From assembly GCA_008501635.1 (NCBI GenBank), contig QQUJ01000030.1, positions 1 through 64,000 of the forward strand: DNA of 64,000 nt. The letters run 5' to 3'. Under the pieces are notes generated by a model that made no database searches, was not told the DNA's origin, and saw nothing but the letters and a program-made list of their open reading frames with translations. The position numbers and the translations under genes were made by a program. The DNA is from Pseudomonadota bacterium. Its GTDB lineage: Bacteria > Pseudomonadota > Gammaproteobacteria > QQUJ01. Every line of letters begins with the position of its first letter. The first letter of the stretch is position 1. Below are positions 1 to 64,000 of the stretch, piece by piece.

Positions 1-338
1 TCCAGCAGATGACGAAAATTGAGAATCGTCGTCTCGTCGGGAACCGGCTCACGCCCAAGGTCAATGCCGGCGAAAAGACACATGGAGCGAGATTCATACA
101 ACGCTTCCTCGGCGCCTGGATCCGACAAGTTGAACCAGTGTTGGAGGAAGTAGATGCGCAACATCCGTTCCAGTTCAATGGGGGGGCGCCCGTTTCCCGC
201 TTTGGGGTAGTGGGGTTCGATGAGCTCACAAAGCTGATCCCATGGAACCACAGCATCCATCTCCGAGAGAAACTTCTCTCGCCGGGTTGGTTTTCGAAAT
301 TGCTCAAATTCCCCCGCGGCAAATGTTTGCTGTTTCAT
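1..338 (-). CDS. IS5-family transposase, N-terminal part (runs off window)
   Basis: Reading the minus strand from the ATG at 338 gives an uninterrupted frame of 112 codons to the window edge. It begins MKQQTFAAGEFEQFRKP and continues through ERMLRIYFLQHWFNLSDP and EPVPDETTILNFRHLLE. This is the DUF772-type N-terminal domain of IS5-group DDE transposases, including the conserved PDETTILNFRHLLE segment just before the catalytic core. The catalytic DDE residues would lie beyond the left edge, so activity cannot be judged. The element sits at the outer end of the exopolysaccharide locus next to a decayed gene, consistent with insertion into a region free to decay. The family call is confident; completeness is unknown. 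Confidence 0.88.
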   Translation of the reverse strand, partial: MKQQTFAAGEFEQFRKPTRREKFLSEMDAVVPWDQLCELIEPHYPKAGNGRPPIELERMLRIYFLQHWFNLSDPGAEEALYESRSMCLFAGIDLGREPVPDETTILNFRHLL

Positions 339-407
339 CGTTTTCTACCGGTTCCAAATAATGCGTGTATTGTCGCAAACTTTGGGACTTAATCAGAGAT
401 GCCCTAA
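1..407 (-). mobile_element. IS5-type insertion sequence, partial
   Basis: The transposase gene lies inside an element whose right end is probably near 403. Reading outward to inward on the minus strand the end is GGGCATCTCTGATTAAGTCC, a plausible IS5-type terminal repeat. It is followed outside by CTAA (404-407), the usual 4-bp IS5 target duplication. The other end is outside the window, so neither repeat nor duplication can be confirmed. Confidence 0.55.
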
Positions 408-479
408 ATATTAGTCAGTCGTGTCATTAAAAGACCTGATTCTGTCTTCTTCCAGTATTCAAGACCAATCACGTCTCTT

Positions 480-1000
480 ACGATCTCCGCTCAACGCCTG
501 TGCAGCACCCTCTTCAGCCCTCGGAGGAAAAGAGATTGTATCGAGTATATATTGACTTCACTAAGCACTAGGTATCCATTCGGTTTCACTACTCTCGTAA
601 GCTCATCAAGCGCATACTCAAAATCAGGAATGTGCATTATGGCTCCCCAACAGAGCACATAGGGAAACTTACCATCTGGGAAGCTTAGAGATAGTCAATT
701 TTCCCTCAAGAAACGCATTTTCCCCGAAAGACCCTTAATTGTCTGCCGCGATATATGCCTTCTCCAGTACGTAGTCGGAAAAGTCAGTGGCCGTAACGTC
801 TAGCCCTCTTTCAGCGAGGATCAGGCTCTTGGTATCACCCCCGCAACAGGCATCCAGTATTCGCTCATATTTCGATGCACATATCAGTGCAATAATCCTA
901 TCGATTGCCGAGCGAAGGAACCGCTCTTTAGCAGATGTCCGAAATCAGCTTGCCCAGCTATCGTTTACCGGACCTTCTTTCAGCGTAGTTCTGGTCGCGC
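480..1000 (-). pseudogene. SAM-dependent methyltransferase remnant
   Basis: No intact gene lies here, but the minus strand encodes a class I methyltransferase in pieces. One frame reads AKERFLRSAIDRIIAL, then ILDACCGGDTKSLILAERGLD (the glycine-rich SAM loop), then ATDFSDYVLEKAY and a stop near 737. A shifted frame continues with DGKFPYVLCWGAIMHIPDFEYALDELTRV and VVKPNGYLVLSEVN, the usual motif IV to VI region, ending at a stop near 500. At least one frameshift and an in-frame stop separate the parts, so the gene is dead. It lies just downstream of the phosphatase gene in the same orientation and was probably once part of the polysaccharide locus. Boundaries are approximate. Confidence 0.7.
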
Positions 1001-1053
1001 CTCGGACGAATGAGCCGTGCTACCTTCACAAGAATTCTTGTCTTCAGAGGTCG

Positions 1054-1659
1054 TCATTCTTCCCTTTCTATAGATGCGTGTGCACGCGTCTCATATGTTT
1101 GCACAATGTGCTCCGCCAAAACTGTGCTCGCGACAATAAGTCGGTCAACGTTCTCATGGAGCTCCAATTCTGACCTCCCGTAGGGATCTACGATTTCAGG
1201 TGAGCCGGACGGGAGAAATGCACCTAGCCAGATTACACGGGATGTGCAATTCGGAGCTGCGCGCGCAACCGAGTGCCAGTTATGGCGATCCATGATGATT
1301 ATTGAATCCGCCCACTCGAGATCCTCACGACTTACCGTATGCGATCGGTGTCCTTGTAGATCCCACCCAGTCCGGTTTCGAACGTATTCCACATAATCTC
1401 CAGGCGAGACGCGCCCCGATTGCCCAAAAAATCCCGCCGAGCGAATCTCCATGCCTATGCGGTTGCCAATTGCGTTGCGAAGCAACATGGCCACTAGTGG
1501 GCTACGATAGATATTTCCATAGCAAAGCACGAGAACCCGACGAAATACCAGCTGTCGCGCCCGCTCTTTGGATTGGATGCGAGCTCCGTAGAGCGCGATC
1601 CACGCCCGCGAGCGTTGATGGGCCCTGCGCAAAAGGCCGACCTTCATTGAATTCTTCAC
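1054..1659 (-). CDS. Low-molecular-weight protein-tyrosine phosphatase (Wzb-like)
   Basis: A 201-residue protein of the LMW-PTP family, which removes phosphate from tyrosines of bacterial BY-kinases and their targets during polysaccharide synthesis. The P-loop CX5R is at residues 46-52 (C-Y-G-N-I-Y-R, followed by SP). The catalytic aspartate is in the DPYG motif at about 158. The second P-loop position that is usually Cys (CxGNICRS) is Tyr here. An N-terminal extension of about 40 residues precedes the usual start. The gene follows the NAD-synthetase-like gene by 7 bases, so it is probably the end of the long minus-strand operon. Its likely partner is the tyrosine autokinase at 11.3-12.1 kb; that link is inferred. 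Confidence 0.85.
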   Translation of the reverse strand: MKNSMKVGLLRRAHQRSRAWIALYGARIQSKERARQLVFRRVLVLCYGNIYRSPLVAMLLRNAIGNRIGMEIRSAGFFGQSGRVSPGDYVEYVRNRTGWDLQGHRSHTVSREDLEWADSIIIMDRHNWHSVARAAPNCTSRVIWLGAFLPSGSPEIVDPYGRSELELHENVDRLIVASTVLAEHIVQTYETRAHASIEREE

Positions 1660-1666
1660 CTGCGCG

Positions 1667-2683
1667 TTAATCGGAGCGAACAGGGGCTAACTGTAACTCA
1701 GGGAGATCTTCCACAAGCAACGGTCGGACATGCAAATAACGGCTAGTGCGCCGTTTGGCCTCGATGTCGTGGTATACCCACTCGGCCTGTTGCTCGGTGA
1801 TTTCTAGTGCCTCTGCTAGTATCGCTGCTGATAAGCCGTGATTCTTCGCCCAAAGCGCCAGATCCATTTGGTGATACGGAAGCGCAAAATAAAACTCATC
1901 CTGCCCCTGTGGCATGCTGTAGGTATCCGTTGTCGGCGTAGCATTACAAATCTCTTCCGGTAATTGCAGATACCGAGCCATCGCATAGACCTGAGTCTTA
2001 TAGAGATGTGCGATAGGTTTGATGTCCGCCGAACCATCTCCGTTCTTTACGAAGAACCCTTGGTCGTATTCGAGACGATTGGGCGTTCCAATTACAGCAT
2101 AGTTAAGCCGATCGGCATGAAAATATTCCATGGTTTTACGTATGCGCTGTTTGAAATTGGTTGCGGCGACGATCTGCAAGTACTCCTTCAGTCCCAGACG
2201 CTTTTCCTGCAACTCTCCATTCAAGTTTTGTACCACCAGTTTGAAGTGGTTGATCTGTCCTTCCAGGCCACCGGCGATGACGATTTTGTTTTTCCAGCCG
2301 GGACTGTAATCGGGGAAAGTACGCTGTATGGCCTCATCGCGCCAGCGGTAGCAGCCGATGGCCTCCAGAGCAGGTGCGATATTTTCCACCCGGTATTCGA
2401 TGCTCAGGTGCTTGGCCAGTACCTCGCCGCGTTCGCCGGAGAATGACGAGGAATCCTGTTCCGGCAGCAGCAGACCGAAAACCTTGTCCCGGCCAACAGC
2501 GGACACGGCCAGTGCGGCACACACCGAACTGTCGATACCGCCGGACATAGCGATGACAAAGCCGCGCCGACGCAGGTCCTTGCGCAGGATTTCTCGCATG
2601 AGTTCGGCGATGCGCTGGTGCTCTGCTTCCAAGTCGAGGTTGAGGACGTCGCGTGACAGGGCTTGAGTTACGCTACTCATCAA
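1667..2683 (-). CDS. NAD synthetase (NadE)-like ATP-dependent amidotransferase
   Basis: A 338-residue protein of the adenine-nucleotide alpha-hydrolase (PP-loop) superfamily closest to ammonia-dependent NAD synthetase. The PP-loop SGGIDSS is at residues 47-53. The NadE segments GDGSADIKPIAHLYKTQVY and PTTDTYSMPQGQDE are recognisable. The usual GTGNKSE segment reads GTPNRLE, and the middle (about 125-170) is longer than in typical NadE. There is no glutaminase domain, so it would need free ammonia or a partner. Its place among acyl ligases, an ACP and an AsnB-like protein suggests amidation of a sugar or acyl precursor rather than housekeeping NAD synthesis. That is inference; plain NadE remains possible. 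Confidence 0.75.
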   Translation of the reverse strand: MMSSVTQALSRDVLNLDLEAEHQRIAELMREILRKDLRRRGFVIAMSGGIDSSVCAALAVSAVGRDKVFGLLLPEQDSSSFSGERGEVLAKHLSIEYRVENIAPALEAIGCYRWRDEAIQRTFPDYSPGWKNKIVIAGGLEGQINHFKLVVQNLNGELQEKRLGLKEYLQIVAATNFKQRIRKTMEYFHADRLNYAVIGTPNRLEYDQGFFVKNGDGSADIKPIAHLYKTQVYAMARYLQLPEEICNATPTTDTYSMPQGQDEFYFALPYHQMDLALWAKNHGLSAAILAEALEITEQQAEWVYHDIEAKRRTSRYLHVRPLLVEDLPELQLAPVRSD

Positions 2684-2721
2684 TGATGCTCCTGGGTGCC
2701 AAATGGGGCTTGGGAATCGAC

Positions 2722-3138
2722 TCAGTCCCGCAACCCGCGGCGTTTGTCGGTATCGATTACTTCCACGTTTAGACCCATGCCGGCGTAGACGAAAGCGATC
2801 AAGGCATCGTCAAAGGCTTCGCCTGGCTGAGGCGCAGCCAGGACACGGGCGCCTTTTGCAGCCAAGGCCTGAACTTCGGCGACAGTATCTCCGCCTTTAA
2901 AGCACAGATGGTGCAAGCCCTCTCCTCGCTTCAGGAAGTCTACTAGGGGGGAGTCGCGATGCGAAGGTTCTATCAGCTTGATATCCAGGGAATCCTCTTT
3001 AACCAGGAACTGTATGTTTACTTCCTGACGTGAATTAGTCACTTTGTCGGTCTTGACACGATAGCCGAACAACTCGCATAAGCGCTTAGTCGCATGGTCG
3101 AGGTTACGTACGGCGATACATACGTGATCCAATTGCAT
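2722..3138 (-). CDS. VOC (glyoxalase/methylmalonyl-CoA epimerase-like) protein
   Basis: A 138-residue protein starting MQLDHVCIAVRNLDHA, the first beta-strand and metal-binding His of the vicinal-oxygen-chelate fold. The second module holds GEGLHHLCFK with another ligand His, and the end reads GMGLNVEVID with the final Glu. The spacing resembles methylmalonyl-CoA epimerase, so an acyl-CoA or acyl-ACP epimerase is the best guess. The chosen ATG begins just past the end of the preceding ligase gene; an ATG at 3156 would overlap it. The position between an acyl ligase and the NadE-like gene fits one acyl-modifying pathway. The substrate is unknown. Confidence 0.72.
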   Translation of the reverse strand: MQLDHVCIAVRNLDHATKRLCELFGYRVKTDKVTNSRQEVNIQFLVKEDSLDIKLIEPSHRDSPLVDFLKRGEGLHHLCFKGGDTVAEVQALAAKGARVLAAPQPGEAFDDALIAFVYAGMGLNVEVIDTDKRRGLRD

Positions 3139-3139
3139 C

Positions 3140-4675
3140 TCAACTCTGCCTCTCAACCAGCATGAACCGACGCAGCTTGCCAGAGCCAGTACGAGGTAGC
3201 TTATCGGTAAAACATACTTCCCGCGGCACTTTGTAGGTCGCTAAATGCCGTTTGCAGTAAGCTTGCACCTGTCTTACCGTCAGCTTCTTCCCAGGTTTGG
3301 TCACAATGACAACACGAATAACCTGTCCGAGCAGATCATCGTGTATACCAACCGCTGCCGATTCCGCGACTTCTTCCAGTTCGCCGACAATCTCTTCTAT
3401 CTCGTTGGGGCTGATGCGATTGGCACCGGTCTTGATCATGTCGGTAGCTCTACCAACAATAGTTAGGTACCCCTCGTCGTCAAAATAACCCAGGTCGCCC
3501 GTATGCAACCAGCCACCGCGGATTACCTTATCGGTAATCTCTGGGTCTTCCCAATAACCCTGCATTATGTGTTCGCCCCTGGCACAAACCTCGCCTACGG
3601 TTCCCTGCGCCACAGGACGATCCTTCTCATCGACTATTCGAAGTTCGATACCGGGTATCGCAATACCGACGCTACCCAGCTTTTGGTCTAAACGCTCTGA
3701 GGGTAGGTATGTGAGTCGTGCAGTCGCCTCGGTTTGGCCATACATGACAATGAATTTCGCGGTAGGAACAGCGGATCGCACCTGACCAATAGCGTTGGGT
3801 ACCATAGCTCCACCGGCCTGAGTCAGATATCGGACGCTGCTCCAATCAAAATCGGCCATACTGGTTCGCGCTAGCAGCAGATAGTAGGTTGAAGGTACCC
3901 CCGAAAAACCCGTTACGCGTTCTTCCCCAATTTTCGCCAAGACGCTCTGCGGGTACATCAGGCTGTTCTCAAGCACCAACCGCGCGCCTACCCAAATATG
4001 GGTGTGAAGTATTGAGTTCCCATATGAGTAGTAGAAAGGTAGTACATTTAGGATGCTATCGTCTGATGTCAGCTCCAGGTAGCTTAAGACAGATTTCACA
4101 AGAGCCACCAAATTGCCATGGCTCAACATCACGCCTTTGGGTCGGCCAGTCGTGCCCGATGTGTAAATAATTGCCGCTAGATCTTCCGGCCGACATCCGA
4201 CAGGAAGATGATCATGCGCAGGTCGCGATGCGATAATATCATTCCACGATGCAACTGAATTGATGCCCTCCCGGGGGGGGCCTTCCCCTACTGAAATCCC
4301 GTGCGATAGCTCTTTCCCTTCACCCGTCAGCACCTGAAATTCCGGGTGGTTTCTTTGGGCGACAACCCAGCTAGCACCACAGTGATTTATCCAATTTGTG
4401 AGATCACGCGCCTTTGCGAGCATGTTCAACGCCACCACCACGCCACCCGCCGCAAGAGTACCGTAGTAAGCTGCTATGTATTCAGGAGAATTTTCGAGCA
4501 ATAGCGCTACGCGGTCGCCTTGTTTCAGGCCTCGGTCTTTCAGGTAGATGGAGAAGCATTGCGCCTGCCGCCACAGATCGTCATACGTTGTTTTGTTCCC
4601 TCGCAATACCACAGCTATTCGCTCATGATATGCACGGGAATTATTTTGTAGTGCATGAACTACGGATTGCGACAT
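3140..4675 (-). CDS. AMP-forming acyl-CoA/acyl-ACP ligase (first copy)
   Basis: A 511-residue ANL-superfamily adenylating enzyme. The A3 core YTSGTTGRPKGVMLSHGNL is near residues 170-190, with YGQTEATARLTYLP (A5), GWLHTGDLGYFDDEGYLTIVGRATDMIKTGANRISPNEIE (A7-A8, with the hinge) and PRTGSGKLRR with the A10 lysine. All catalytic motifs are intact and the length is normal. It activates a carboxylic acid as acyl-AMP and passes it to CoA or to a phosphopantetheine arm. The acyl carrier protein gene lies 8 bases upstream, which makes ACP loading plausible. Exosortase A loci often carry such a ligase, but the acyl substrate cannot be read from the sequence. Confidence 0.88.
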   Translation of the reverse strand: MSQSVVHALQNNSRAYHERIAVVLRGNKTTYDDLWRQAQCFSIYLKDRGLKQGDRVALLLENSPEYIAAYYGTLAAGGVVVALNMLAKARDLTNWINHCGASWVVAQRNHPEFQVLTGEGKELSHGISVGEGPPREGINSVASWNDIIASRPAHDHLPVGCRPEDLAAIIYTSGTTGRPKGVMLSHGNLVALVKSVLSYLELTSDDSILNVLPFYYSYGNSILHTHIWVGARLVLENSLMYPQSVLAKIGEERVTGFSGVPSTYYLLLARTSMADFDWSSVRYLTQAGGAMVPNAIGQVRSAVPTAKFIVMYGQTEATARLTYLPSERLDQKLGSVGIAIPGIELRIVDEKDRPVAQGTVGEVCARGEHIMQGYWEDPEITDKVIRGGWLHTGDLGYFDDEGYLTIVGRATDMIKTGANRISPNEIEEIVGELEEVAESAAVGIHDDLLGQVIRVVIVTKPGKKLTVRQVQAYCKRHLATYKVPREVCFTDKLPRTGSGKLRRFMLVERQS

Positions 4676-4683
4676 GACACAGA

Positions 4684-4956
4684 CTAGGCTGCTTTCTTGC
4701 GGCCGACAAATGCCACGAGATTGTCTACGGAATCCAAGTTTTCCGGTACCATTTCCGTATCGGCCACCTGAATCCCCAGTTCGTCCTCCAGAAAGAAAAT
4801 GACTTCCATAATTCCAGTGGAATCTATAATTCCTTTCTGTAGAAACGAATCACTATCTACGAGAGCCGATGGGTCATCTGTAAACAGGAAGTTCTCAAGA
4901 ATATAAGACCGCAATTGTTCTCTGACCGCCATTTCCATCCTCACATCTGTGTTCAT
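4684..4956 (-). CDS. Acyl carrier protein
   Basis: A 90-residue protein with the PP-binding fold. The phosphopantetheine site is I-D-S-T-G-I-M-E-V, where the usual DSL is DST; the Ser is present near residue 46. The following FFLEDELGIQVADTEM is the acidic helix II-III region. An in-frame ATG nine codons in (MAVREQLRSYILENF) is an alternative start. It sits between two AMP-forming ligases in the same orientation, so it is probably the acceptor for one or both. It is clearly not the housekeeping AcpP, which has a DSLD motif and sits in the fab cluster. Confidence 0.85.
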   Translation of the reverse strand: MNTDVRMEMAVREQLRSYILENFLFTDDPSALVDSDSFLQKGIIDSTGIMEVIFFLEDELGIQVADTEMVPENLDSVDNLVAFVGRKKAA

Positions 4957-5110
4957 TTATTCAAAGTTATTCGGCTTCTCTCGGAATGCTGCTCGTGCAT
5001 CTGATAAGTGTCGATGGCATCTGGGCGCACGCTTGGCCGTCCGGAGCCAATTACTTCAGCGCACTATCAGCAACCTGACGAAAGACGCCAAGCCGGGGAA
5101 CCCCATATAT

Positions 5111-6694
5111 TTATACAAGCTCCTTTTTACTGATCTTGTAATTCTGGTTAATCGGCAACCTTTCGGTGATTATTATATCCCGAGGTATCATAAAACTTTC
5201 CAGTTTCTTGGCTAATTCGCACTTCAGAGTACGTGTTTCCAGTTTGACGCTGCCTTCCTCCACAACGTAGGCGAGGATGGCCTGACCAAGTGTTTCATCC
5301 TCTACGCCTATTACTGCCGCTTCCGCCACTCCGGGGATGTTGCAGAGGGTAAATTCTATTTCCAAAGGGCTGACCTTTTCTCCGCGACATTTGATAATGT
5401 CGTCACTGCGGCCTTCGAAATACAGATAGCCTTCTTCGTCCATGTGGAACCAATCCCCGGTTCGGAGCACCTTTTCCCCCGGTATCGTTCCATCGACGAG
5501 CATCTCTAAAGTTTCTTCGGGTCTATCCCAATAGCCGCGCATAATATGTGGTCCCCGGACATGGAGGATTCCCCGTTCGCCCGGGCGCACTAGAACGCCC
5601 GTGGAATCCAGAACATAAGCTTCGGTACCCGGGATAGCCTTGCCGACAGAACCTGGTTTCTTTTCGATCATTTCCGGTTCGAGATAACTGACGCGCTTGC
5701 ATTCCGTCAGACCGTACATGCTGTATATCAGCGCATTTGGAAAAAACCCCCTCAGGCGCGGGATATGTTCGACCGGTAACGCCGCCGCGGTATTGGTTAT
5801 ACGAGTTACGTTGGGAAAACAGAGCGGGTTTCTTGCGTGTGCAGCGATAATCATTGAGTATATCGTTGGCACCCCGGGGAAGGTCGTCACTTCGTAATTC
5901 TGGACTCGCTGAAGCACATCCAGGTAATAGGTAAAGGAACGCTCAAGCACCAGCGTCGCACCCAGCTGTATACACATGAGCAACTGATAGAGTCCGTAAT
6001 CAAATGCCAGCGGTAACACGTTGACGACGACATCGTTCGAATCCATGCGCAAGTACTCGATAATGCTTTTGGCTGTGAAAAGCATGGATTGATGAGTTTG
6101 CATGACTCCTTTTGGATGACCGGTACTGCCCGATGTATAGATCAAGGCGGCCAAGTCGAGCGGGATAATAGTGGCCATCGTTGACTTGTTCTCTTTGCTC
6201 TCCAGAAGCTCTTCAATATGTTCGTATTCTGGCGCTCCGTCCGCACCTGGTGTCGCGGTTTTATTGCCTCCCGACACAATGAGATGAGTCAGTGTTGTGC
6301 AATGAGACAGTGCCTGCTTGTACACAGGTGCGAGTTGATATTCAGCCAGCAGGTGCCGCACCGAGCAATCGTTCAGAATGAACGCCAGCTTTTCTCCCTT
6401 TGTCTGCGGGTTGATCACCACAAAGACACCCCCCGCTTTAAGAACTCCATAGATGGCAACGACACAGTGCCAACTGTTCTCCATGAAGATCGCTACGCGA
6501 TCGCCACGCCGTAAACCTCTCTGTAGTAGCCCCGCAGCAAGGCTGGTGGAGCATTCATCGAGGTCCCTGTAGGTATACGGCTCACCGGCAACGATTATCG
6601 CTGTTTTGTCCGCCTCGGCGCGGGCCCAATGCTGCAGCGCCTCGTGAAGCAGGTTCTGTTGCTTTCCCGTTATGAAAGAATCGAGTTGGTGCAT
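5111..6694 (-). CDS. AMP-forming acyl ligase, exosortase A-associated type (second copy)
   Basis: A second ANL-family adenylating enzyme, 527 residues. It carries YTSGSTGHPKGVMQTHQSML (A3), YGLTECKRVSYLEPE (A5), TGDWFHMDEEGYLYFEGRSDDIIKCRGEKVSPLEIE (A7-A8) and NQNYKISKKEL near the end, where the A10 lysine belongs. The ATG at 6694 is preferred because AGGACA lies upstream; an in-frame ATG at 6733 lacks one. The arrangement with an ACP resembles the acyl-CoA ligase/ACP pairs known from exosortase A loci. Sequence differences from the first ligase suggest a different acyl substrate or a second step. A 154-base gap without a gene separates it from the ACP. Confidence 0.86.
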   Translation of the reverse strand: MHQLDSFITGKQQNLLHEALQHWARAEADKTAIIVAGEPYTYRDLDECSTSLAAGLLQRGLRRGDRVAIFMENSWHCVVAIYGVLKAGGVFVVINPQTKGEKLAFILNDCSVRHLLAEYQLAPVYKQALSHCTTLTHLIVSGGNKTATPGADGAPEYEHIEELLESKENKSTMATIIPLDLAALIYTSGSTGHPKGVMQTHQSMLFTAKSIIEYLRMDSNDVVVNVLPLAFDYGLYQLLMCIQLGATLVLERSFTYYLDVLQRVQNYEVTTFPGVPTIYSMIIAAHARNPLCFPNVTRITNTAAALPVEHIPRLRGFFPNALIYSMYGLTECKRVSYLEPEMIEKKPGSVGKAIPGTEAYVLDSTGVLVRPGERGILHVRGPHIMRGYWDRPEETLEMLVDGTIPGEKVLRTGDWFHMDEEGYLYFEGRSDDIIKCRGEKVSPLEIEFTLCNIPGVAEAAVIGVEDETLGQAILAYVVEEGSVKLETRTLKCELAKKLESFMIPRDIIITERLPINQNYKISKKELV

Positions 6695-6820
6695 ATTTGT
6701 CCTACGCAGTCCTTTTGGTTCATCCTTTTGCATTTGTAAGCGCGCGGAGCTTCACTCTGTTCTTCACAGTGGAAACTGTCTGCCCATTTACTGCAAACAG
6801 TGTGAGGCACAACAATCGCT

Positions 6821-8803
6821 TCACGCTCCCAATACCGTCATTGGTCTCATTGTTTCGGCTGAATTTTTACTCTTGAAATTCCTGTGAAACGATTCGACGA
6901 AATGGTAGTGCCACAACTGAGTCGAAAGAATACCAACCAGCGCCATGTTGTCTTTATGACCGATGGCACGACCTTTTTGAACTTTTCGATGCAGTCGTCC
7001 GACTTTTGCTGCATCGAAATAGCCGTACCGCGATACGGTTTCCGGGCTCAGCAGTTCAGCAACGTAATCGGTATTTCCCCCACTGAAAAACGCAGGAATA
7101 TCGGGAGCACGGTAAGGCTGCTTCGGTCGTTCCGTGATTCCTCGCGGGAGGAAACGACGTGTACTCAGTTTGAGTAAAAACTTTTCGTTCAGAACCCGCA
7201 TTTTGTGCTTTGGATGAAGTGTATTGGCGAACTCTATCACGCGGTGATCGAGATACGGGAAACGACCTTCCACCGAGTTGGCCATCAACATGCGATCGCC
7301 CTGAGCGCAGAGCAGATAACCCGCCATCAGCGTCTTTGACTCTATGTACTGGGCGCGGTTGAAGGGGTGCCACTTCTCAATTCCCGCGGGTAGCTGTTGT
7401 TTGAGGCACTCAATCGCATCCTCTTTCAATCGGTCGTTCAATTGGTCAGAGAAAAACGTTTTGCACTGGGCCGTGGTTTGCCACCGGGTAAAGTGACTGA
7501 AAAATGGCGAATCCGGCTGATCCAATGCCACTCCAAAAAAATTCTTTAAGTAGGTCAGCCCCTGTGCTTGCGTAATATTCAGATACGGATAGAGCCGCTT
7601 CAACAACGTCGGGCGCCAGCTCGACTCCGGTTGTTTCGCCCAAAAACCTCGTATCTTGCCTTCCTTGAATATGTCGTAGCCTCCAAGCACCTCATCCGAG
7701 CCTTCTCCGGTCAACACCACCTTATAGTTCTGCTCATGAACCAAACCGGAAAGCATGCCCATGGGTACCGGTGCCGTTCTCAGCACGGGCATCTCGGTAT
7801 GCAAAATAGTATGAAAAAATGCTTCCCCTACGGATTTTGCGTCGCAGTGCACCCTGCTGTGGTTGGCATTGACATGCTCGATCATTTGCTGCTGGTAACC
7901 GCTCTCGTCCAACCCTTTGTCATCAAATCCAATAGAAAAGGTGCGCAATGATGCATTCCCGAAATGATGAATCAACGCAACCAGGGCCGATGAATCGAGC
8001 CCACCTGAAAGGTATGCTCCTACCGGGACATCCGCGCGCAACCGAATACGCGTAGCATCCACCAACAACGCTAGCAACTCCTCCGCAAGTTCGGTGTCCG
8101 CCCCCTCACGGTAACGACCGTCCTCCGGAAAGGTCCATTCCCAGTAACATTTGCGGCTAATACGTCCACGCTCGGCTATCACCATTTCACCAGGCGCCAC
8201 TTCTTCCACACCTTCGAACACTGTATTTGGGCTGATCGGAGACCAAAAGGTCATCAACTGGTCCAACGACTTTGCATTTAGTTCTGGAGCTGTGTCGAAT
8301 ACTGCTAAAATCGCTTTGATCTCGGAACCAAAAACCAATCGTCCCGCTTTCTTCGAGAAAAAAAGCGGTAATATTCCAGCACGATCCCGGGCAAGAACCA
8401 AACGACGTTTTTCCACGTCCCACAGTGCAATGGCAAATTGCCCATTGAGATGATGGACAAAATCATCCCCATACTCTTCGTAGAGGTGAACCAATACCTC
8501 TGTATCGGACTGGGTATAGAAATGATGACCGCGGGCAGTGAGCTCGGCACGTAACTCTACGTAGTTGAATATCTCCCCATTGAAAATCACCCAGACAGAT
8601 TCATCCTCGTTATGGATGGGCTGTTTCCCTCCCTCGAGATCGATAATGCTGAGACGGGCGTGCCCGAGTCCTATCGCTCCGTCACGATAATACCCGGTTC
8701 CATCGGGGCCTCGATGGTGCAATAAATGCACCATGGCCTGCAGTTCCCGATGCTCTACGGGAGGCAGCTCCTGTAAATTGAGAATGCCCGCAATGCCGCA
8801 CAC
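6821..8803 (-). CDS. Asparagine synthase-like glutamine amidotransferase, exosortase A-associated
   Basis: A 660-residue class II glutamine amidotransferase/asparagine synthase. The N-terminal Ntn glutaminase starts MCGIAGILN with nucleophile Cys2, followed by LLHHRGPDGTG and NGEIFNY. The synthetase half carries the PP-loop motif YLSGGLDSSALVAL near residue 265 and GEGSDEVLGGYDIF. Instead of making free asparagine, relatives in EPS and O-antigen loci amidate a uronic acid or a related precursor. The position directly after the deacetylase (17-base gap) matches the amidotransferase that commonly accompanies exosortase A. The C-terminal region past about residue 560 is longer than in classical AsnB. 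Confidence 0.85.
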   Translation of the reverse strand: MCGIAGILNLQELPPVEHRELQAMVHLLHHRGPDGTGYYRDGAIGLGHARLSIIDLEGGKQPIHNEDESVWVIFNGEIFNYVELRAELTARGHHFYTQSDTEVLVHLYEEYGDDFVHHLNGQFAIALWDVEKRRLVLARDRAGILPLFFSKKAGRLVFGSEIKAILAVFDTAPELNAKSLDQLMTFWSPISPNTVFEGVEEVAPGEMVIAERGRISRKCYWEWTFPEDGRYREGADTELAEELLALLVDATRIRLRADVPVGAYLSGGLDSSALVALIHHFGNASLRTFSIGFDDKGLDESGYQQQMIEHVNANHSRVHCDAKSVGEAFFHTILHTEMPVLRTAPVPMGMLSGLVHEQNYKVVLTGEGSDEVLGGYDIFKEGKIRGFWAKQPESSWRPTLLKRLYPYLNITQAQGLTYLKNFFGVALDQPDSPFFSHFTRWQTTAQCKTFFSDQLNDRLKEDAIECLKQQLPAGIEKWHPFNRAQYIESKTLMAGYLLCAQGDRMLMANSVEGRFPYLDHRVIEFANTLHPKHKMRVLNEKFLLKLSTRRFLPRGITERPKQPYRAPDIPAFFSGGNTDYVAELLSPETVSRYGYFDAAKVGRLHRKVQKGRAIGHKDNMALVGILSTQLWHYHFVESFHRNFKSKNSAETMRPMTVLGA

Positions 8804-8820
8804 TGGTCTCTCTCCTGAGG

Positions 8821-9726
8821 CTAAGCTACCGCCTTTGTATTTGCAGGCGTCTTCTCGGGAAACAGCTCAAGCTGTTCCAGAACATTCTTCATTGGAGCAA
8901 AACGAAAGTCTTTCAGTAATCTTCTCAATCTTGATTCGCAGAGCTGAAGATTGTGATAGTGACGAAACCGCGAAAGCGTACCTGCTCTAATGCGGGGTTG
9001 CCCAGGGTCGAGTTCCCAGGGATGGAGGTAAAAAACAAATGGCATGGCATTACGTTTGTTGATGCTGCCAAGTCCCCATCTGGAAAACGCGTAGGGATAG
9101 ATTCTGAAGTAACCGCCTCCAGCGATTGGTATCGTCATGCCGGACCATCTGATCGTGGAAAGGGGGAACTCGACAATCTCCTTGCCGGCAGGGGTTTTCA
9201 TGTGGTGCGGCCATCGGGCAGCGCCAGGTATACCGTACCGATCATGGCGCACCGGAAAGATGCTGGAGTCATACAGGAACCCACACTCCACCAGGGTATC
9301 CAAGGCCCACTGTGAACTCTGGGTAATCGAATAACTGGCCGCACGGTAACCAAATACTGCTTTTTGTGCAGTCTGTTCAAGTATGGACTTGGCACGCTGA
9401 GTCTCTTCTCTGAATACATCTATGTTCTGCAAGAAAATCAGCTGATGGCTATAGCCATGACAGGCCAGTTCGTGACCCCGGTCGACAATCTCTCGCACCA
9501 GCGAGGGATGTCGCTCTGCGACCCAACCCAGTACAAAGAAGGTGGCTTTGATCCCATCCTCATCAAAAAGATCAAGCAGACGATGAGTATTTGATTCGAC
9601 GCGCGATTCCATTTCCTGCCACTCGGCAGGATTGATCACATCGCTGAAGGCTGCAACATGATAGTAATCCTCAACATCGACTGTGAGTGCGTTGAGTTGT
9701 GATTGGTTAGTGGCGTTGGTGGACAT
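8821..9726 (-). CDS. XrtA-system polysaccharide deacetylase
   Basis: A 301-residue NodB-type polysaccharide deacetylase of the exosortase A-associated group. LTVDVEDYYHVAAFSDV holds the catalytic and metal-binding Asp pair, ATFFVLGWVAERHP follows, and HELACHGYSHQLIF has the two metal-binding His. GYRAASYSI and FVFYLHPWELDPGQPRI close the active site and the DUF3473-type tail. No signal peptide or membrane helix is obvious, so cytoplasmic or membrane-face action on the repeat unit is likely. An upstream in-frame ATG at 9789 would add 21 residues. It fits removal of N-acetyl groups during EPS assembly. Confidence 0.88.
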   Translation of the reverse strand: MSTNATNQSQLNALTVDVEDYYHVAAFSDVINPAEWQEMESRVESNTHRLLDLFDEDGIKATFFVLGWVAERHPSLVREIVDRGHELACHGYSHQLIFLQNIDVFREETQRAKSILEQTAQKAVFGYRAASYSITQSSQWALDTLVECGFLYDSSIFPVRHDRYGIPGAARWPHHMKTPAGKEIVEFPLSTIRWSGMTIPIAGGGYFRIYPYAFSRWGLGSINKRNAMPFVFYLHPWELDPGQPRIRAGTLSRFRHYHNLQLCESRLRRLLKDFRFAPMKNVLEQLELFPEKTPANTKAVA

Positions 9727-9834
9727 TACTACTGGCGCATTGGGTTTCGGATGCCTATGCAATGCAAAAGGCGACTCCGCATTCTGCAATATTCAAAGCA
9801 GTTCAATGACATTAGACGAACCTTCGGGCGCGCA

Positions 9835-11262
9835 TCAGAATGTAAGAGTTGCACTCAAAGTCGCCGAGTTTTCGACATACTCCCGCGTTGAAACGTCAGA
9901 TGATTGATCTGCTCGTCGCAAATAGAAATTACCTTGCACCCGTCGTCCGAATCGGCGTTCGACGCCCAGATTCACCCGTTTGAGTTCGTCGGTGGCATTG
10001 GTACCCGCAAGCTGATTCTCCTGACGTCCACCGCTTAGACTGAAGGTCGTCAGTGATCCCGCCCGCCAGATGACACTCAACTCCATACCTTTGAGGCTTT
10101 CGCGATTGTTGCTTGTTTGATAACTACGATCTTCATCGTAAACGCTGACTCGGAATGTGGTCTTCGGACGCTCAAGTGTTGCGCCAATTTGCGCGCGCTC
10201 GCGCAGATAGACCTCCGGCGCCACACCGCCCAGGCCCGGCCCGGGCAGAATCGATTCAGGATCTCGCGGGTCGATCTCCAATCGGGTTTCTGCATACGTT
10301 ATGTAGTCTTCGGTATAGAGGGCTTCTGTTCTCCAGCGTCTACCCTGCTGTAACCAGCGTAGCGAGGCGGTATTGCCGAAAACGCGCTCGCCCGCGAGCA
10401 CTTCCAATTGATACCGCTCCGCATGCTGGGAGCGCAGTCCCACCATCCAGTAGCTATCGTCCGGCGCATCGCTACCATCGGAGAGTCGAAAGGTGTTTTT
10501 CTCGTCGCCGACAAGCACGATGAACCGTGAGCGGGCAAACACGGGAATGCCGACTTCCAGCGTTCCTTGTTCGAAACGAATCTCCTCCTGACTATCGAAA
10601 TCGATCCGTGACTGGCGGTACTTAGCGGCCCAATAGAGGTGTCCTGGTTGGGAGGTGCTTTCAACGACGGCTGCTATCGCCTCCTGAGTACTGTCAGTCA
10701 ACGAAGCATCATCATAGTCGATCCTGCTGGTGGCATAGCGCAGGTCTGCCTGCGCCCGTTCCGAGACGCGGAACGTCCACCGCGGGCTTAGATAGGCGGT
10801 ATTCTCATCGGTAAGGTTACCACTTCCTGCTATGTTGCTCGTGGGAATGGGTGCTGTGGTATCGATCACCTGTTGGCGCACGGACAGCAGCGCGTCGAGC
10901 GAAAAAGTGTCGGGCACCAACCAGGCCGTCGCACGACCGGCCAACTGATGATAGGTTTCGTCCAAACTCGAATCATCACGGTAGTCGAGAGCTTGAAGGC
11001 GGTAGGTAATGTCGGTTTCAAAGCGTGGTCCGTCGTATGAGGCGTCTATACCAGGCGTGACCTCCAGCACTCGATCCGACACCTCATTGCCGGGAGTGGC
11101 AAGATTTATGTTATCGGAATGGCCAAGTCCCAAAGTGACGCTGGGTGTTATTCGCCAGTCCGCCGACTGCGCAGCCAACGGCGCCAATCCAGTCAGCAGC
11201 GCGAACGCCAGCAGCCCTGAGTGCGTAAAGGGAAAAGATTGGACACGTGGTGTCGCGTTCAT
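9835..11262 (-). CDS. PEP-CTERM-system outer-membrane beta-barrel protein (TIGR03016 type)
   Basis: A 475-residue exported protein. The start at 11262 follows GGAG seven to ten bases upstream and gives a signal peptide (FTHSGLLAFALLTGLAPLAAQSA) cleaved before DWRITPSVTLGLGHSDNI. The rest is alternating short strands such as RWRTEALYTEDYITYAETRLEI, ending in a C-terminal strand with final Phe (SATLSATLTF), typical of BAM-inserted barrels. This type of barrel is conserved in exosortase A loci and probably forms the outer-membrane exit for the polysaccharide, since the Wza-like protein of this locus is short. Its role in secretion is inferred from context. It overlaps no neighbour after start correction. 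Confidence 0.85.
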   Translation of the reverse strand: MNATPRVQSFPFTHSGLLAFALLTGLAPLAAQSADWRITPSVTLGLGHSDNINLATPGNEVSDRVLEVTPGIDASYDGPRFETDITYRLQALDYRDDSSLDETYHQLAGRATAWLVPDTFSLDALLSVRQQVIDTTAPIPTSNIAGSGNLTDENTAYLSPRWTFRVSERAQADLRYATSRIDYDDASLTDSTQEAIAAVVESTSQPGHLYWAAKYRQSRIDFDSQEEIRFEQGTLEVGIPVFARSRFIVLVGDEKNTFRLSDGSDAPDDSYWMVGLRSQHAERYQLEVLAGERVFGNTASLRWLQQGRRWRTEALYTEDYITYAETRLEIDPRDPESILPGPGLGGVAPEVYLRERAQIGATLERPKTTFRVSVYDEDRSYQTSNNRESLKGMELSVIWRAGSLTTFSLSGGRQENQLAGTNATDELKRVNLGVERRFGRRVQGNFYLRRADQSSDVSTREYVENSATLSATLTF

Positions 11263-11278
11263 ATTCTCTTCTCCACCA

Positions 11279-12130
11279 TCATTCGTTGAGTTCATTGGCC
11301 GGACCATAGTAACCTCCGTAGGTAGAACTACCCCTCGCGCCTTTACAACGGTTTAGCACCATCCCCACCAATTTATCATCATCGATGAGCGCAATTGCTT
11401 CCCGAAGTGTAGTCTGGGTGGTAAACCCCTCATTCACGATCATCAGGACCTGGCCTACCAACTGAGCCATGACGACTGCCTGGCTGGTAGCGAGTAATGG
11501 CGTGGAGTCGAAAAGAATTATCCGGTCCTCATACCTGTTCACCAGCTCGATTACCACACGATCCATCTGCTCGCTTGACAGGAGCTCCGTTGTGTTGTGC
11601 TTAGTCGTTCCGGCCGGTATGAAACGCAGTTTTTCCACATTGGTCTTGCCAATCACCTCGCTTAGATCCATCTCCGGATCGGCCAACAGGTCTGTCAATC
11701 CTTTCGCTTCAGTGGCATTGAACAAGTGACTCATCGATCGACGACTCAAATCCGAGTCTACCAAGAGCACCGTGCTGTCCTGTTCCTGGGCAATGCTGAT
11801 CGCCAGATTCAATGATGTGAATGTCTTACCTTCGCCTTCCAACGCGCTGGTAACAACAACCGCGTTCCCACGTTCGACCAGCGGTGCTCCCTTGCCCAGG
11901 GCACTCATAAGCAGCAAGCGCTTGACTATTCGGTACTCCTCCGCAGTGCGACTCTGCATGCTTCCAGGAGTCAAAAATCCCCTTTTCTTGAGCTCACTAA
12001 AATTCAGTACAAACTCGCTTTGCGTGGCTGGTTTCTCGTTGCTTGATCTCATGCGCCTCGCAGGCACTAATCTGTCTTGCATCGAAGCGTTTTCAAGCTT
12101 TTGTATCGCACGTTCGAAGAGATCCGCCAT
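11279..12130 (-). CDS. XrtA-associated tyrosine autokinase (BY-kinase, CpsD/CapB type)
   Basis: A 283-residue cytoplasmic P-loop kinase of the BY-kinase family. Walker A is TSALEGEGKTFTSLN near residue 95, Walker A' is VLLVDSDLSRRS and Walker B is RIILFDSTPLLATSQA. The C-terminal tail contains the tyrosine cluster S-T-Y-G-G-Y-Y-G, the expected autophosphorylation region. The kinase domain is separate from the Wzz-like membrane protein, which lies 3 bases upstream. The two would act together to set chain length, with the phosphatase at 1.1-1.7 kb as the opposing enzyme. Family motifs are intact. Confidence 0.9.
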   Translation of the reverse strand: MADLFERAIQKLENASMQDRLVPARRMRSSNEKPATQSEFVLNFSELKKRGFLTPGSMQSRTAEEYRIVKRLLLMSALGKGAPLVERGNAVVVTSALEGEGKTFTSLNLAISIAQEQDSTVLLVDSDLSRRSMSHLFNATEAKGLTDLLADPEMDLSEVIGKTNVEKLRFIPAGTTKHNTTELLSSEQMDRVVIELVNRYEDRIILFDSTPLLATSQAVVMAQLVGQVLMIVNEGFTTQTTLREAIALIDDDKLVGMVLNRCKGARGSSTYGGYYGPANELNE

Positions 12131-12133
12131 TTC

Positions 12134-13723
12134 TTAGCCTCCCAGCCGCTGAACTATAGCAAGCAAGTCCAGGCCGGTTATCTGCATGTACGCAGCCAGT
12201 CCAAACGCTGGAACGATCAGCAGTGCACAGAACACCAGCGCCGTGTTGGCCAAGCCTCTTTTTATTGACGCACCTCTGGAAACCACTAGTGATACACCGC
12301 CGAAAACCGGTCGGCCCGATACTTCACGCAACATTCGGCGCCCATAGATTACCGGCCATAATTGCGAAAGCGCGAATGCTACACCGATACCCCCACCAAC
12401 GCCCGCCACGAGAATTCCTGCCGTCAATGGCAATCGGGGCGGTGAAATGGCTTTTACCGGGGTACGCGGCGGATTGATAATCTGAAACTTGACGTCCTCA
12501 CCACTCTGTTCGACATCCTCTGAGATCCGGGCCGATTCGCGCCGGGTTACCAAAGAATTGTATTGATCGCGATAGATCTGGTAATTGCGGTTCAGGGTTT
12601 GCAGCTCTGCTTCCACTTTGGTCAGCGTCTCGATCTGGCGTTGAAGGTTTTCCACTCTGGATGCAAACTCCTGGCGTCTTACCTGCAATCCGGCTATTTC
12701 TGCCTCTACTCCGCCCAGTGATGCGCGCAACTGCTGGTAGAGTGGATTCGGTATCGATCCACTGCCGGCGGTACCTTGTGCTATGGACTGCTCTTCGTGG
12801 ATCCGCTGCGTCTCCAACTGCTCTATGCTGCGCTGTGCCTCGATGACATCCGGATGTTCCGTGGTATAACGCAACAACAACTCATCCAGGCGGCGCTGCA
12901 ACGCCAACAAACGCTCCTCGGTAGGTGTCTGTGCAAGAGTGCCCTCGGCGGTCACTGCGCGTTGTCCCGATGGTGTGCCCTGCAACTGTTGCTGTAGAGC
13001 CTGCCTGCGAAAGCTGGCTTCGCGTAATGCCAGCTCCACGCCCTCAAGATTGGTTCGTGCTGCTTGCAGCCGTTGATAGAAACTAGCTTCCTGCTCCGGC
13101 AACAAATTGATGTTCTGCCGTTTGAACTCTTGCAAACGTTTTTCGGCATCTGTCAGCCGTGACTCATACTCTTTGATCTGTTGATCGAGGAACTGCTGCG
13201 CCGTCTCAGAACGTGTGCGCTGATCACCGGCTGCGTCCTTTACAAACGCATCGAGCAAAGCCTGCACTATCCGTCGTGCCGTTTCCGCATTGTTGTGGCG
13301 AGCCGAGATGGTATACAGATCCGGGCTGCTGGGACGCGATGGCCGTACTGCATGAGATTGCTGCAACGAAATATTGCGTTGCAGTTCGCCAAGTACCGCT
13401 TCGAATTCATTCTGCGTCTTGACATCATGATCGAGATCCGTTGTGCGCATCACCTGTTCGAGATTTGGGCGGCTAAGCAGGTGTTGCGACATCAGCCCAA
13501 GTTTCTGAGACACATCCACATCGACCGTCAACCCCCGCAGCAGAGGGCGTAACAATGACGCCGTATCGACATAGACCACGGCTTCCGATTCATAAACATT
13601 GGGCACCTTGGCGAGCCCGTACCAACCGAGCACACAAATCAGCCACGCTGTCACCAACGCAACCCAGCGGAAGCGCCACATTCCGCGTATATAGACCAGT
13701 AACTGTTCGATAAGCTGCTGCAT
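12134..13723 (-). CDS. XrtA-system polysaccharide chain-length determinant (Wzz/PCP family)
   Basis: A 529-residue inner-membrane polysaccharide co-polymerase. An N-terminal helix (WVALVTAWLICVLGWYGLA) is followed by a large periplasmic region rich in coiled coil (about residues 170-390). The co-polymerase Pro-rich segment IINPPRTPVKAISPPRLPL leads into the next helix, and another hydrophobic segment (ALVFCALLIVPAFGLAAYM) sits near the C-terminus. This architecture is typical of the exosortase A-associated chain-length family. It needs the separate autokinase downstream because no kinase domain is fused. It lies between the export lipoprotein and the kinase in the operon. Confidence 0.9.
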   Translation of the reverse strand: MQQLIEQLLVYIRGMWRFRWVALVTAWLICVLGWYGLAKVPNVYESEAVVYVDTASLLRPLLRGLTVDVDVSQKLGLMSQHLLSRPNLEQVMRTTDLDHDVKTQNEFEAVLGELQRNISLQQSHAVRPSRPSSPDLYTISARHNNAETARRIVQALLDAFVKDAAGDQRTRSETAQQFLDQQIKEYESRLTDAEKRLQEFKRQNINLLPEQEASFYQRLQAARTNLEGVELALREASFRRQALQQQLQGTPSGQRAVTAEGTLAQTPTEERLLALQRRLDELLLRYTTEHPDVIEAQRSIEQLETQRIHEEQSIAQGTAGSGSIPNPLYQQLRASLGGVEAEIAGLQVRRQEFASRVENLQRQIETLTKVEAELQTLNRNYQIYRDQYNSLVTRRESARISEDVEQSGEDVKFQIINPPRTPVKAISPPRLPLTAGILVAGVGGGIGVAFALSQLWPVIYGRRMLREVSGRPVFGGVSLVVSRGASIKRGLANTALVFCALLIVPAFGLAAYMQITGLDLLAIVQRLGG

Positions 13724-13748
13724 CGCGGGTATCCGTTCGCTATCTACC

Positions 13749-14369
13749 TCAGAACCAGGACTCTGGGACTATCAAAATATCACCGGGCTGCATCACGACA
13801 TTGGCGGAGATATCACCCTTCTCCAATAGATCTTCCAGGCGAACCCGAAACGATTTCTGCTGTCCCTGGGGACCGCGCACAATGGTCGCGCGATTGCCCG
13901 CCGCAAACTCTGTCAATCCTCCGACTGCGATGATTACATCCAGAACCGTCATGTTGACGCGAAAGGGGATAGAGCGAGGTTGGGCAGCCTGGCCAATGAC
14001 GCGAATCTGCTCACTGGAACTACCGACGAAACTGTTGACAGTAACAGTGACGATGGGATTTTTCACGTAGCGCGAGAGACGACTCTCAACATCCCGCGCC
14101 AGTTCCGTTGGGGTTTTACCAGCCGCCTGCACGTCTTCCACCAACGGGGTTGTTATCCTGCCATCCGGACGTACCGGCACAGTAACCGAGAGATCTGTGT
14201 TCCCCCAGACAAATACATTCAATTGATCACCTGGGCCAATCGTGTAGCTTGACTCGCTGGGCGTCGGCGACGCCGAGATCGCAGGCAACTCCGGCGCCCC
14301 TGCGCAGGCGGCCAGAAGCACCACCATACCTACAATCAAACCTCTTTCCGCGATTTGTACGACACTCAT
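13749..14369 (-). CDS. XrtA/PEP-CTERM-system polysaccharide export protein (Wza-like)
   Basis: A 206-residue lipoprotein. The start at 14369 follows AGGAGG at six bases. The signal peptide ends in a lipobox, VVLLAACAGAP. The Poly_export domain begins SYTIGPGDQLNVFVWGN, and a SLBB-like domain follows with IRVIGQAAQPRSIPFR and MQPGDILIVPESWF. It is much shorter than Wza (about 380 residues) and lacks the C-terminal helix that forms the Wza pore, so it cannot by itself be the outer-membrane channel. The beta-barrel at 9.8-11.3 kb is the likely partner. Confidence 0.9.
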   Translation of the reverse strand: MSVVQIAERGLIVGMVVLLAACAGAPELPAISASPTPSESSYTIGPGDQLNVFVWGNTDLSVTVPVRPDGRITTPLVEDVQAAGKTPTELARDVESRLSRYVKNPIVTVTVNSFVGSSSEQIRVIGQAAQPRSIPFRVNMTVLDVIIAVGGLTEFAAGNRATIVRGPQGQQKSFRVRLEDLLEKGDISANVVMQPGDILIVPESWF

Positions 14370-14441
14370 GATCATCCTCCTAACAAATCCGACCAGGCAC
14401 ACCCTGTTTCGGTCATAGCCGCAAGCCCACTGAATGCATCA

Positions 14442-16013
14442 CTAACACCAGGATTGGGCAGCCGCATTACCAATCGCATGTTCCAACTGTCGCATGAGAG
14501 TTGGCTCAGCACCAGCGAGAAACGCCTGCAATGTTTTGCGACTGTCCGCCGCCTCTGCAGGGCCGACAGTGGTGACCACAATCGATGCCGCGTCGGTTCG
14601 CCCACAGATCAAACCGCGCAATCCAAGCAACTTTGCATTCGTGGCCACAGCGGCGTTGTTACCCGCCACACGATACCAGGTCCAGATAACCCGACGTTGA
14701 CCGGATGGCGAGGCGACCAGGATCTCCCTTATTGGGATCACTGTATCTCCTGCTTCGATTTGCCGATACTCGTCGGATAGGAACCGCCAACTCTCCGAGT
14801 CGAAGGGGGAATTGACCCACGCAACGGCTTCGTGGCCGGGCCGCTGAGAGTAATATAGAGCAATCTGCACAAGTACAGGCCGATCACCGCTATTGATATA
14901 GGTACCGGTAATCTCATCGTCTGCACCGGTAAATCTGCCACCACTCCTATGTACCTCCCGGGTTTCAAATGATACCCACTCACCCAATCGGGAAGGCGGG
15001 GCCAACACACGGTCTGCCGCAACCACAGGGGCTGCCATCAAGACGGATACGCCAACCGGGACTAACAGGGCAGCTGCCATCGCCATACCTACCACCAGAC
15101 CCATTGAGGCGCGGGCAGGCGGAGCCTTGTTTTTCTTTGCAGTGCCCTCACCAGTCACTAACCATCGCCGCGGCATGAGGTGGCTGGCAGCCAGGAAGAA
15201 AACCAGCATTCCGACTCCGAACAACATCCATCCCAGGGAAACGTGGTCTTCCTTGACAAAATAGTGCTGCATATCTGTCATTGCACCGGCGACTACCACG
15301 ATGAGGATACGTATCACATTCAAAAGAAAGGACATGCCGACGGCGCTGGCGAACAACAGGATACCCGGCCCGACGCGCAGCCCCGTCCATCCAGCGAAAA
15401 GCAACGCCAGGGGCATAGCCACCACCAGTTGACGCATACCCGTGCAATTGTCCGCGATATAGAATTTCCCCACTGACAGCGTAATGGTGCTTCCCTCCAG
15501 AAGGGCTGTGATCCCACCGAAACCCAAGAGCCAGGTAACAACGTGAGCGGTGCCGAGACGCAATGGCTCGTTAAATACCGACCACACGGGTATTCCGAAC
15601 ACCAGCAGCACCAGAGGCAGCCAGAGCCGACGTACGCTGTGCCAGCCAGATACCGCAAGAACCAGGGAGGGGAATAAAAGCCAAAACGCCAAACGGGCAC
15701 CCACTTCAATCAGAAGCAGCGAAGAAACTCCCCAGATGAGAGCGGTCGTCACCAGTGCGGCAGCCCCCGGCAGATTGGGGCGAATACCGAATGCATCAGG
15801 CTCACGCCAAACCGTGCGACCCGCGAGCAACAGTGACAGGACGAGCAACAGACTGCCGTGAGAGTAGTCGACGGTATCGCTCGAGAGCCACAACTCAATC
15901 AGACCAGCCAACGTATCCCGATACGCAACGGCGGTGAGCAGCACCAAAGCGGCCAGCACCGCGATCGGCGCAGATCGTGATTGCAGCACCAAATTGGCCG
16001 TTGTGGCATTCAC
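14442..16013 (-). CDS. xrtA: Exosortase A with fused EpsI domain
   Basis: A 523-residue polytopic membrane protein. The N-terminal 300 residues are exosortase with about eight hydrophobic helices. The catalytic triad is visible: Cys190 in ADNCTGMRQ, Arg235 in LNVIRILIVV and His257 in KEDHVSLGW. From about 310 on comes an EpsI (DUF3485) domain (APPSRLGEWVSFETREVHR, VLVQIALYYSQRPGHEAV, VIPIREILVAS). Exosortases cut and sort proteins with a PEP-CTERM tail; the probable substrate here is encoded at 23.1-23.9 kb. The gene overlaps prsR by 4 bases, so the two are probably translationally coupled. Confidence 0.93.
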   Translation of the reverse strand: MNATTANLVLQSRSAPIAVLAALVLLTAVAYRDTLAGLIELWLSSDTVDYSHGSLLLVLSLLLAGRTVWREPDAFGIRPNLPGAAALVTTALIWGVSSLLLIEVGARLAFWLLFPSLVLAVSGWHSVRRLWLPLVLLVFGIPVWSVFNEPLRLGTAHVVTWLLGFGGITALLEGSTITLSVGKFYIADNCTGMRQLVVAMPLALLFAGWTGLRVGPGILLFASAVGMSFLLNVIRILIVVVAGAMTDMQHYFVKEDHVSLGWMLFGVGMLVFFLAASHLMPRRWLVTGEGTAKKNKAPPARASMGLVVGMAMAAALLVPVGVSVLMAAPVVAADRVLAPPSRLGEWVSFETREVHRSGGRFTGADDEITGTYINSGDRPVLVQIALYYSQRPGHEAVAWVNSPFDSESWRFLSDEYRQIEAGDTVIPIREILVASPSGQRRVIWTWYRVAGNNAAVATNAKLLGLRGLICGRTDAASIVVTTVGPAEAADSRKTLQAFLAGAEPTLMRQLEHAIGNAAAQSWC

Positions 16014-17353
16014 CGCTCGACTCCGAGGCGACGCATCAACTCATAAAGCGTCGGCCGTGTCACTCCAAGCAACTCAGCCGCTCGAGAAATGTTGCCCTGA
16101 CTGTAATCCAGCGCTTTACGCAGTGCCCTTCCTTCCGCAGCCTGCCTGACAGAGCGCAGATCCAGGGATTCCTGGGTCGCACTGGCTGCCCGAAGCTCAA
16201 GGTCTTCGGGTGTAATATCCGGGCCTTGGGTCATAATCACCGCGCGTTTGACACGATTATCCAATTCGCGGACATTGCCTGGCCAGGCGTACCCCTCCAT
16301 CGCTCGCAGTGCCTCGGCGGTGAATCCCGCCAGTGAGCGATGCATGTCCGCCGCGTGTTGGGCGAGAAAACTCCTCGCCAGCATAACCACGTCGCCTTGT
16401 CGCTCTCGCAGTGGAGGGATGGGTATTGAGACCTCGGACAACCGATAGTAGAGATCTTCCCGGAATTCCCCTTCGGCAATCATCTCTTTGAGATCACGAT
16501 GAGTGGCGCAAAGCACCCGGGTTTCGACGGGGATCTCCTGTCGCCCGCCCACGCGCTCGATCACGCGCTCCTGAAGAAATCGCAACAACTTGGCTTGAAG
16601 CGCAGCCGGCAGATCCCCAATTTCGTCAAGAAACAGGGTTCCCTCATGGGCCAGTTCTATTTTTCCCGGGGTTCGCTTGATGGCACCGGTAAAGGCGCCT
16701 TTTTCGTGACCGAACAACTCGCTCTCCAGCAGCTGCTCCGGGATCGCGGCACAGTTGATGGCGATAAAACGACCTGACGCAAAAGGGCTGAGATCATGCA
16801 TGGCGCGGGCAAAGAGTTCCTTTCCGGTGCCGCTTTCGCCGATTAGCAGAACAGTCGCGTTGGCAGGGGCGACCCGCTCCACAAGCTCGCAGACCCTCGT
16901 CATCTCAGGACTTCCGGCCACTATTCCCTTTAGTGGTGATGCCGGTTTGTTCTCCGCGAGTCGGCGATTCTCCGCTTCGATCTCATAGAGATAGAGTGCG
17001 CGCTCCACGACAGTTCTCAACAGATCGGGATCAACCGGCTTCTGGTGATAATCGTAGGCACCCATCGAGATGGCCGACAGCGCGTGATCGCGAGAGTCGC
17101 TGCCGGTGACGACGATTACTTTGGTGTTGGGCGCGAGTTCACGAATCTGTTGAAGTGCTGCAAGACCTTCGCTTGCGTTTCCCGGATCCGGCGGTAATCC
17201 CAGATCCAATAAAACCACATGGGGGTCGTACACCTCGATTGCCGAGATTCCACTGCTGCGATCAGATGCCGTTTGAACCTGGATTCCGTCAAAACTCCAT
17301 TTGAGTTGCTTGCATAGCCCCTCATCGTCATCGATGACCAGAAGACGATGCAT
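16010..17353 (-). CDS. prsR: PrsR, PEP-CTERM-box sigma-54 response regulator
   Basis: A 447-residue NtrC-type activator. The receiver domain has Asp50 (VVLLDLGLPP) and the conserved Lys of HQKPVD. The AAA+ domain has Walker A GESGTGKE at 171-178, the sigma-54 contact loop GAFTGA at 218-223 and Walker B GTLFLDEIGDLP. The Fis-type helix-turn-helix ends the protein (GNISRAAELLGVTRPTLYELMRRL). Members of this family control exosortase A loci and PEP-CTERM genes with the sensor PrsK, encoded here at 18.8-20.9 kb. All residues for phosphorylation and sigma-54 use are present. Confidence 0.93.
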   Translation of the reverse strand: MHRLLVIDDDEGLCKQLKWSFDGIQVQTASDRSSGISAIEVYDPHVVLLDLGLPPDPGNASEGLAALQQIRELAPNTKVIVVTGSDSRDHALSAISMGAYDYHQKPVDPDLLRTVVERALYLYEIEAENRRLAENKPASPLKGIVAGSPEMTRVCELVERVAPANATVLLIGESGTGKELFARAMHDLSPFASGRFIAINCAAIPEQLLESELFGHEKGAFTGAIKRTPGKIELAHEGTLFLDEIGDLPAALQAKLLRFLQERVIERVGGRQEIPVETRVLCATHRDLKEMIAEGEFREDLYYRLSEVSIPIPPLRERQGDVVMLARSFLAQHAADMHRSLAGFTAEALRAMEGYAWPGNVRELDNRVKRAVIMTQGPDITPEDLELRAASATQESLDLRSVRQAAEGRALRKALDYSQGNISRAAELLGVTRPTLYELMRRLGVER

Positions 17354-17754
17354 GGCTACACCCGCCCCTCAGTTTCATGGTTGACCCAAAGGATAAGGTG
17401 TTGTTGATCAGAGTGATTTTGCGCACGTAGCGATACTGCAGGCTTGCCCGCTGCCCGTCCTCCACTCCTCGCTAGGAGTGCTTCCCCCCAATTTTCCACG
17501 GGGCGCCTTTGATTCAATACACCCTCACTCATCCTTGCTGCCCCAAGATCGTTCCTGCACCGCGATGACCGGAATGAATTTCACTCCGATTCATCCGGTA
17601 AAATGTCCATATTATTTACACTTACCGTGTAAATCCCGAGATTTAGTGACGGCTTACTTTACACTTTGTTCATTCAGCGGTTCAATAACAATTTTTCTGT
17701 GGGTTACAAACTTTTTTGCTTATGTGTTTACAGGGAGTAAAAGTACATCGCCAA
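17354..17754. promoter_or_regulatory. Regulatory region upstream of prsR
   Basis: This 401-base gap contains no gene. It holds two TTTACACTT boxes (17615-17623 and 17658-17666). The first forms the near end of a palindrome, ATTTACAC-N5-GTGTAAAT at 17614-17634. A weak sigma-54-like site with correct GG/GC spacing lies at 17556-17572 on the minus strand (CGGTCAT-N4-GTGCA). A perfect 7-bp hairpin (CACTCCT-N4-AGGAGTG, 17463-17480) sits in the leader. The boxes probably bind a dedicated regulator; PrsR itself is the best guess. Confidence 0.5.
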
Positions 17755-18489
17755 CTACCTTGCGATGAGCTCCGGAAGATGTCTTTCAGCATACCCGGTA
17801 AGCGTCCGATAACCGGCTTCAGTGATGTGACTTCCATCCTCCGCAGTATAGTCACGCTTACGCAAGCCATCTTCATCCGCAAAGAGCCGCTCAATATCCA
17901 ATAGTGGAATGGCATGTTCACTCGCGTAGCTACGCATCCAGTCATTCACCACCGTCACCTCATTGCTGACAAAGCGCGCGTAACTCTGCTTTCCGCGCAG
18001 CCGTCCAATGAATCCGCGTAAGCTATTCATTATTCCGGCGGGTTCAGCAGTTGTTACCTCGGTGGCCAGAATCGGTTTGATGCCGCTATTCCGGGCTAAT
18101 TCGACCATCGCCTTCAGGTCGTTTTTAGTGCCCGCAACCCGTACCGCCAAATCGGCCCGTTCAGCCCGAAATATGTCGTTAATGAAACCCCAGATAATGA
18201 CATAACGCGGCTTGAGAGCCACGACATCGCGCTCGAAGCGAGCCAGCATCTGGTTGCTTTCCTGCCCCCCCACACCCTTGTTGACAAAGGTCAGCCCCGC
18301 CAAATTTTCCACTTTCCAACCAGCTGCATAGGATGCCCCTATGACTACCACATCGTATTCACACGGCTTGCTTCCCATTGTCCCCTCTCTTTCTGAAGCG
18401 GTTGTCACCCATGGTATAGCGAAACCCACAAACGTCAGCATGACGAGCGCAGCTCTCAGGAGCGAGGCGCCATTGCTACGACAAATCAT
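17755..18489 (-). CDS. SGNH/GDSL-family hydrolase, exported
   Basis: A 244-residue protein. The start at 18489 has AGGAGAG upstream; longer in-frame starts do not. A signal peptide (LLRAALVMLTFVGFAIPWVTTASE) leads into VVVIGASYAAGWKVENL, block I with the catalytic Ser. Block II is GVGGQESNQ, block III WGFINDIFRAE and block V DGSHITEAG with the Asp and His. These lipase-like esterases can remove or transfer O-acetyl groups, so action on the polysaccharide is plausible given its place between prsR and prsK. The true substrate is unknown. Confidence 0.82.
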   Translation of the reverse strand: MICRSNGASLLRAALVMLTFVGFAIPWVTTASEREGTMGSKPCEYDVVVIGASYAAGWKVENLAGLTFVNKGVGGQESNQMLARFERDVVALKPRYVIIWGFINDIFRAERADLAVRVAGTKNDLKAMVELARNSGIKPILATEVTTAEPAGIMNSLRGFIGRLRGKQSYARFVSNEVTVVNDWMRSYASEHAIPLLDIERLFADEDGLRKRDYTAEDGSHITEAGYRTLTGYAERHLPELIAR

Positions 18490-18816
18490 GGAACTCTCCT
18501 TGTGCATCGATGTAATGTAATCGTGTTTTTCAGCATCCGCATACAACCACTCATCTGACACTGGTACCCGGGAATCGCGTTACAACAACCCATCGCGCTC
18601 ACTGGGTGTTTCCGCCCCCAGATTTATGATGAAATTTCAACTGTATTCCGGCCGAAGAACCATCAATCATTGACGCTGCATCCATCGGGCACGACGCTTA
18701 CTGATGGAGCTGGCTGGTACTGTCAGGCTGATACTTGTGCTCAATCCATGTCGATTGCACCCGCATCGCAATTGCCAGCGTGCCAAATCCCTTCCTCTGA
18801 CAATAAACCAGGGTGA
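18490..18816. other. Intergenic region between prsK and the SGNH hydrolase
   Basis: A 327-base gap. I see no gene, no clear sigma-54 site and only a weak CTGGG/CCCAG hairpin near 18600-18620 that lacks a T-tract. It may carry the promoter of the SGNH gene. Confidence 0.4.
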
Positions 18817-20919
18817 TCATGATGACACTTCGTCGCTGACCGCAGGTTGCTCCACGGCAACTTCGCTTAATGAAACACTGCACAGCAGCTGCGTGCCTCG
18901 ATCAGGTTCGCTCGCCACGACGATATCGCCGCCCAAAGCACGGAACATTTCACGGGCCTCGAAAGCGCCGATCCCCATCCCGGTAAGCCCTTTGGTGGTA
19001 TCGAAAGGACGAAACAGGCGTTCCCTGATGAATTCCTCGCTCATGCCGCAACCATTGTCCTCAATCGCCAAATAGCCTCGCGTATTCTCTCGCCATACCC
19101 GCACGTTTACGGATCCATTAGCGGCGGTTGCTTCCTGAGCGTTCTGTATCAGGTGCTTCACAATCGCTAACAGTCGATCACGATCTGCTTCCAACATCAC
19201 TTTCCCATCGCCCGACACCAGTCGGGGACGTGGTTCTGTTACAGAACGCATTTCCACCGCCTGAGACGTTACCTGCACGAGATCCACCCGCTCCAATTGC
19301 CGGGGCACGGCTCCTGTCCTCAACTGCTCTAGCAACCTGGTCATTCGTGCAACGGAGTTTTCGACTGTACCAATGACATCCTGCAGAAACTCGGGATTGG
19401 CCCGATGCCGTTGAGCGTTGCTTATCACCAGCGAAAGTTGGGCGATGAGATTCTTCAAATCATGAATCATGTATGCGGACAGACGGTTGAAGCCTTCGAA
19501 TTGCCGCGCTTCGGTCAACGCCCGCAGCGTTTCACTTTGAGCCAGGTAACCGGCCACTTCCCGTGCTGCGACCTTGAGGATGTCGCGGTCCTCCCAATTT
19601 ATTGATTGGGTGGCACGTGACGGAATAAGGAGAATAAAACCGATCAGATCTCTGTCGTGCAACAACGGCACGATAAGCCAGAATTTCCCGGCGGCAAGGA
19701 GTTCTGCAGACAATACCAGATCACGGTAGCGATCCCGATGCTCGCGATACTCCTTCAATTCAATCACCCATTCCGTGTCGAGCAGAAACCGCATCAGGGA
19801 CTCGGAGTCCGCTTGGGACATCTCAAGAGACTCCGATGAATTCCACCGTTCCACGGGCAGCAATCGACCGTTTGACTGTTTTAGCCACAACTGCCCGCCC
19901 GGGCTCTCAAGTATGTCTGCAATTGCGCGAATTGCCCTGATGGGTAACCGCTCTTCTGTGGAACCGCTAACCAGAGTGCGCGTCATGCGTAGCCACTCTT
20001 CCCTGTAATCATAGCGGTAGTTGAAAAAGTGCTTGCTGATGAACACCTTCAGCTTGGCGCGAACCTGCGTGGAGAGCGCGACAATCATCAGAAACAGCAC
20101 TGCTGCAAAAACAAGGACCACCTGCGAAACGTGGCCCCAGTCCCCACCGTATCGACGCAGATAAAAACCCGCAGCGGCCATAACGATCAGGTAGCTGCCA
20201 GAGGCCACGATAACGGTGCTGTGGAACACCAGGCGCCGCGACACATAGACATCCAAGTGCCACTGTGGATTGCGAGCCGCCGACACTGCGATCAAAGGCA
20301 CAACCAGAGCATGGATGTATCCGCGGGCCTCCCAACGAGCAATATCGATATCCTGAAACAGCAGTGCCTCAACGTATTTGTAAAAATCAAAAACATAAAC
20401 GCCAACGATCGCAAGGCAGAGATACTTGATAGCCCATCGTCTCTGCGCAGCCGTGTAACGAAACAGATGCTCGACCAGTATCAATACCGCCAGAATAAGA
20501 CCGATTTTGCTGAGAAGTAGAATGGTGGAGAGAGTGGCTTCATCGATCAGTTGCTCCGGGAAGGTTATGAGCACAAGCGAACCCAGGACCAAACCAACAG
20601 AAATGAGCGCCACCGCGTCGATCGCGCGCGGGATGGCTTTTGAACTGGCCCCACCTTTGCGAAGAATTCCCCAAAGGAAAGCCACCCACGCTGAATCCCT
20701 GAGGAATTCCGTTATTAGAACGAGTTGATCAGATTGGGTGGTAAATGTTCCTTGCCAGGCGAGAACTGCCGCCCACAACAAGCTGGTCAGTGCCACCGTG
20801 ATCAGGAGGGCGCCGTGCAACTTGCGATCGCGCCAGCCGATAAGCAATACAATCGCCAGAGCGACGTAAGCCGCGACGGAGAACAGATAACCGATAGTGC
20901 CAATGTCTAACGCCAGCAC
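18817..20919 (-). CDS. prsK: PrsK, XrtA/PEP-CTERM-system sensor histidine kinase
   Basis: A 700-residue membrane kinase. About seven or eight hydrophobic helices occupy residues 1-285, followed by a GAF-like region (about 310-470, with LDTEWVIELKEYREHRDR). The dimerisation/phosphoacceptor segment is AYMIHDLKNLIAQLSLVISN with His near 486. The ATPase domain has HLIQNAQEAT (N box), AIEDNGCGMS (G1) and DTTKGLTGMGIGAFEAREM (G2). This is the partner of PrsR in exosortase A systems. Here kinase and regulator are separated by the SGNH gene, and a gap lies on either side of that gene. The signal sensed is unknown. Confidence 0.92.
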   Translation of the reverse strand: MLALDIGTIGYLFSVAAYVALAIVLLIGWRDRKLHGALLITVALTSLLWAAVLAWQGTFTTQSDQLVLITEFLRDSAWVAFLWGILRKGGASSKAIPRAIDAVALISVGLVLGSLVLITFPEQLIDEATLSTILLLSKIGLILAVLILVEHLFRYTAAQRRWAIKYLCLAIVGVYVFDFYKYVEALLFQDIDIARWEARGYIHALVVPLIAVSAARNPQWHLDVYVSRRLVFHSTVIVASGSYLIVMAAAGFYLRRYGGDWGHVSQVVLVFAAVLFLMIVALSTQVRAKLKVFISKHFFNYRYDYREEWLRMTRTLVSGSTEERLPIRAIRAIADILESPGGQLWLKQSNGRLLPVERWNSSESLEMSQADSESLMRFLLDTEWVIELKEYREHRDRYRDLVLSAELLAAGKFWLIVPLLHDRDLIGFILLIPSRATQSINWEDRDILKVAAREVAGYLAQSETLRALTEARQFEGFNRLSAYMIHDLKNLIAQLSLVISNAQRHRANPEFLQDVIGTVENSVARMTRLLEQLRTGAVPRQLERVDLVQVTSQAVEMRSVTEPRPRLVSGDGKVMLEADRDRLLAIVKHLIQNAQEATAANGSVNVRVWRENTRGYLAIEDNGCGMSEEFIRERLFRPFDTTKGLTGMGIGAFEAREMFRALGGDIVVASEPDRGTQLLCSVSLSEVAVEQPAVSDEVSS

Positions 20920-20995
20920 TTGTCACATACCTTAGTGGCGACTAAACCACATCACACGCAGTTTCTGCGAGTCAATCACCTGATACCGGTCGCGC

Positions 20996-21027
20996 GAAAA
21001 ACAAAACCCCCGCATCTTAGCGAGGGC
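20996..21027 (-). terminator. Rho-independent terminator after the sugar transferase gene
   Basis: On the minus strand CCCTCGC and GCGGGGG form a 7-bp stem with one wobble pair around TAAGAT, followed by TTTTGTTTTT. It lies about 80 bases beyond the end of the sugar transferase gene and before prsK. Confidence 0.6.
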
Positions 21028-21106
21028 TGCGTCCAATCGGTCGATTACGTACAGAATCATCGCTCCTTTGCGCAAGTACGTAGAAAGTTTCAAGCACCAG
21101 ATTAGC

Positions 21107-22501
21107 TTAACGCGCCCCTCGCCCCAAGAGCACCACCTCAAACGTGCGCAACATGATCAGAAAATCGAGAAAGATACTATGATTCTTTAGGTAATACAGG
21201 TCGTATCTCAGCTTCTCGGCCGCATCCTCTTCGGAAGCACCGTACGAATAACACACCTGCGCCCAACCTGTTATGCCGGGTCGAATACGATGGCGTTCAC
21301 CGTAATAAGGGATTCGCTGGGACAGGGTTTCGACAAACTCCGGACGTTCAGGCCGCGGTCCTACGAAACTCATCTCACCTTTGAATACATTCCAAAGCTG
21401 GGGCAATTCATCAATCCTGGTTTTGCGAATGAATCGCCCAATCGTCGTAACGCGATTATCATTGGCCGTAGCCCAACGCGCAACGCCATCCGCCTCGGCA
21501 TCCATCCGCATACTACGAAACTTTATAACTTCGAAGACTTTACTTCCCAAACCGAGCCGTTTCTGTCGAAAGAAAACATCTCCCTCCCCTCTGGTTTCCA
21601 ACCAAATGGCCAGAGAAGTGAACAGCATGACCGGCCAGATGAACGAAAGCAGTGCCAAACTGGCCAGGAGATCAAAGGCACGCTTCAGCGATGACTGCAA
21701 TGCGCTATGTCGAAAGCCATCAGAATAGATGAACCAACTGGGATACAGATGCTCCAAAATTACCTTGCCCGTCTCCTGTTCATAAAAGAATGGAAACTCC
21801 ATTACGCGTGTGCCGCTCAATTTGCAGTCCATCAACTCGTGCATAGGCAGCTTCTCGCGCCTATCAGAAATTGCTACGACTACCTCATCGATCTCCCGCA
21901 TCCTCACATAATCCAGTAGCGGACCGTCCAATCGCACTTGAAGGCTCTCGGGAACTACCCGAACTTCCCGCGGCAGTCCGACACAGCCCACTACCTGAAA
22001 CCCGGCACCTGGCTGCGCTGCAAGCCCAAGTAGCTCCTGCGCGGGCTGCCCCGTTCCAATCACCAGCACACGGCGGCGCAATGTCTGCTCATCCATAAGT
22101 CTGAAGAAAAGATAACGCGCGGCCAGTATTCCCCAGAACGCAAGGACAAATGCAACCAAAAACGAGCGCCGCCAGGTTAAAACATCAGGAAACAGGAACC
22201 CTATAAGTCCGATCTCCATCAACGCCAATAGAAAGCTGACTGCAACGCGCAGCAACACTCCAGCACGGCCCTCTTCCAGATTGCGCTGATAGAGGCCCAC
22301 TATGGTCATGTTGAAACTCATTAATACCGAAAAAACAAGGACACCGGACCACGCCTTGGCGTCTATCTGCCAGGGATGATCCTGAATGCTTGAGGCGCGG
22401 ACTACCTCACCCAGGTACATACTGGCAATAAATATCGCGAACTCTGCCAAACCCAGCAGCAAGAACCAGACAGGTACGTAGTGTCGAAATAGGCGAATCA
22501 T
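21107..22501 (-). CDS. XrtA-system initiating sugar transferase (EpsB/WcaJ-like, TIGR03013 type)
   Basis: A 464-residue polyprenyl-phosphate sugar-1-phosphate transferase. Five hydrophobic helices (residues 10-130 and 280-300) flank a CoA-binding-like fold with VLVIGTGQPAQELLGL. The catalytic domain begins KRAFDLLASLALLSFIWPVM and contains VFEVIKFRSMRMDAE, RKTRIDELPQLWNV, FVGPRPERPEF and RIRPGITGWAQV, all family motifs. It loads the first sugar on undecaprenyl phosphate at the inner membrane and so starts each EPS repeat unit. It appears to be a separate unit from prsK, with a terminator between them. Confidence 0.9.
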   Translation of the reverse strand: MIRLFRHYVPVWFLLLGLAEFAIFIASMYLGEVVRASSIQDHPWQIDAKAWSGVLVFSVLMSFNMTIVGLYQRNLEEGRAGVLLRVAVSFLLALMEIGLIGFLFPDVLTWRRSFLVAFVLAFWGILAARYLFFRLMDEQTLRRRVLVIGTGQPAQELLGLAAQPGAGFQVVGCVGLPREVRVVPESLQVRLDGPLLDYVRMREIDEVVVAISDRREKLPMHELMDCKLSGTRVMEFPFFYEQETGKVILEHLYPSWFIYSDGFRHSALQSSLKRAFDLLASLALLSFIWPVMLFTSLAIWLETRGEGDVFFRQKRLGLGSKVFEVIKFRSMRMDAEADGVARWATANDNRVTTIGRFIRKTRIDELPQLWNVFKGEMSFVGPRPERPEFVETLSQRIPYYGERHRIRPGITGWAQVCYSYGASEEDAAEKLRYDLYYLKNHSIFLDFLIMLRTFEVVLLGRGAR

Positions 22502-23075
22502 ATGTGCAGAGTCTGAATTGTTAGACTTGTGGGTGTGCCAACCTCAGCCGTATTGGGCGAAGAGTTATCTCTGCAATCCTACAGGGGGTGGTACATGGTG
22601 CCGCTGAAACTCCCCGGAGGATTTATACATTAAATAGTTGGTTATTAATCATCGATTAGCTTTATTCAATATAGACGAAATCAGAGCTAATACCAATACT
22701 ATTATCAGTATTTGCTCTCCTAAATATCAGTAAAATCGTGTAAGAAATATCTTACACGTGTAATCCCAGGGGTGCCACCCTGCTAACACCTTGATTTTTA
22801 ACTGCTTGAACTGGATTACAGCGTAGGACGCCCGGTGCCGGATTCTGCTTACACCGAAGCCTTGGGTGGGTCAGGCGCGTGGATTGGATTGTTTCCGAGT
22901 CCAACCCAACGGTTAGCACTATCGCCAACGAGGCTGATCGGCTCTGAAAACTCGCAGGCTATGATTTTGCGGTGAGATGCGTTGAGCAGGGTACGCTCAG
23001 GGTGATAGCAATGCGCTCCCCGAGCATACCAATTCAGTAGAGGCAACGGCCTTAAACAAGATATCTGTCGATAGA
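22502..23075. promoter_or_regulatory. Regulatory gap with a 20-bp perfect palindrome
   Basis: A 574-base, partly AT-rich gap. The palindrome GTGTAAGAAATATCTTACAC occupies 22738-22757 and is followed at once by GTGTAA. Its half-site resembles the TTTACACTT boxes near prsR and the PEP-CTERM gene. It lies about 240 bases upstream of the sugar transferase start. A small minus-strand frame at 22849-23046 has no support as a gene. The rest holds nothing I recognise. Confidence 0.5.
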
Positions 23076-23876
23076 TCAGACGCTACTGCTGCGGCGCTTT
23101 CCTGCAGCAACCAACGCCAAAAGCCCGACTCCCAACAGCGCCAGACTCCCCGGTTCGGGAACACCTCTGACCTGACCTTCGATGACGTCATTGGCACAGG
23201 TCATGGTCCAATGCAGGGCCAAATCTGTTCCCCCTAAAGCGGCGGCCAGGCTGAGATCAGCCACCAGGCGCAGATAGCCTTCACCAACCGACCAGCTTCC
23301 AACGCTGGAGGTTTCTCCCCTGCTCAACAAGCTGACGTTTCCAGAGCCAATATCTACCGCCACCTCTTGACCGCCCCTCCAGATTGCATTGCCGGTCATG
23401 AAATCATCACTCATTCGCGCATTTGCGGCGTTGGTTGCACCGTTCAACTCATACAGGGATAGGGAGCCGCCCGAATTGCTGAATCGGTTATCCAGCACCA
23501 AGCCATATTCCCAGAATGTCCCGAATGCCGCGTTGTCCTCTGTGTAGTAGGGTTCGCTACCGTTCGGATCCCAAACACTTGCCAGGAAAAGATCGCCGTA
23601 CCCGATTCCCGTACGTCCCTGGGTATAGTTTCGAAAGAGGTTACCGGAGTTCCCGGCGAAGGCGGTGTAGATGTCGAACGTTACGAGGTTGCCGTTGCGT
23701 GTAACCTCCACCCTCTCAGTGTCGAAGTTGCTCAGGCTCCCGATGACATCTCGATCGGCATAACTGCTGGAAGTAGGCGCTGCGCCCCAGTAGGTATCGT
23801 AAATGACATTGGCACTGACCGGCGCAGTCCACGCAACCACCAGAGCGCTAACGAGAAGAAGGTTTCGTAATTTCAT
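23076..23876 (-). CDS. PEP-CTERM sorting-domain protein (exosortase substrate)
   Basis: A 266-residue exported protein. The signal peptide is MKLRNLLLVSALVVAWTAPVSA, cleaved before NVIYDTYWGA. The mature part is an uncharacterised beta-rich region (GGQEVAVDIGSGNVSLLSRG). The tail is a textbook PEP-CTERM: VPEPGSLALLGVGLLALVA followed by AGKRRSS. Exosortase A is expected to cut near the PEP motif and release or anchor the protein outside the inner membrane. It is the only PEP-CTERM protein in the window and has its own sigma-54-type promoter. The function of the mature domain is unknown. Confidence 0.9.
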   Translation of the reverse strand: MKLRNLLLVSALVVAWTAPVSANVIYDTYWGAAPTSSSYADRDVIGSLSNFDTERVEVTRNGNLVTFDIYTAFAGNSGNLFRNYTQGRTGIGYGDLFLASVWDPNGSEPYYTEDNAAFGTFWEYGLVLDNRFSNSGGSLSLYELNGATNAANARMSDDFMTGNAIWRGGQEVAVDIGSGNVSLLSRGETSSVGSWSVGEGYLRLVADLSLAAALGGTDLALHWTMTCANDVIEGQVRGVPEPGSLALLGVGLLALVAAGKRRSSSV

Positions 23877-24359
23877 TGGTTATCCCTATAAACCCAGACA
23901 GCCTGGTCCATGCCTAAAAACACTGCAATTACCGCGCCTAAATAATATTTTTCTTTTTAATAGAGGTAGTTACTGATTAAACGACACCCATGCTTGTGCA
24001 GGTAATGCATGCTATTTTTTACACTTATTTGGCTATCTGTTGCCACTGATTAGATTATTCAACTATTCAGAGAATACTTAACTAATTGTTATTTCACGTT
24101 ATTTTTTGTTATCCACGCGTAAAAGCTCAAAACGCAGCGGTGTAAATAAATTCGACACCCCTTAACGAAATACTGATACGTCTGCAGATCGGCTCGGAAC
24201 CTCCCGCCTCGCAACGCAAAGATCGACCGTTGTGGAACGCAGCATGCCGCTATTTCAGGGTCAACGGGCAAAAGCGCGCCAAACCTCAATGATCCTTTGC
24301 CGATCAGAGAGGTTTGGCGTATCCGACACGATGGGAACCGCGTATGACGCACAAAATAG
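23877..24359. promoter_or_regulatory. Intergenic region upstream of the PEP-CTERM gene
   Basis: A 483-base gap between the PEP-CTERM gene and tRNA-Glu. Besides the sigma-54 site it holds the TTTACACTT box at 24018-24026 within a strongly AT-rich stretch (23938-24120). No gene is visible. Confidence 0.45.
23924..23939 (-). promoter_or_regulatory. Sigma-54-type promoter of the PEP-CTERM gene
   Basis: On the minus strand AGGCGCG-N4-TTGCA has the sigma-54 layout: GG of the -24 element and GC of the -12 element with exact spacing, differing from TGGCACG-N4-TTGCA at two positions. It lies about 50 bases before the start codon. A TTTACACTT box at 24018-24026 sits about 80 bases further upstream, where an NtrC-type activator could bind. 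Confidence 0.65.
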
Positions 24360-24435
24360 TGGCGTCCCCTAGGGGAGTCGAACCCCTGTCGCCGCCGTGA
24401 AAGGGCGGTGTCCTAGGCCTCTAGACGAAGGGGAC
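24360..24435 (-). tRNA. tRNA-Glu (TTC)
   Basis: The 76-nt gene starts GTCCCCTTCGTCTAGAGG and closes with AGGGGAC, discriminator G and encoded CCA. The anticodon stem CCGCC/GGCGG frames the loop CTTTCAC, giving anticodon TTC. The T loop GTTCGACTC is present. It is nearly identical to the E. coli tRNA-Glu. Confidence 0.96.
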
Positions 24436-24473
24436 AAAAGTTAGGGTTGGTGATGGCACCAACCCTTGGCTTT

Positions 24474-24549
<76 letters not shown>

Positions 24550-24654
24550 AAAAGAGACGCGGAACTTTACGCTACCGATTTATGGGTGTCAAGATTGATC
24601 CCATACCCCGATCCACCCTGCTCTGTACCAACTATTTCTTTATTTCCTATTGAG

Positions 24655-26364
24655 TTAGGACTCAGCCCGATTTTCGATTTTGACCCAGGAATCCCGCAGC
24701 GTGACGACGCGGTTAAACACCGGTTTTCCGCCATCGGCGTTGCTCGCGTCGCGGCAGAAGTAGCCCTCGCGTTCGAACTGGAAGACGCTGCCGCAGGGTG
24801 CTTCGGCGAGTTCTGGCTCGACCACCGCCTGATCCAGGACCTGCAGCGAATCGGGGTTGAGTGATCCCATAAAATCCTGACCTTCCGGCATATCCTCAGG
24901 ATCGGGGTTCGCGAACAAGCGCTCATAGAGGCGCACCTCCGCCTGTACTCCAGACCGTGCTGACACCCAGTGGATGACCCCCCGCACCTTGCGACCATCC
25001 GGGTTGGTGATCAGGGTAGCGGGGTCGTAGCTGCAGCGCAGTTCGTGGATCTCGCCGCCCGAGTCTTTAACCACTTCGTCGCAGCGGATCACATAGGCGT
25101 TGCGCAGCCGCACTTCGCCGCCCGTCACCAAACGTTTGTACTTATTGGGAGCCTCCTCCCGGAAATCCTCGCGATCGATATAGATCTCACGCGTGAACCG
25201 CAGCGTACGCTGCCCCATGGCCTCGTCCTTGGGATGGTTGGCGGCGATGATTTCCTCTTCGCGATCGGCAGGATAGTTCTCGATTACCACCCTGATCGGC
25301 CGCAGGACCGCCATGCGCCTTGGCGCCGAGATGTCGAGCTCTTCCCGTATGCAACTCTCAAGCAGTCCCATTTCTATGCGGTGGAACGACTTGGTAACAC
25401 CGATGCGGTTGCAGAAGTTACGGATGGCCGCTGGCGGGTATCCCCGGCGACGCATCCCGGCAAGGGTTGGCATACGTGGATCGTCCCAACCGGTGACATG
25501 CCCTTCGGAGACCAGGCGCGTCAGTTTTCGTTTGCTGAGCACGGTATGCTCCAACTCCAGGCGCGAAAACTCGAGCTGCCGCGATCGCGCCTCGATACCG
25601 CAGTGCTCCTGGAACCAGTCGTAGAGCGATCGGTGATCCTCGAACTCCAGCGTACAGAGCGAATGGGTAATACCCTCGATGGCATCCGATAGGCTGTGCG
25701 CAAAATCGTACATGGGGTAGATGCACCACGCTTGGCCGGTCTGGTGATGCACAGCGCCGTGCTTGATGCGATAGATCACCGGGTCGCGCAGATTGATATT
25801 GGGCGCAGCCATGTCGATGCGCGCGCGCAGCGTGCGTGAACCATCGGCGAATTCACCTGCGCGCATGCGCTGGAACAGATCGCGGTTTTCAGCAACCGAC
25901 CGGTTCCGGTAGGGACTCTCCCTGCCGGGCTCCTTCAATGTGCCGCGGTACTCCCGCATCTCGTCAGGCGTGAGTTCGCACACGTAGGCTTCGCCCTGAT
26001 CGATGAGGTGCATCGCAAATTCGAAAAGCCGGTCGAAATAGTCGGAGGCGTAGAACAGCTTGTCCTGCCAGTCGAATCCCAGCCAGTGCACGTCTTCGCA
26101 GATGGCGTCGACAAACTCAATGTTCTCCTTGTGCGGGTTGGTGTCATCGAAACGCAAATGACAGATAGCGCCCGGATAGTCGCGCGCGATGCCGAAGTTC
26201 AGGCAGATCGACTTGGCATGCCCGATGTGCAGATAGCCGTTCGGCTCCGGTGGAAACCGCGTCACGATGCGGTCGTGTTTTCCTGAACTCAGATCGGCAT
26301 CGATGATGTCGCGGATGAAATTCGAGGAGCCCGGTGTCTCGGTGTTGCCCATATTCAGTTTCAA
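24655..26364 (-). CDS. glnS: Glutaminyl-tRNA synthetase
   Basis: A 569-residue class I aminoacyl-tRNA synthetase that charges tRNA-Gln in the cytoplasm. The HIGH motif is in [36 protein letters not shown] follows, and the KMSKS-like loop is [11 protein letters not shown]. The anticodon-binding beta-barrels fill the C-terminal 220 residues. Length and motifs match the E. coli enzyme closely. A second in-frame ATG (MGNTETPG) lies four codons in and may be the real start. Presence of GlnRS implies direct charging of glutamine, typical of gammaproteobacteria. It is transcribed toward the tRNA pair. Confidence 0.97.
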
Positions 26365-26370
26365 TCCCCG

Positions 26371-26440
26371 GCAGGAGCGGCTTTGGCCGCGAATCGGCCA
26401 ACGGAACGCAAACCTATTCGCGGTTGAAACCGCTCCTACG
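26371..26440. repeat. Inverted REP pair between glnS and gltX
   Basis: Two REP-like palindromes face each other: CAGGAGCGGCTTTGGCCGCG (26372-26391) and CGCGGTTGAAACCGCTCCTA (26420-26439). Both match the core GTAGGAGCGGCTTCAGCCGCG of the tandem array at 33.1-33.4 kb. The opposed pair resembles a BIME and may protect or end transcripts of gltX. Confidence 0.8.
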
Positions 26441-26454
26441 CAAAATCGTGATGG

Positions 26455-27873
26455 TTATTCCGCTGCCGTGGCGTGTTCTTCAATAAACGCCAAGGCCTTG
26501 TCAAGGCGACGCAGCGTCGCCTCTTTGCCTACCAGCCAGAGCGTCACGTCGATCCCCGGCGACGCGGCGCGCCCGACTACGGCCACCCGCAGCGGTTGCG
26601 CCACTTTGCCCATGTTGAGGCCAAGCGACTCGGCCACTGCATTCACGCAATCGTGCAGCACCTCCGCTTGCCAGTCCGGCAGCCCTGCCAACGCCTCGCG
26701 CATCTTGCTCAACGGCGCCAGCGCCACGGGCCGCAGATGCTTTTTGGCCGCCTGTGGCTCGAATTCATCGAAATCGCGATAGATGAACGCGCTGATCTCG
26801 GCCATCTCGACCAGCGTTTTGGCCCGCCCCTGCTGCGCCTTCACCACCTCGACCAGATCCGGTCCCTGTGCCGGATCGATGCCGAGATTCCCCAAGTGCC
26901 AGCTCAGCTGGTGTGCAATGTAAGCGGGGTCGGCATTGGTGATGTGATGCTGATTGAGCCACAGCAGTTTGTCGCGATTGAACGCAGCGTTCGCCCGGTT
27001 GACATTGCTGATATCGAACAACTGGGTCATCTCGTCGATGGTAAAGATCTCCTGATCGCCGTGTGACCAACCCAGTCGCACGAGGTAATTAAGGAGCGCC
27101 TCCGGCAACAACCCATCTGCGCGGAACTGCATGACACTCACAGTGCCGTGACGCTTCGAAAGCTTTTCACCGTCTGGTCCCAGTATCAGCGGCAGGTGCC
27201 CGTAAAGCGGCGCCGTTCCACCCAGCGCCTCGATGATGTTGATCTGCCGCGGCGTGTTGTTGATGTGGTCGGCGCCACGAATGACATGGGTGATCGCCAT
27301 GTCGAGATCGTCAACCACCACCGTCAGATTGTAGGTCGGCGTCCCATCCGAGCGGGCGATGATCAGATCATCCATTTCATCGTTACGAAAGACGATGCGC
27401 CCCTGCACCAGATCGTCGACCACTACCTCGCCACCCACGGGATTGCGAAAACGAATCACGTAGGGCTCGTCCTCGGGCTGGTCCCTGCGCGTTTTACACA
27501 ATCCGTCATAGCGCGGCTTGATCTTCCTGGCCATCTGCTCTTCGCGCAGGGCCTCCAGGCGCTCCCGCGAACAGTAGCAGCGATAGGCCTTGCCCTCGGC
27601 CAGCAGTTGCCCGATCACCGCGCCGTAGCGATCGAAACGCTTGGTCTGAAAGAAGGGCCCCTCGTCATACGAGAGCCCCAACCAGGTCATCCCTTCCAGG
27701 ATGGCATTGACCGACTCGGCCGTGGAGCGCTCCAGATCAGTGTCCTCGACGCGCAGGACAAAGGTGCCACCGTGCCGGCGCGCATAGAGCCAGGAGAAGA
27801 GTGCGGTGTGTGCACCTCCTACGTGCAGATAGCCGGTTGGGCTGGGTGCGAATCGGGTACGGATCGTTGTCAT
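26455..27873 (-). CDS. gltX: Glutamyl-tRNA synthetase
   Basis: A 472-residue class I synthetase that charges tRNA-Glu. The start at 27873 gives [20 protein letters not shown], the family N-terminus with the HIGH-equivalent HVGG; an upstream in-frame ATG would add 35 non-conserved residues. The zinc region includes [14 protein letters not shown], and the KMSKS-like loop is [13 protein letters not shown]. The C-terminal anticodon-binding domain is complete. It lies upstream of glnS with about 90 bases and a REP pair between. Confidence 0.97.
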
Positions 27874-27989
27874 CGAGGTAAACCGCAATGTGGGGCCAGG
27901 GAAAGGGGCGTATTGTAACAACGCCACCCTCACTCTGCCTTGCAAATTGACGCGTTTTCGACCCCTGTATATACTCACCCGCCTCTTTC

Positions 27990-28064
27990 GGGCGGTTAGC
28001 TCAGCGGGAGAGCACTGCCTTCACACGGCAGGGGTCACTGGTTCAATCCCAGTACCGCCCACCA
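27990..28064 (+). tRNA. tRNA-Val (CAC)
   Basis: The 75-nt gene starts GGGCGGTTAGCTCAGCGGG and ends ACCGCCC, discriminator A and encoded CCA. The anticodon stem CTGCC/GGCAG frames TTCACAC, giving anticodon CAC. It is divergent from gltX. Confidence 0.95.
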
Positions 28065-28078
28065 TACCATCCCCCTTT

Positions 28079-28111
28079 AAAGACCGGTTTGCATCGGTCT
28101 TTTTCGTTTTT
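28079..28111 (+). terminator. Rho-independent terminator after tRNA-Val
   Basis: AAAGACCG (28079-28086) and CGGTCTTT (28095-28102) form a perfect 8-bp stem around an 8-base loop, followed by a T-rich run (TTCGTTTTT). It lies 15 bases after the tRNA. Confidence 0.88.
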
Positions 28112-28197
28112 GATTCAGCTCAATGGTTTTGACACGGTGTTCTCGTTAGCATGCTGATGCAAAGGATGCCCTCCCCGGCTCCGTTTCTGGCTGCAAC

Positions 28198-30936
28198 ATG
28201 GCGATCGACACCGAAATAGACAATCCTAACAATTGGCACACCTTGAGTGCGCAGAATGCGCTCGCGGGTGTCGACAGCAGTACCGAAGGATTGTGCGATA
28301 CGCAGGTCGCCGAGCGCCGGCGGCGCTACGGATTCAATCGGCTGCGACCGCCAAAGAAAAGCGGGCCGCTGGCTCGCTTCCTGTTTCAGTTCCACAACGT
28401 TTTGATCTATGTCCTGCTCGCCGCGGCAGCAATGACGGCCTTTCTCGCGCATTGGGTCGATACCGGCGTCATCCTCGCCGTGGTTGTCCTCAACGCCCTG
28501 ATTGGTTTCATTCAGGAAGGCAAGGCGGAAAAGGCCCTGGACGCCATCCGCGGCATGCTCTCGCAACAGGCTTCGGTGCGGCGCAACGGCCACCAGACTC
28601 TGGTGGACGCCGCGGAGCTCGTGCCTGGCGATATCGTCTTCGTTCAGTCGGGCGACAAGGTACCGGCGGACCTGCGGCTCATCCATACAAGGGAGCTGCA
28701 GATCGAAGAGGCCATGCTGACCGGCGAGTCGGTGCCCGCGGAAAAATCGACCGCGGCCGTCGCGGAGGATGCACCGCTGGGCGATCGCGAAGGGATGGTG
28801 TACTCGGGTACCCTGGTGACCTACGGGCAGGGCACCGGGGTTGTGGTCGCCATCGGCGATGCCACCGAAATAGGCCGCATCAGCACCCTGCTGCGCGATG
28901 TTCAGACGCTCACCACGCCCCTGCTACGCAAGATGGCGGGATTCGCCCGCTGGTTGACCGGCGCCATCCTGGTTATAGCCGCGCTGACTTTTTTCTTCGG
29001 TATCTGGGTCCGTGATTACAGCACCACCGAGATGTTCCTGGCCGGGGTAGGACTGGCCGTGGCAGCGATTCCCGAGGGATTGCCCGCCATCATGACCATT
29101 ACGCTGGCCATTGGCGTTCAGCGCATGGCCCGGCGCAATGCCATCATTCGTCGCCTGCCCGCAGTCGAGACGCTGGGGGCTGTCACCACCATCTGCTCCG
29201 ACAAGACCGGCACCCTCACCCGCAACGAAATGACCGCCACCGCGGTTGTCACCGCCACCGGCATGTTCGAGGTGAACGGTAGTGGTTACGACCCCCATGG
29301 CTGCTTTGTGCTGGATAACCGGGAGGTCGAGTTATCCGACTACCCCATACTCCGTGAGCTCGCGCGCGCCTCAGCGCTCTGCAACGACGCCCGTCTCAGC
29401 CAGCGCGATGGGCAATGGCTGCTGGAGGGTGATCCGACCGAGGGTGCGCTGCTCACATTGGGGATGAAAGCGGGACTGGATCTCGACTTCCAACAGGAGG
29501 AGTGGCCGCGCACCGATATCATTCCCTTCGAATCGCAGCACCGCTTCATGGCCACCCTCCACCACGATCACGCCGGTCACGGATTCGCCTATGTCAAGGG
29601 AGCACCCGAACGCCTGTTGGAGATGTGTGACCATCAGCGGATGCGCGGTGAGGACCTCCCGCTGGATCTCACGTATTGGCACGTGCAGATGAATCGCATG
29701 GCACAGAAAGGACAACGCCTGCTCGCCATCGCCTGGAAAGCGACCATGGATGATCGTCGTGCTCTCGCCTTTGGCGATGTCGAGACCGGCCTGACGCTGA
29801 TTGGCCTCGTCGGCATCATGGACCCGCCGCGCGAAGAGGCCATCCAGGCGGTGCGGCTGTGCCAGTCCGCCGGTATCCAGGTCAAGATGATCACGGGTGA
29901 CCATGCCGTCACCGCGACGGCCATCGGCTTGCAGATGGGCATTGGCGACGGTACCCGCGTCGTTACCGGACCCGAACTGGATGCCATGGACGACAGCACC
30001 TTGCGCGATGCCGTGCTCGGGACCGATGTCTTCGCCCGTACCAGCCCGGAGCACAAATTGCGCCTGGTCCAGGCGCTGCAGGCTGCCGATCAGGTGGTGG
30101 CCATGACCGGCGACGGGGTCAACGACGCGCCTGCGCTGAAACGCGCCGATGTCGGCATCGCCATGGGCCGCAAAGGCACCGAGGTGGCCAAGGAGGCGGC
30201 CGAAATGGTGCTGGCCGACGATAACTTTGCCTCCATCGCCCACGCCGTCGAAGAGGGGCGCACCGTCTTCGACAACCTGAAAAAGGCCATCATCTTCATC
30301 CTCCCCACCAACGGCGGGGAGGCACTGGCGGTGATCGCTGCCATCCTGTTCGGCATGCAGTTGCCTATCACCCCGGTGCAGATCCTGTGGGTCAACATGA
30401 TCACCGCGGTCACCCTGGCGCTGGCACTGGCGTTCGAACCCGCGGAGGCCCGGGTCATGGCCCGCCCGCCACGCGATCCTGGAGAACCGCTGCTGTCGCG
30501 GCTGCTGGTCTGGCGCATCGTGTTCGTGTCGCTGATCCTGGTAACCGGCACCTTCGGACTCTTCGTGTGGGACATCACGCGCGGCGGCGAGCTCGCCCAC
30601 GCCCGAACCGTCGCCGTCAACACCTTGGTGATGTATGAGATCTTCTACCTCTTCAACTCCCGTTATCTCACGGCGTCGGTGCTCAACCGTAATGGACTGG
30701 TCGGCAACCGCTGGGCGCTGGTCGCGATCGGAGTGTTGCTCGTTTTTCAGCTCGCTTTCACCTATTTCGGCCCGCTGCAGAAGCTGTTCGACACCCGCGC
30801 CCTGGAAGCTCAGCAATGGGGGATCATCATTCTTGTGGCCTCATCGGTCTTATTCCTGGTCGAAATTGAAAAGGCGCTGATCCGGAAGCGAAACGCCCCA
30901 TCCACCCCTCATCGGCCCACCCCAGGACATCTTTGA
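28198..30936 (+). CDS. P2-type cation-transporting ATPase (Ca2+/Mn2+-like)
   Basis: A 912-residue P-type ATPase of the inner membrane. The N-terminal cation-ATPase domain is followed by the TGES phosphatase motif near 175, the transport-site helix PEGLPAIMT in helix 4, the phosphorylated Asp335 in CSDKTGTLT, KGAPE in the nucleotide domain and MTGDGVNDAP near 636. The C-terminus has six further helices. The PEGLP segment and the C-terminal cation-ATPase domain place it with the P2A/P2B pumps rather than heavy-metal P1B pumps. No CPC or metal-binding N-terminal domain is present. The exact ion is uncertain. The following gene starts directly at its stop codon, so they are co-translated. Confidence 0.9.
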   Translation: MAIDTEIDNPNNWHTLSAQNALAGVDSSTEGLCDTQVAERRRRYGFNRLRPPKKSGPLARFLFQFHNVLIYVLLAAAAMTAFLAHWVDTGVILAVVVLNALIGFIQEGKAEKALDAIRGMLSQQASVRRNGHQTLVDAAELVPGDIVFVQSGDKVPADLRLIHTRELQIEEAMLTGESVPAEKSTAAVAEDAPLGDREGMVYSGTLVTYGQGTGVVVAIGDATEIGRISTLLRDVQTLTTPLLRKMAGFARWLTGAILVIAALTFFFGIWVRDYSTTEMFLAGVGLAVAAIPEGLPAIMTITLAIGVQRMARRNAIIRRLPAVETLGAVTTICSDKTGTLTRNEMTATAVVTATGMFEVNGSGYDPHGCFVLDNREVELSDYPILRELARASALCNDARLSQRDGQWLLEGDPTEGALLTLGMKAGLDLDFQQEEWPRTDIIPFESQHRFMATLHHDHAGHGFAYVKGAPERLLEMCDHQRMRGEDLPLDLTYWHVQMNRMAQKGQRLLAIAWKATMDDRRALAFGDVETGLTLIGLVGIMDPPREEAIQAVRLCQSAGIQVKMITGDHAVTATAIGLQMGIGDGTRVVTGPELDAMDDSTLRDAVLGTDVFARTSPEHKLRLVQALQAADQVVAMTGDGVNDAPALKRADVGIAMGRKGTEVAKEAAEMVLADDNFASIAHAVEEGRTVFDNLKKAIIFILPTNGGEALAVIAAILFGMQLPITPVQILWVNMITAVTLALALAFEPAEARVMARPPRDPGEPLLSRLLVWRIVFVSLILVTGTFGLFVWDITRGGELAHARTVAVNTLVMYEIFYLFNSRYLTASVLNRNGLVGNRWALVAIGVLLVFQLAFTYFGPLQKLFDTRALEAQQWGIIILVASSVLFLVEIEKALIRKRNAPSTPHRPTPGHL

Positions 30937-32331
30937 ATGGCAACTCTGAGTTTTCACGGCGCGGCACAACAGGTCACCGGCTCCTGCTATCTCATCGACA
31001 CCGGCAACCACCGTGTGCTGTTGGAATGCGGCATGGTGCAAGGCGAACCGGAGGACAACGCGGCACCGACTTTCCCATTCGATCCGCGCGAAATCGATGC
31101 GGTCGTGCTCTCCCATGCGCACCTCGACCACTCGGGGCGCATCCCGGCGCTGGTGCGCAACGGCTTCTCCGGCCCCATCTATTTGACCCGCGCCAGTTAT
31201 GCCTTGATCGAATTGCTGCACAAGGATGCCGCCCACCTGGAGCTGAAAGACACCGAATGGGAGAATCGCCGTCGCCAACGCTCGGGCAAGCCCCCCATCG
31301 AACCGCTGTTCACACTCGACGATGTGGAGACGGCGTTGGAGTTGCGCTCCCCGCAACGCTACGGCGAACGCTTCGAGGTGGTGCCCGGAATCGAGTGCTG
31401 TTTTCGCGATGCCGGCCACATCCTCGGTTCGGCGATCGTCGAGTTGTGGATCGCGATCGAAAATGAGACCCGCAAGCTGGTGTTTTCGGGGGATCTTGGC
31501 AACCAATGCTCACCGCTGATGCACGATCCCGAGGTGGTCGAAGATGCCGATCTATTGCTGATCGAATCCACCTACGGAGACCGCGATCACCGCCCGCACG
31601 ATGAAACCCTCGAAGAGTTTCAGGCCGCCCTGGCCGCCGCGGCGCAGAGCGGTGGCAACGTCCTGATCCCCTCTTTCGCGGTTGGCCGCACGCAGGATCT
31701 CATCTACTACCTGGGCGACCTTCACCGTGAAGGTCGGCTCGCCCAGCAGGCGGTTTTCCTCGACAGCCCGATGGCCATCGAGGCCAGTACCATTTACACC
31801 CGCTTCACCAAGCTCTTCAACAGCGATGACCCCGAGTTTCGTGAAGCCATGCACCACGACTGGAGCCAGTGGCTGCCCATCCTCCAATACAGCCGTACCG
31901 CCGAGCAATCCATGGCGTTGAACCAGATCAAGGGTGGCGCCATCATCATCGCCGGTAGCGGCATGTGCACGGGTGGCCGCATTCGCCATCATCTGAAACA
32001 CAACCTGTGGCGGCGCGACGCCCATGTGGTGATCGTCGGTTATCAGGCCCGCGGCACTCCCGGTCGGGCCCTTATCGACGGTGCCGAAAAATTGAAACTG
32101 CTGGGCGAGGAGATCGCAGTGCGCGCCACCATCCATACCCTGGGCGGCTTCTCCGCCCACGCCGGGCAGTCGCAGCTGCTGGAGTGGGCCGGCCACTTCA
32201 AAGAGTCGAGACCCCGACTCTTTCTGGTGCACGGCGAAAACGAGAAGATGCTGATCCTGCAGCGTGCCTTCCTCGACCGTCACGGCTGGAATGCGGCGAT
32301 TCCCACTCGGGGCGAGACCATCACCCTTTGA
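30937..32331 (+). CDS. MBL-fold/beta-CASP metallo-hydrolase (RNA-processing type)
   Basis: A 464-residue metallo-beta-lactamase-fold protein with a beta-CASP insertion. The metal site is HAHLDHSGRIP, with further ligands in RDAGHILGSA and VFSGDLG. ESTYGDRDH starts the beta-CASP region, and the C-terminal RMMBL motif is TLGGFSAHAGQSQLLEW. Relatives (CPSF-73, TTHA0252) are RNA endo- or exonucleases, but activity of bacterial homologues of this subgroup is often unproven. Its ATG follows the ATPase stop with no gap, and its stop overlaps the next start by one base. The coupling to an ion pump is odd. Confidence 0.88.
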   Translation: MATLSFHGAAQQVTGSCYLIDTGNHRVLLECGMVQGEPEDNAAPTFPFDPREIDAVVLSHAHLDHSGRIPALVRNGFSGPIYLTRASYALIELLHKDAAHLELKDTEWENRRRQRSGKPPIEPLFTLDDVETALELRSPQRYGERFEVVPGIECCFRDAGHILGSAIVELWIAIENETRKLVFSGDLGNQCSPLMHDPEVVEDADLLLIESTYGDRDHRPHDETLEEFQAALAAAAQSGGNVLIPSFAVGRTQDLIYYLGDLHREGRLAQQAVFLDSPMAIEASTIYTRFTKLFNSDDPEFREAMHHDWSQWLPILQYSRTAEQSMALNQIKGGAIIIAGSGMCTGGRIRHHLKHNLWRRDAHVVIVGYQARGTPGRALIDGAEKLKLLGEEIAVRATIHTLGGFSAHAGQSQLLEWAGHFKESRPRLFLVHGENEKMLILQRAFLDRHGWNAAIPTRGETITL

Positions 32332-33074
32332 TGCGTGTCATCTCGCTGGTCCCCTCCTGGACCGAGACGCTCATCGCCTGCGGTATCGAGGTGGTCGGGC
32401 GTACCCGTTACTGCATTCATCCCGCCGCAGCCGTATCCGGCATCCCGGTGCTCGGCGGCACCAAGCAGCTCGACTGGTCGCGGTGGCGGCACCTGCGGGC
32501 AGACCTGGTGGTGATGGATCGCGAAGAGAATACCCAGACGATAGCCGATGAATGCCCATTTCCCGTCTTCCCCACCCATATCCGGGCCGTGGACGACGTT
32601 TCGGCGACCTGTGCTGCGCTGGCTGAGCGGCTTGAGAACGTCGAGCTGCGGACGATCGGTGAGCGCTGGCGGCGCATCGTCGGCAGAGCCCCAGTTCCCA
32701 GAGCACTGAGTCAACTGCCCGGTGTTGTCGACTGGTGGCGTCGCCCCAAGGTCGAGCCCCGGCAGTGCATCTACCTCATCTGGCGCAAGCCCTGGATGAG
32801 CATCGGTCACGATACCTTCATCGCCTCCATGCTCACGCACCTCGGTTGCGGATGGGCGCTGCCACGCTACAGCGAACCCTACCCGGTTATCGAATTACCG
32901 CAACCCGGCGATCCACAGCCGCTGCTGCTCTTCTCCACCGAGCCCTATCCCTTCGAACGGTACAGGGCAGAACTACTCAAGCTGCCCTTTCCCATGGCAC
33001 TCGTGGACGGTGAAGCTTTCAGCTGGTTCGGCATCCGGTCGCTGGCGTTTCTGGAACGTCAACGCGAGGTCTGA
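32331..33074 (+). CDS. Helical-backbone metal-receptor (BtuF-like) protein without signal peptide
   Basis: A 247-residue protein starting MRVISLVPSWTETLIACG, the first strand and helix of the vitamin-B12/siderophore binding-protein fold. RADLVVMDREENTQTIADE, IYLIWRKPWMSIGHDTFIASML and a closing FERYRAELLKLPFPMALVDGEAFSWFG follow. There is no signal peptide, so the protein is cytoplasmic, unlike transporter-bound BtuF. Such free homologues are widespread, often called cobalamin-binding protein, with no settled function. The start overlaps the preceding stop as TGATG, indicating coupling to the MBL gene. Confidence 0.78.
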   Translation: MRVISLVPSWTETLIACGIEVVGRTRYCIHPAAAVSGIPVLGGTKQLDWSRWRHLRADLVVMDREENTQTIADECPFPVFPTHIRAVDDVSATCAALAERLENVELRTIGERWRRIVGRAPVPRALSQLPGVVDWWRRPKVEPRQCIYLIWRKPWMSIGHDTFIASMLTHLGCGWALPRYSEPYPVIELPQPGDPQPLLLFSTEPYPFERYRAELLKLPFPMALVDGEAFSWFGIRSLAFLERQREV

Positions 33075-33591
33075 TGCCAGGCGTTGCGGGCCACCGACCC
33101 GTTTCGCGGCTGAAGCCGCTCCTACAATACCGGCTCGGGGCACCGTCGTTTCGCGGCTGAAGCCGCTCCTGCAACACCGGCTTGGGGCACCGTCGTTTCG
33201 CGGCTGAGGCCGCTCCTGCAACACCGGCTCGGGGCACCGTCGTTTCGCGGCTGAAGCCGCTCCTGCAACACCGGCTCGGGGCACCGTCGTTTCGCGGCTG
33301 AAGCCGCTCCTGCAACACCGGCTCGGGGCACCGTCGTTTCGCGGCTGAAGCCGCTCCTACAATACCGGCTTGGGTCACCGTCGTTTCGCGGCTGAAGCCG
33401 CTCCTACAATACTGGCTTGGGGCACCGTAGGAGCGAATTCATTCGCGATCACCCCTTAAGGTCTCACCGCCCGACCCGGTCTCCGGATTCGCCAGACCAT
33501 TTCGCACAATCACTTCAGCCGCCGTTCAGCTTCGCTCCCCTACTCTGTACCCAACCCAAGGCAACCCGCCCTATTCAGAGGGAGCACCACC
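33075..33591. other. Intergenic region with REP array and leader of the glycine-zipper gene
   Basis: This 517-base gap is mostly the REP array. Immediately after it, 33427-33448 carries a second type of REP (GTAGGAGCGAATTCATTCGC) in the opposite orientation. The remaining 140 bases lead to a GAGGGAG ribosome-binding site at 33579-33585. Confidence 0.7.
33101..33429. repeat. Tandem array of seven 47-bp REP units
   Basis: Seven direct copies start at 33101, 33148, 33195, 33242, 33289, 33336 and 33383. Each unit is a palindrome (GTTTCGCGGCTGAAGCCGCT followed by CCTAC or CCTGC) plus a conserved linker (ACCGGCTCGGGGCACCGTC). Copies differ at only a few positions, so the array expanded recently. 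The core is the Pseudomonas/Xanthomonas type of REP. It follows the B12-binding-like gene and precedes a plus-strand gene, where hairpins may stabilise or end the transcript. Confidence 0.92.
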
Positions 33592-34134
33592 ATGAAGACC
33601 CAGAACAAATTACTGATTGCCACCTTGACCGCCACTGTCTTTGCCGGCAGCGCCTACGCCGGTGGCCACAACGCGGGTCGCCACACCTATCGCGACTCCG
33701 CCAAAGTCATCGATGTGACGCCCATTTACCGCCAGATCGAGGTTTCCACACCGCGCGAGGAGTGCTGGCAGGAACAGGTGACCTACGAGGCGCCTGCCGG
33801 TCGCAGTTCGGCGACTCCGGTTATCCTCGGCAGCATCATTGGTGGCGTGATCGGCAATCAGATCGGCGATGGTCGGGGCCGCAAGATCGCCACTGTCGCG
33901 GGCACCCTGCTAGGGGCTTCGATCGGTGCCGACAACGCACACGCCAACACCCGTTACGCGCCAACGACCGCTACCGAGCAGCGCTGCCGCGTGGTGCAGG
34001 AGAGCTACACGGAACAACGCACGATTGGCTATCGGGTCAAGTACCGCTATCGCGGTGAAATCTTCGAGACCCGCATGGATCGCGATCCGGGCGACCGTAT
34101 CCCGGTGGCGGTCACGGTCACTCCGGTCTTCTGA
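33592..34134 (+). CDS. Glycine-zipper 2TM-domain envelope protein
   Basis: A 180-residue exported protein. The signal peptide is MKTQNKLLIATLTATVFAGSAYA. The glycine-zipper (Rick_17kDa_Anti-like) segment is PVILGSIIGGVIGNQIGDGR followed by KIATVAGTLLGASIGAD, at about residues 78-118. Conserved Cys and Tyr pairs flank it (EECWQEQVTYE, EQRCRVVQESYTEQRTIGY). Similar proteins sit in the outer membrane or periplasm and have been linked to envelope integrity. A GAGGGAG ribosome-binding site supports the start. It stands alone. Confidence 0.82.
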   Translation: MKTQNKLLIATLTATVFAGSAYAGGHNAGRHTYRDSAKVIDVTPIYRQIEVSTPREECWQEQVTYEAPAGRSSATPVILGSIIGGVIGNQIGDGRGRKIATVAGTLLGASIGADNAHANTRYAPTTATEQRCRVVQESYTEQRTIGYRVKYRYRGEIFETRMDRDPGDRIPVAVTVTPVF

Positions 34135-34232
34135 GTATGCCGGGTTTCCGCCTTGCGCATGGGTGGCGGTATCATGCCCCAAAGCGTGCGGCGGGCATGA
34201 CCGCCGCCCGCGAGCGACAGTGGGGGATCCGT

Positions 34233-34502
34233 ATGTCGAAATCAGTACCTAGCCTGTTGTTGGCAGCGTTGATCGCCCTCACCGGCGTCACCGCCGATGA
34301 GGCCACTGCAGCCAAAAAGCGTCGTTCCGCGGAGATGAGTGCGTCGGAGGCGGCCGCCGAAGTACAACGCCGCACCGGCGGGCAGGCCCTGGGTGTCGAG
34401 GAAGAGAACCAGGACGGTCGCAAGGTGTTTCGCGTCCGTGTTTTGACTCCCGACGGTCGGGTACGCGAAATCGCGGTCGATCCCCGATCCCGCGACAACT
34501 GA
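34233..34502 (+). CDS. Small exported PepSY-domain protein
   Basis: An 89-residue protein whose start at 34233 has GGGGGAT upstream. The signal peptide is KSVPSLLLAALIALTGVTADEATA. The mature part (MSASEAAAEVQRRTGGQALGVEEENQDGRKVFRVRVLTPDGRVREIAVD) has the helix-strand-strand layout of PepSY. Small PepSY proteins often precede PhoP/PhoQ-like pairs and may be sensed by or feed the kinase. Here the response regulator starts 20 bases downstream. Confidence 0.8.
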   Translation: MSKSVPSLLLAALIALTGVTADEATAAKKRRSAEMSASEAAAEVQRRTGGQALGVEEENQDGRKVFRVRVLTPDGRVREIAVDPRSRDN

Positions 34503-34522
34503 TACCCGGCCTATCCATTGCC

Positions 34523-35200
34523 ATGCGTGTTCTGATCATCGAAGACGAAGCTTCGCTTCGCGAACAACTTCTGGCCCAACTCCGCGATCACAGCTATATC
34601 GCGGAGGCCGCCGCCGACGGCGAAGAGGGGCTGTACATGGCAATGGAATACCCCTACGACTGTGCCGTCATCGATCTTGGTCTCCCCAAACTGTCGGGCA
34701 TCGAAGTGATTCGTTCCGCGCGCGCCGCCGACAAAAGGTTCCCGATCCTGATTCTGACCGCGCGGGGCCGCTGGCAGGACAAGGTGGAGGGGCTGGAGGC
34801 GGGGGCCGACGACTATCTGGTGAAACCGTTTCACGTCGAAGAGCTCCTGGCCCGGCTCAATGCCCTGGTACGGCGCGCGGCCGGCTGGACGCAACCCCAG
34901 CGGGAGTTCGGCCCGCTGGTGCTGGACACGCGCGCGCAAGCGGTGTTTTTGGATGGACAAACCATCGATCTCACCGCCTACGAATACCGGATCATCGAGT
35001 ACCTGATGCTGCATACCGGCAAGGTGGTTTCCAAGGTCGAGTTGACCGAGCACGTCTACGATCAGGATTTCGATCGCGACAGCAATGTCATCGAGGTCTT
35101 CGTCGGACGTCTGCGTAAAAAGCTCGATCCCACCGGCAGCCTGAAACCGATCGAGACTCTGCGCGGCCAGGGCTACCGCTTTAACCCGCCTCTCACATGA
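34523..35200 (+). CDS. OmpR/PhoP-family response regulator
   Basis: A 225-residue two-domain regulator. The receiver has the acidic pocket in IIEDEASL, the phospho-acceptor Asp near residue 51 in CAVIDLGLPKLSG and the Lys of YLVKPFHVEE. The winged-helix DNA-binding domain runs from about 130, ending in VEVFVGRLRKKLD-like and TLRGQGYRFN. It resembles PhoP and QseB. The partner kinase follows, but unusually a 250-base palindromic insert separates the two genes. Confidence 0.92.
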   Translation: MRVLIIEDEASLREQLLAQLRDHSYIAEAAADGEEGLYMAMEYPYDCAVIDLGLPKLSGIEVIRSARAADKRFPILILTARGRWQDKVEGLEAGADDYLVKPFHVEELLARLNALVRRAAGWTQPQREFGPLVLDTRAQAVFLDGQTIDLTAYEYRIIEYLMLHTGKVVSKVELTEHVYDQDFDRDSNVIEVFVGRLRKKLDPTGSLKPIETLRGQGYRFNPPLT

Positions 35201-35287
35201 AGTCGGACGATCACGGAGTCGGATAGTGCGTCTACTCAAAGGCTCGGCACCTCAGTGGAACTACCCAGCCGGAACAGGGCTTGTCCT

Positions 35288-35408
35288 ATTCGGGCTCAGA
35301 CCCCATCTGGCTGCGCATCTTGAGCGATCGCCCTTGAGCCATAGCCCCGGCTATGACGCGGCGGGCGATCGCTCAACCTGCTTTGCCAGCTTGACCCTGA
35401 GTCCGAAT
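35288..35408. repeat. 121-bp long inverted-repeat element between regulator and kinase
   Basis: Arms of 46 bases at 35288-35333 and 35363-35408 match in reverse complement at 35 positions. The innermost 14 bases are perfect (TTGAGCGATCGCCC at 35320-35333 and GGGCGATCGCTCAA at 35363-35376). A nested hairpin, ATAGCC-CC-GGCTAT, lies in the loop. There is no coding content. The inner arms contain the octamer GCGATCGC. It looks like a small non-autonomous mobile element or a structured RNA. Confidence 0.8.
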
Positions 35409-35452
35409 CCATCATGCGGGCAGCGGGTAAACCCGCCGGCGGAATCCGGCTG

Positions 35453-36799
35453 ATGCGTTCGCTGCACGGACGCCTGTTGCTGGCGGCCAGCATCGTCCTC
35501 ACAGCCTTCATCAGCATCACCGGGTTTTCGCTGGATCGCGCTTTTCGTCAAAGCGCCGAAACCGCATTGCGCGATCGGTTGCAGGGGCACATCTACGCCT
35601 TGTTGGCCGCCTCCGAGGTTTCGCCCGACGGGCGCGTGCGCATCGCGCGTTCGCTGGCCGATCCGCGTTTCTCGACTCCGGGAAGCGGACTTTATGCCCA
35701 GGTGACTTCGGCAACCGAGGGGGAATTGTGGCAATCCGGCTCGCACCTGGGTCAGCAGCTCGCCTATGCGGACGATCTGGCTGCGGGCGAACGCCGGTAT
35801 ACAAGCATTACGACAGACGACGGGAGCGCCCTGCTGGAGCTCAGTTTTGCGATCGTCTGGGAAGGTACCACAGGCACCAGCCACGCCCTCACCTACCACG
35901 TGGCGGAACACCTGAAGCCTTTGCGCGAACAGATCAGCAGTTTTCGCCGCACACTCTGGGGCTGGTTGACCGCACTGGCCGCGCTGCTGCTTGGCGTCCA
36001 AGGCCTGGTGGTGCGCTGGGGACTGCGCCCACTGCGTCGTGTCGCCGATGATCTGTCAGCCATCGAGGCCGGAAAGCACCAGCGGCTCGAAGGCGAGTAC
36101 CCCAGGGAACTGGCGTCTCTGACCGGCAATATCAACGCCCTCTTGCGTCACGAACGCGCCCAATTGGAACGTTACCGCAATACCCTCGGCGATCTGGCGC
36201 ACAGCCTCAAGACACCCCTGGCCGTGCTCGGCGGCCTGAGCGACGTTCCTGACATTTCGGTCGAAGAGCGCGGCACGCTGCGCGATCAAGTCGCCCGGAT
36301 GCGTGAAATCGTCGACTACCAGCTTCAGAAAGCAGCCATGGCCGGCCGGTCTCCGCTGGCCGCACCGTTGGCGGTGGATGAGGTGGTGGAGAAGATTGTC
36401 GCATCGCTGCGCAAAGTCTATGCCGACAAACAGCTGCAGATAAGCAGCACCATTGATCCGCAGACACGCTTTCGCGGAGAACTCGGCGATCTCATGGAAC
36501 TGGCAGGCAACCTCCTGGATAACGCCTGTAAATGGGGTCGGCACGAAGTGAGCATCGTCGCGTATCCCCTCTCTGCCAAAGGGGGTCTCTGCATGAGCGT
36601 GGAAGACGACGGGCCCGGCATAGCTGAGCTCCGGGCCAACGAAATCCTGCAACGCGGTGTCAGGGCCGATACGCATGTGCCCGGGCACGGTATCGGCCTG
36701 GCAATGGTTCGCGATATTGTCGAGGCATATGGCGGTCACATTACAATCGGCACCGCTGCACTCGGCGGCGCGCGCATGGTGATCGAATTGCCCGCCTGA
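35453..36799 (+). CDS. PhoQ-like sensor histidine kinase
   Basis: A 448-residue membrane kinase. It has a first helix (LLLAASIVLTAFISITGFSL), a periplasmic sensor domain of about 130 residues, a second helix near 160-180 (LTALAALLLGVQGLVV), a HAMP-like linker, the phosphoacceptor LGDLAHSLKTPLAVLGG and the ATPase boxes LLDNACKWG, EDDGPGIA and GHGIGLAMVRDIVEAYGG. The HSLKTP form of the H box and overall layout match PhoQ. An in-frame ATG at 35414 would add 13 residues. It pairs with the regulator at 34.5 kb. Confidence 0.9.
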   Translation: MRSLHGRLLLAASIVLTAFISITGFSLDRAFRQSAETALRDRLQGHIYALLAASEVSPDGRVRIARSLADPRFSTPGSGLYAQVTSATEGELWQSGSHLGQQLAYADDLAAGERRYTSITTDDGSALLELSFAIVWEGTTGTSHALTYHVAEHLKPLREQISSFRRTLWGWLTALAALLLGVQGLVVRWGLRPLRRVADDLSAIEAGKHQRLEGEYPRELASLTGNINALLRHERAQLERYRNTLGDLAHSLKTPLAVLGGLSDVPDISVEERGTLRDQVARMREIVDYQLQKAAMAGRSPLAAPLAVDEVVEKIVASLRKVYADKQLQISSTIDPQTRFRGELGDLMELAGNLLDNACKWGRHEVSIVAYPLSAKGGLCMSVEDDGPGIAELRANEILQRGVRADTHVPGHGIGLAMVRDIVEAYGGHITIGTAALGGARMVIELPA

Positions 36800-36909
36800 G
36801 GCGATGTCACCGGTAACGACCCTCCAGGCTGGTCTACCCCTCACCGCCCGGTACTCATTCCGATCCACGCAGCGCACGAATCCGGTGCGTATATCCCAAA
36901 CGGGCACCC

Positions 36910-36923
36910 TTGATGTGTGTCAA
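36910..36923 (+). promoter_or_regulatory. Near-consensus FNR/Anr site upstream of the tetraheme cytochrome
   Basis: TTGATGTGTGTCAA differs from the FNR consensus TTGAT-N4-ATCAA at one position. It lies about 107 bases before the cytochrome start and parallels the perfect FNR box of the nap operon. Confidence 0.55.
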
Positions 36924-37029
36924 GGATGGTCAATTCAGAAGGCGGATAATCCCCATCCAACGGTTCGTCAATCCGTCTGACAGCGTTGCGACATATTGGG
37001 TTTGAGCGGCAAAAAGGAGCGCGGACAAG

Positions 37030-37587
37030 ATGACTGGAAGAGGCATGAGTGCTGTGACCATACTTCTCGTGGGAGCGGTGATCGGCGTTGTCGCCTGGGG
37101 TGGTTTCAACTGGGCGATGGAACTTACCAATACCGAGGAGTTCTGCATCTCCTGCCATGAGATGGAAGAGAACGTCTACTCGGAATTACAGGAAACCATC
37201 CACTTCAGCAACCGCACCGGCGTGCGCGCCACGTGTCCCGATTGTCATGTACCGAGAGAGTGGGTGCACAAGGTCGTTCGGAAAATCAAGGCGAGCAACG
37301 AGCTCTATCACAAGATTCTGGGGTCCGTGGATACCCCGGAAAAATTCGAGGCCAAACGTCTGCAACTGGCCATGAACGTCTGGCGCGAGATGAAGGACAC
37401 CGACTCACGCGAATGCCGCAACTGTCACCATTTCGACTCCATGGATCTTACACGTCAGGAATCACGCAGCGCTGATCGTCATGAAGAGGCCATGGATGAA
37501 AACCGCACCTGCATCGATTGCCACAAAGGCGTCGCCCACTCACTGCCGGAAGGTTACGAAGAGGCGGTGGAAAAAGCAGGTCTCTGA
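37030..37587 (+). CDS. napC: Tetraheme NapC/NirT-family quinol dehydrogenase
   Basis: A 185-residue membrane-anchored cytochrome. One N-terminal helix (VTILLVGAVIGVVAWGGFNWAM) is followed by four CXXCH heme sites: CISCH, CPDCH, CRNCH and CIDCH. This is the NapC/NirT layout, which oxidises quinol at the periplasmic side and passes electrons to periplasmic reductases. The nap operon at 43.5-49.3 kb lacks napC, so this gene is the natural candidate to feed NapAB, although it is 6 kb away and oppositely oriented. NirT- or CymA-like roles cannot be excluded. Confidence 0.85.
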   Translation: MTGRGMSAVTILLVGAVIGVVAWGGFNWAMELTNTEEFCISCHEMEENVYSELQETIHFSNRTGVRATCPDCHVPREWVHKVVRKIKASNELYHKILGSVDTPEKFEAKRLQLAMNVWREMKDTDSRECRNCHHFDSMDLTRQESRSADRHEEAMDENRTCIDCHKGVAHSLPEGYEEAVEKAGL

Positions 37588-37624
37588 TTCTCTACTGTTG
37601 TACCTCTCTCTTCCTCAAGCACTT

Positions 37625-37653
37625 GCCGGCTCCCCCTGAGTCGGCTTTTTTTG
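37625..37653 (+). terminator. Rho-independent terminator after napC-like gene
   Basis: GCCGGC and GTCGGC form a 6-bp stem with one wobble pair, followed by TTTTTTT. It lies 37 bases past the stop codon. Confidence 0.75.
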
Positions 37654-37713
37654 TCCGACGAAACCGGCCATGGTCCAGTTCCGGCGGCGGATCCATCCGC
37701 GGGCAGTCGCCGA

Positions 37714-38418
37714 TCACAGTCCCATGTAAGCCTCCCTGACCTTGGGATTGCGCAGTAACTCAGTACCGGTTCCCTGGGTCACTATTCTCCCGTTCTCCAG
37801 TACGTACGCATGCTGCGCCATACGCAGCGACAAAGCCACGTTCTGCTCGACCAGCAATACGGTCATGCCGTTGTCGTGGAGGTCCCGTATCACTTGAAAT
37901 ACTTCCTGCACCACCCGTGGTGCCAATCCCAGCGAGGGCTCATCAAACATAATCAGGCTCGGTTGTCCCATCAGACAACGCCCGATGGCCAGCATCTGCT
38001 GTTCGCCACCCGACAGCGTACCCGCTGCTTGTTTGCGCCGCTCGCGAAGCCGTGGGAAAAGCTCCAGAACCCGGTCCAATGTCTGTTGTTGCGCTGCCCG
38101 GGCACGTGGGATAACCGCCCCCATCTCCAGATTTTCGAGCACGCTCAAAGTGGGGAATATCTGCCTGCCCTCGGCAACCTGTCCAATGCCGAGGTCGCAA
38201 GTGCGGTGGCTGGACCAACCGGTGATCTCCTGATTGTCAAAAGTGATGCGCCCACTCTGCGGTGCGTGAATACCCGCAATGGCGTGAATCAGTGAGGTCT
38301 TGCCGGCACCATTTGCACCAACAATGGCTACAATCTCCCCTTGCGGGACTTCGAGCGTTACGCCATCCAGCGCCTGAGCGTCACCATAGTAGAGCTCTAT
38401 ACCATCGACCCTCAGCAC
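37714..38418 (-). CDS. livF: Branched-chain amino acid-type ABC transporter ATPase LivF
   Basis: A 234-residue ABC ATPase. A GTG start at 38418 is favoured because it gives the family N-terminus LRVDGIELYYGDAQALDGV and overlaps the livG stop by a few bases; an ATG at 38445 would add nine residues. Walker A is GANGAGKTS, the signature LSGGEQQML and Walker B SLIMFDEPSLGLAP. It ends the operon livK-H-M-G-F and energises uptake of a branched-chain amino acid or a related compound such as urea or an amide. Confidence 0.92.
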   Translation of the reverse strand: MLRVDGIELYYGDAQALDGVTLEVPQGEIVAIVGANGAGKTSLIHAIAGIHAPQSGRITFDNQEITGWSSHRTCDLGIGQVAEGRQIFPTLSVLENLEMGAVIPRARAAQQQTLDRVLELFPRLRERRKQAAGTLSGGEQQMLAIGRCLMGQPSLIMFDEPSLGLAPRVVQEVFQVIRDLHDNGMTVLLVEQNVALSLRMAQHAYVLENGRIVTQGTGTELLRNPKVREAYMGL

Positions 38419-39155
38419 TGCGGCGCTTCCTCTCCCAAATAGCATTCCAGCACCTGAGGATCCTTCACCACTTCCTGCGGTGTCCCAATACAGATTGTCT
38501 TCCCATGGTTCAGCACCACAACCCGTTCGGACAACGCCATCACCGCACGCATCACATGCTCAATCAGCAGTATCGTGAGTCCGGTGCTGCGATTGAGTTC
38601 GCGTAGAATCTCTACCATGCGATCGGTCTCGGTGGGGCGCAACCCCGCCATGACCTCATCGAGCAACAGTATTTTTGGTTCCGTGGCCAGCGCCCGTGCC
38701 ACTTCAAGTCGTTTGCGGCCCGGCAAAGTCAGACTGTGCGCCGGCTTGTCGCTCTCTTCACCGAGTTCCAACAACTCGAGAATACGACGTGTTCGACGCC
38801 GTGCTTCTTTTACCGACGATGTTGTACTCAGCGCACCGATCGCCACATTGTCTGCAACACTCAGATCACCAAACGGTTTGGCAATCTGAAAGGTTCTTCC
38901 CACCCCCGCTCTGCAAATCTGATCGGGGCGCAGGCTCATCACGGATTGACCATCCAGCTCGACATGACCACTGTCAGGGCGGCATACGCCGGATATCAAA
39001 TTGAAAACAGTCGTCTTCCCGGCACCATTGGGTCCAATCAGCGCAGTGACGCTATTTCGTACCACTTCAAACGAGACATCCGCGACGGCACGCAATCCGC
39101 TGAAACTTTTGGATACATAGTGCGCAGCCAGCAGCGGTGTCGTTGCATCGCTCAT
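38412..39155 (-). CDS. livG: ABC transporter ATPase LivG
   Basis: A 247-residue ABC ATPase. Walker A is GPNGAGKTT. The signature position reads LTLPGRKRLEVARA (in LivG the LSGGQ motif is often degenerate). Walker B is ILLLDEVMAGLRPTE. The C-terminal BCA_ABC_TP tail (TPQEVVKDPQVLECYLG) is typical of LivG. It overlaps livM by 4 bases. Confidence 0.92.
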   Translation of the reverse strand: MSDATTPLLAAHYVSKSFSGLRAVADVSFEVVRNSVTALIGPNGAGKTTVFNLISGVCRPDSGHVELDGQSVMSLRPDQICRAGVGRTFQIAKPFGDLSVADNVAIGALSTTSSVKEARRRTRRILELLELGEESDKPAHSLTLPGRKRLEVARALATEPKILLLDEVMAGLRPTETDRMVEILRELNRSTGLTILLIEHVMRAVMALSERVVVLNHGKTICIGTPQEVVKDPQVLECYLGEEAPQC

Positions 39156-40153
39156 GGATTGTGTCTCCGTTCACGGGCCAACAACTGCCGCAACCAGGGC
39201 CACACGCCGCTGGGCCGGAAGAATACGATCAGTAACAGACAAATACCGTAGACGAACGCCTTTATCCCATCCGCCGCAAAGCCTTCGGTAAGGTGGGTCA
39301 GCGTTTCGCCGACCGTGGTCAGGATAAAGGCACCGAGAATGGGGCCGAACAGCGTACCGACCCCCCCGATGATGGGACCAAGGATTATCTCGATCGATTT
39401 GTGCATGGAGAATATATTCTCCGGATAGAGGTTGTTGTAATAGAACGCGTGGAATACACCACCGATCGATGTCATACCTGCCGAAAGGGCGACGGCGAGC
39501 ATCTTATACCTGAAAACCGGCACCCCCACCGCCTCTGCCGCATCCTGGTCCTCACGTATGGCCAACCAGTAGTAGCCTATCCGTGATCGCAGCAGAAGGT
39601 GATTGATGAACAACGCGGCAAACGTCAATAGAAGAATGACGTAGAAAAACATCGCCGGCGATCCGCGCAGGTTGAGGAGATCGTTTTCACTACGATTTTC
39701 CACCGGTAGGAAGAGTCCGCTCGATCCTCCAACCCAGCCGAAATGATCGAAAAGAATGCGCGTAAACTCCGCTACCGCAATGGTGAGCAGCGCAAAGTAG
39801 ACCCCCTTCACCCCAAAACGAAATCCGAGATAACCAATGCCGCAGCCCACGGCGGTCGACACACCGATCGCCAGTATCACACCCAGCCAGGGCGCCACAG
39901 CAAAGTGCACAAACAATGCGGCCGCGGTATAGGCGCCGAGCCCGACATAAAGGGAGTGCCCAAGCGATAACTGCCCGGCAAATCCCATCATGATGTTCCA
40001 GGCCTGCCCGACATATGCGAAATAGAGAATCAGTATGAGTATCGACAGCAGATAGTCACCGGCAAACAGCGGCGCACAGAACAGAGCGATCGCCAATGCG
40101 CAGAGCCAGCGCAGAAGTACGGGCGGTATGTTCTCAAAAAGCGCGAATCTCAT
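39152..40153 (-). CDS. livM: ABC transporter permease LivM
   Basis: A 333-residue inner-membrane permease with about ten hydrophobic helices. AYVGQAWNIMMGFAGQLSLGHSLYVGLGAY and VGVPVFRYKMLAVALSAGMTSIGG are LivM hallmarks, and the EAA-like loop is present. It overlaps its neighbours on both sides by 4 bases, so the permease genes are tightly coupled. Confidence 0.93.
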   Translation of the reverse strand: MRFALFENIPPVLLRWLCALAIALFCAPLFAGDYLLSILILILYFAYVGQAWNIMMGFAGQLSLGHSLYVGLGAYTAAALFVHFAVAPWLGVILAIGVSTAVGCGIGYLGFRFGVKGVYFALLTIAVAEFTRILFDHFGWVGGSSGLFLPVENRSENDLLNLRGSPAMFFYVILLLTFAALFINHLLLRSRIGYYWLAIREDQDAAEAVGVPVFRYKMLAVALSAGMTSIGGVFHAFYYNNLYPENIFSMHKSIEIILGPIIGGVGTLFGPILGAFILTTVGETLTHLTEGFAADGIKAFVYGICLLLIVFFRPSGVWPWLRQLLARERRHNP

Positions 40154-41046
40154 GCCTTTTTACCCAACAAGCCTTGGGGGCGGACGAGCAGGATCAAAAT
40201 CAACAAGGCGAAACTGAACATGCTCTTCATGGATGGCGGAATGGAGACGAAAGTAAGAAGGGCGGGCAATGTCTCTGCCACACCGACGAGAATACCGCCA
40301 ATCAGCGCGCCGCTGAGACTGCCCAGGCCACCGACGATAACAATGACGAATGCCAGCAGGGTGAAATCAACCGCGAGGTGCGGGTGAACATCGACCAACA
40401 TCACTATCAGGGTACCCGCGGCACCGACACAGGCCGCCCCGATACCAAACGTCACCGCGTAAAGGAGTTTAATGTTCAAACCGATCACTTGGGCGCCAAG
40501 GAAATTGTCGGCACAGGCGCGAATGGCCTTGCCCATGCGCGTGTATCTGAAAAATCCGAACAGGAGCGCGGCGATGATCGCTGCCGTTCCAGCGGCGTAG
40601 ATGCGCACTTTATCGATCACCAAAACACCCAGCTCAATACTGTCAAAAGCGTAACTGACCTGGATAGCGCGCGCATCAGGCCCAAACAGCAGGATCATGG
40701 CGTTGGTGAGGATTATTCCCACGGCCAGCAACAGCAGGAATTGCTGGTGTTCCGGAACGTTAATGAATCGATTGATAATCGTCGTTTGCAGCCCAAAACC
40801 AAACGCAAAGAGCGCCAACGCTACAAAAGGCAATGCGACCAATGGATCTACACCCAACCACACATTCAGCATGAACGCCGCGTACATCCCCATGACCATC
40901 ATCTCGCCGTGGGCAAAATTTACGATGCGCATTACACCGAATATTACGGACAACCCCAGCGCCATCAGTCCATAGACGGTACCGTTGAGCACACCAGCCA
41001 CCAGAATATTGATATAAAAGTCGAATGGCACCCCACCGCTCCCCAC
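40150..41046 (-). CDS. livH: ABC transporter permease LivH
   Basis: A 298-residue permease with about eight helices. The motif NGTVYGLMALGLSVIFGVMRIVNFAHGEMMVMG is the standard LivH N-terminal signature. GLGSLSGALIGGILVGVAE occurs in the C-terminal half. It lies downstream of the binding protein gene with a 72-base gap containing a stable hairpin. Confidence 0.93.
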   Translation of the reverse strand: MGSGGVPFDFYINILVAGVLNGTVYGLMALGLSVIFGVMRIVNFAHGEMMVMGMYAAFMLNVWLGVDPLVALPFVALALFAFGFGLQTTIINRFINVPEHQQFLLLLAVGIILTNAMILLFGPDARAIQVSYAFDSIELGVLVIDKVRIYAAGTAAIIAALLFGFFRYTRMGKAIRACADNFLGAQVIGLNIKLLYAVTFGIGAACVGAAGTLIVMLVDVHPHLAVDFTLLAFVIVIVGGLGSLSGALIGGILVGVAETLPALLTFVSIPPSMKSMFSFALLILILLVRPQGLLGKKA

Positions 41047-41083
41047 AAAGTGAACGGATCAAAAGCTATGGATGGAAGAGAAC

Positions 41084-41111
41084 GCCCCGACCACGCTGCG
41101 ATGGCCGGGGC
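41084..41111 (-). terminator. Hairpin attenuator between livK and livH
   Basis: On the minus strand GCCCCGGCC and GGTCGGGGC form a 9-bp stem with one G-U pair and a 10-base loop. The T-tract is poor. Such hairpins commonly reduce read-through so that binding protein exceeds permease. Confidence 0.55.
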
Positions 41112-41118
41112 ATTTCGA

Positions 41119-42369
41119 CTACCCGCGGTCGCGCCATCCCGGCACGGGGAAAACAGGCGCCATCTCTGCGCTCGACTCGGGCAGCACCACACGTGGCAGC
41201 CCATCCCGATTCTGCAAGGTTGCGGAACGGATATTGACGTTCTGACCCTTGTCATTGAACTGAATAGGGCCACCCACCATGACATGCTTGTCAAGATTCG
41301 TTGTGCGCAGCGCTGCCGCCAATTCATCGGGGTTGGTGGAACCGGCACGCTTGAAGGCGTCGGCCGCAATCAATACCGCCTCGAAGGTAAACCCGGTATT
41401 CAGATTGAACAGCAGATCCGGATACTGTTTGGTGAAGGCGCGGCCAAGCTCCACTGCCATCTCCTGGCGCGGATCAAACCAGGGTACATTTGTGATCGCG
41501 TAATCGGAATATTTGCCCAGCGCCTTCAAAAACTGCCCTTCGTACATCCCGGGACTTCCGGGGCTGATGATACCCATGGGTTCATAGCGCTGCTTGACCA
41601 TCTCACGCACCATGAGTATCGCGTCGTTGAGACGTGTCACCGCCATATGAATATCCGCCCCGACCGATTTGGCTTTGGCCACCTCCACGGAAAGATCCTT
41701 CGCCTTCGGGTCGTAAGCGATGTACTCCTTGATCTCGGTGACCAGGCCGACCTTCGATGCCAATGCCTTGATGCCGTTGAGCATGGAGGTACCGAAAGTA
41801 TCGTTGACATGCATGAGCACCGCCGTCTTCGGACTGGATCCAGTCGCCTTGAAGAGCGTGTTCATAAGCACCAGGCCATCTTTCACCAGCATGGGGCCGG
41901 TGGGGAAGTTACGGAAGGTGTACTTGTATCCTTGCTCCGTGATCTGAGGTGCCGCAGCGATATTGATGACGAAGGGAATACCCTTCTGTTCGGCAACCTG
42001 TGCGACCGCCGCCGTCGTTCCCGAGTCGAAAGTGCCAACCAGGACATGAGCGCCCTCACGGATCAACTTCTCCGCCTGGGTTCGGCCTACGTCGGGATTG
42101 GATTCGGTATCGGCACTGATGAGCTCGATCCCTTTGTAACCAAGATCGCTGAGCAGCGGCGGCGCAAGATCGGCACCACGCTGGCAATCCTGCCCGATCA
42201 GGGCCAGATGTCCCGAGCGCGGCAACAAAACACCGATTTTCAATGTGCCGGCAGCACGAGTGCCGATCGGCAGGCCCGCCAGCATCAATGCCGCAGCGGC
42301 AGAAGAACCCGCTAGAAATCGTCGGCGGGAAACAGCGCCGGGCCCGGAGTGCTCTTTCTTGCTTACCAT
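41119..42369 (-). CDS. Periplasmic binding protein (LivK-like), Tat-exported
   Basis: A 416-residue type I periplasmic binding protein. A Tat signal occurs near the start: VSRRRFLAGSSAAAALMLAG, with the twin arginine at about 15-16. The mature part starts LKIGVLLPRSGHLALIGQDC, with ELISADTESNPDVGRTQAEKLI and VLVGTFDSGTTAAVAQVAEQKGIPFV. The family binds branched-chain amino acids, amides, urea or aromatic acids. Tat export is less common for this family but known. It is the first gene of the operon. Confidence 0.88.
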   Translation of the reverse strand: MVSKKEHSGPGAVSRRRFLAGSSAAAALMLAGLPIGTRAAGTLKIGVLLPRSGHLALIGQDCQRGADLAPPLLSDLGYKGIELISADTESNPDVGRTQAEKLIREGAHVLVGTFDSGTTAAVAQVAEQKGIPFVINIAAAPQITEQGYKYTFRNFPTGPMLVKDGLVLMNTLFKATGSSPKTAVLMHVNDTFGTSMLNGIKALASKVGLVTEIKEYIAYDPKAKDLSVEVAKAKSVGADIHMAVTRLNDAILMVREMVKQRYEPMGIISPGSPGMYEGQFLKALGKYSDYAITNVPWFDPRQEMAVELGRAFTKQYPDLLFNLNTGFTFEAVLIAADAFKRAGSTNPDELAAALRTTNLDKHVMVGGPIQFNDKGQNVNIRSATLQNRDGLPRVVLPESSAEMAPVFPVPGWRDRG

Positions 42370-42960
42370 TGTTCTCCTCCTCGTCCTAGGAACATGTGCC
42401 GGCTTGTTTTGTGATTACCGGCTTTGCCATCAACGCGCCGCGTATTGCCAATGCCTGGTGCCGCAAAATGACTCCCAGCATTGCAACTCGAGATAAAAGC
42501 CTCTCGATGACGACGCACGGTGCAGCGGTTAATACTATAGGGAACCTCGGAGTAAGTCGTGTTCAGTGATTCTGTTGCCCGGAAGCGCCGGTTTCGGTGT
42601 TGGAAAGCCTGGCAATAGCGGGCTATCACCTGCACTTCCCGCCTTGAACTCGCCCCTTCTGAACAAAACTCTCATCTAAACGGACTTAAACCGGCGGTTT
42701 CCTGACATCAAGGTTGCCGCAAAAAAGTTATTACGTTAATAATTGGACGTCAACATGTTTCTACGTAAGTCCAATGATGCATTGCGGCAAAAGATCTCAA
42801 ACAGGGGCGGAAACATGGATTCCGCCCCTTTTGCACCGCGGCCTTGATACGAGCCACCACCCGTAGCTGAAAGCATAGCAACCGGGTGGTCGCGCCATGA
42901 GATCAGGCGGTGTGCGTTGGCACCGAGAGCGGCAGACATGGGGGTACGGGAAAGCGGACC
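42370..42960. promoter_or_regulatory. Divergent regulatory region between livK and MerR gene
   Basis: A 591-base gap. Symmetry elements cluster at 42713-42790: TTGCCGCAA and TTGCGGCAA as an outer pair, TTATTA-CGT-TAATAA, and TTGGAC/GTCCAA as an inner pair. These could be operators for the MerR regulator. Between 42370 and 42700 I see nothing else. Confidence 0.5.
42803..42832 (+). terminator. Rho-independent terminator-like hairpin in MerR leader
   Basis: AGGGGCGGAA (42803-42812) pairs perfectly with TTCCGCCCCT (42820-42829) over a 7-base loop, followed by TTTT. It points with the plus strand, yet no gene ends upstream. It may stop a short leader transcript or a small RNA starting in the palindrome cluster. 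Confidence 0.7.
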
Positions 42961-43368
42961 ATGATCGATAAAACACGCCTCTACTCGATATCGGAGCTGG
43001 CGACGGAGTTCGCCATAACCGCGCGTGCCATACGATTCTATGAAGATAAAGGTCTGCTGTCGCCGCGTCGGGTAGGAAGCAACCGCGCCTACGATTACCG
43101 TGATCGCGCTCGCCTGTCACTGGTACTGCGGTTCAAGGGGCTCGGTTTTCCCCTGGACAAAACCAAGGAGTTCCTCGACCTCTACGATGCGGATGAAACG
43201 CATCTGGTGCAGCTCAAGGTCGGATATCGTGGAATCTGTGGACGTATCAATGAACTGCAACAACAGATTGCCACGCTACAGCAGGACCTGAGCGAATTGA
43301 TGGAGTTAAAAGACGAAGCCATTTCCAAACTGCGTGAGCGGGGAGTAGATCCCGACAATGAACTGTGA
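42961..43368 (+). CDS. MerR-family regulator (LiuR-like)
   Basis: A 135-residue regulator. The N-terminal winged helix reads YSISELATEFAITARAIRFYEDKGLLSP, then RVGSNRAYDYRDRARLSLVLRFKGLGFPLDKTKEFLDLYD. The C-terminal half is a dimerisation coiled coil (about 80-125). There are no metal-binding Cys. The wording is close to LiuR, the regulator of leucine/isovalerate breakdown, and the gene is divergent from the branched-chain-type transporter. Control of that transporter is likely but inferred. Confidence 0.85.
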   Translation: MIDKTRLYSISELATEFAITARAIRFYEDKGLLSPRRVGSNRAYDYRDRARLSLVLRFKGLGFPLDKTKEFLDLYDADETHLVQLKVGYRGICGRINELQQQIATLQQDLSELMELKDEAISKLRERGVDPDNEL

Positions 43369-43460
43369 CCTTCGGCTCGAGATGTGCCAGCGCCTGCCCC
43401 GGTCCCGCTTGTTGTCTTGCCTGCCCCCCGTTTCCTGGCAACGGTCTCATCGGAAACACG

Positions 43461-43480
43461 AGGGCGCCCGAAGGCGCCCT
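43461..43480. terminator. Convergent terminator between MerR gene and napB
   Basis: AGGGCGCC and GGCGCCCT form a perfect 8-bp stem around CGAA. It lies midway between two convergent genes and could act in both directions, although the T-tracts are weak. Confidence 0.6.
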
Positions 43481-43516
43481 TGAATCATCACCGCCGGCCT
43501 CACAACCACAGCACAC

Positions 43517-43948
43517 TTATTTGGCAGTGAAGGTATTCTCGACGAGAGGATCCGATCCCACCTGCGGCACATGGCACTGCGTGCAGAAGTAACGGCGCAT
43601 GGAGATGTTGTCGAGTTTCTTGCCATCGACGTCCATGTAGTGGCTCTCGCCGACTACCGGTGCCTTTTCTTTCTCGAAAGTCTCCTTGCTATGGCACTTC
43701 ATGCAGCCGTTTACCTTGAGATTGATTTCGGATTTATCCATGTTGTGGGGAATCAGCGGGGGCTGCTGCTCGAAGGCCCGCTCAAACCCCCCCTGCTGGG
43801 TCATCAACTTGCCTGTGCGGGGTGCGTCATTGCTGGGCCCTGTAAGCTCGGCGTCACCGCGTAGTGAATAAACGCCTGCCGCAATACCCTGCGAAACAAA
43901 GAACATTGTTGCCACCGCCGCCACGGTCGTTAGAATCGTTTTCTTCAT
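43517..43948 (-). CDS. napB: Periplasmic nitrate reductase diheme cytochrome NapB
   Basis: A 143-residue exported cytochrome. The signal peptide is KKTILTTVAAVATMFFVSQGIAA. Two heme sites are present: CMKCH and CTQCH. The family segments PPLIPHNMDKSEINLKVN and RRYFCTQCHVPQ are intact. It passes electrons from the tetraheme quinol dehydrogenase to NapA. The start at 43948 is preferred over an ATG five codons upstream. It is the last gene of the operon. Confidence 0.95.
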   Translation of the reverse strand: MKKTILTTVAAVATMFFVSQGIAAGVYSLRGDAELTGPSNDAPRTGKLMTQQGGFERAFEQQPPLIPHNMDKSEINLKVNGCMKCHSKETFEKEKAPVVGESHYMDVDGKKLDNISMRRYFCTQCHVPQVGSDPLVENTFTAK

Positions 43949-43991
43949 GACACCCTCCATCAACGCGTTGAAGTCAATTAGTCAACCGAAA

Positions 43992-44912
43992 TTAGCTGGT
44001 TTTAAAATGGGTTCCGGCATGTTTCACCTGAGCCCTGTTTTCCTCGGTATGCACCCGGTTGTTGAAACGGGTACCAAATCCAAAGACATCCTCTGCACAC
44101 ACATCGATACACCGCCCACAGTTGGTGCAGGCGCCCGACAAAATCACCGGCCCCAATCCCTGCACGCCACCCTTGAGTGCCGGCGTAATCACCTGCGGCT
44201 CGGGGCAGACCAGATAGCACTCTTTACAGTCATCGCAGGCGATACGGTTGTCCGCACGAACTCTTACCGGGCTGAAATAACCCAAGAACCCATAGAGCGC
44301 CCCTTGCGGACAGACGTGACTGCACCAGCCGCGCTTGGCGACAAAAAGATCGAAAACAAATACGGCTGCAATTACCGTCCAACCAAATCCCATCCCAAAG
44401 ATCAGGCCTCGGTGCAACACGGAGACCGGGTTGAGCAACTCCCACGCCAGAGAACCCGTTGCCAGCGCCAGCACCAGTACCGCAGCCAACAACCAGTAGC
44501 GGAAGCCGCGTGAGATATTCATGGTCTGACGGATATCCAGGCGATTGCGGGCCCAGGCCGCCGCGTCGGTCACCGGATTCATCGGGCACACCCATGAGCA
44601 GAAGACCCTCCCCCCCACCAATAGATAGAATCCAACCACGATCAACGCACCGGTCACCGCCGTCGACACCGTATCCACATGACCCGCCAGCAAAGACTGC
44701 GTGAACACGAATGGATCGGTCATCGGGATGGTATCCAGAAACAGGCTGGCGCTCAGATTGCCCTTGATCCACCAGATATCCGCCAAGGGCCCCAGCAGGA
44801 ACAGCCCGATAATGGCCACCTGGCTGCTACGCCGCAGCACGAGCCATTTATGGGCGGACCACCAGCCCTTTTTCTCTACCGCTTCCCGGCCGATGTCGTT
44901 CACCAGCGCCAT
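43992..44912 (-). CDS. napH: NapH, membrane ferredoxin-type quinol dehydrogenase
   Basis: A 306-residue membrane protein with four helices, two cytoplasmic CxxxCP motifs (FCSWVCPMNPVTD and WCSHVCPQGALYG) and two C-terminal 4Fe-4S sites (CDDCKECYLVCP and CTNCGRCIDVC). With NapG it forms a second quinol route to NapAB or assists NapA. Its start overlaps the napG stop by one base. Confidence 0.95.
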   Translation of the reverse strand: MALVNDIGREAVEKKGWWSAHKWLVLRRSSQVAIIGLFLLGPLADIWWIKGNLSASLFLDTIPMTDPFVFTQSLLAGHVDTVSTAVTGALIVVGFYLLVGGRVFCSWVCPMNPVTDAAAWARNRLDIRQTMNISRGFRYWLLAAVLVLALATGSLAWELLNPVSVLHRGLIFGMGFGWTVIAAVFVFDLFVAKRGWCSHVCPQGALYGFLGYFSPVRVRADNRIACDDCKECYLVCPEPQVITPALKGGVQGLGPVILSGACTNCGRCIDVCAEDVFGFGTRFNNRVHTEENRAQVKHAGTHFKTS

Positions 44913-45781
44913 TACTGCTGCTCCAATCCCCGGTTGAGCGTATCGAGCGGATTACTGCTGAACGGCGTCTCCCCGGCCTTCTCCTGCATGATCAGGCCGC
45001 GCCCTTCGTAGTCGTAGCGCATCCCTTCCGGCAGGTTGTAGCGATGTTCCTGATCGGGCGTCACCAAACTGCCCCCCGCTTTGCGTTTCTCCTCCCATCC
45101 CAAACGATAGTGGCGACCCAATTGCCCCTTCGCCAGATGGAAGGGAAATATCTTGATCGCCGCCTCTTCGAGAATGCAGGCCTGTTCGCATTTGCCGCAC
45201 CCGGTACAACCGTCCGAATGCACCACCGGGATGAATAGCGCGTGTCTGCCGCTGCGCTCATTGCTCAGATAGTCAAGCGTAATCGCCTTGCCGCGTACCG
45301 GACAGGCGTTAAAGCAGATCTCGCAACGCAACCCCTGAAATGCAATGCACGATTCCTGATCCACCAGCACCGCCAAACCCATGCGCGAATCGTCGATATG
45401 CTCCAACGATGGATCCAATGCACCGGTGGGGCACGCCTTGACGCAGGGGATGTCTTCGCACATTTCGCACGGCACCTCGCGGGCTACGAAATAGGGCGAA
45501 CCGGTCGGCACATCCTCTTCGATCTGCCCCAACCGCAACGTGTCATACGGGCAATCGCGCACACACAGACCACAGCGCACACACGCGGCCACGAAATCGC
45601 TCTCCTCCAGCGCACCCGGGGGACGGATCGCCATCGCGGGCAACGAATTGGCGCGCCGGGCATAGAGACCGATGCCCATGCTCAGCAGCCCCACACCGCA
45701 GACCATCCTGACCGTATTACCGACGAAACGTCGCCGGGCAAGGTCGGTGGTTGTCGTATCTTTGTCGGTCTGATTGGTCAT
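44912..45781 (-). CDS. napG: NapG ferredoxin-type protein
   Basis: A 289-residue Tat-exported protein with four 4Fe-4S clusters. The twin-arginine region is LARRRFVGNTVRMVCGVGLL. Cluster motifs include CVRCGLCVRDCPYD, CEMCEDIPCVKACP, CEICFNACPVRG and CTGCGKCEQACILEE. It works at the periplasmic face with NapH. A 125-base gap separates it from napA. Confidence 0.95.
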   Translation of the reverse strand: MTNQTDKDTTTTDLARRRFVGNTVRMVCGVGLLSMGIGLYARRANSLPAMAIRPPGALEESDFVAACVRCGLCVRDCPYDTLRLGQIEEDVPTGSPYFVAREVPCEMCEDIPCVKACPTGALDPSLEHIDDSRMGLAVLVDQESCIAFQGLRCEICFNACPVRGKAITLDYLSNERSGRHALFIPVVHSDGCTGCGKCEQACILEEAAIKIFPFHLAKGQLGRHYRLGWEEKRKAGGSLVTPDQEHRYNLPEGMRYDYEGRGLIMQEKAGETPFSSNPLDTLNRGLEQQ

Positions 45782-45906
45782 GGTCTTTCGTAGATCTCGG
45801 ACGTTTCGTCTGCGGATTCAATCCGGCGGCCAGCCCACCCGGTGGCTGAAAGCGCTCGCTGCCTGGCCGAATGAACCGGCCGCCGGAACTTCCGCCGAAC
45901 CACCCT

Positions 45907-48459
45907 TTACGCCTTCACCACCTTGACCGCGCATTTCTTGAAGTCGGTCTCTTTCGACAACGGATCGGTGGCATCCAGCGTGAGTTTGTTGACCAGGCGA
46001 CCGGCATCGAACCAGGGGATGAAGATCAACCCTTCGGGGGTACGATTACGGCCGCGTGTCTCGATACGCGCCACCAGTTCACCGCGCCGGGTGATGAGCT
46101 TGGCTTTGCTGCCACGACGCAGACCGCGCTTTTTCGCATCATTGGGATGCATGAAAACTTCCGCATCCGGGACTGCGCGATAGAGTTCGGGCACACGCCG
46201 TGTCATCGAGCCCGAGTGCCAATGCTCGAGCACGCGGCCGGTGCAGAGCCAGAGGTCGTACTCTTTGTCCGGACTCTCTGCGGCAGGCTCGTAAGGCGCG
46301 AAAATAATGTTGGCGCGGCCATCGGGTTTACCGTAGAAATTCACGCCTTCGCCCGCGGCAACGTGCGGATCGTAACCTTCGCGGAATCGCCACAGGGTCT
46401 CCTTGCCGTTGACATACGGCCAACGCAGTCCCCGCGCCTTGTGATACTCCGCGAACTCGGCCATCTCGTGACCTTTCTTCGGGATACCTTCGGCGCTGTT
46501 GAACAGCCGATACTCTTCGAACAGCCCCTGTTGCACGTAGAAGCCAAAGTCCTCGGATTCGCTGTTCTTGTAGACGTTACCGTCCTGATCCTTGATCAGG
46601 CCATCCTGATAAGCGAACTTATTGACAACACCGTTGGCAAACAGCACGTCGAACAGGGTCTTGCCCTTCAATTCCGGCTTCTTGGCGATCAGATCTTCCG
46701 GCCACACCTCTTCCACCTTGAAGCGTTTGGAGAACTCCATGACCTGCCAGACATCGGATTTCGACTCGCCCGGCGCATTCACCTGCTGGCGCCAGAACTG
46801 CGTGCGCCGCTCGGCGTTGCCGTAGGCCCCTTCCTTCTCCATCCACATCGCGGTGGGCAGAATCAGATCGGCTGCCATCGCCGTTACGGTTGGGTAGGGC
46901 TCGGAAACGACGATGAAGTTGGCGGGATTGCGGTAGCCCGGGTAGCCCTCTTCATTCATGTTGGGCGCAGCCTGCATGTTGTTGTTGCACTGGACCCAAT
47001 AGGCGTTGAGCTTGCCGTCTTTCAGCATGCGGTTCTGCAGCACCGCGTGGTAACCCACCTTACCCGGCAGCGTGCCCTCCGGAAGCTGCCAGACTTTTTC
47101 GGAGAATTCGCGGTGCTTGGCATTGGCAACCACCAGATCGGCGGGCAGGCGATGGGCGAAGGTACCTACCTCGCGCGCCGTGCCGCACGCGGAAGGCTGA
47201 CCGGTCAGCGAGAACGGGCTGTTGCCCGGCTCGGAGATCTTACCCATCAGCAGATGCACATTATAGAGCAGACCGTTGACCCACACACCACGGGTGTGCT
47301 GATTGAAGCCCATGGTCCAGTAGGAACTCACCTTCTTGCTCGGATCGGCATAGACTTTCGCCAGCGCCAGGAGGTTCTCCTTCGGCACCTTGGAGAGCTT
47401 GCTGGCATAGTCCAGCGTGTACATCTTCACCGACTCGGCGTACTCCTCGAAGGTGATCTTCGATAGCGCGCCCTTATCGGGATTCTTCGCCTTCTGCTGC
47501 AGCGGATGCTCGGGGCGCAGGCCGTACCCGATGTCGGTGGGCGTCTTGGTGAAGTTCACGTGCTTGTCGATGAACTCCTTGTTGTACGCCTTGTTTTCGA
47601 TGATGTAGTTGGCGATGTAATTGAGGATCGCCAGGTCGGTCTGCGGCTCGAAAATCATGCCGTTGTCGGCCAGCTCGAAGCAGCGATGCTCGAAGGTGGA
47701 CAACACATGCACTTCGCAACCGGGCTTGGTAAGACGGGTGTTGGTAAGGCGCGACCACAGAATCGGATGCATCTCCGCCATATTGGCGCCCCACAGCACG
47801 AAGACATCGGCGTGCTCGAGATCGTCGTAGCAGCCCATCGGCTCATCGATACCGAACGCACGGATGAAAGCGCCGACCGCCGAGGCCATGCAGTGACGCG
47901 CATTGGGATCGAGGTTGTTGGAGCGGAAGCCTGCCTTGTAGAGCTTGGCGGCCGCGTATCCTTCCCAGATGGTCCACTGACCGGAGCCGAACATGCCGAC
48001 GCGCGAGGTCAGCTGGTCGGCCGGTTTACCCTGGTTCTCCTCCAGGCTCTGCTTGATGGCCGCCTTGAACTTGTCGGCCATGACATCGAACGCTTCATCC
48101 CAGGAGACCGGTTCGAAATCGCCATTCTTGTCGTATTGGCCGTTTTTCTTGCGCAGTAACGGCTGCGTCAGACGGTCTTTGCCGTACATGATCTTCGACA
48201 GGAAATAGCCCTTGATGCAGTTCAGACCCTTGTTTACCGGAGCATCCGGATCGCCCTGCGTCGCGACCACACGCCCGTTTTTGGTGCCGACCAGCACACT
48301 ACACCCGGTACCGCAGAAACGGCATACGCCTTTATCCCAGCGAATGCCATCACCCTCTGCCGCAAAGGCCGTCTGCGCACCCGGTAGGGTGACACCCGCG
48401 GCCGCGGCCGCAGCCGCCGCGGCGTTCGATTTAATAAAGTCCCGCCGTGTGATTTTCAT
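45907..48459 (-). CDS. napA: Periplasmic nitrate reductase catalytic subunit NapA
   Basis: An 850-residue molybdopterin enzyme that reduces nitrate to nitrite. The Tat signal is [20 protein letters not shown]. The 4Fe-4S cluster cysteines are C46, C49, C53 and C81. The Mo-ligand Cys is in [13 protein letters not shown] near residue 153. Length matches NapA of 830-850 residues. An unusually long alanine run (residues 13-21) occurs in the signal peptide. napD overlaps its start by 4 bases; NapD binds this Tat signal during maturation. Confidence 0.97.
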
Positions 48460-48710
48460 TGTGACGCCTCCTCATTCAGGTCGTTGTCGCAGTAGTGATA
48501 GGCCAGAGACAGGGAGAGCACGCCCTCCATCGTCTGTATTTTCATCATGGTGTCGGACAGCAGGCTCCCGGCGCACTCTTCCACGGTCACGACCATGCGG
48601 CCGTCATCGGTGGCGGCATGCACCTCGACACCGGGAAGCTCGAGCATCGCCTGTTGCAGCACCGGCGCCTTGCCGGGGTGCGCGTGAACAACAAGACTCG
48701 ATAGATTCAT
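48456..48710 (-). CDS. napD: NapD maturation chaperone
   Basis: An 84-residue cytoplasmic protein starting [19 protein letters not shown], the ferredoxin-like NapD fold. [17 protein letters not shown] follows. It holds the NapA Tat signal until the cofactor is inserted. The start at 48710 matches the family and gives a 4-base overlap with napA. Confidence 0.93.
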
Positions 48711-48721
48711 GCAGATAACCC

Positions 48722-49258
48722 TCAGACCAATGCCGCGCTGGTGCCGGCAAACTCGTCGTTGCGCGGAACGCGCACCGCCACAGCCCCGACCGGGCATGAC
48801 GACACGCAGGCTCCGCAACCGTTGCACACTTCCAGATCAATGGCTGGAGTTGCCACAGCGCCGGCTGAAAGATGAAATCTTACGGCTCGCACCGCGCAGT
48901 GTTCGCCGCATACACGGCACTCGATGCGGTTGACCGCCAGGCAGCCGGGCTGAATGCCCGCTTTATTCGACCATGCCGTCGCGGGATCGGCATCCGGGTA
49001 CGGCATGTGTAAGGCCTGCGCTTTGCACACGTCGACGCAGGCGGCGCAAAACGTGCATTCAGCACGGCTGAAATCAATGGCTGGAAATCCACCGCGACCG
49101 CGGGTAATGATGTGTTCGGGACAGACCTTTAGGCAGTCATCGCAGCGTGTGCAGCGCTCGACAAATTCACGCTCGTCAATCGCCCAGGGTGGACGGATTG
49201 GCATCCGCTCACCTTGAAAGTTTCCTCGTAAAAACTCAACACGCGAAATACGGCTCAT
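48722..49258 (-). CDS. napF: NapF ferredoxin-type protein
   Basis: A 178-residue cytoplasmic iron-sulfur protein with motifs CTRCDDCLKVCPEHI, CTFCAACVDVCKAQAL and CNGCGACVSSCPVGA plus a fourth Cys group (CRVCGEHCAV). NapF assists activation of NapA. It is the first gene of the operon, just downstream of the FNR box. Confidence 0.94.
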   Translation of the reverse strand: MSRISRVEFLRGNFQGERMPIRPPWAIDEREFVERCTRCDDCLKVCPEHIITRGRGGFPAIDFSRAECTFCAACVDVCKAQALHMPYPDADPATAWSNKAGIQPGCLAVNRIECRVCGEHCAVRAVRFHLSAGAVATPAIDLEVCNGCGACVSSCPVGAVAVRVPRNDEFAGTSAALV

Positions 49259-49317
49259 CGCTCGCTGCTCGCTTATTCCATAGCGTGCTACTTTGCGGCG
49301 ATGCGGTATGTAACACC

Positions 49318-49331
49318 TTGATACAAATCAA
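49318..49331 (-). promoter_or_regulatory. Perfect FNR/Anr box of the nap operon
   Basis: TTGATACAAATCAA matches the consensus TTGAT-N4-ATCAA exactly. Its centre lies about 67 bases before the napF start, which fits a class II site at -41.5. It implies activation when oxygen is low. Confidence 0.85.
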
Positions 49332-49924
49332 CCCTAAAATATGCGTGAAATACTCTGATTTATTGCCTTGATCACGCACCCTGGCAGTTGCTGCCGAGGC
49401 CTCCGATTCATGACGGATGGTTCGTGTTCCCGACAGGAATAGCTAACAATTTCAACCACTCAAGCCCGACGTTCAGCCGCATGAGTGTGTCCATCAAACG
49501 ACGGGTGAAGCGCAATTTTCATGCAGTGCGCCAGTCATCGAGCTCTGGGCTATCCCCTCTTACACACTGCCGTTATCCCCATTGGGGTAGCCTGTCAGCT
49601 GCACGCGGGCGGTGCACCACGAGCGGTAAAAAACCGTCAGCCTTCACCCCTCAAGCGCAGCTTGGGTAACTTTTGATACAAGCACTTTGGTAAACGGATG
49701 ACACACTTCTCGAATACGGGCCGCCCTGTCCGCCGCCCCTCACTGGCTCAAACGGCGTTGGCAGGTTCGTCGATTGCGTAAATCGCTCCTGACACTCCCC
49801 GTGGTGCGGCGGACAAGGCGTTACTGCGAGCAATATCCTCAACTGATAGAATCAGGCACCAATACCGGAAACAACACCCCCATCGCAGGCTTCTGGAACA
49901 CCAGGGAATGGTCGGCACCAGTCA
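49332..49924. other. Intergenic region between nap operon and TRAP cluster
   Basis: About 590 bases with no supported gene. A 17-base inverted pair (CGCCCTGTCCGCCGCCC at 49722-49738, partner at 49804-49820, two mismatches) is the only structure noted. Confidence 0.45.
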
Positions 49925-50758
49925 ATGAAAGCACTGACAGGACTCATCATTTTTCTTGCCCTCAGTGGCTGCAGCAGTGTCGCCACCCGCATGGCGAGCG
50001 ACCTGTCGTCAGCCGTGCTGAACCAGAACGATCCGGAGACGGTGCGCGCCGGCGCTCCTTCCTACCTCATTCTCATCGACAGCCTGATCGCAGGTGATCC
50101 GCAAGACAGCGAGCTGCTACTCACCGGCGCCCGCCTCTACGCCGCCTATGCCGGACTCTTCGTCGAAGAATCCGCACGCAAACAGCGACTTGCGGCAAAG
50201 TCCCTCGATTACGCCCAGCGTGCCACCTGTCTGCGGCTGGAGACGCTGTGCGCGAGATTGGACGCACCGATTGACCGCTTCACGCTCGCCGTGGCCGACA
50301 CCGGCAAGAAAGACGTGCCATTGCTTTATGGACTCGCAAGCGCCTGGTTGATCCGCCTGCAGGCCAACAGCGCCGACTGGAATGCCCTGGCCGACCTTCC
50401 CCGCGTTACGGCATTGTTACAGCAGGTGGTAACCCTGGATGAGACTCACGATCTAGGCGGCGCACATACCTATCTCGGTATCCTGAACTCTCAACTGCCA
50501 CCTGCGATGGGCGGTAAACCCGAGGTGGGACGCCGTCATTTCGAGCGTGCCCTCGAACTCGCAAACGGTCACAACCTGATGGTCAAGGTGCAATTCGCCC
50601 GCTACTACGCGCGGCTCACCTTCGACCAGGCGTTGCATGACCGGTTGCTGAATGAAGTCCTGGGGGCCGATCCCGTGAAACCCGGCATGACGCTGGTCAA
50701 CAGCTTTGCACAACGACAAGCGCTGGAACTTCTGAAAAGCGGCAAAGATTTCTTTTGA
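49925..50758 (+). CDS. TRAP-transporter-associated TatT-type lipoprotein
   Basis: A 277-residue lipoprotein. The lipobox is LIIFLALSGCSS. The mature part is all-helical with TPR-like repeats (LLTGARLYAAYAGLFVEE, KSLDYAQRATCLRL, GRRHFERALELANGHNLMVKVQFARYYA). It matches the TatT family known from treponemal TRAP systems, where a trimer of TatT docks the substrate-binding protein. Its position 129 bases before dctP supports this. The ligand is unknown. Confidence 0.82.
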   Translation: MKALTGLIIFLALSGCSSVATRMASDLSSAVLNQNDPETVRAGAPSYLILIDSLIAGDPQDSELLLTGARLYAAYAGLFVEESARKQRLAAKSLDYAQRATCLRLETLCARLDAPIDRFTLAVADTGKKDVPLLYGLASAWLIRLQANSADWNALADLPRVTALLQQVVTLDETHDLGGAHTYLGILNSQLPPAMGGKPEVGRRHFERALELANGHNLMVKVQFARYYARLTFDQALHDRLLNEVLGADPVKPGMTLVNSFAQRQALELLKSGKDFF

Positions 50759-50887
50759 ACCCAGAAGGCCAAAACGTTCGAAAAAACGTAACCCACAAGA
50801 CAATACGGTGCGGCGCCTCTGGCAGGTGCACACCGGGCGCGATACCGAACGGACGGACACTCCCTACCAAGAGCGAGAACCAGTACG

Positions 50888-51907
50888 GTGTTAACAGGAA
50901 ATAGATTCATCTTCATCGGTTTGTTGACGCTTGTCCTGCACGCAGGCGCAGCGGTCTCCGCCACAACTTTCAAAATCGCCACCGTGGTCCCGGACGGCTC
51001 CTATTGGATGCAGCAGTTCCGAGAAACCGCCAAACTCATCCAGGACAAAACCCAGGGGCGCGTTACCTTCAAGTTCTATCCCGGTGGCGTGATGGGCAAC
51101 GACAGCAGCGTCCTGCGCAAGATGCGGGCCGGCCAACTGCAGGGAGGCACTTTCACCAGCGGCAGCCTCTCCGATATCTACCCCGACCTGCAGGTCTACA
51201 GTGTTCCCTTGGCCTTTCGCTCGTTCGAGGAGGTCGACTACGTACGTCAACGCATGGACGATCAACTGCGACAGGGCATGGAGGCACGCGGGTACATCCT
51301 GGCGGGAATCAGCGAGGGCGGTTTTGCCTACATGATGTCCAACAAACCCATTCATGGCATCAGCGACCTGACGGGCCAGAAGGTGTGGATACCCGAAGGG
51401 GATCGCATCAACCAGGCGACCTTCTCGGCGGCCGGTATCACTCCGATACCGCTCCCCGTGGCCGACACCTACACCGGCCTGCAGACCGGCCTCATCGACA
51501 CGGTAGCGACATCACCGGTGGGTGCCATCGCGTTGCAGTGGCATACCAAAATCCAGTACGTCACCGATTCGCCCCTGGTCTATATCACCGGGATCCTGAT
51601 GCTGAGTAAAAATGTCTTCGATCGGCTCTCGGTGAACGATCAGCAAGCGGTGCGCACAGCACTGGATGAGACCTTCGAACGCATCGAACACCAGAATCGG
51701 ATAGATCACAAAACAGCGGTCGAGGCCCTGAAGAATCAGGGCATTCGCTTCATCAAACCCAACAGTCAGGATCAGATAACGTGGCACCGTATCGCCGAAC
51801 AGGTGGTCGATCGACTATTGAACGAGGGGCTCTTCAGCCGCGAAACCTTTACCCTGCTACAGATGCACCTTGCGGCGTTTCGCACGCAAACCAACGCGGC
51901 GCGGTAA
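50888..51907 (+). CDS. dctP: TRAP transporter substrate-binding protein DctP
   Basis: A 339-residue periplasmic binding protein. It starts at GTG and has a signal peptide ending at HAGAAVSA before TTFKIATVVPDGSYWMQQF. Family segments: GRVTFKFYPGGVMGNDSSVLRKM, GQKVWIPEGDRINQATFSAAG and ALQWHTKIQYVTD. The conserved ligand Arg region is replaced around VWIPEGD, typical of the TatP subgroup that may not bind simple C4-dicarboxylates. Confidence 0.88.
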   Translation: MLTGNRFIFIGLLTLVLHAGAAVSATTFKIATVVPDGSYWMQQFRETAKLIQDKTQGRVTFKFYPGGVMGNDSSVLRKMRAGQLQGGTFTSGSLSDIYPDLQVYSVPLAFRSFEEVDYVRQRMDDQLRQGMEARGYILAGISEGGFAYMMSNKPIHGISDLTGQKVWIPEGDRINQATFSAAGITPIPLPVADTYTGLQTGLIDTVATSPVGAIALQWHTKIQYVTDSPLVYITGILMLSKNVFDRLSVNDQQAVRTALDETFERIEHQNRIDHKTAVEALKNQGIRFIKPNSQDQITWHRIAEQVVDRLLNEGLFSRETFTLLQMHLAAFRTQTNAAR

Positions 51908-51923
51908 TCGGGTCTATCGTCCT

Positions 51924-52418
51924 GTGGTTCAGCGCCTGTTGCATTTGATCCGGCAGCTGGAGACGCTGCTGCTCGCGTCACTGCTGCTCGGAATGATACT
52001 GCTCGCCGGGACGCAGATAATATTACGCAATCTCTTTGACAGCGGCCTGTTCTGGGCCGAGCCCCTGTTACGCATAACCGTCCTCTGGCTCACTCTGCTC
52101 GGCGCGCTGGCCGCCACCCGCGGCAACAACCACATCAGAATTGACGCCATCAGCCGTTATCTGCCACAGACCGGTCGCCGTATCGCCTCGCTGACCGGCT
52201 CCCTCTTCAGCGCAGGAATTTGCGCACTTGTCGCCTGGCACAGTGCGCGGTTTGTGTTGGCGGAGTATCACGCGGGGGTCACGCTCTTCAACCAACTGCC
52301 CGCCTGGATGTTCCAGATCGTCCTGCCGGTGGGATTCGGTTTGATGGCGTTGCGATTCCTGCTCTTCAGCTGTCTGGACGATACCCCCTCCGGCACCGGG
52401 CGCGGGGAACCGACGTGA
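51924..52418 (+). CDS. dctQ: TRAP transporter small permease DctQ
   Basis: A 164-residue membrane protein with four helices (ETLLLASLLLGMILLAGTQI, ITVLWLTLLGALAATRG, SLTGSLFSAGICALVAW, IVLPVGFGLMALRFLLFS). A GTG start at 51924 is proposed; an ATG at 51870 would overlap dctP by 38 bases. Motifs NLFDSGLFWAEPLLR and GNNHIRIDAISR are family hallmarks. Confidence 0.85.
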   Translation: MVQRLLHLIRQLETLLLASLLLGMILLAGTQIILRNLFDSGLFWAEPLLRITVLWLTLLGALAATRGNNHIRIDAISRYLPQTGRRIASLTGSLFSAGICALVAWHSARFVLAEYHAGVTLFNQLPAWMFQIVLPVGFGLMALRFLLFSCLDDTPSGTGRGEPT

Positions 52419-53689
52419 TCCTCGCCACGGCACTGCTGCTCGTACTCGCGCTGCTGGGCACCCCACTGTTCGTGATCATTGCCGCTGGAGCGCTACTCGG
52501 TTTCCATCAGTCAGGTGTGGATCTCTCCGTCGTCGCCATCGAATTCTATCGATTGGCCGAGATGCCGGTGATGATAGCGATCCCGCTCTTCACCTTCGCC
52601 GGGTATCTCCTCAGTGAAAGCCGGGCACCGACCCGTTTGGTAAGGCTCAGCAACGCGCTACTGGGTTGGATGCCCGGCGGTCTGGCGCTGGTTTCACTCG
52701 TCGCCTGCGCGCTGTTTACAGCCTTTACCGGCGCCAGTGGCGTCACCATCGTCGCGCTGGGCGCGCTGCTCTACCCGGCGCTGAAAGAGGCCGGTTACCG
52801 GCAAACGTTCAGCTTGGGACTGATCACCACCTCGGGCAGTCTTGGTCTGTTGTTCGCCCCCTCCCTGCCCCTGATTCTCTACGGCGTTGTGGTACAGCAG
52901 ATGACCCTCGAGCGGCCGGTCAGTATCGACGAACTCTTTCTCGCCGGTATCCTGCCCGGTGTGCTGATGGTGGCGATGCTCGGCCTCTACAGCATGATGC
53001 AACCGTTACGACCGGAGACCAGCGCGGCGAGGCAGCACCCGCGTATACGCGATGCGCTCCGTGAGTCCATCTGGGAGATTCCGTTACCAATCATAGTGCT
53101 GGGCGGCATCTACAGCGGCTACTTCGCCGTCTCCGAAGCGGCTGCGGTGACAGCACTCTATGTTCTTGTCGTAGTCGTGGGCATCAATCGTGAAGTGTCA
53201 ATGCGGAAACTCCCACTGATCATGCGTGAATCGATGATCACCGTTGGCGGCATCCTCATCGTCCTGGGCGCTTCGCTCGCCTCCACCAACTACCTGATCG
53301 ATGCCGGAATTCCGGATGCCATACTCACGGCCATTCGCACCCACATCGACAGCAAGTGGACCTTCCTGATACTGCTCAATGGTTTTCTGTTGCTGCTGGG
53401 AATGATGCTGGACATCTTCTCGGCACTGGTGCTGATCGTGCCCATCCTGCTGCCCATTGCGTTGGGTTACGACATCCATCCCGTTCATCTGGGTATCGTT
53501 TTCCTTGCCAATATGCAGCTCGGATACTTCACCCCCCCGATAGGGATGAATCTCTTTATCGCCAGTTATCGTTTCAAGAAACCGGTCATGGAACTGTACC
53601 GTGCCAGCCTGCCCTTTTTCTTCATCCTCCTTGTCGCAGTACTCATCATTACCTACTGGCCGGCGCTGAGCCTGGTATTGATCGAATGA
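52415..53689 (+). CDS. dctM: TRAP transporter large permease DctM
   Basis: A 424-residue polytopic permease starting at GTG, overlapping dctQ by 4 bases (GTGA). LAEMPVMIAIPLFTFAGYLLSES, FTAFTGASGVTIVALGALLYP and GLLFAPSLPLILYGVV are the DctM signatures. About twelve helices are visible. It uses a sodium or proton gradient rather than ATP for uptake. Confidence 0.92.
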   Translation: MILATALLLVLALLGTPLFVIIAAGALLGFHQSGVDLSVVAIEFYRLAEMPVMIAIPLFTFAGYLLSESRAPTRLVRLSNALLGWMPGGLALVSLVACALFTAFTGASGVTIVALGALLYPALKEAGYRQTFSLGLITTSGSLGLLFAPSLPLILYGVVVQQMTLERPVSIDELFLAGILPGVLMVAMLGLYSMMQPLRPETSAARQHPRIRDALRESIWEIPLPIIVLGGIYSGYFAVSEAAAVTALYVLVVVVGINREVSMRKLPLIMRESMITVGGILIVLGASLASTNYLIDAGIPDAILTAIRTHIDSKWTFLILLNGFLLLLGMMLDIFSALVLIVPILLPIALGYDIHPVHLGIVFLANMQLGYFTPPIGMNLFIASYRFKKPVMELYRASLPFFFILLVAVLIITYWPALSLVLIE

Positions 53690-53766
53690 ACGTGCACTAC
53701 CGGTACCTTGGTCTCAGCATCCTTCGCGTGTATCCGGTATAACTCGTAGGGCCGGGCGCTCGAACC

Positions 53767-53813
53767 ACGAGTGACCGGCACAGCTCGCGGGGGATCTTGA
53801 GATAGGTTCTAAT
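53767..53813. repeat. Partial copy of hairpin element (copy A)
   Basis: This stretch (GAGTGACCGGCACAGCTCGC and ATAGGTTCTAAT with a variable middle) matches the right two thirds of the hairpin element at 56055-56120. The left arm TAGAACCT is missing, so it is a degenerate or truncated copy. Confidence 0.7.
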
Positions 53814-53899
53814 CGCTTCGCAAACACAGATGGCGGTATCATGCCCGGGGTAAGAAGTTTGACGGGTTAATCAGTGGACCACTCACCAAGGAGAAGTGC

Positions 53900-54301
53900 A
53901 TGACCTCCCTTCGCAAATATCTACGCTCCATCAGTATGCTGGTTCTCGCGGCATTTACAGTCGTCCTGCTGCCTGCCCCTGCGGCGCACGCCGGCATGGT
54001 GGGTACAGCCGATATGTTGGCTGTCGAGCAGCGCACTCAACTCGAAGGCAAGATCGTTGACTATTTGAAGCGCGATGAAGTGCGTGACCAACTGGTGCGC
54101 CAAGGCGTCGACCCCGCGCAGGTCGAGGCGCGCGTGGCCGCCATGAGCGATCAGGAGATCCAGTCCCTCGGCGGGCGAATCGACGAACTACCGGCAGGTG
54201 GTGATTTCCTGGGTGCAGCGGTCATCATCTTCCTGGTGCTGCTTTTTACCGACATCCTCGGCTATACAGACATATTCCCATTTGTTAAGAAACCACGCTG
54301 A
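53900..54301 (+). CDS. PA2779-family small membrane protein
   Basis: A 133-residue exported protein. An N-terminal signal (ISMLVLAAFTVVLLPAPAAHA) precedes MVGTADMLAVEQRTQLEGK. A helical middle (KRDEVRDQLVRQGVDPAQVEARV) leads to one C-terminal membrane helix (GAAVIIFLVLLFTDILGYTD). It is usually paired with a PA2778-family cysteine peptidase, which follows here with overlapping ends. The function of the pair is not known. An AAGGAG ribosome-binding site supports the start. Confidence 0.82.
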   Translation: MTSLRKYLRSISMLVLAAFTVVLLPAPAAHAGMVGTADMLAVEQRTQLEGKIVDYLKRDEVRDQLVRQGVDPAQVEARVAAMSDQEIQSLGGRIDELPAGGDFLGAAVIIFLVLLFTDILGYTDIFPFVKKPR

Positions 54302-55238
54302 ACAACACGCGGCGCACGGTTGGCTGGCGCTTGGGCTACTCTGCCTGAGCGCAAGTGGTTGCGCGCTCCCGCTGCAATCGGAACGGTTGGACGAATGGGC
54401 AATAGCGCGCCAACCGATAGAACTGGTCGAGACGCCGTTCTTTGCGCAGGAGCGCTATCAGTGCGGCCCAGCGGCGCTGGCAACCGTCCTGGTCCACAGC
54501 GGTGTCGCCATTACGCCCGACAAACTGCGCGATCAGGTCTATATTCCGCAGCGTGAGGGTAGTCTGCAGGTGGAGATTCTGGCGGCTGCTCGCCGTCACG
54601 GGCGCATCGCCTATGTGTTGCGCCCCCACCTTGAGGACGTGTTGCACGAATTACGCGGCGGTCACCCGGTCCTGGTCCTCCAGAATCTTGCCCTGAATTG
54701 GGCGCCCCGCTGGCACTATGCGGTCGTCATCGGATTCGATGCCCAGCAGAACATGATGATCCTGCGTTCCGGCACTCGCGAACGCCACGTTATGCCCATT
54801 GCGCTCTTCGAGCGCACCTGGCGCCGCGGCGCCTATTGGGCGGTGCGCATCTTAAGGCCGGGCGAACTGCCGGCCAATGCCGACCCGCAACGCTATCTGG
54901 AAGCGGTAGTACCTCTTGAGCAACTGCAGGCCTGGGGGCCGGTACAGGAAGCCTACCGCTCGGCACTCACATTGTGGCCGGACAACCTTGTGGCGCTGAT
55001 GGGCTCGGGAAACAGTCACTATGCCGCCGGTGATCTCCCCGCGGCTATCGCTGCATTCCGTCGAGCCGTGGCAACACATCCTCACGCGGCGGCCGCCCAC
55101 AACAACCTGGCCTATACCCTGGCTGAGGCGGGTCGACTTGAAGAAGCCCGGCACTTTGCGCAGCGGGCCATCGATTTGGACGGGGGAGCCAATCCTGAAT
55201 ACCGGGCAACCCTGGAAAAAATTCATGCGGCGCGGTGA
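54282..55238 (+). CDS. PA2778-family C39-like cysteine peptidase lipoprotein with TPR
   Basis: About 318 residues. The lipobox LLCLSASGCALP marks a lipoprotein. The C39-like domain has QERYQCGPAALATVLVHSG (catalytic Cys), LNWAPRWHYAVVIGFD (His) and a following Asp. TPR repeats fill the C-terminal 110 residues (AYRSALTLWPDNLVALMGSG, AIAAFRRAVATHPHAAAAHNN). The start is unclear: a TTG at 54282 fits the length of the signal peptide, while an ATG at 54198 lies deep in the previous gene. It works with the preceding PA2779-type protein, role unknown. Confidence 0.78.
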   Translation: MLRNHAEQHAAHGWLALGLLCLSASGCALPLQSERLDEWAIARQPIELVETPFFAQERYQCGPAALATVLVHSGVAITPDKLRDQVYIPQREGSLQVEILAAARRHGRIAYVLRPHLEDVLHELRGGHPVLVLQNLALNWAPRWHYAVVIGFDAQQNMMILRSGTRERHVMPIALFERTWRRGAYWAVRILRPGELPANADPQRYLEAVVPLEQLQAWGPVQEAYRSALTLWPDNLVALMGSGNSHYAAGDLPAAIAAFRRAVATHPHAAAAHNNLAYTLAEAGRLEEARHFAQRAIDLDGGANPEYRATLEKIHAAR

Positions 55239-55313
55239 ATCGGACAATCGGGTCGCGGCTTTCGCTACAATCGGCAACTGATCTCACCTCACTGCAGACC
55301 CGAGGGCTCCTCC

Positions 55314-55508
55314 ATGCCAATCATTCATATAGAAATGTTCAAAGGAAGATCGTCAGACCAGAAGCGAGAACTGGTGGAGGTTCTGTCGCGGGAGACGGCG
55401 CGAATCACCCATTGTGCGCTGGATTCCGTGCATGTGGTAATCAGCGACTTGAGCAAGGAGAACTGCAGCGTCGGCGGTATACTCTGCTCGGAGAAGTTTC
55501 CCGATTGA
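55314..55508 (+). CDS. 4-oxalocrotonate tautomerase-family protein
   Basis: A 64-residue protein. After Met removal it begins PIIHIEMFKGRSSDQKRELV, with the catalytic Pro1 and conserved residues of the tautomerase fold. The following DSVHVVISDLSKENCSVGG is the usual second half. Substrate is unknown; such proteins are often promiscuous. It stands 75 bases after the peptidase gene. Confidence 0.88.
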   Translation: MPIIHIEMFKGRSSDQKRELVEVLSRETARITHCALDSVHVVISDLSKENCSVGGILCSEKFPD

Positions 55509-55571
55509 TTTCGTGCCGGCCGCGCCTGAATCTCGGGCGCGAAACATCGCTGACAAACGGAAATAAGCCAT

Positions 55572-56057
55572 ATGACCAACCCGCCTGCTCCCCCCGTTTC
55601 CGTCACTCCCGGACTCCGTCTGCTCTACTCGTCGCGCGTCGGGATCGCGACGCCGCACCAGCTGGGCCGTTCCCCCTACGGGGAGCGACGCATCATCAAC
55701 ATCAGCGGCGGAGAGTTCGCCGGGCCACGCCTTAGCGGTCGCATTCTTCCAGGCGGCGCCGACTGGCAAGTGGTGCGCGACGATGGCGTGGCCGAGGTGG
55801 ATGCCCGCTACACACTGGAAACGGGTGAAGGCGACCTCATCTACGTGTCCGACTGGGGATTGCGGTATGGCCCCGCGGATGTCATCCAACGGTTGAGCCG
55901 CGGCGAAGACGTTGATCCTGGGAGCTACTATTTTCGTACCACGCCCCGCTTCGAGACGGGCTCACAACGCTACGATTGGCTGAACAGGATGGTCGCGGTC
56001 GCGGTGGGCGAACGACGCCGCAACGAAGTTGTCATCACCGTCTACGAAGTAACCTAG
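55572..56057 (+). CDS. DUF3237-domain protein
   Basis: A 161-residue cytoplasmic protein. The domain spans almost its whole length: RIINISGGEFAGPRLSGRILPGGADW, ARYTLETGEGDLIYVSDWGLR, YYFRTTPRFETGSQRYDWLNR and ITVYEV. No enzymatic role is established for this family. Its TAG stop is the first three bases of the hairpin element that follows. Confidence 0.85.
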   Translation: MTNPPAPPVSVTPGLRLLYSSRVGIATPHQLGRSPYGERRIINISGGEFAGPRLSGRILPGGADWQVVRDDGVAEVDARYTLETGEGDLIYVSDWGLRYGPADVIQRLSRGEDVDPGSYYFRTTPRFETGSQRYDWLNRMVAVAVGERRRNEVVITVYEVT

Positions 56058-56120
56058 AACCTGTCTCGGAATCCCAACGAGCGACCGGCACAGCTCGCTG
56101 GGATTTTTCAATAGGTTCTA
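56055..56120. repeat. 66-bp hairpin element with both convergent stop codons in its ends
   Basis: Terminal inverted repeats TAGAACCT (56055-56062) and AGGTTCTA (56113-56120) are perfect. Inside, AATCCCA-A-CGAGC pairs with GCTCG-C-TGGGATT around GACCGGCACA-like loop sequence. The left TAG ends the DUF3237 gene and, on the other strand, the right end gives the TAG of the P19 gene. It also serves as a bidirectional terminator (TTTTT present). A truncated copy lies at 53767-53813. Confidence 0.85.
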
Positions 56121-56648
56121 ATAACCGCCCTTCTTACCGGTGCCAACGTAAGTGAAATCCCATTCCAGTTTGAACGGCACCCACCACTGACCGACCCCGG
56201 TCTCCTTATCGAAATGGCGGTAGAACCCCTGATAAGCAGGCGGAGTAATGTGGTAGGTGAGATGGTATTTGCCCGGGCCGTCCATTTTGATATTGGCGCC
56301 GTAGTGCGGCCCATCGGAGGCGACCATCGGGTGAAAGTGGCCGACGCTCTTCCAGTCTGTCCCCACCTTCGCGACCATGTAGGTGACACCCAGGTAGGGG
56401 ATCCACTCCCCCTCACCAAAACCGTTGGTGTTGCCTTTCATGGCATGAATATCGGCCTCCAGATGGATATCCTGCGGCTCCATCATGCCCGGCATCATCG
56501 GCTCCATCTTCACGGCCTGGAGGTAGATCGCGGCGATCTCCATCCCGTTGATCTCCATGGGTTCACCAATCGGCACCTCCCCTGCCGACGCGACACCGCT
56601 CATGCTCAAGGTCGCCGCCACCAGGATGGTTTTCATTGACTGTTTCAT
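56118..56648 (-). CDS. P19/Tpd-type periplasmic iron-binding protein
   Basis: A 176-residue exported protein. The start at 56648 gives the signal MKTILVAATLSMSGVASA, cleaved before GEVPIGEPMEINGMEIAAIY. The Met-rich loop KMEPMMPGMMEP and DIHLEADIHAMKGN hold the copper/iron ligands of the P19 family. KYHLTYHITPPAYQGFYRH and WWVPFKLEWDFTYVG complete the beta-sandwich. P19 proteins work with FTR1 permeases in iron uptake; the gene lies in the same operon. A 73-base gap separates it from the Fe-S gene. Confidence 0.9.
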   Translation of the reverse strand: MKQSMKTILVAATLSMSGVASAGEVPIGEPMEINGMEIAAIYLQAVKMEPMMPGMMEPQDIHLEADIHAMKGNTNGFGEGEWIPYLGVTYMVAKVGTDWKSVGHFHPMVASDGPHYGANIKMDGPGKYHLTYHITPPAYQGFYRHFDKETGVGQWWVPFKLEWDFTYVGTGKKGGY

Positions 56649-56721
56649 ACTCGATTGCTCCTCTTTCTTGACGCGAATACGGCTTATTCTCGTTAATGAA
56701 GCCAAAAAAACACTGGTCAAT

Positions 56722-58167
56722 TCACAACCCGAACAACGCCGGCCACCAGGCCAATCCCACCACCAGACTACCCGCAACGCCCGGCACCATGGCCAGTGCA
56801 CGCCCTCGACTCACGCCCTGGTTGCGCAGAATGCGCAGCCCCAGATGCAGGCTCCACACCAAGCTCACCGCAAATAGCGCCTGCTTGATGAGCTGGAGCG
56901 CTAAACTCGACAGTCCCAACCACGCCATCCCATTGAACAACTCCCCGCCCAGCCCGATGATCAGCGACATCATGGCCACCGGTGTGTATTGGTAGCCGAG
57001 TTCGATGAAACGTTCGCGAAACTGCCGTTGCCCGCCCGCCCTGCCGGCCAACCAGCTGGCAACTGCGGTGGTGAAGGTGAGCAATATTCCCAGCAGCAAC
57101 GTGCAGAACACCATGAATCCAACGATGGTGCCGAAATCCAGCCAGGTGAATACCTCACGCCGCTCGGGGTGCACCGACATCAGCCACCACGGACCTGGTT
57201 CGAGCAAGCCGAACCAGCCCTGCTCGACAAACCATTCTCCGATGCGTTGGCGCAACACCTGGAACTGCGGCAGCACCAGCCACAGAAATCCGCCCACAGC
57301 CATTCCAGTCCCGAGGAAAAGGAACCACACTTCATAGGGATTGGCGTTGTGCTCGCGAATCTGCTCAATCTCTTCACCCGGAGCACGCAAACGCAGATAG
57401 AGCCCGCCCTTTTTCGCGCCGGGATGAACGCAACGGAAACACTCGATGCAGTGACGCGATTCGGTCTTGTGGGCCACGTCGATCATGGTCGGACAGGGGC
57501 CGGTTTGGATATAACGCTCACCGCCCGGTTTCTGCCTGCGCGGCGCCAACTGTACCGCACCCAGTCGCGAGAAAACGCCCAGCAGCAGCCCGATGGGACA
57601 CGCATGACGACACCACGCGCGCTTGTTGCGCCCGTACAGAAACCCGATCAGTATCGCGGCCAGCAACGTACCGCCGAAGATTTCGGCAATCGCTTCGGGG
57701 TGATCGCGTACCCCCGCCGTTTGCCCCAAGATCGTAATCAGCAGAAAACTGATCAGCGGCGTGCCCTCCCAGCGCAGCCAGTTGGGGATAGGCCGTTGCA
57801 GGCCTTTTTTATTGGCCCACTCCGAAGCGGCCCCCATGGGACACAGCAGCCCGCACCAGCTGCGGCCGGTGAAGATGACTGAGAGAAAGACCAGTGGAAA
57901 CCACAGCCCCCACATGGCGTAGTTGGCGAAAAGGGTGAAGTGGGAGAGAGGCGTGGCGGTTTCGGCGGGCTCATCCAAAAAGACCGGTAGCACTACGAGC
58001 GCCAAAAACCCCACGAACATGACCCCGTGGATCCAAACCAGCTGCGGACGATGGTGCACGAAGAAGCGCTCAAGACTCTCCGCCAGGCGCTTCCACGACG
58101 AACTGGTGGATGGGGAAACCTCAACCCGAACGGAAATCTCCGCCAAACGTTCGCCTGCCGTACTCAT
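56722..58167 (-). CDS. Polytopic 4Fe-4S membrane protein of the FTR1/P19 iron system
   Basis: A 481-residue membrane protein. It has CxxxCP sites like NapH (GRSWCGLLCPMGAASEW and RAWCRHACPIGLLLG) and CIECFRCVHPG as a partial ferredoxin site, with about ten helices. Its start overlaps the FTR1 stop by 4 bases. Similar proteins accompany P19/FTR1 systems and probably reduce ferric iron or copper at the periplasmic face using quinol or cytoplasmic electrons. The closest motif relatives are NapH/NosR/CcoG-type proteins. Role inferred. Confidence 0.8.
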   Translation of the reverse strand: MSTAGERLAEISVRVEVSPSTSSSWKRLAESLERFFVHHRPQLVWIHGVMFVGFLALVVLPVFLDEPAETATPLSHFTLFANYAMWGLWFPLVFLSVIFTGRSWCGLLCPMGAASEWANKKGLQRPIPNWLRWEGTPLISFLLITILGQTAGVRDHPEAIAEIFGGTLLAAILIGFLYGRNKRAWCRHACPIGLLLGVFSRLGAVQLAPRRQKPGGERYIQTGPCPTMIDVAHKTESRHCIECFRCVHPGAKKGGLYLRLRAPGEEIEQIREHNANPYEVWFLFLGTGMAVGGFLWLVLPQFQVLRQRIGEWFVEQGWFGLLEPGPWWLMSVHPERREVFTWLDFGTIVGFMVFCTLLLGILLTFTTAVASWLAGRAGGQRQFRERFIELGYQYTPVAMMSLIIGLGGELFNGMAWLGLSSLALQLIKQALFAVSLVWSLHLGLRILRNQGVSRGRALAMVPGVAGSLVVGLAWWPALFGL

Positions 58168-59372
58168 CCGGACGGAACCACGGCACTGCGCTGACGGCGC
58201 ATCCACCACCACGCCGCCGCCACCAGCGCGAGCACGACCAACACCCCTTGTGCGGCTACACCTTCCCAGGAGGGGAACAGCCCCAGCCACGGCCATTGAG
58301 GAATACCGGGGGCCGGCGTGATGGAGATCCAGCCCGCCTCCTGCAGCTCCAGCACGCCACTGCCAGCGAACGAGACCGCCAGGTAGTAGAGCAACGCTGC
58401 GGTCACCGCGAAGAAGAGCCCCAGCGGCAGTCGGAACGCGGCGCCGCGCATACCCCAGTAGACGGCCGCCAACGCAAGACATGCGGCGGCGAAGCCGGCG
58501 AGAATGGCTATTCCCTGTCCCTCGGTCTGCCCCGCAAGCGCCTGGTAGAACAGGGCGGTTTCCGCCCCTTCGCGGTAGACCGCGAGGAAGGCGGCTGATC
58601 CCAACGCGAGGAGGCTGCCCCGCGACAACGCCTTGTCGATCTGGCCACGCACATAGGCCTGCCAGCGCACCGCTTCACGCTTCGAGATGAGCCAATAGCT
58701 GACGTAGAAGAGGACTGCGGCGGCGATCAGCAGGGTGACGCCTTCCAGTGCCTCCTGCCCAGCGCCGGAAATCCGCAACACCACTGTCAGCAGGTAAGCA
58801 GTGGTCAGACTCGCCACCAACGCCCAACCGACACCGTGATAGATCACGCGTATCCTGTCGGCGGCACCCACCTTGCGCAGATAGGTGGCCAGGGCCGTAA
58901 TCACCAGGATCGCCTCGAAACCTTCACGCAGCAGGATCAGAAACGATTGCAGCCCGGCGGTCCAGAATCCGCTGTGCACAGGCTGCCCAAAATCGCGGAC
59001 CGCCGACTCCAGTCCCTCTTTCAACGCCTGCCAGGCGGCAACCACCTTCTCCCTGGGCTCACCACTGCCGGCGGATCCAATGACGGCAGCGAACTGTGCC
59101 TCCAACGCTGTCTTGCGCCGTGGCTCGCGCAGGCCTATCACCTGCTCCATGCCACTGCTCTCAAAGACGTCGAAATAGAGATCGGAGAATCGATCCGCAC
59201 TGGCGACACCGTTGCCGGGATCGTAATCCTCTATGACCACGTCGCCTGCTTCGTTGAGATGCGCAACGACAGCCGCAAAATCCACACGAACGGGTTTTTC
59301 AGCATGACCAGCGCCTGCCCAGACCAGCAACACCGCGATACTTAACACACGCCAATCTCGCAGCACGGTCAT
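58164..59372 (-). CDS. FTR1-family iron permease
   Basis: A 402-residue protein. A signal peptide and an N-terminal helical periplasmic domain (about 25-135) precede seven membrane helices. The two iron-transport motifs REGFE (ILLREGFEAILV) and REGAE (AVYREGAETALF) are intact. It transports Fe3+ across the inner membrane together with P19. It overlaps the small preceding gene and the following Fe-S gene by 4 bases each. Confidence 0.93.
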   Translation of the reverse strand: MTVLRDWRVLSIAVLLVWAGAGHAEKPVRVDFAAVVAHLNEAGDVVIEDYDPGNGVASADRFSDLYFDVFESSGMEQVIGLREPRRKTALEAQFAAVIGSAGSGEPREKVVAAWQALKEGLESAVRDFGQPVHSGFWTAGLQSFLILLREGFEAILVITALATYLRKVGAADRIRVIYHGVGWALVASLTTAYLLTVVLRISGAGQEALEGVTLLIAAAVLFYVSYWLISKREAVRWQAYVRGQIDKALSRGSLLALGSAAFLAVYREGAETALFYQALAGQTEGQGIAILAGFAAACLALAAVYWGMRGAAFRLPLGLFFAVTAALLYYLAVSFAGSGVLELQEAGWISITPAPGIPQWPWLGLFPSWEGVAAQGVLVVLALVAAAWWWMRRQRSAVVPSG

Positions 59373-59821
59373 TGCCCTGTCTGAAAGACCTCAGGAGGAA
59401 TCTGCGCGGCATCGAGGACTTTCGCATCGCGCACCAGTGACGCCATCAAACCCTCGATATCGCCCTGCACTTCGTCAATCCCCACCCCCTGTTTAATCGC
59501 CTTGCGTAGAGCACCGAACTGGCGTTCGACAAGATAGTTGTACTTGGCTCCCTGCTCGATTCGCATGGCCGCTTCCATCTTGCTGCCTTCAAAGGCCCCG
59601 AAGTACGCCTGCGTTACCTGGCGTCGCGCACCTTCGGCATCGCCTCCCTGATACAGGATCAGCGCCTGGTGTAGCTCAGCGTTTACCTGGCTTGCCACAC
59701 CTTGCCAGTACCCACCGCTGGCCAAGGCTGTCTCCGCCTTCAGGGTCGACGCCAACAACGTCCCCCAGACCAGTACGCCCAATACTCTTATCTTCAGAGA
59801 ATGTGATCGAAACGACGCCAC
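59369..59821 (-). CDS. Small exported protein of the FTR1 iron operon
   Basis: A 150-residue exported protein. The signal peptide is KIRVLGVLVWGTLLASTLKA. The mature helical part (VNAELHQALILYQGGDAEGARRQVTQAYFGAFEGSKMEAAMR) resembles the N-terminal periplasmic domain that precedes FTR1, especially the DAYFDVFEGSGME-like motif, which appears in the FTR1 of this operon as DLYFDVFESSGME. It may be a split or duplicated copy of that domain. It is first in the operon, after a Fur box. Exact function unknown. Confidence 0.72.
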   Translation of the reverse strand: MASFRSHSLKIRVLGVLVWGTLLASTLKAETALASGGYWQGVASQVNAELHQALILYQGGDAEGARRQVTQAYFGAFEGSKMEAAMRIEQGAKYNYLVERQFGALRKAIKQGVGIDEVQGDIEGLMASLVRDAKVLDAAQIPPEVFQTGQ

Positions 59822-59848
59822 AGCACTTCTCCATTACCATTCTTGATG

Positions 59849-59871
59849 GGAATGATAATGGTTCTCATTAC
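59849..59871 (-). promoter_or_regulatory. Fur box of the iron operon
   Basis: GGAATGATAATGGTTCTCAT and the next bases TAC closely resemble the Fur consensus GATAATGATAATCATTATC. It lies about 30-50 bases before the first start codon, overlapping the expected promoter. It implies repression by iron. Confidence 0.85.
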
Positions 59872-60145
59872 TAATAACAACATAGTGCTTTAGTAAGGTT
59901 TTCGGTGAGTCCCTTCCTGGGCACTGGCGGGAATCCAGCTTGCCGCCTGAAAGGTCAATGTCGAATGCCGCCGAACGATGGTTTTCGACGTCTGCGACGC
60001 TAAGCATCCCTGACCCGCAACCACACTACCCGCTGCTTTTAATACGTGTGCCCCATAAAAAAGGCCGGGCATTGCGCCCGGCCTGTTTCGGAACTGTCGA
60101 TCCCGCATTGCGGTATCGTATCCTTCGTATTTTCCCTGGGTACTC
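59872..60145. other. Intergenic region upstream of the iron operon
   Basis: No gene is supported here apart from the terminator at 60055-60084. Confidence 0.4.
60055..60084 (-). terminator. Rho-independent terminator after the OmpA-type gene
   Basis: On the minus strand AGGCCGGGC and GCCCGGCCT form a perfect 9-bp stem around GCAAT, followed by TTTTTAT. It lies about 60 bases beyond the OmpA-type gene. Confidence 0.88.
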
Positions 60146-61684
60146 TCAGCGTGTGTTGAGAATAACGTCAGTCCGGCGGTTGAGACGCCGACCATCGGCA
60201 GTCGTGTTAGCCGCAATCGGCTTGTCCGGTCCGAATCCGATGGCGTTGATCAACTCAGCACTGAAACCGCCGTTGTTGACAAGATATGCCTTGACCACGG
60301 CGGCTCGCTCCTGCGACAGCACCTGGTTGACAGCCGCGGTGCCGCTGGTGTCGGTATGACCCTCCACCGTCATGCTTCCGGCATCGACAATACGCGATGC
60401 CTGCATCACCTTGGTCAAGAGAGGATAGTGCTCAGGTAAGACGTAAGCCTTGCCGACTTCGAAGTTCAGGCCCTTGAGCCGGATCAGCAAATCATTCCCT
60501 TGCCGATAGACCTCGGCCTCGTTCTTGGAGAACATCTGCTGGACCCGCGCAAAACGTGCTGCCAAATCCTTCTCGTTCTCTAGTGCGGCGGCTGCGCGCG
60601 CCTCTTCCGCGCTAGACTTGGCGATCGTTGCCTGGTACTCGGTTTCACGCTTAAGCGTTTCTGCAACTTCCCTGCGGCGCTGTTCCTGCAGGCTGCTCAG
60701 CTCAGAATTGAGGAATCTCTGGTTGTCCACCAGCACACGAACACGCTGCTGGATGTCATCCATATGTTGATCCAGTGTCTGCACTTGCCGATCCTGTGAA
60801 TCGCCCGCCAACGTTGCATCGATCTTGGTCAAACCGCTGTCCACGGAACGTATCTGATCCTCGAGGCTGATCCCCCCCCAAGTCTTGACCTGCTGCAGAA
60901 CAATGTTCAGGTAGGATGCACGGCGCAAGGTGTCGCTGGCCCGGGCCTGGATCTCCTGCGTGGCACGCGGATTGCCCGTAATGAACTTGTCGGTTGCTGC
61001 CAGACTGCTCTGTGCCTCCTTGAGCGAACGCGGCGCGTTGCGATGTGCACCGTTGTCGATGGCCGTGTCGATGAGTCGACGTGCTTCGCCCAGGGTGTGC
61101 TCTTTGATGGCCCGTAATTCAAGTTCGCGGTAGACCTGAACAACGTTCTTACCGTCGTTGCGTGCACTCGACAGGTTCTCGTTCTCGACATCCTCGCCAA
61201 GCGCCCTGAACCGAGCCTCGACAGAACCGAAATCACGTCCGTATAGCTCTGCGGCACCCGCAGCGATCGCATCCTTACGCGCCTGATAAGACTCGGCGAG
61301 TTCCGTGCGGGCGATACCGGCAAACCGGTTGGCTTGTTCCAGCTCAGCCCTGCCACGGGCGACGGCTGTGAGCATGGTTTGAATGTCGCCACCGCGCTCG
61401 CGCAATCCGGCAGCCTCAGAGCTGCTGGCATCGGCACGTGCGAACCAAGTCGGTGAAAATAGATGAACCTCATTTTTTCGCGCAGTGTCGAGCGCCTCTT
61501 TCAATGATTTGATCTGCGCTGTGGGATCTGAACTCAGCGCAATCGGCTTGACCTCAAGCGCTGGTGCGCAGGCAACGATCCAGGTCGTGGTCGCGATCAT
61601 GGCGATCAGGCGTACCAGCCATCCGCTGTGGGCGCGCACGATGTGATCCGGCCCAAGATACCGTTGAGAACAGGAGGCATTCAT
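60146..61684 (-). CDS. OmpA-family lipoprotein with long coiled-coil region
   Basis: A 512-residue protein. A hydrophobic segment ends in a lipobox-like AMIATTTWIVACAPA (Cys39). A DUF4398-like helical and coiled-coil region fills about 60-390. The C-terminal OmpA domain (peptidoglycan binding) carries VTVEGHTD-like (MTVEGHTDTSGT), LSQERAAVVKAYLV and GFGPDKPIAANTTADGRRLNRRTDV. It probably ties the outer membrane to the cell wall. The start is not certain; shorter in-frame ATGs exist (for example MIATTTWIVACA). Confidence 0.85.
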   Translation of the reverse strand: MNASCSQRYLGPDHIVRAHSGWLVRLIAMIATTTWIVACAPALEVKPIALSSDPTAQIKSLKEALDTARKNEVHLFSPTWFARADASSSEAAGLRERGGDIQTMLTAVARGRAELEQANRFAGIARTELAESYQARKDAIAAGAAELYGRDFGSVEARFRALGEDVENENLSSARNDGKNVVQVYRELELRAIKEHTLGEARRLIDTAIDNGAHRNAPRSLKEAQSSLAATDKFITGNPRATQEIQARASDTLRRASYLNIVLQQVKTWGGISLEDQIRSVDSGLTKIDATLAGDSQDRQVQTLDQHMDDIQQRVRVLVDNQRFLNSELSSLQEQRRREVAETLKRETEYQATIAKSSAEEARAAAALENEKDLAARFARVQQMFSKNEAEVYRQGNDLLIRLKGLNFEVGKAYVLPEHYPLLTKVMQASRIVDAGSMTVEGHTDTSGTAAVNQVLSQERAAVVKAYLVNNGGFSAELINAIGFGPDKPIAANTTADGRRLNRRTDVILNTR

Positions 61685-62073
61685 GTGGGTAAACTCCTTT
61701 TGCCTAGAGGGATGCTGCCTGAACAGAGGTAGAGGACTTCGACTTCTCCCTATTCCAACGTCTGGGCGCCGCGCATTGTAGCGCTCTTTCCAAAAAATAG
61801 ATCTCTAACGAAGACTCATTTTGACCGATCACTTGAGCTGGCGCCCCTCTTTTTGAGAGAACTTACCCAGAGAGTGGATCGCGCCTCTCTTGGCGGCCCC
61901 AGCGGTCGTTTCGCGACCTCACTGTCTAAAAAACCGGCCATCGCCCACCTGGGCATGAGGAAGGATCCGATGAGGGATGGGTCGGCCACCGACCATTGCG
62001 CAGGCAGAGCCCCGTTCGGGCGATGCCCGATGCGCGCGGCAAAAGGCGAACTGAGGAATACACCAAGGGAATT
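61685..62073. other. Intergenic region between OmpA-type gene and tRNA-Lys
   Basis: A 389-base gap. I see no supported gene, repeat or riboswitch in it. Confidence 0.4.
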
Positions 62074-62149
<76 letters not shown>

Positions 62150-62312
62150 ATTATGTTTTCTGGGTTGACCAGAAACCTGTGTAAACAATCTCTGATTGGG
62201 GGCTGAGCGAATTTAGGGTTACTTGCTCTGCCGATGGTGCCGACCGCCCCGCGCGAGGCTGCATAGTAAACCAGAAACATTGTTTCACCTCAAGGGTATA
62301 GAGCGGGCAGGA

Positions 62313-63062
62313 ATGGTAATATCCCCCGCTGTAATCAAGCTTACGGCGACCACTTCCTTGGATCTTTCGCTACTTTCCGCCATGCTCATCGGCCTTTTCA
62401 GCGCAGTTCACTGCCTGGGTATGTGCGGCGGCATCATGGGCGCGCTCACCTTCAGTCTCCCGGCTGAAACACGGCAAAAATCCGGGCACCTGGCGCTCTA
62501 CATCGCGGCCTTCAATGTCGGTCGAGTTGCCAGTTACGTGGCCGCCGGCGCCTTATTGGGCGCCATTGGCGAGACCTTCTATCACGTCGTCAATCTGCCG
62601 CTGGCCCACTACACGCTGCAAACCATCGCCGCACTGCTATTGGCCGGTATCGGTCTCTATCTGGCCGGATGGTTTCCCAGATTCGCCCTCATCGAACGCA
62701 TCGGTGTCCCAATCTGGCGCCGGCTCGAACCCCTCGGCCGACGCCTGGTGCCGGTGCGATCGCTGCCGCAGGCGCTGCTCTACGGCATGATCTGGGGTTG
62801 GCTGCCTTGCGGATTGGTCTACACCACGTTGTTGATGACGCTCGCCGCGCCAAGCGCGCAACAGGGGGCGCTCTTCATGCTGGCTTTCGGGCTGGCAACC
62901 ATACCTGCCGTGGTCAGCGCGGGTATCCTAACTGGGTGGGTGACACGCCTGACACGTTTGCCCTATCTTAGACCCGTGGTGGGGAGTCTCTTGATTGCCA
63001 TGGCATTGGCAAGCATCGCGGTGCCGGGACTTATCGGGTCGATTCCCGCCCCTACTCATTGA
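62313..63062 (+). CDS. TauE/SafE (DsbD-like) sulfite-exporter-family membrane protein
   Basis: A 249-residue membrane protein with six or seven helices. The start at 62313 has GGCAGGA upstream. The motif FSAVHCLGMCGGIMGAL is typical of the CcdA-like subgroup often found near cbb3 oxidase and copper genes; WGWLPCGLVYTTLLMTLA repeats the pattern in the second half. The role is uncertain: anion export or metal/thiol handling have been proposed for the family. The next gene follows after 18 bases. Confidence 0.85.
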   Translation: MVISPAVIKLTATTSLDLSLLSAMLIGLFSAVHCLGMCGGIMGALTFSLPAETRQKSGHLALYIAAFNVGRVASYVAAGALLGAIGETFYHVVNLPLAHYTLQTIAALLLAGIGLYLAGWFPRFALIERIGVPIWRRLEPLGRRLVPVRSLPQALLYGMIWGWLPCGLVYTTLLMTLAAPSAQQGALFMLAFGLATIPAVVSAGILTGWVTRLTRLPYLRPVVGSLLIAMALASIAVPGLIGSIPAPTH

Positions 63063-63080
63063 CACGATGGAACTGACACC

Positions 63081-63971
63081 ATGAACGCATTTGAACGGTT
63101 GTTGGTCGGAGAATCTCCCGAACTCAAAGCGCTGATCAGGACGGCGCAGATCGCGGCGCTCACCGATGTGCCGCTGATGATCATCGGCGGCAGCGGCAGC
63201 GGCAAGACGCTGATGGCCCAAGCTGCTCACCAGCACAGTCCGCGCTACCGCGGTCCAATGATCGAGCTCAACTGTGGACTGCTCGAACTCGAGCGGCTGG
63301 AGAACGGTTGGAATAGCGCTCGCGGAGGAACCCTGGTGCTTGAAGATCTGGGTGACCTGCCCAGCGCAAGCCAGGCGCGGCTGCTGATGTTGCTTGAACA
63401 GAACCCCGAGACCCACACCCGCGATACGAAAGGGCAGGTGCAGAATGTTCGCGTGATCACGACGCTGGGCAGCGATCTCTTCGAGCGCGTCGAGAACGGA
63501 CAGTTTCGCCGTGATCTCTATTTCCGTTTGAAGGTCGTTCCTCTGGAACTGCCTGGCCTCAAAGAGCGCACCGGAGACGCGTCGTTTCTGTTCCAACACA
63601 TCACCTTGGAATTTGCGCGCCGCTACCAGGTGAACCGGCCTTACCTGACCCGCGGTGCAGAACAGGCTATCGCCCGTTACAGCTGGCCAGGCAATGTGCG
63701 CGAACTCAAGAATCTGTGCGAGCGCATGGTCATTCTCTTGGCGGGCAAGGCGATCGACGTCACCAATCTACCGCGCGAAATGCAGGAACCCGCCCAGCAG
63801 AACACCCGTTTCCAGTTACCGGACTCGGGGTTGAGTCTTGATGATCTGGAAAGGGACATGATCAAGCAGGCACTCGAAAGAACCGTCGGCAACCGCAGCC
63901 GTGCGGCCCGATTGCTCGGTATCACGCGTGATACGCTGCTGTACCGATTGAAGAAGTACGCGATCCAATAG
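63081..63971 (+). CDS. AAA+ Fis-type transcriptional regulator lacking the GAFTGA loop
   Basis: A 296-residue protein related to NtrC-type activators. Walker A is GGSGSGKT (36-43), Walker B LVLEDLGDLP (86-94), the arginine finger region is QFRRDLYFRLKVVPLELP, and the Fis helix-turn-helix ends the protein (GNRSRAARLLGITRDTLLYRLKKY). There is no receiver domain. Between Walker A and Walker B the usual ELFGHEKGAFTGA segment is missing, replaced by a shorter ELNCGLLELERLENGWNSA. It therefore probably does not drive sigma-54 and may act as a repressor or with sigma-70, like TyrR. Its partner is probably the preceding membrane gene. Confidence 0.85.
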   Translation: MNAFERLLVGESPELKALIRTAQIAALTDVPLMIIGGSGSGKTLMAQAAHQHSPRYRGPMIELNCGLLELERLENGWNSARGGTLVLEDLGDLPSASQARLLMLLEQNPETHTRDTKGQVQNVRVITTLGSDLFERVENGQFRRDLYFRLKVVPLELPGLKERTGDASFLFQHITLEFARRYQVNRPYLTRGAEQAIARYSWPGNVRELKNLCERMVILLAGKAIDVTNLPREMQEPAQQNTRFQLPDSGLSLDDLERDMIKQALERTVGNRSRAARLLGITRDTLLYRLKKYAIQ

Positions 63972-64000
63972 TCAGCCGTCTCAACAGAAAAAGGCGGTCT

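Follow-up and report, generated by a model that had tools for sequence, protein, structure and literature searches.

A conserved asnB-acp-ligase-nadE-like gene cassette, with an additional ligase and a VOC-fold protein, in a gammaproteobacterial EPS/exosortase operon

The locus analyzed here lies at the start of a 64,000-nucleotide stretch of contig QQUJ01000030.1 from a gammaproteobacterium (the window); this stretch begins at base 1 of the contig, where the view of the downstream side of the gene block ends. In transcription order, the block (1054-8803, minus strand) encodes an AsnB-type glutamine-dependent amidotransferase (6821-8803, 660 aa; TIGR01536 at 485 bits, cut-off 267; PF00733, PF13537), an AMP-forming ligase (ligase 1; 5111-6733, 540 aa), an acyl/peptidyl carrier protein (ACP; 4684-4956, 90 aa, with its Ser in GIIDSTG), another AMP-forming ligase (ligase 2; 3140-4675, 511 aa), a VOC-fold protein resembling methylmalonyl-CoA epimerase (2722-3156, likely ATG start at 3138), a NadE-like, NH3-type N-type ATP pyrophosphatase (1667-2683, likely ATG start at 2680) and a Wzb-like low-molecular-weight (LMW) protein tyrosine phosphatase (1054-1659). 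Both ligases match PF00501 and PF13193. As the initial annotation had described, two ligases flank the ACP, with the AsnB-like gene before them and the VOC, NadE-like and phosphatase genes after, and open reading frames and profile matches in the window find every one of these genes intact and on the minus strand only. Intergenic gaps measure 7-38 bp, except for 87 and 154 bp on the two sides of ligase 1. The block can be described as a contiguous, single-strand asnB-acp-ligase-nadE quartet with a second ligase and a VOC gene inside. Horizontal import of ligase 1 and VOC visible by base composition was dropped as a possibility, their GC and GC3 being unremarkable and low GC being found in the ACP gene alone.

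Upstream of the AsnB gene and on the same strand are genes for an XrtA-type polysaccharide deacetylase, an outer-membrane protein, a tyrosine kinase, a chain-length determinant, an export protein, an exosortase, PrsR and PrsK, the EPS/exosortase operon from deacetylase to PrsR spanning 8821-17353. TIGR03006, TIGR03016, TIGR03018, TIGR03007, TIGR03027 and TIGR02915 are all matched above cut-off in this operon, and PrsK, PrsR, the chain-length determinant, the export protein and the deacetylase, each above cut-off, identify a PEP-CTERM/EPS exosortase locus. The exosortase itself (14442-16013, minus strand) passes the general signatures TIGR04178 and PF09721 but scores 154-157 bits against the XrtA cut-off of 208 (TIGR03109) and 161 against the XrtW cut-off of 425, so that its earlier designation as exosortase A is not upheld. 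A TIGR03019 FemAB gene (337 bits) and an additional EPS AsnB on contig C15 are found elsewhere in the genome.

The NadE-like protein passes NF002048/PRK00876 with 499 bits (cut-off 313). SGGIDS, GTPNxxE, GDGxAD, K229 and PTxDT are invariant in the family alignment, and most canonical NadE catalytic residues are kept. What sets the protein apart from solved NadE structures is an insertion, itself conserved, that is about 55 residues long (about 110-165). Its predicted model (pLDDT 87) superimposes with Z 28.0 on the Francisella tularensis NMN synthetase 3fiu and on 2e18; fold and catalytic motifs are shared with these NH3-dependent NAD/NMN synthetases, while the insertion, the genomic partners and the presence of a separate canonical NadE are not. 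The protein had been called an amidotransferase, yet it has no glutaminase domain and is therefore an NH3-dependent-type synthetase, not by itself an amidotransferase. A canonical NadE is encoded on contig C18 of the same genome, which rules out the NadE-like protein as the cell's only NAD synthase, and full-length canonical enzymes are present in at least 36 of the 45 genomes carrying NadE-like relatives. Judged from these gene inventories, the role of NAD synthase in the cell probably does not fall to the NadE-like protein. A search of a phage collection returned only weak matches to cyanophage NAD synthetases, and long frames around NadE or AsnB (G244, G057), considered as Rosetta-stone fusions, looked like open-frame artefacts.

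The AsnB protein carries its catalytic Cys in an N-terminal MCGI motif, has orthologues adjoining NadE-like genes in other loci and finds its closest solved relative in the 'hydroxyamidotransferase' 7ylz. The ACP, a member of a family strongly conserved across 58 aligned sequences, has no Pfam match at E 0.001; it matches PCP structures and resembles peptidyl/D-alanyl carriers, and its best NCBIfam match, at 57 bits against a cut-off of 130, is NF052616, an ornithine-lipid carrier. Ligase 1 and ligase 2 belong to two different clades of quartet ligases, whereas other loci have one ligase. Ligase 2 is of the 'type 2' clade, the usual quartet ligase of gammaproteobacterial loci, and clusters with the ligases of L039, L081, L046, L048, L050 and L061 (support 96/91). 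Ligase 1, the additional ligase of the locus ('type 1' clade), is sister to the ligase of L054 (support 100/100), retains P-loop and catalytic Lys, and is adenylation-domain-like, with NRPS adenylation domains as closest solved relatives. The Asp in its substrate motif FDYGLYQ was dropped as proof of an amino-acid substrate because this position varies between D, S, G and N within the clade. The VOC protein scores 59 bits against methylmalonyl-CoA epimerase (TIGR03081, cut-off 115), and alignment to VOC structures including that epimerase places H11, Q49, H83 and E132 at the metal-ligand positions. The gene is absent from the other quartet loci compared, so that no conserved linkage with the quartet is seen. 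The LMW phosphatase (PF01451, 68 bits, gathering threshold 23.2), with the motifs CX5R (LCYGNIYRSP) and VDP, also follows NadE in locus L039. More likely a member of the EPS tyrosine-kinase circuit than of the tailoring module, it lies outside the quartet and probably partners the tyrosine kinase encoded at 11279-12130.

Relatives of the NadE-like protein number 45, in about 10 phyla. AsnB, ACP and ligase genes lie within 10 kb of the NadE-like gene in 25 of them, and most of the others are near contig ends. When 398 Pseudomonadota were drawn evenly, the NadE-like gene occurred in 14 other genomes (about 4%), in all 14 of which it is found within about 1.5 kb of a quartet ligase and/or AsnB. 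Linkage across phyla together with linkage in every carrier of the draw means that the association of the four genes is not due to chance, in line with the earlier proposal that they form a functional unit. Two genomes with a solitary NadE-like gene have AsnB, ACP and ligase grouped elsewhere, an instance of co-occurrence without linkage. Genes recurring beside quartets include those of the PrmC/HemK family of glutamine-amide N-methyltransferases (several loci), glycosyltransferases (11 loci), EPS export genes and FemAB-type genes (L041, L056, L040, L070).

The same draw of Pseudomonadota bears on the claim tying the unit to exosortase A loci. An exosortase is present in 2 of the 14 carriers compared with 79 of the 383 non-carriers, and the quartet is therefore not an exosortase module, a specific association being rejected on genome counts. 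Moreover, 79 of 82 exosortase genomes lack the NadE-like gene, and this, combined with the lack of enrichment, implies that neither needs the other. Free-standing asnB-acp-ligase-nadE operons are located on plasmids of Sinorhizobium, Nitratireductor and Mesorhizobium. The initial annotation had named scattering of the genes without xrtA in relatives as a refutation, and this is half borne out: they do occur without xrtA, but they remain together.

The closest known counterpart is an operon on pSymB of Sinorhizobium meliloti (L112), in which all four families are found together (asnB, the ACP gene SMb20651, the ligase gene SMb20650 and nadE); the published genes were matched to this locus by replicon, by the unique ACP on pSymB and by the ligase-ACP pairing. 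Its NadE is 55% identical to the NadE-like protein of the window, its carrier likewise has DSTG and its ligase shares a large clade with ligase 1. In contrast to the window, the operon has one ligase, no VOC gene and no adjacent EPS, exosortase or glycan genes. SMb20650 was reported to acylate SMb20651 and makes no long-chain acyl-CoA in vivo (PMC7232532). The set had been called unmatched, yet its four-gene core corresponds to this operon, whose carrier and ligase are published; the second ligase and VOC are still unmatched, no close relative having both ligases together among the quartet loci collected and the second ligase plus VOC pair being confined, in the loci compared, to this genome. 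No description of the entire set was found in literature searches. Gammaproteobacterial EPS/exosortase loci L039 and L081 have deacetylase, AsnB, ACP, ligase 2 and NadE inside an EPS operon, like the window, but with a single ligase and no VOC. The XrtA-associated ligase TIGR03098 and amidotransferase TIGR03108 share superfamily and genomic setting with the window proteins, which nonetheless fall well under both cut-offs (the ligases 434 and 383 bits, cut-off 592; AsnB 422 bits, cut-off 817). The Wbp/Vim linking-sugar pathway of Porphyromonas gingivalis (WbpS, VimA) combines AsnB-type amidation of a sugar acid with aminoacyl transfer to a surface glycan, although the passages considered name neither a carrier protein nor an AMP ligase nor a NadE-like enzyme (PMC7468200).

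On balance, we favor, with some reservation, the view that an exosortase/PEP-CTERM-type EPS operon recruited a conserved four-gene cassette, to which a second ligase and VOC were added, and that the cassette serves carrier-bound acyl or aminoacyl activation and makes carboxamides, the product being a substituent of a polysaccharide or glycolipid. A ligase would activate an acyl or aminoacyl carboxylic acid by adenylation and load it onto the carrier protein. AsnB, using glutamine-derived ammonia, and the NadE-like protein, converting ATP to AMP and PPi and using free or AsnB-derived ammonia, could each convert a carboxylate to the corresponding carboxamide, and the amide, carrier-bound or released, would be placed on a sugar belonging to the exported polysaccharide or to a surface glycolipid. 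The two ligases might load two acids onto one carrier, VOC might epimerize the alpha carbon of the thioester in the manner of methylmalonyl-CoA epimerase, and the LMW phosphatase would act on the side of the EPS-export tyrosine kinase. Neighboring PrmC/HemK-family genes fit an amide product, and neighboring glycosyltransferases and FemAB-type transferases fit glycan tailoring; 'acyl/amide tailoring', as first proposed, is still the best reading of the chemistry these sequences suggest. Counting against it are quartets without adjacent polysaccharide genes, as in S. meliloti, the lack of a conserved link between VOC and the quartet, and the retention of most canonical catalytic residues by the NadE-like protein, which as far as its sequence goes is compatible with NAD synthesis. 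The affinity of ligase 1 with NRPS adenylation domains also counts against it when set beside SMb20651, which reportedly carries fatty acyl groups.

An unlikely alternative is that ligase and carrier supply a membrane lipid or an acylated small molecule with its activated fatty acid, AsnB and the NadE-like protein amidating the head group and the position in an EPS operon being incidental. The ornithine-lipid carrier match of the ACP, the reported acylation of SMb20651, the S. meliloti operon with its lack of adjacent glycan genes and the specialized ACP/ACS pairs known to serve sphingolipids (PMC9386255) point in this direction, but SMb20650 does not produce long-chain acyl-CoA in vivo, and quartets repeatedly have glycosyltransferase and EPS export genes as neighbors. 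Instead, the exosortase could join PEP-CTERM proteins to a linking sugar or anchor group built by the cassette, with an AsnB-made uronamide (cf. WbpS of P. gingivalis), an amino acid supplied by ligase and carrier, and FemAB/VimA-like transfer. VimA/FemAB and TIGR03108 AsnB proteins were proposed as anchor makers in exosortase bacteria by Veith et al. 2020 (PMC7468200), and the FemAB gene of this genome, its additional EPS AsnB on contig C15, the FemAB-type genes adjoining four quartets and the likeness of the ACP to peptidyl/D-alanyl carriers agree with such a role; it is nevertheless improbable given the exosortase counts above and an AsnB under the TIGR03108 cut-off. The least plausible alternative takes the NadE-like protein for a further NAD (or NMN) synthase, placed here by co-regulation or chance. 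The name NAD(+) synthase of NF002048, the retained catalytic residues and the F. tularensis NMN synthetase among the closest folds would fit, against which stand the canonical NadE of this genome and most relatives, the conserved insertion and a tight linkage with AsnB, carrier and ligase genes that holds across phyla.

Returning to the carrier-based amide pathway, the cassette is best read as a variant of a known but uncharacterized operon type, in which the combination of two ligases and VOC is unusual. Speculatively, and with considerable doubt, the 'NAD synthases' of NF002048 may mostly be the second amidating enzyme of a carrier cassette in at least 10 phyla, two ligases here loading two acids onto one carrier and VOC epimerizing the thioester to give an undescribed EPS substituent. 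If so, a common carboxamide-forming pathway would have been overlooked and the annotation would be wrong in most carriers. The quartet NadE-like protein, routinely annotated 'NAD(+) synthase', spans plant symbionts and slime-forming bacteria in many phyla.

The window carries an intact, conserved and exosortase-independent cassette that has been recruited into an EPS operon and contains two ligase types. All seven genes of the initial annotation are confirmed on the minus strand, densely packed behind the EPS/exosortase operon: AsnB-like (6821-8803), ligase 1 (5111-6733), ACP (4684-4956), ligase 2 (3140-4675), VOC (2722-3156), NadE-like (1667-2683) and LMW phosphatase (1054-1659). The largest intergenic gaps, 87 and 154 bp, lie on either side of ligase 1. 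The AsnB-like protein retains its N-terminal Cys, both ligases their phosphate-binding loop and C-terminal Lys, and the carrier its Ser; four metal-ligand positions are present in the VOC protein and a CX5R loop in the phosphatase.

The NadE-like protein scores 499 bits against NF002048, and NadE catalytic positions are invariant in an alignment of 22 relatives. It lacks a glutaminase domain and is therefore not by itself an amidotransferase, as originally proposed. Its structure model (pLDDT 87), with an additional three-strand insertion at about 110-165, best matches Francisella NMN synthetase and PH0182 (Z 28.0). A canonical Gln-dependent NadE (546 aa) is encoded on a different contig of the host genome, and full-length canonical NadE also occurs in the genomes of 36 of 45 NadE-like relatives (hand count). 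The simplest reading is an amide-forming ligase for some other carboxylate. Cyanophages (Synechococcus phages S-SSM7 and S-SSM6a; matches H121-H123) encode an annotated NAD synthetase weakly similar to the NadE-like protein (37% over 35% of the query).

These 45 relatives (50-72% identity) were retrieved by a homologue scan with the window protein, which favours near relatives, and derive from Pseudomonadota, Thermodesulfobacteriota, Myxococcota, Planctomycetota, KSB1, Gemmatimonadota, Krumholzibacteriota, Spirochaetota, Verrucomicrobiota and Fibrobacterota. AsnB, ACP and ligase genes lie nearby in 25, completing a quartet ordered AsnB-ACP-ligase-NadE, AsnB-ligase-ACP-NadE, AsnB-NadE-ACP-ligase or NadE-ACP-ligase-AsnB; many remaining loci are interrupted by a contig end. 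The NadE-like gene is solitary in four genomes with complete or near-complete flanks, two of which (G062, G064) carry the AsnB-ACP-ligase trio at another site, arguing that function, beyond linkage alone, holds the quartet together. Because of the scan's bias, 398 Pseudomonadota genomes were drawn evenly. The NadE-like family occurs in fifteen of them, including the window's own; each of the other 14 has a quartet ligase and/or AsnB no more than about 1.5 kb away from this gene, with additional quartet members in the wider regions.

In this draw, exosortase is found in 2 of the 14 other carriers, compared with 79 of 383 genomes lacking NadE-like (82/398 overall). Quartet and exosortase are thus unassociated across the phylum, and the module can no longer be regarded as part of exosortase A loci. 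The higher figure among scan-derived relatives (29 of 45 genomes) reflects mainly a gammaproteobacterial lineage in which the quartet recurs within EPS loci, immediately behind a deacetylase (L039, L047, L081, L129). Nor does the exosortase A label hold, the window exosortase falling below the XrtA cut-off; both ligases and AsnB likewise miss those of XrtA-specific models. This exosortase (14442-16013) has a fused EpsI domain and is closest to XrtW and XrtA, below both cut-offs; the rest of the locus is XrtA-type.

The quartet is an already known, yet uncharacterised, operon, free-standing on rhizobial megaplasmids of S. meliloti (pSymB), Nitratireductor and Mesorhizobium ciceri. In a 2009 paper on SMb20651, the same operon reportedly also includes genes for asparagine synthetase and NAD synthetase, and this carrier is said to occur in fatty acyl forms. 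In strain 1021, pSymB encodes the carrier at one place only, with the ligase adjoining; replicon, uniqueness and gene pairing, rather than old locus tags, strongly imply that the two are SMb20651 and SMb20650. Both are cotranscribed, acylated SMb20651 was obtained in E. coli upon co-expression with AcpS, and SMb20650 cannot replace FadD (PMC7232532).

The suggestion that the gene set matches none described therefore fails for the core quartet, and stands for the second ligase type and the VOC gene, the latter found beside none of the other quartets collected. The ligase tree splits the two ligases between its two sides: ligase 1 branches as sister to the ligase of L054, within a clade shared with rhizobial ligases (type 1), and ligase 2 clusters with the usual gammaproteobacterial quartet ligases (type 2). 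Either type serves quartets singly elsewhere; both occur together in the window locus only, among the loci collected. Since its NadE, AsnB and ACP are closest to type-2 quartets, ligase 1 looks like an addition. Close PDB relatives are NRPS adenylation domains for ligase 1, peptidyl carriers for the ACP and a 'hydroxyamidotransferase' for AsnB.

Neighbouring genes offer clues to the product. A HemK/PrmC-family methyltransferase gene accompanies quartets in Alphaproteobacteria and a Geobacteraceae genome, at 33-58 bp in five loci (L116:10050-10742, L114:14920-15882, L118:14067-15065, L123:14335-15027, L075:12892-13740) and about 1.2 kb in L115 (12139-12864). As both proteins tested (L116, L075) miss the PrmC cut-off, it is probably a paralogue. 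Known family members methylate the glutamine side-chain amide, so these neighbours fit a carboxamide product. Glycosyltransferases lie within 4 kb of the quartet in 11 loci. The ligase probably loads the carrier, AsnB and the NadE-like protein may form amides, the VOC protein may perform epimerisation, and the product may be attached to a polysaccharide or glycolipid.

Veith et al. (PMC7468200) proposed an aminoacylated sugar amide, made by FemAB- and AsnB-type enzymes, as a protein anchor. Some weight for this less probable alternative comes from FemAB-type transferases (TIGR03019) within 4 kb of the quartet in four loci (L040, L041, L056, L070), and a TIGR03019 gene and second EPS-type AsnB with EPS glycosyltransferases on contig C15 of the same genome. 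The missing exosortase association, however, argues for a general role broader than a protein anchor.

A family of about 350 aa occurs near NadE-like genes (L040:10988-12040, L044:11000-12073, L066:10942-12069, L075:15209-16240), immediately 3' in three of the four loci; it matches nothing in Pfam or NCBIfam, with just a sub-threshold GNAT hit in L066. A 268-aa ORF between PrsK and PrsR (17755-18561), without NCBIfam match, is weakly similar to ORFs near the quartets of L056 and L111/L129. A 266-aa protein with a PEP-CTERM-like C-terminal signal (23076-23876) adjoins an EPS glycosyltransferase gene. The window begins at base 1 of contig C30, and an exosortase-type EPS system has its second half on the separate 35-kb contig C15 (L086, L087: TIGR03019 FemAB, AsnB, TIGR03087-like and other glycosyltransferases, PaaK-like ligase and O-ligase).
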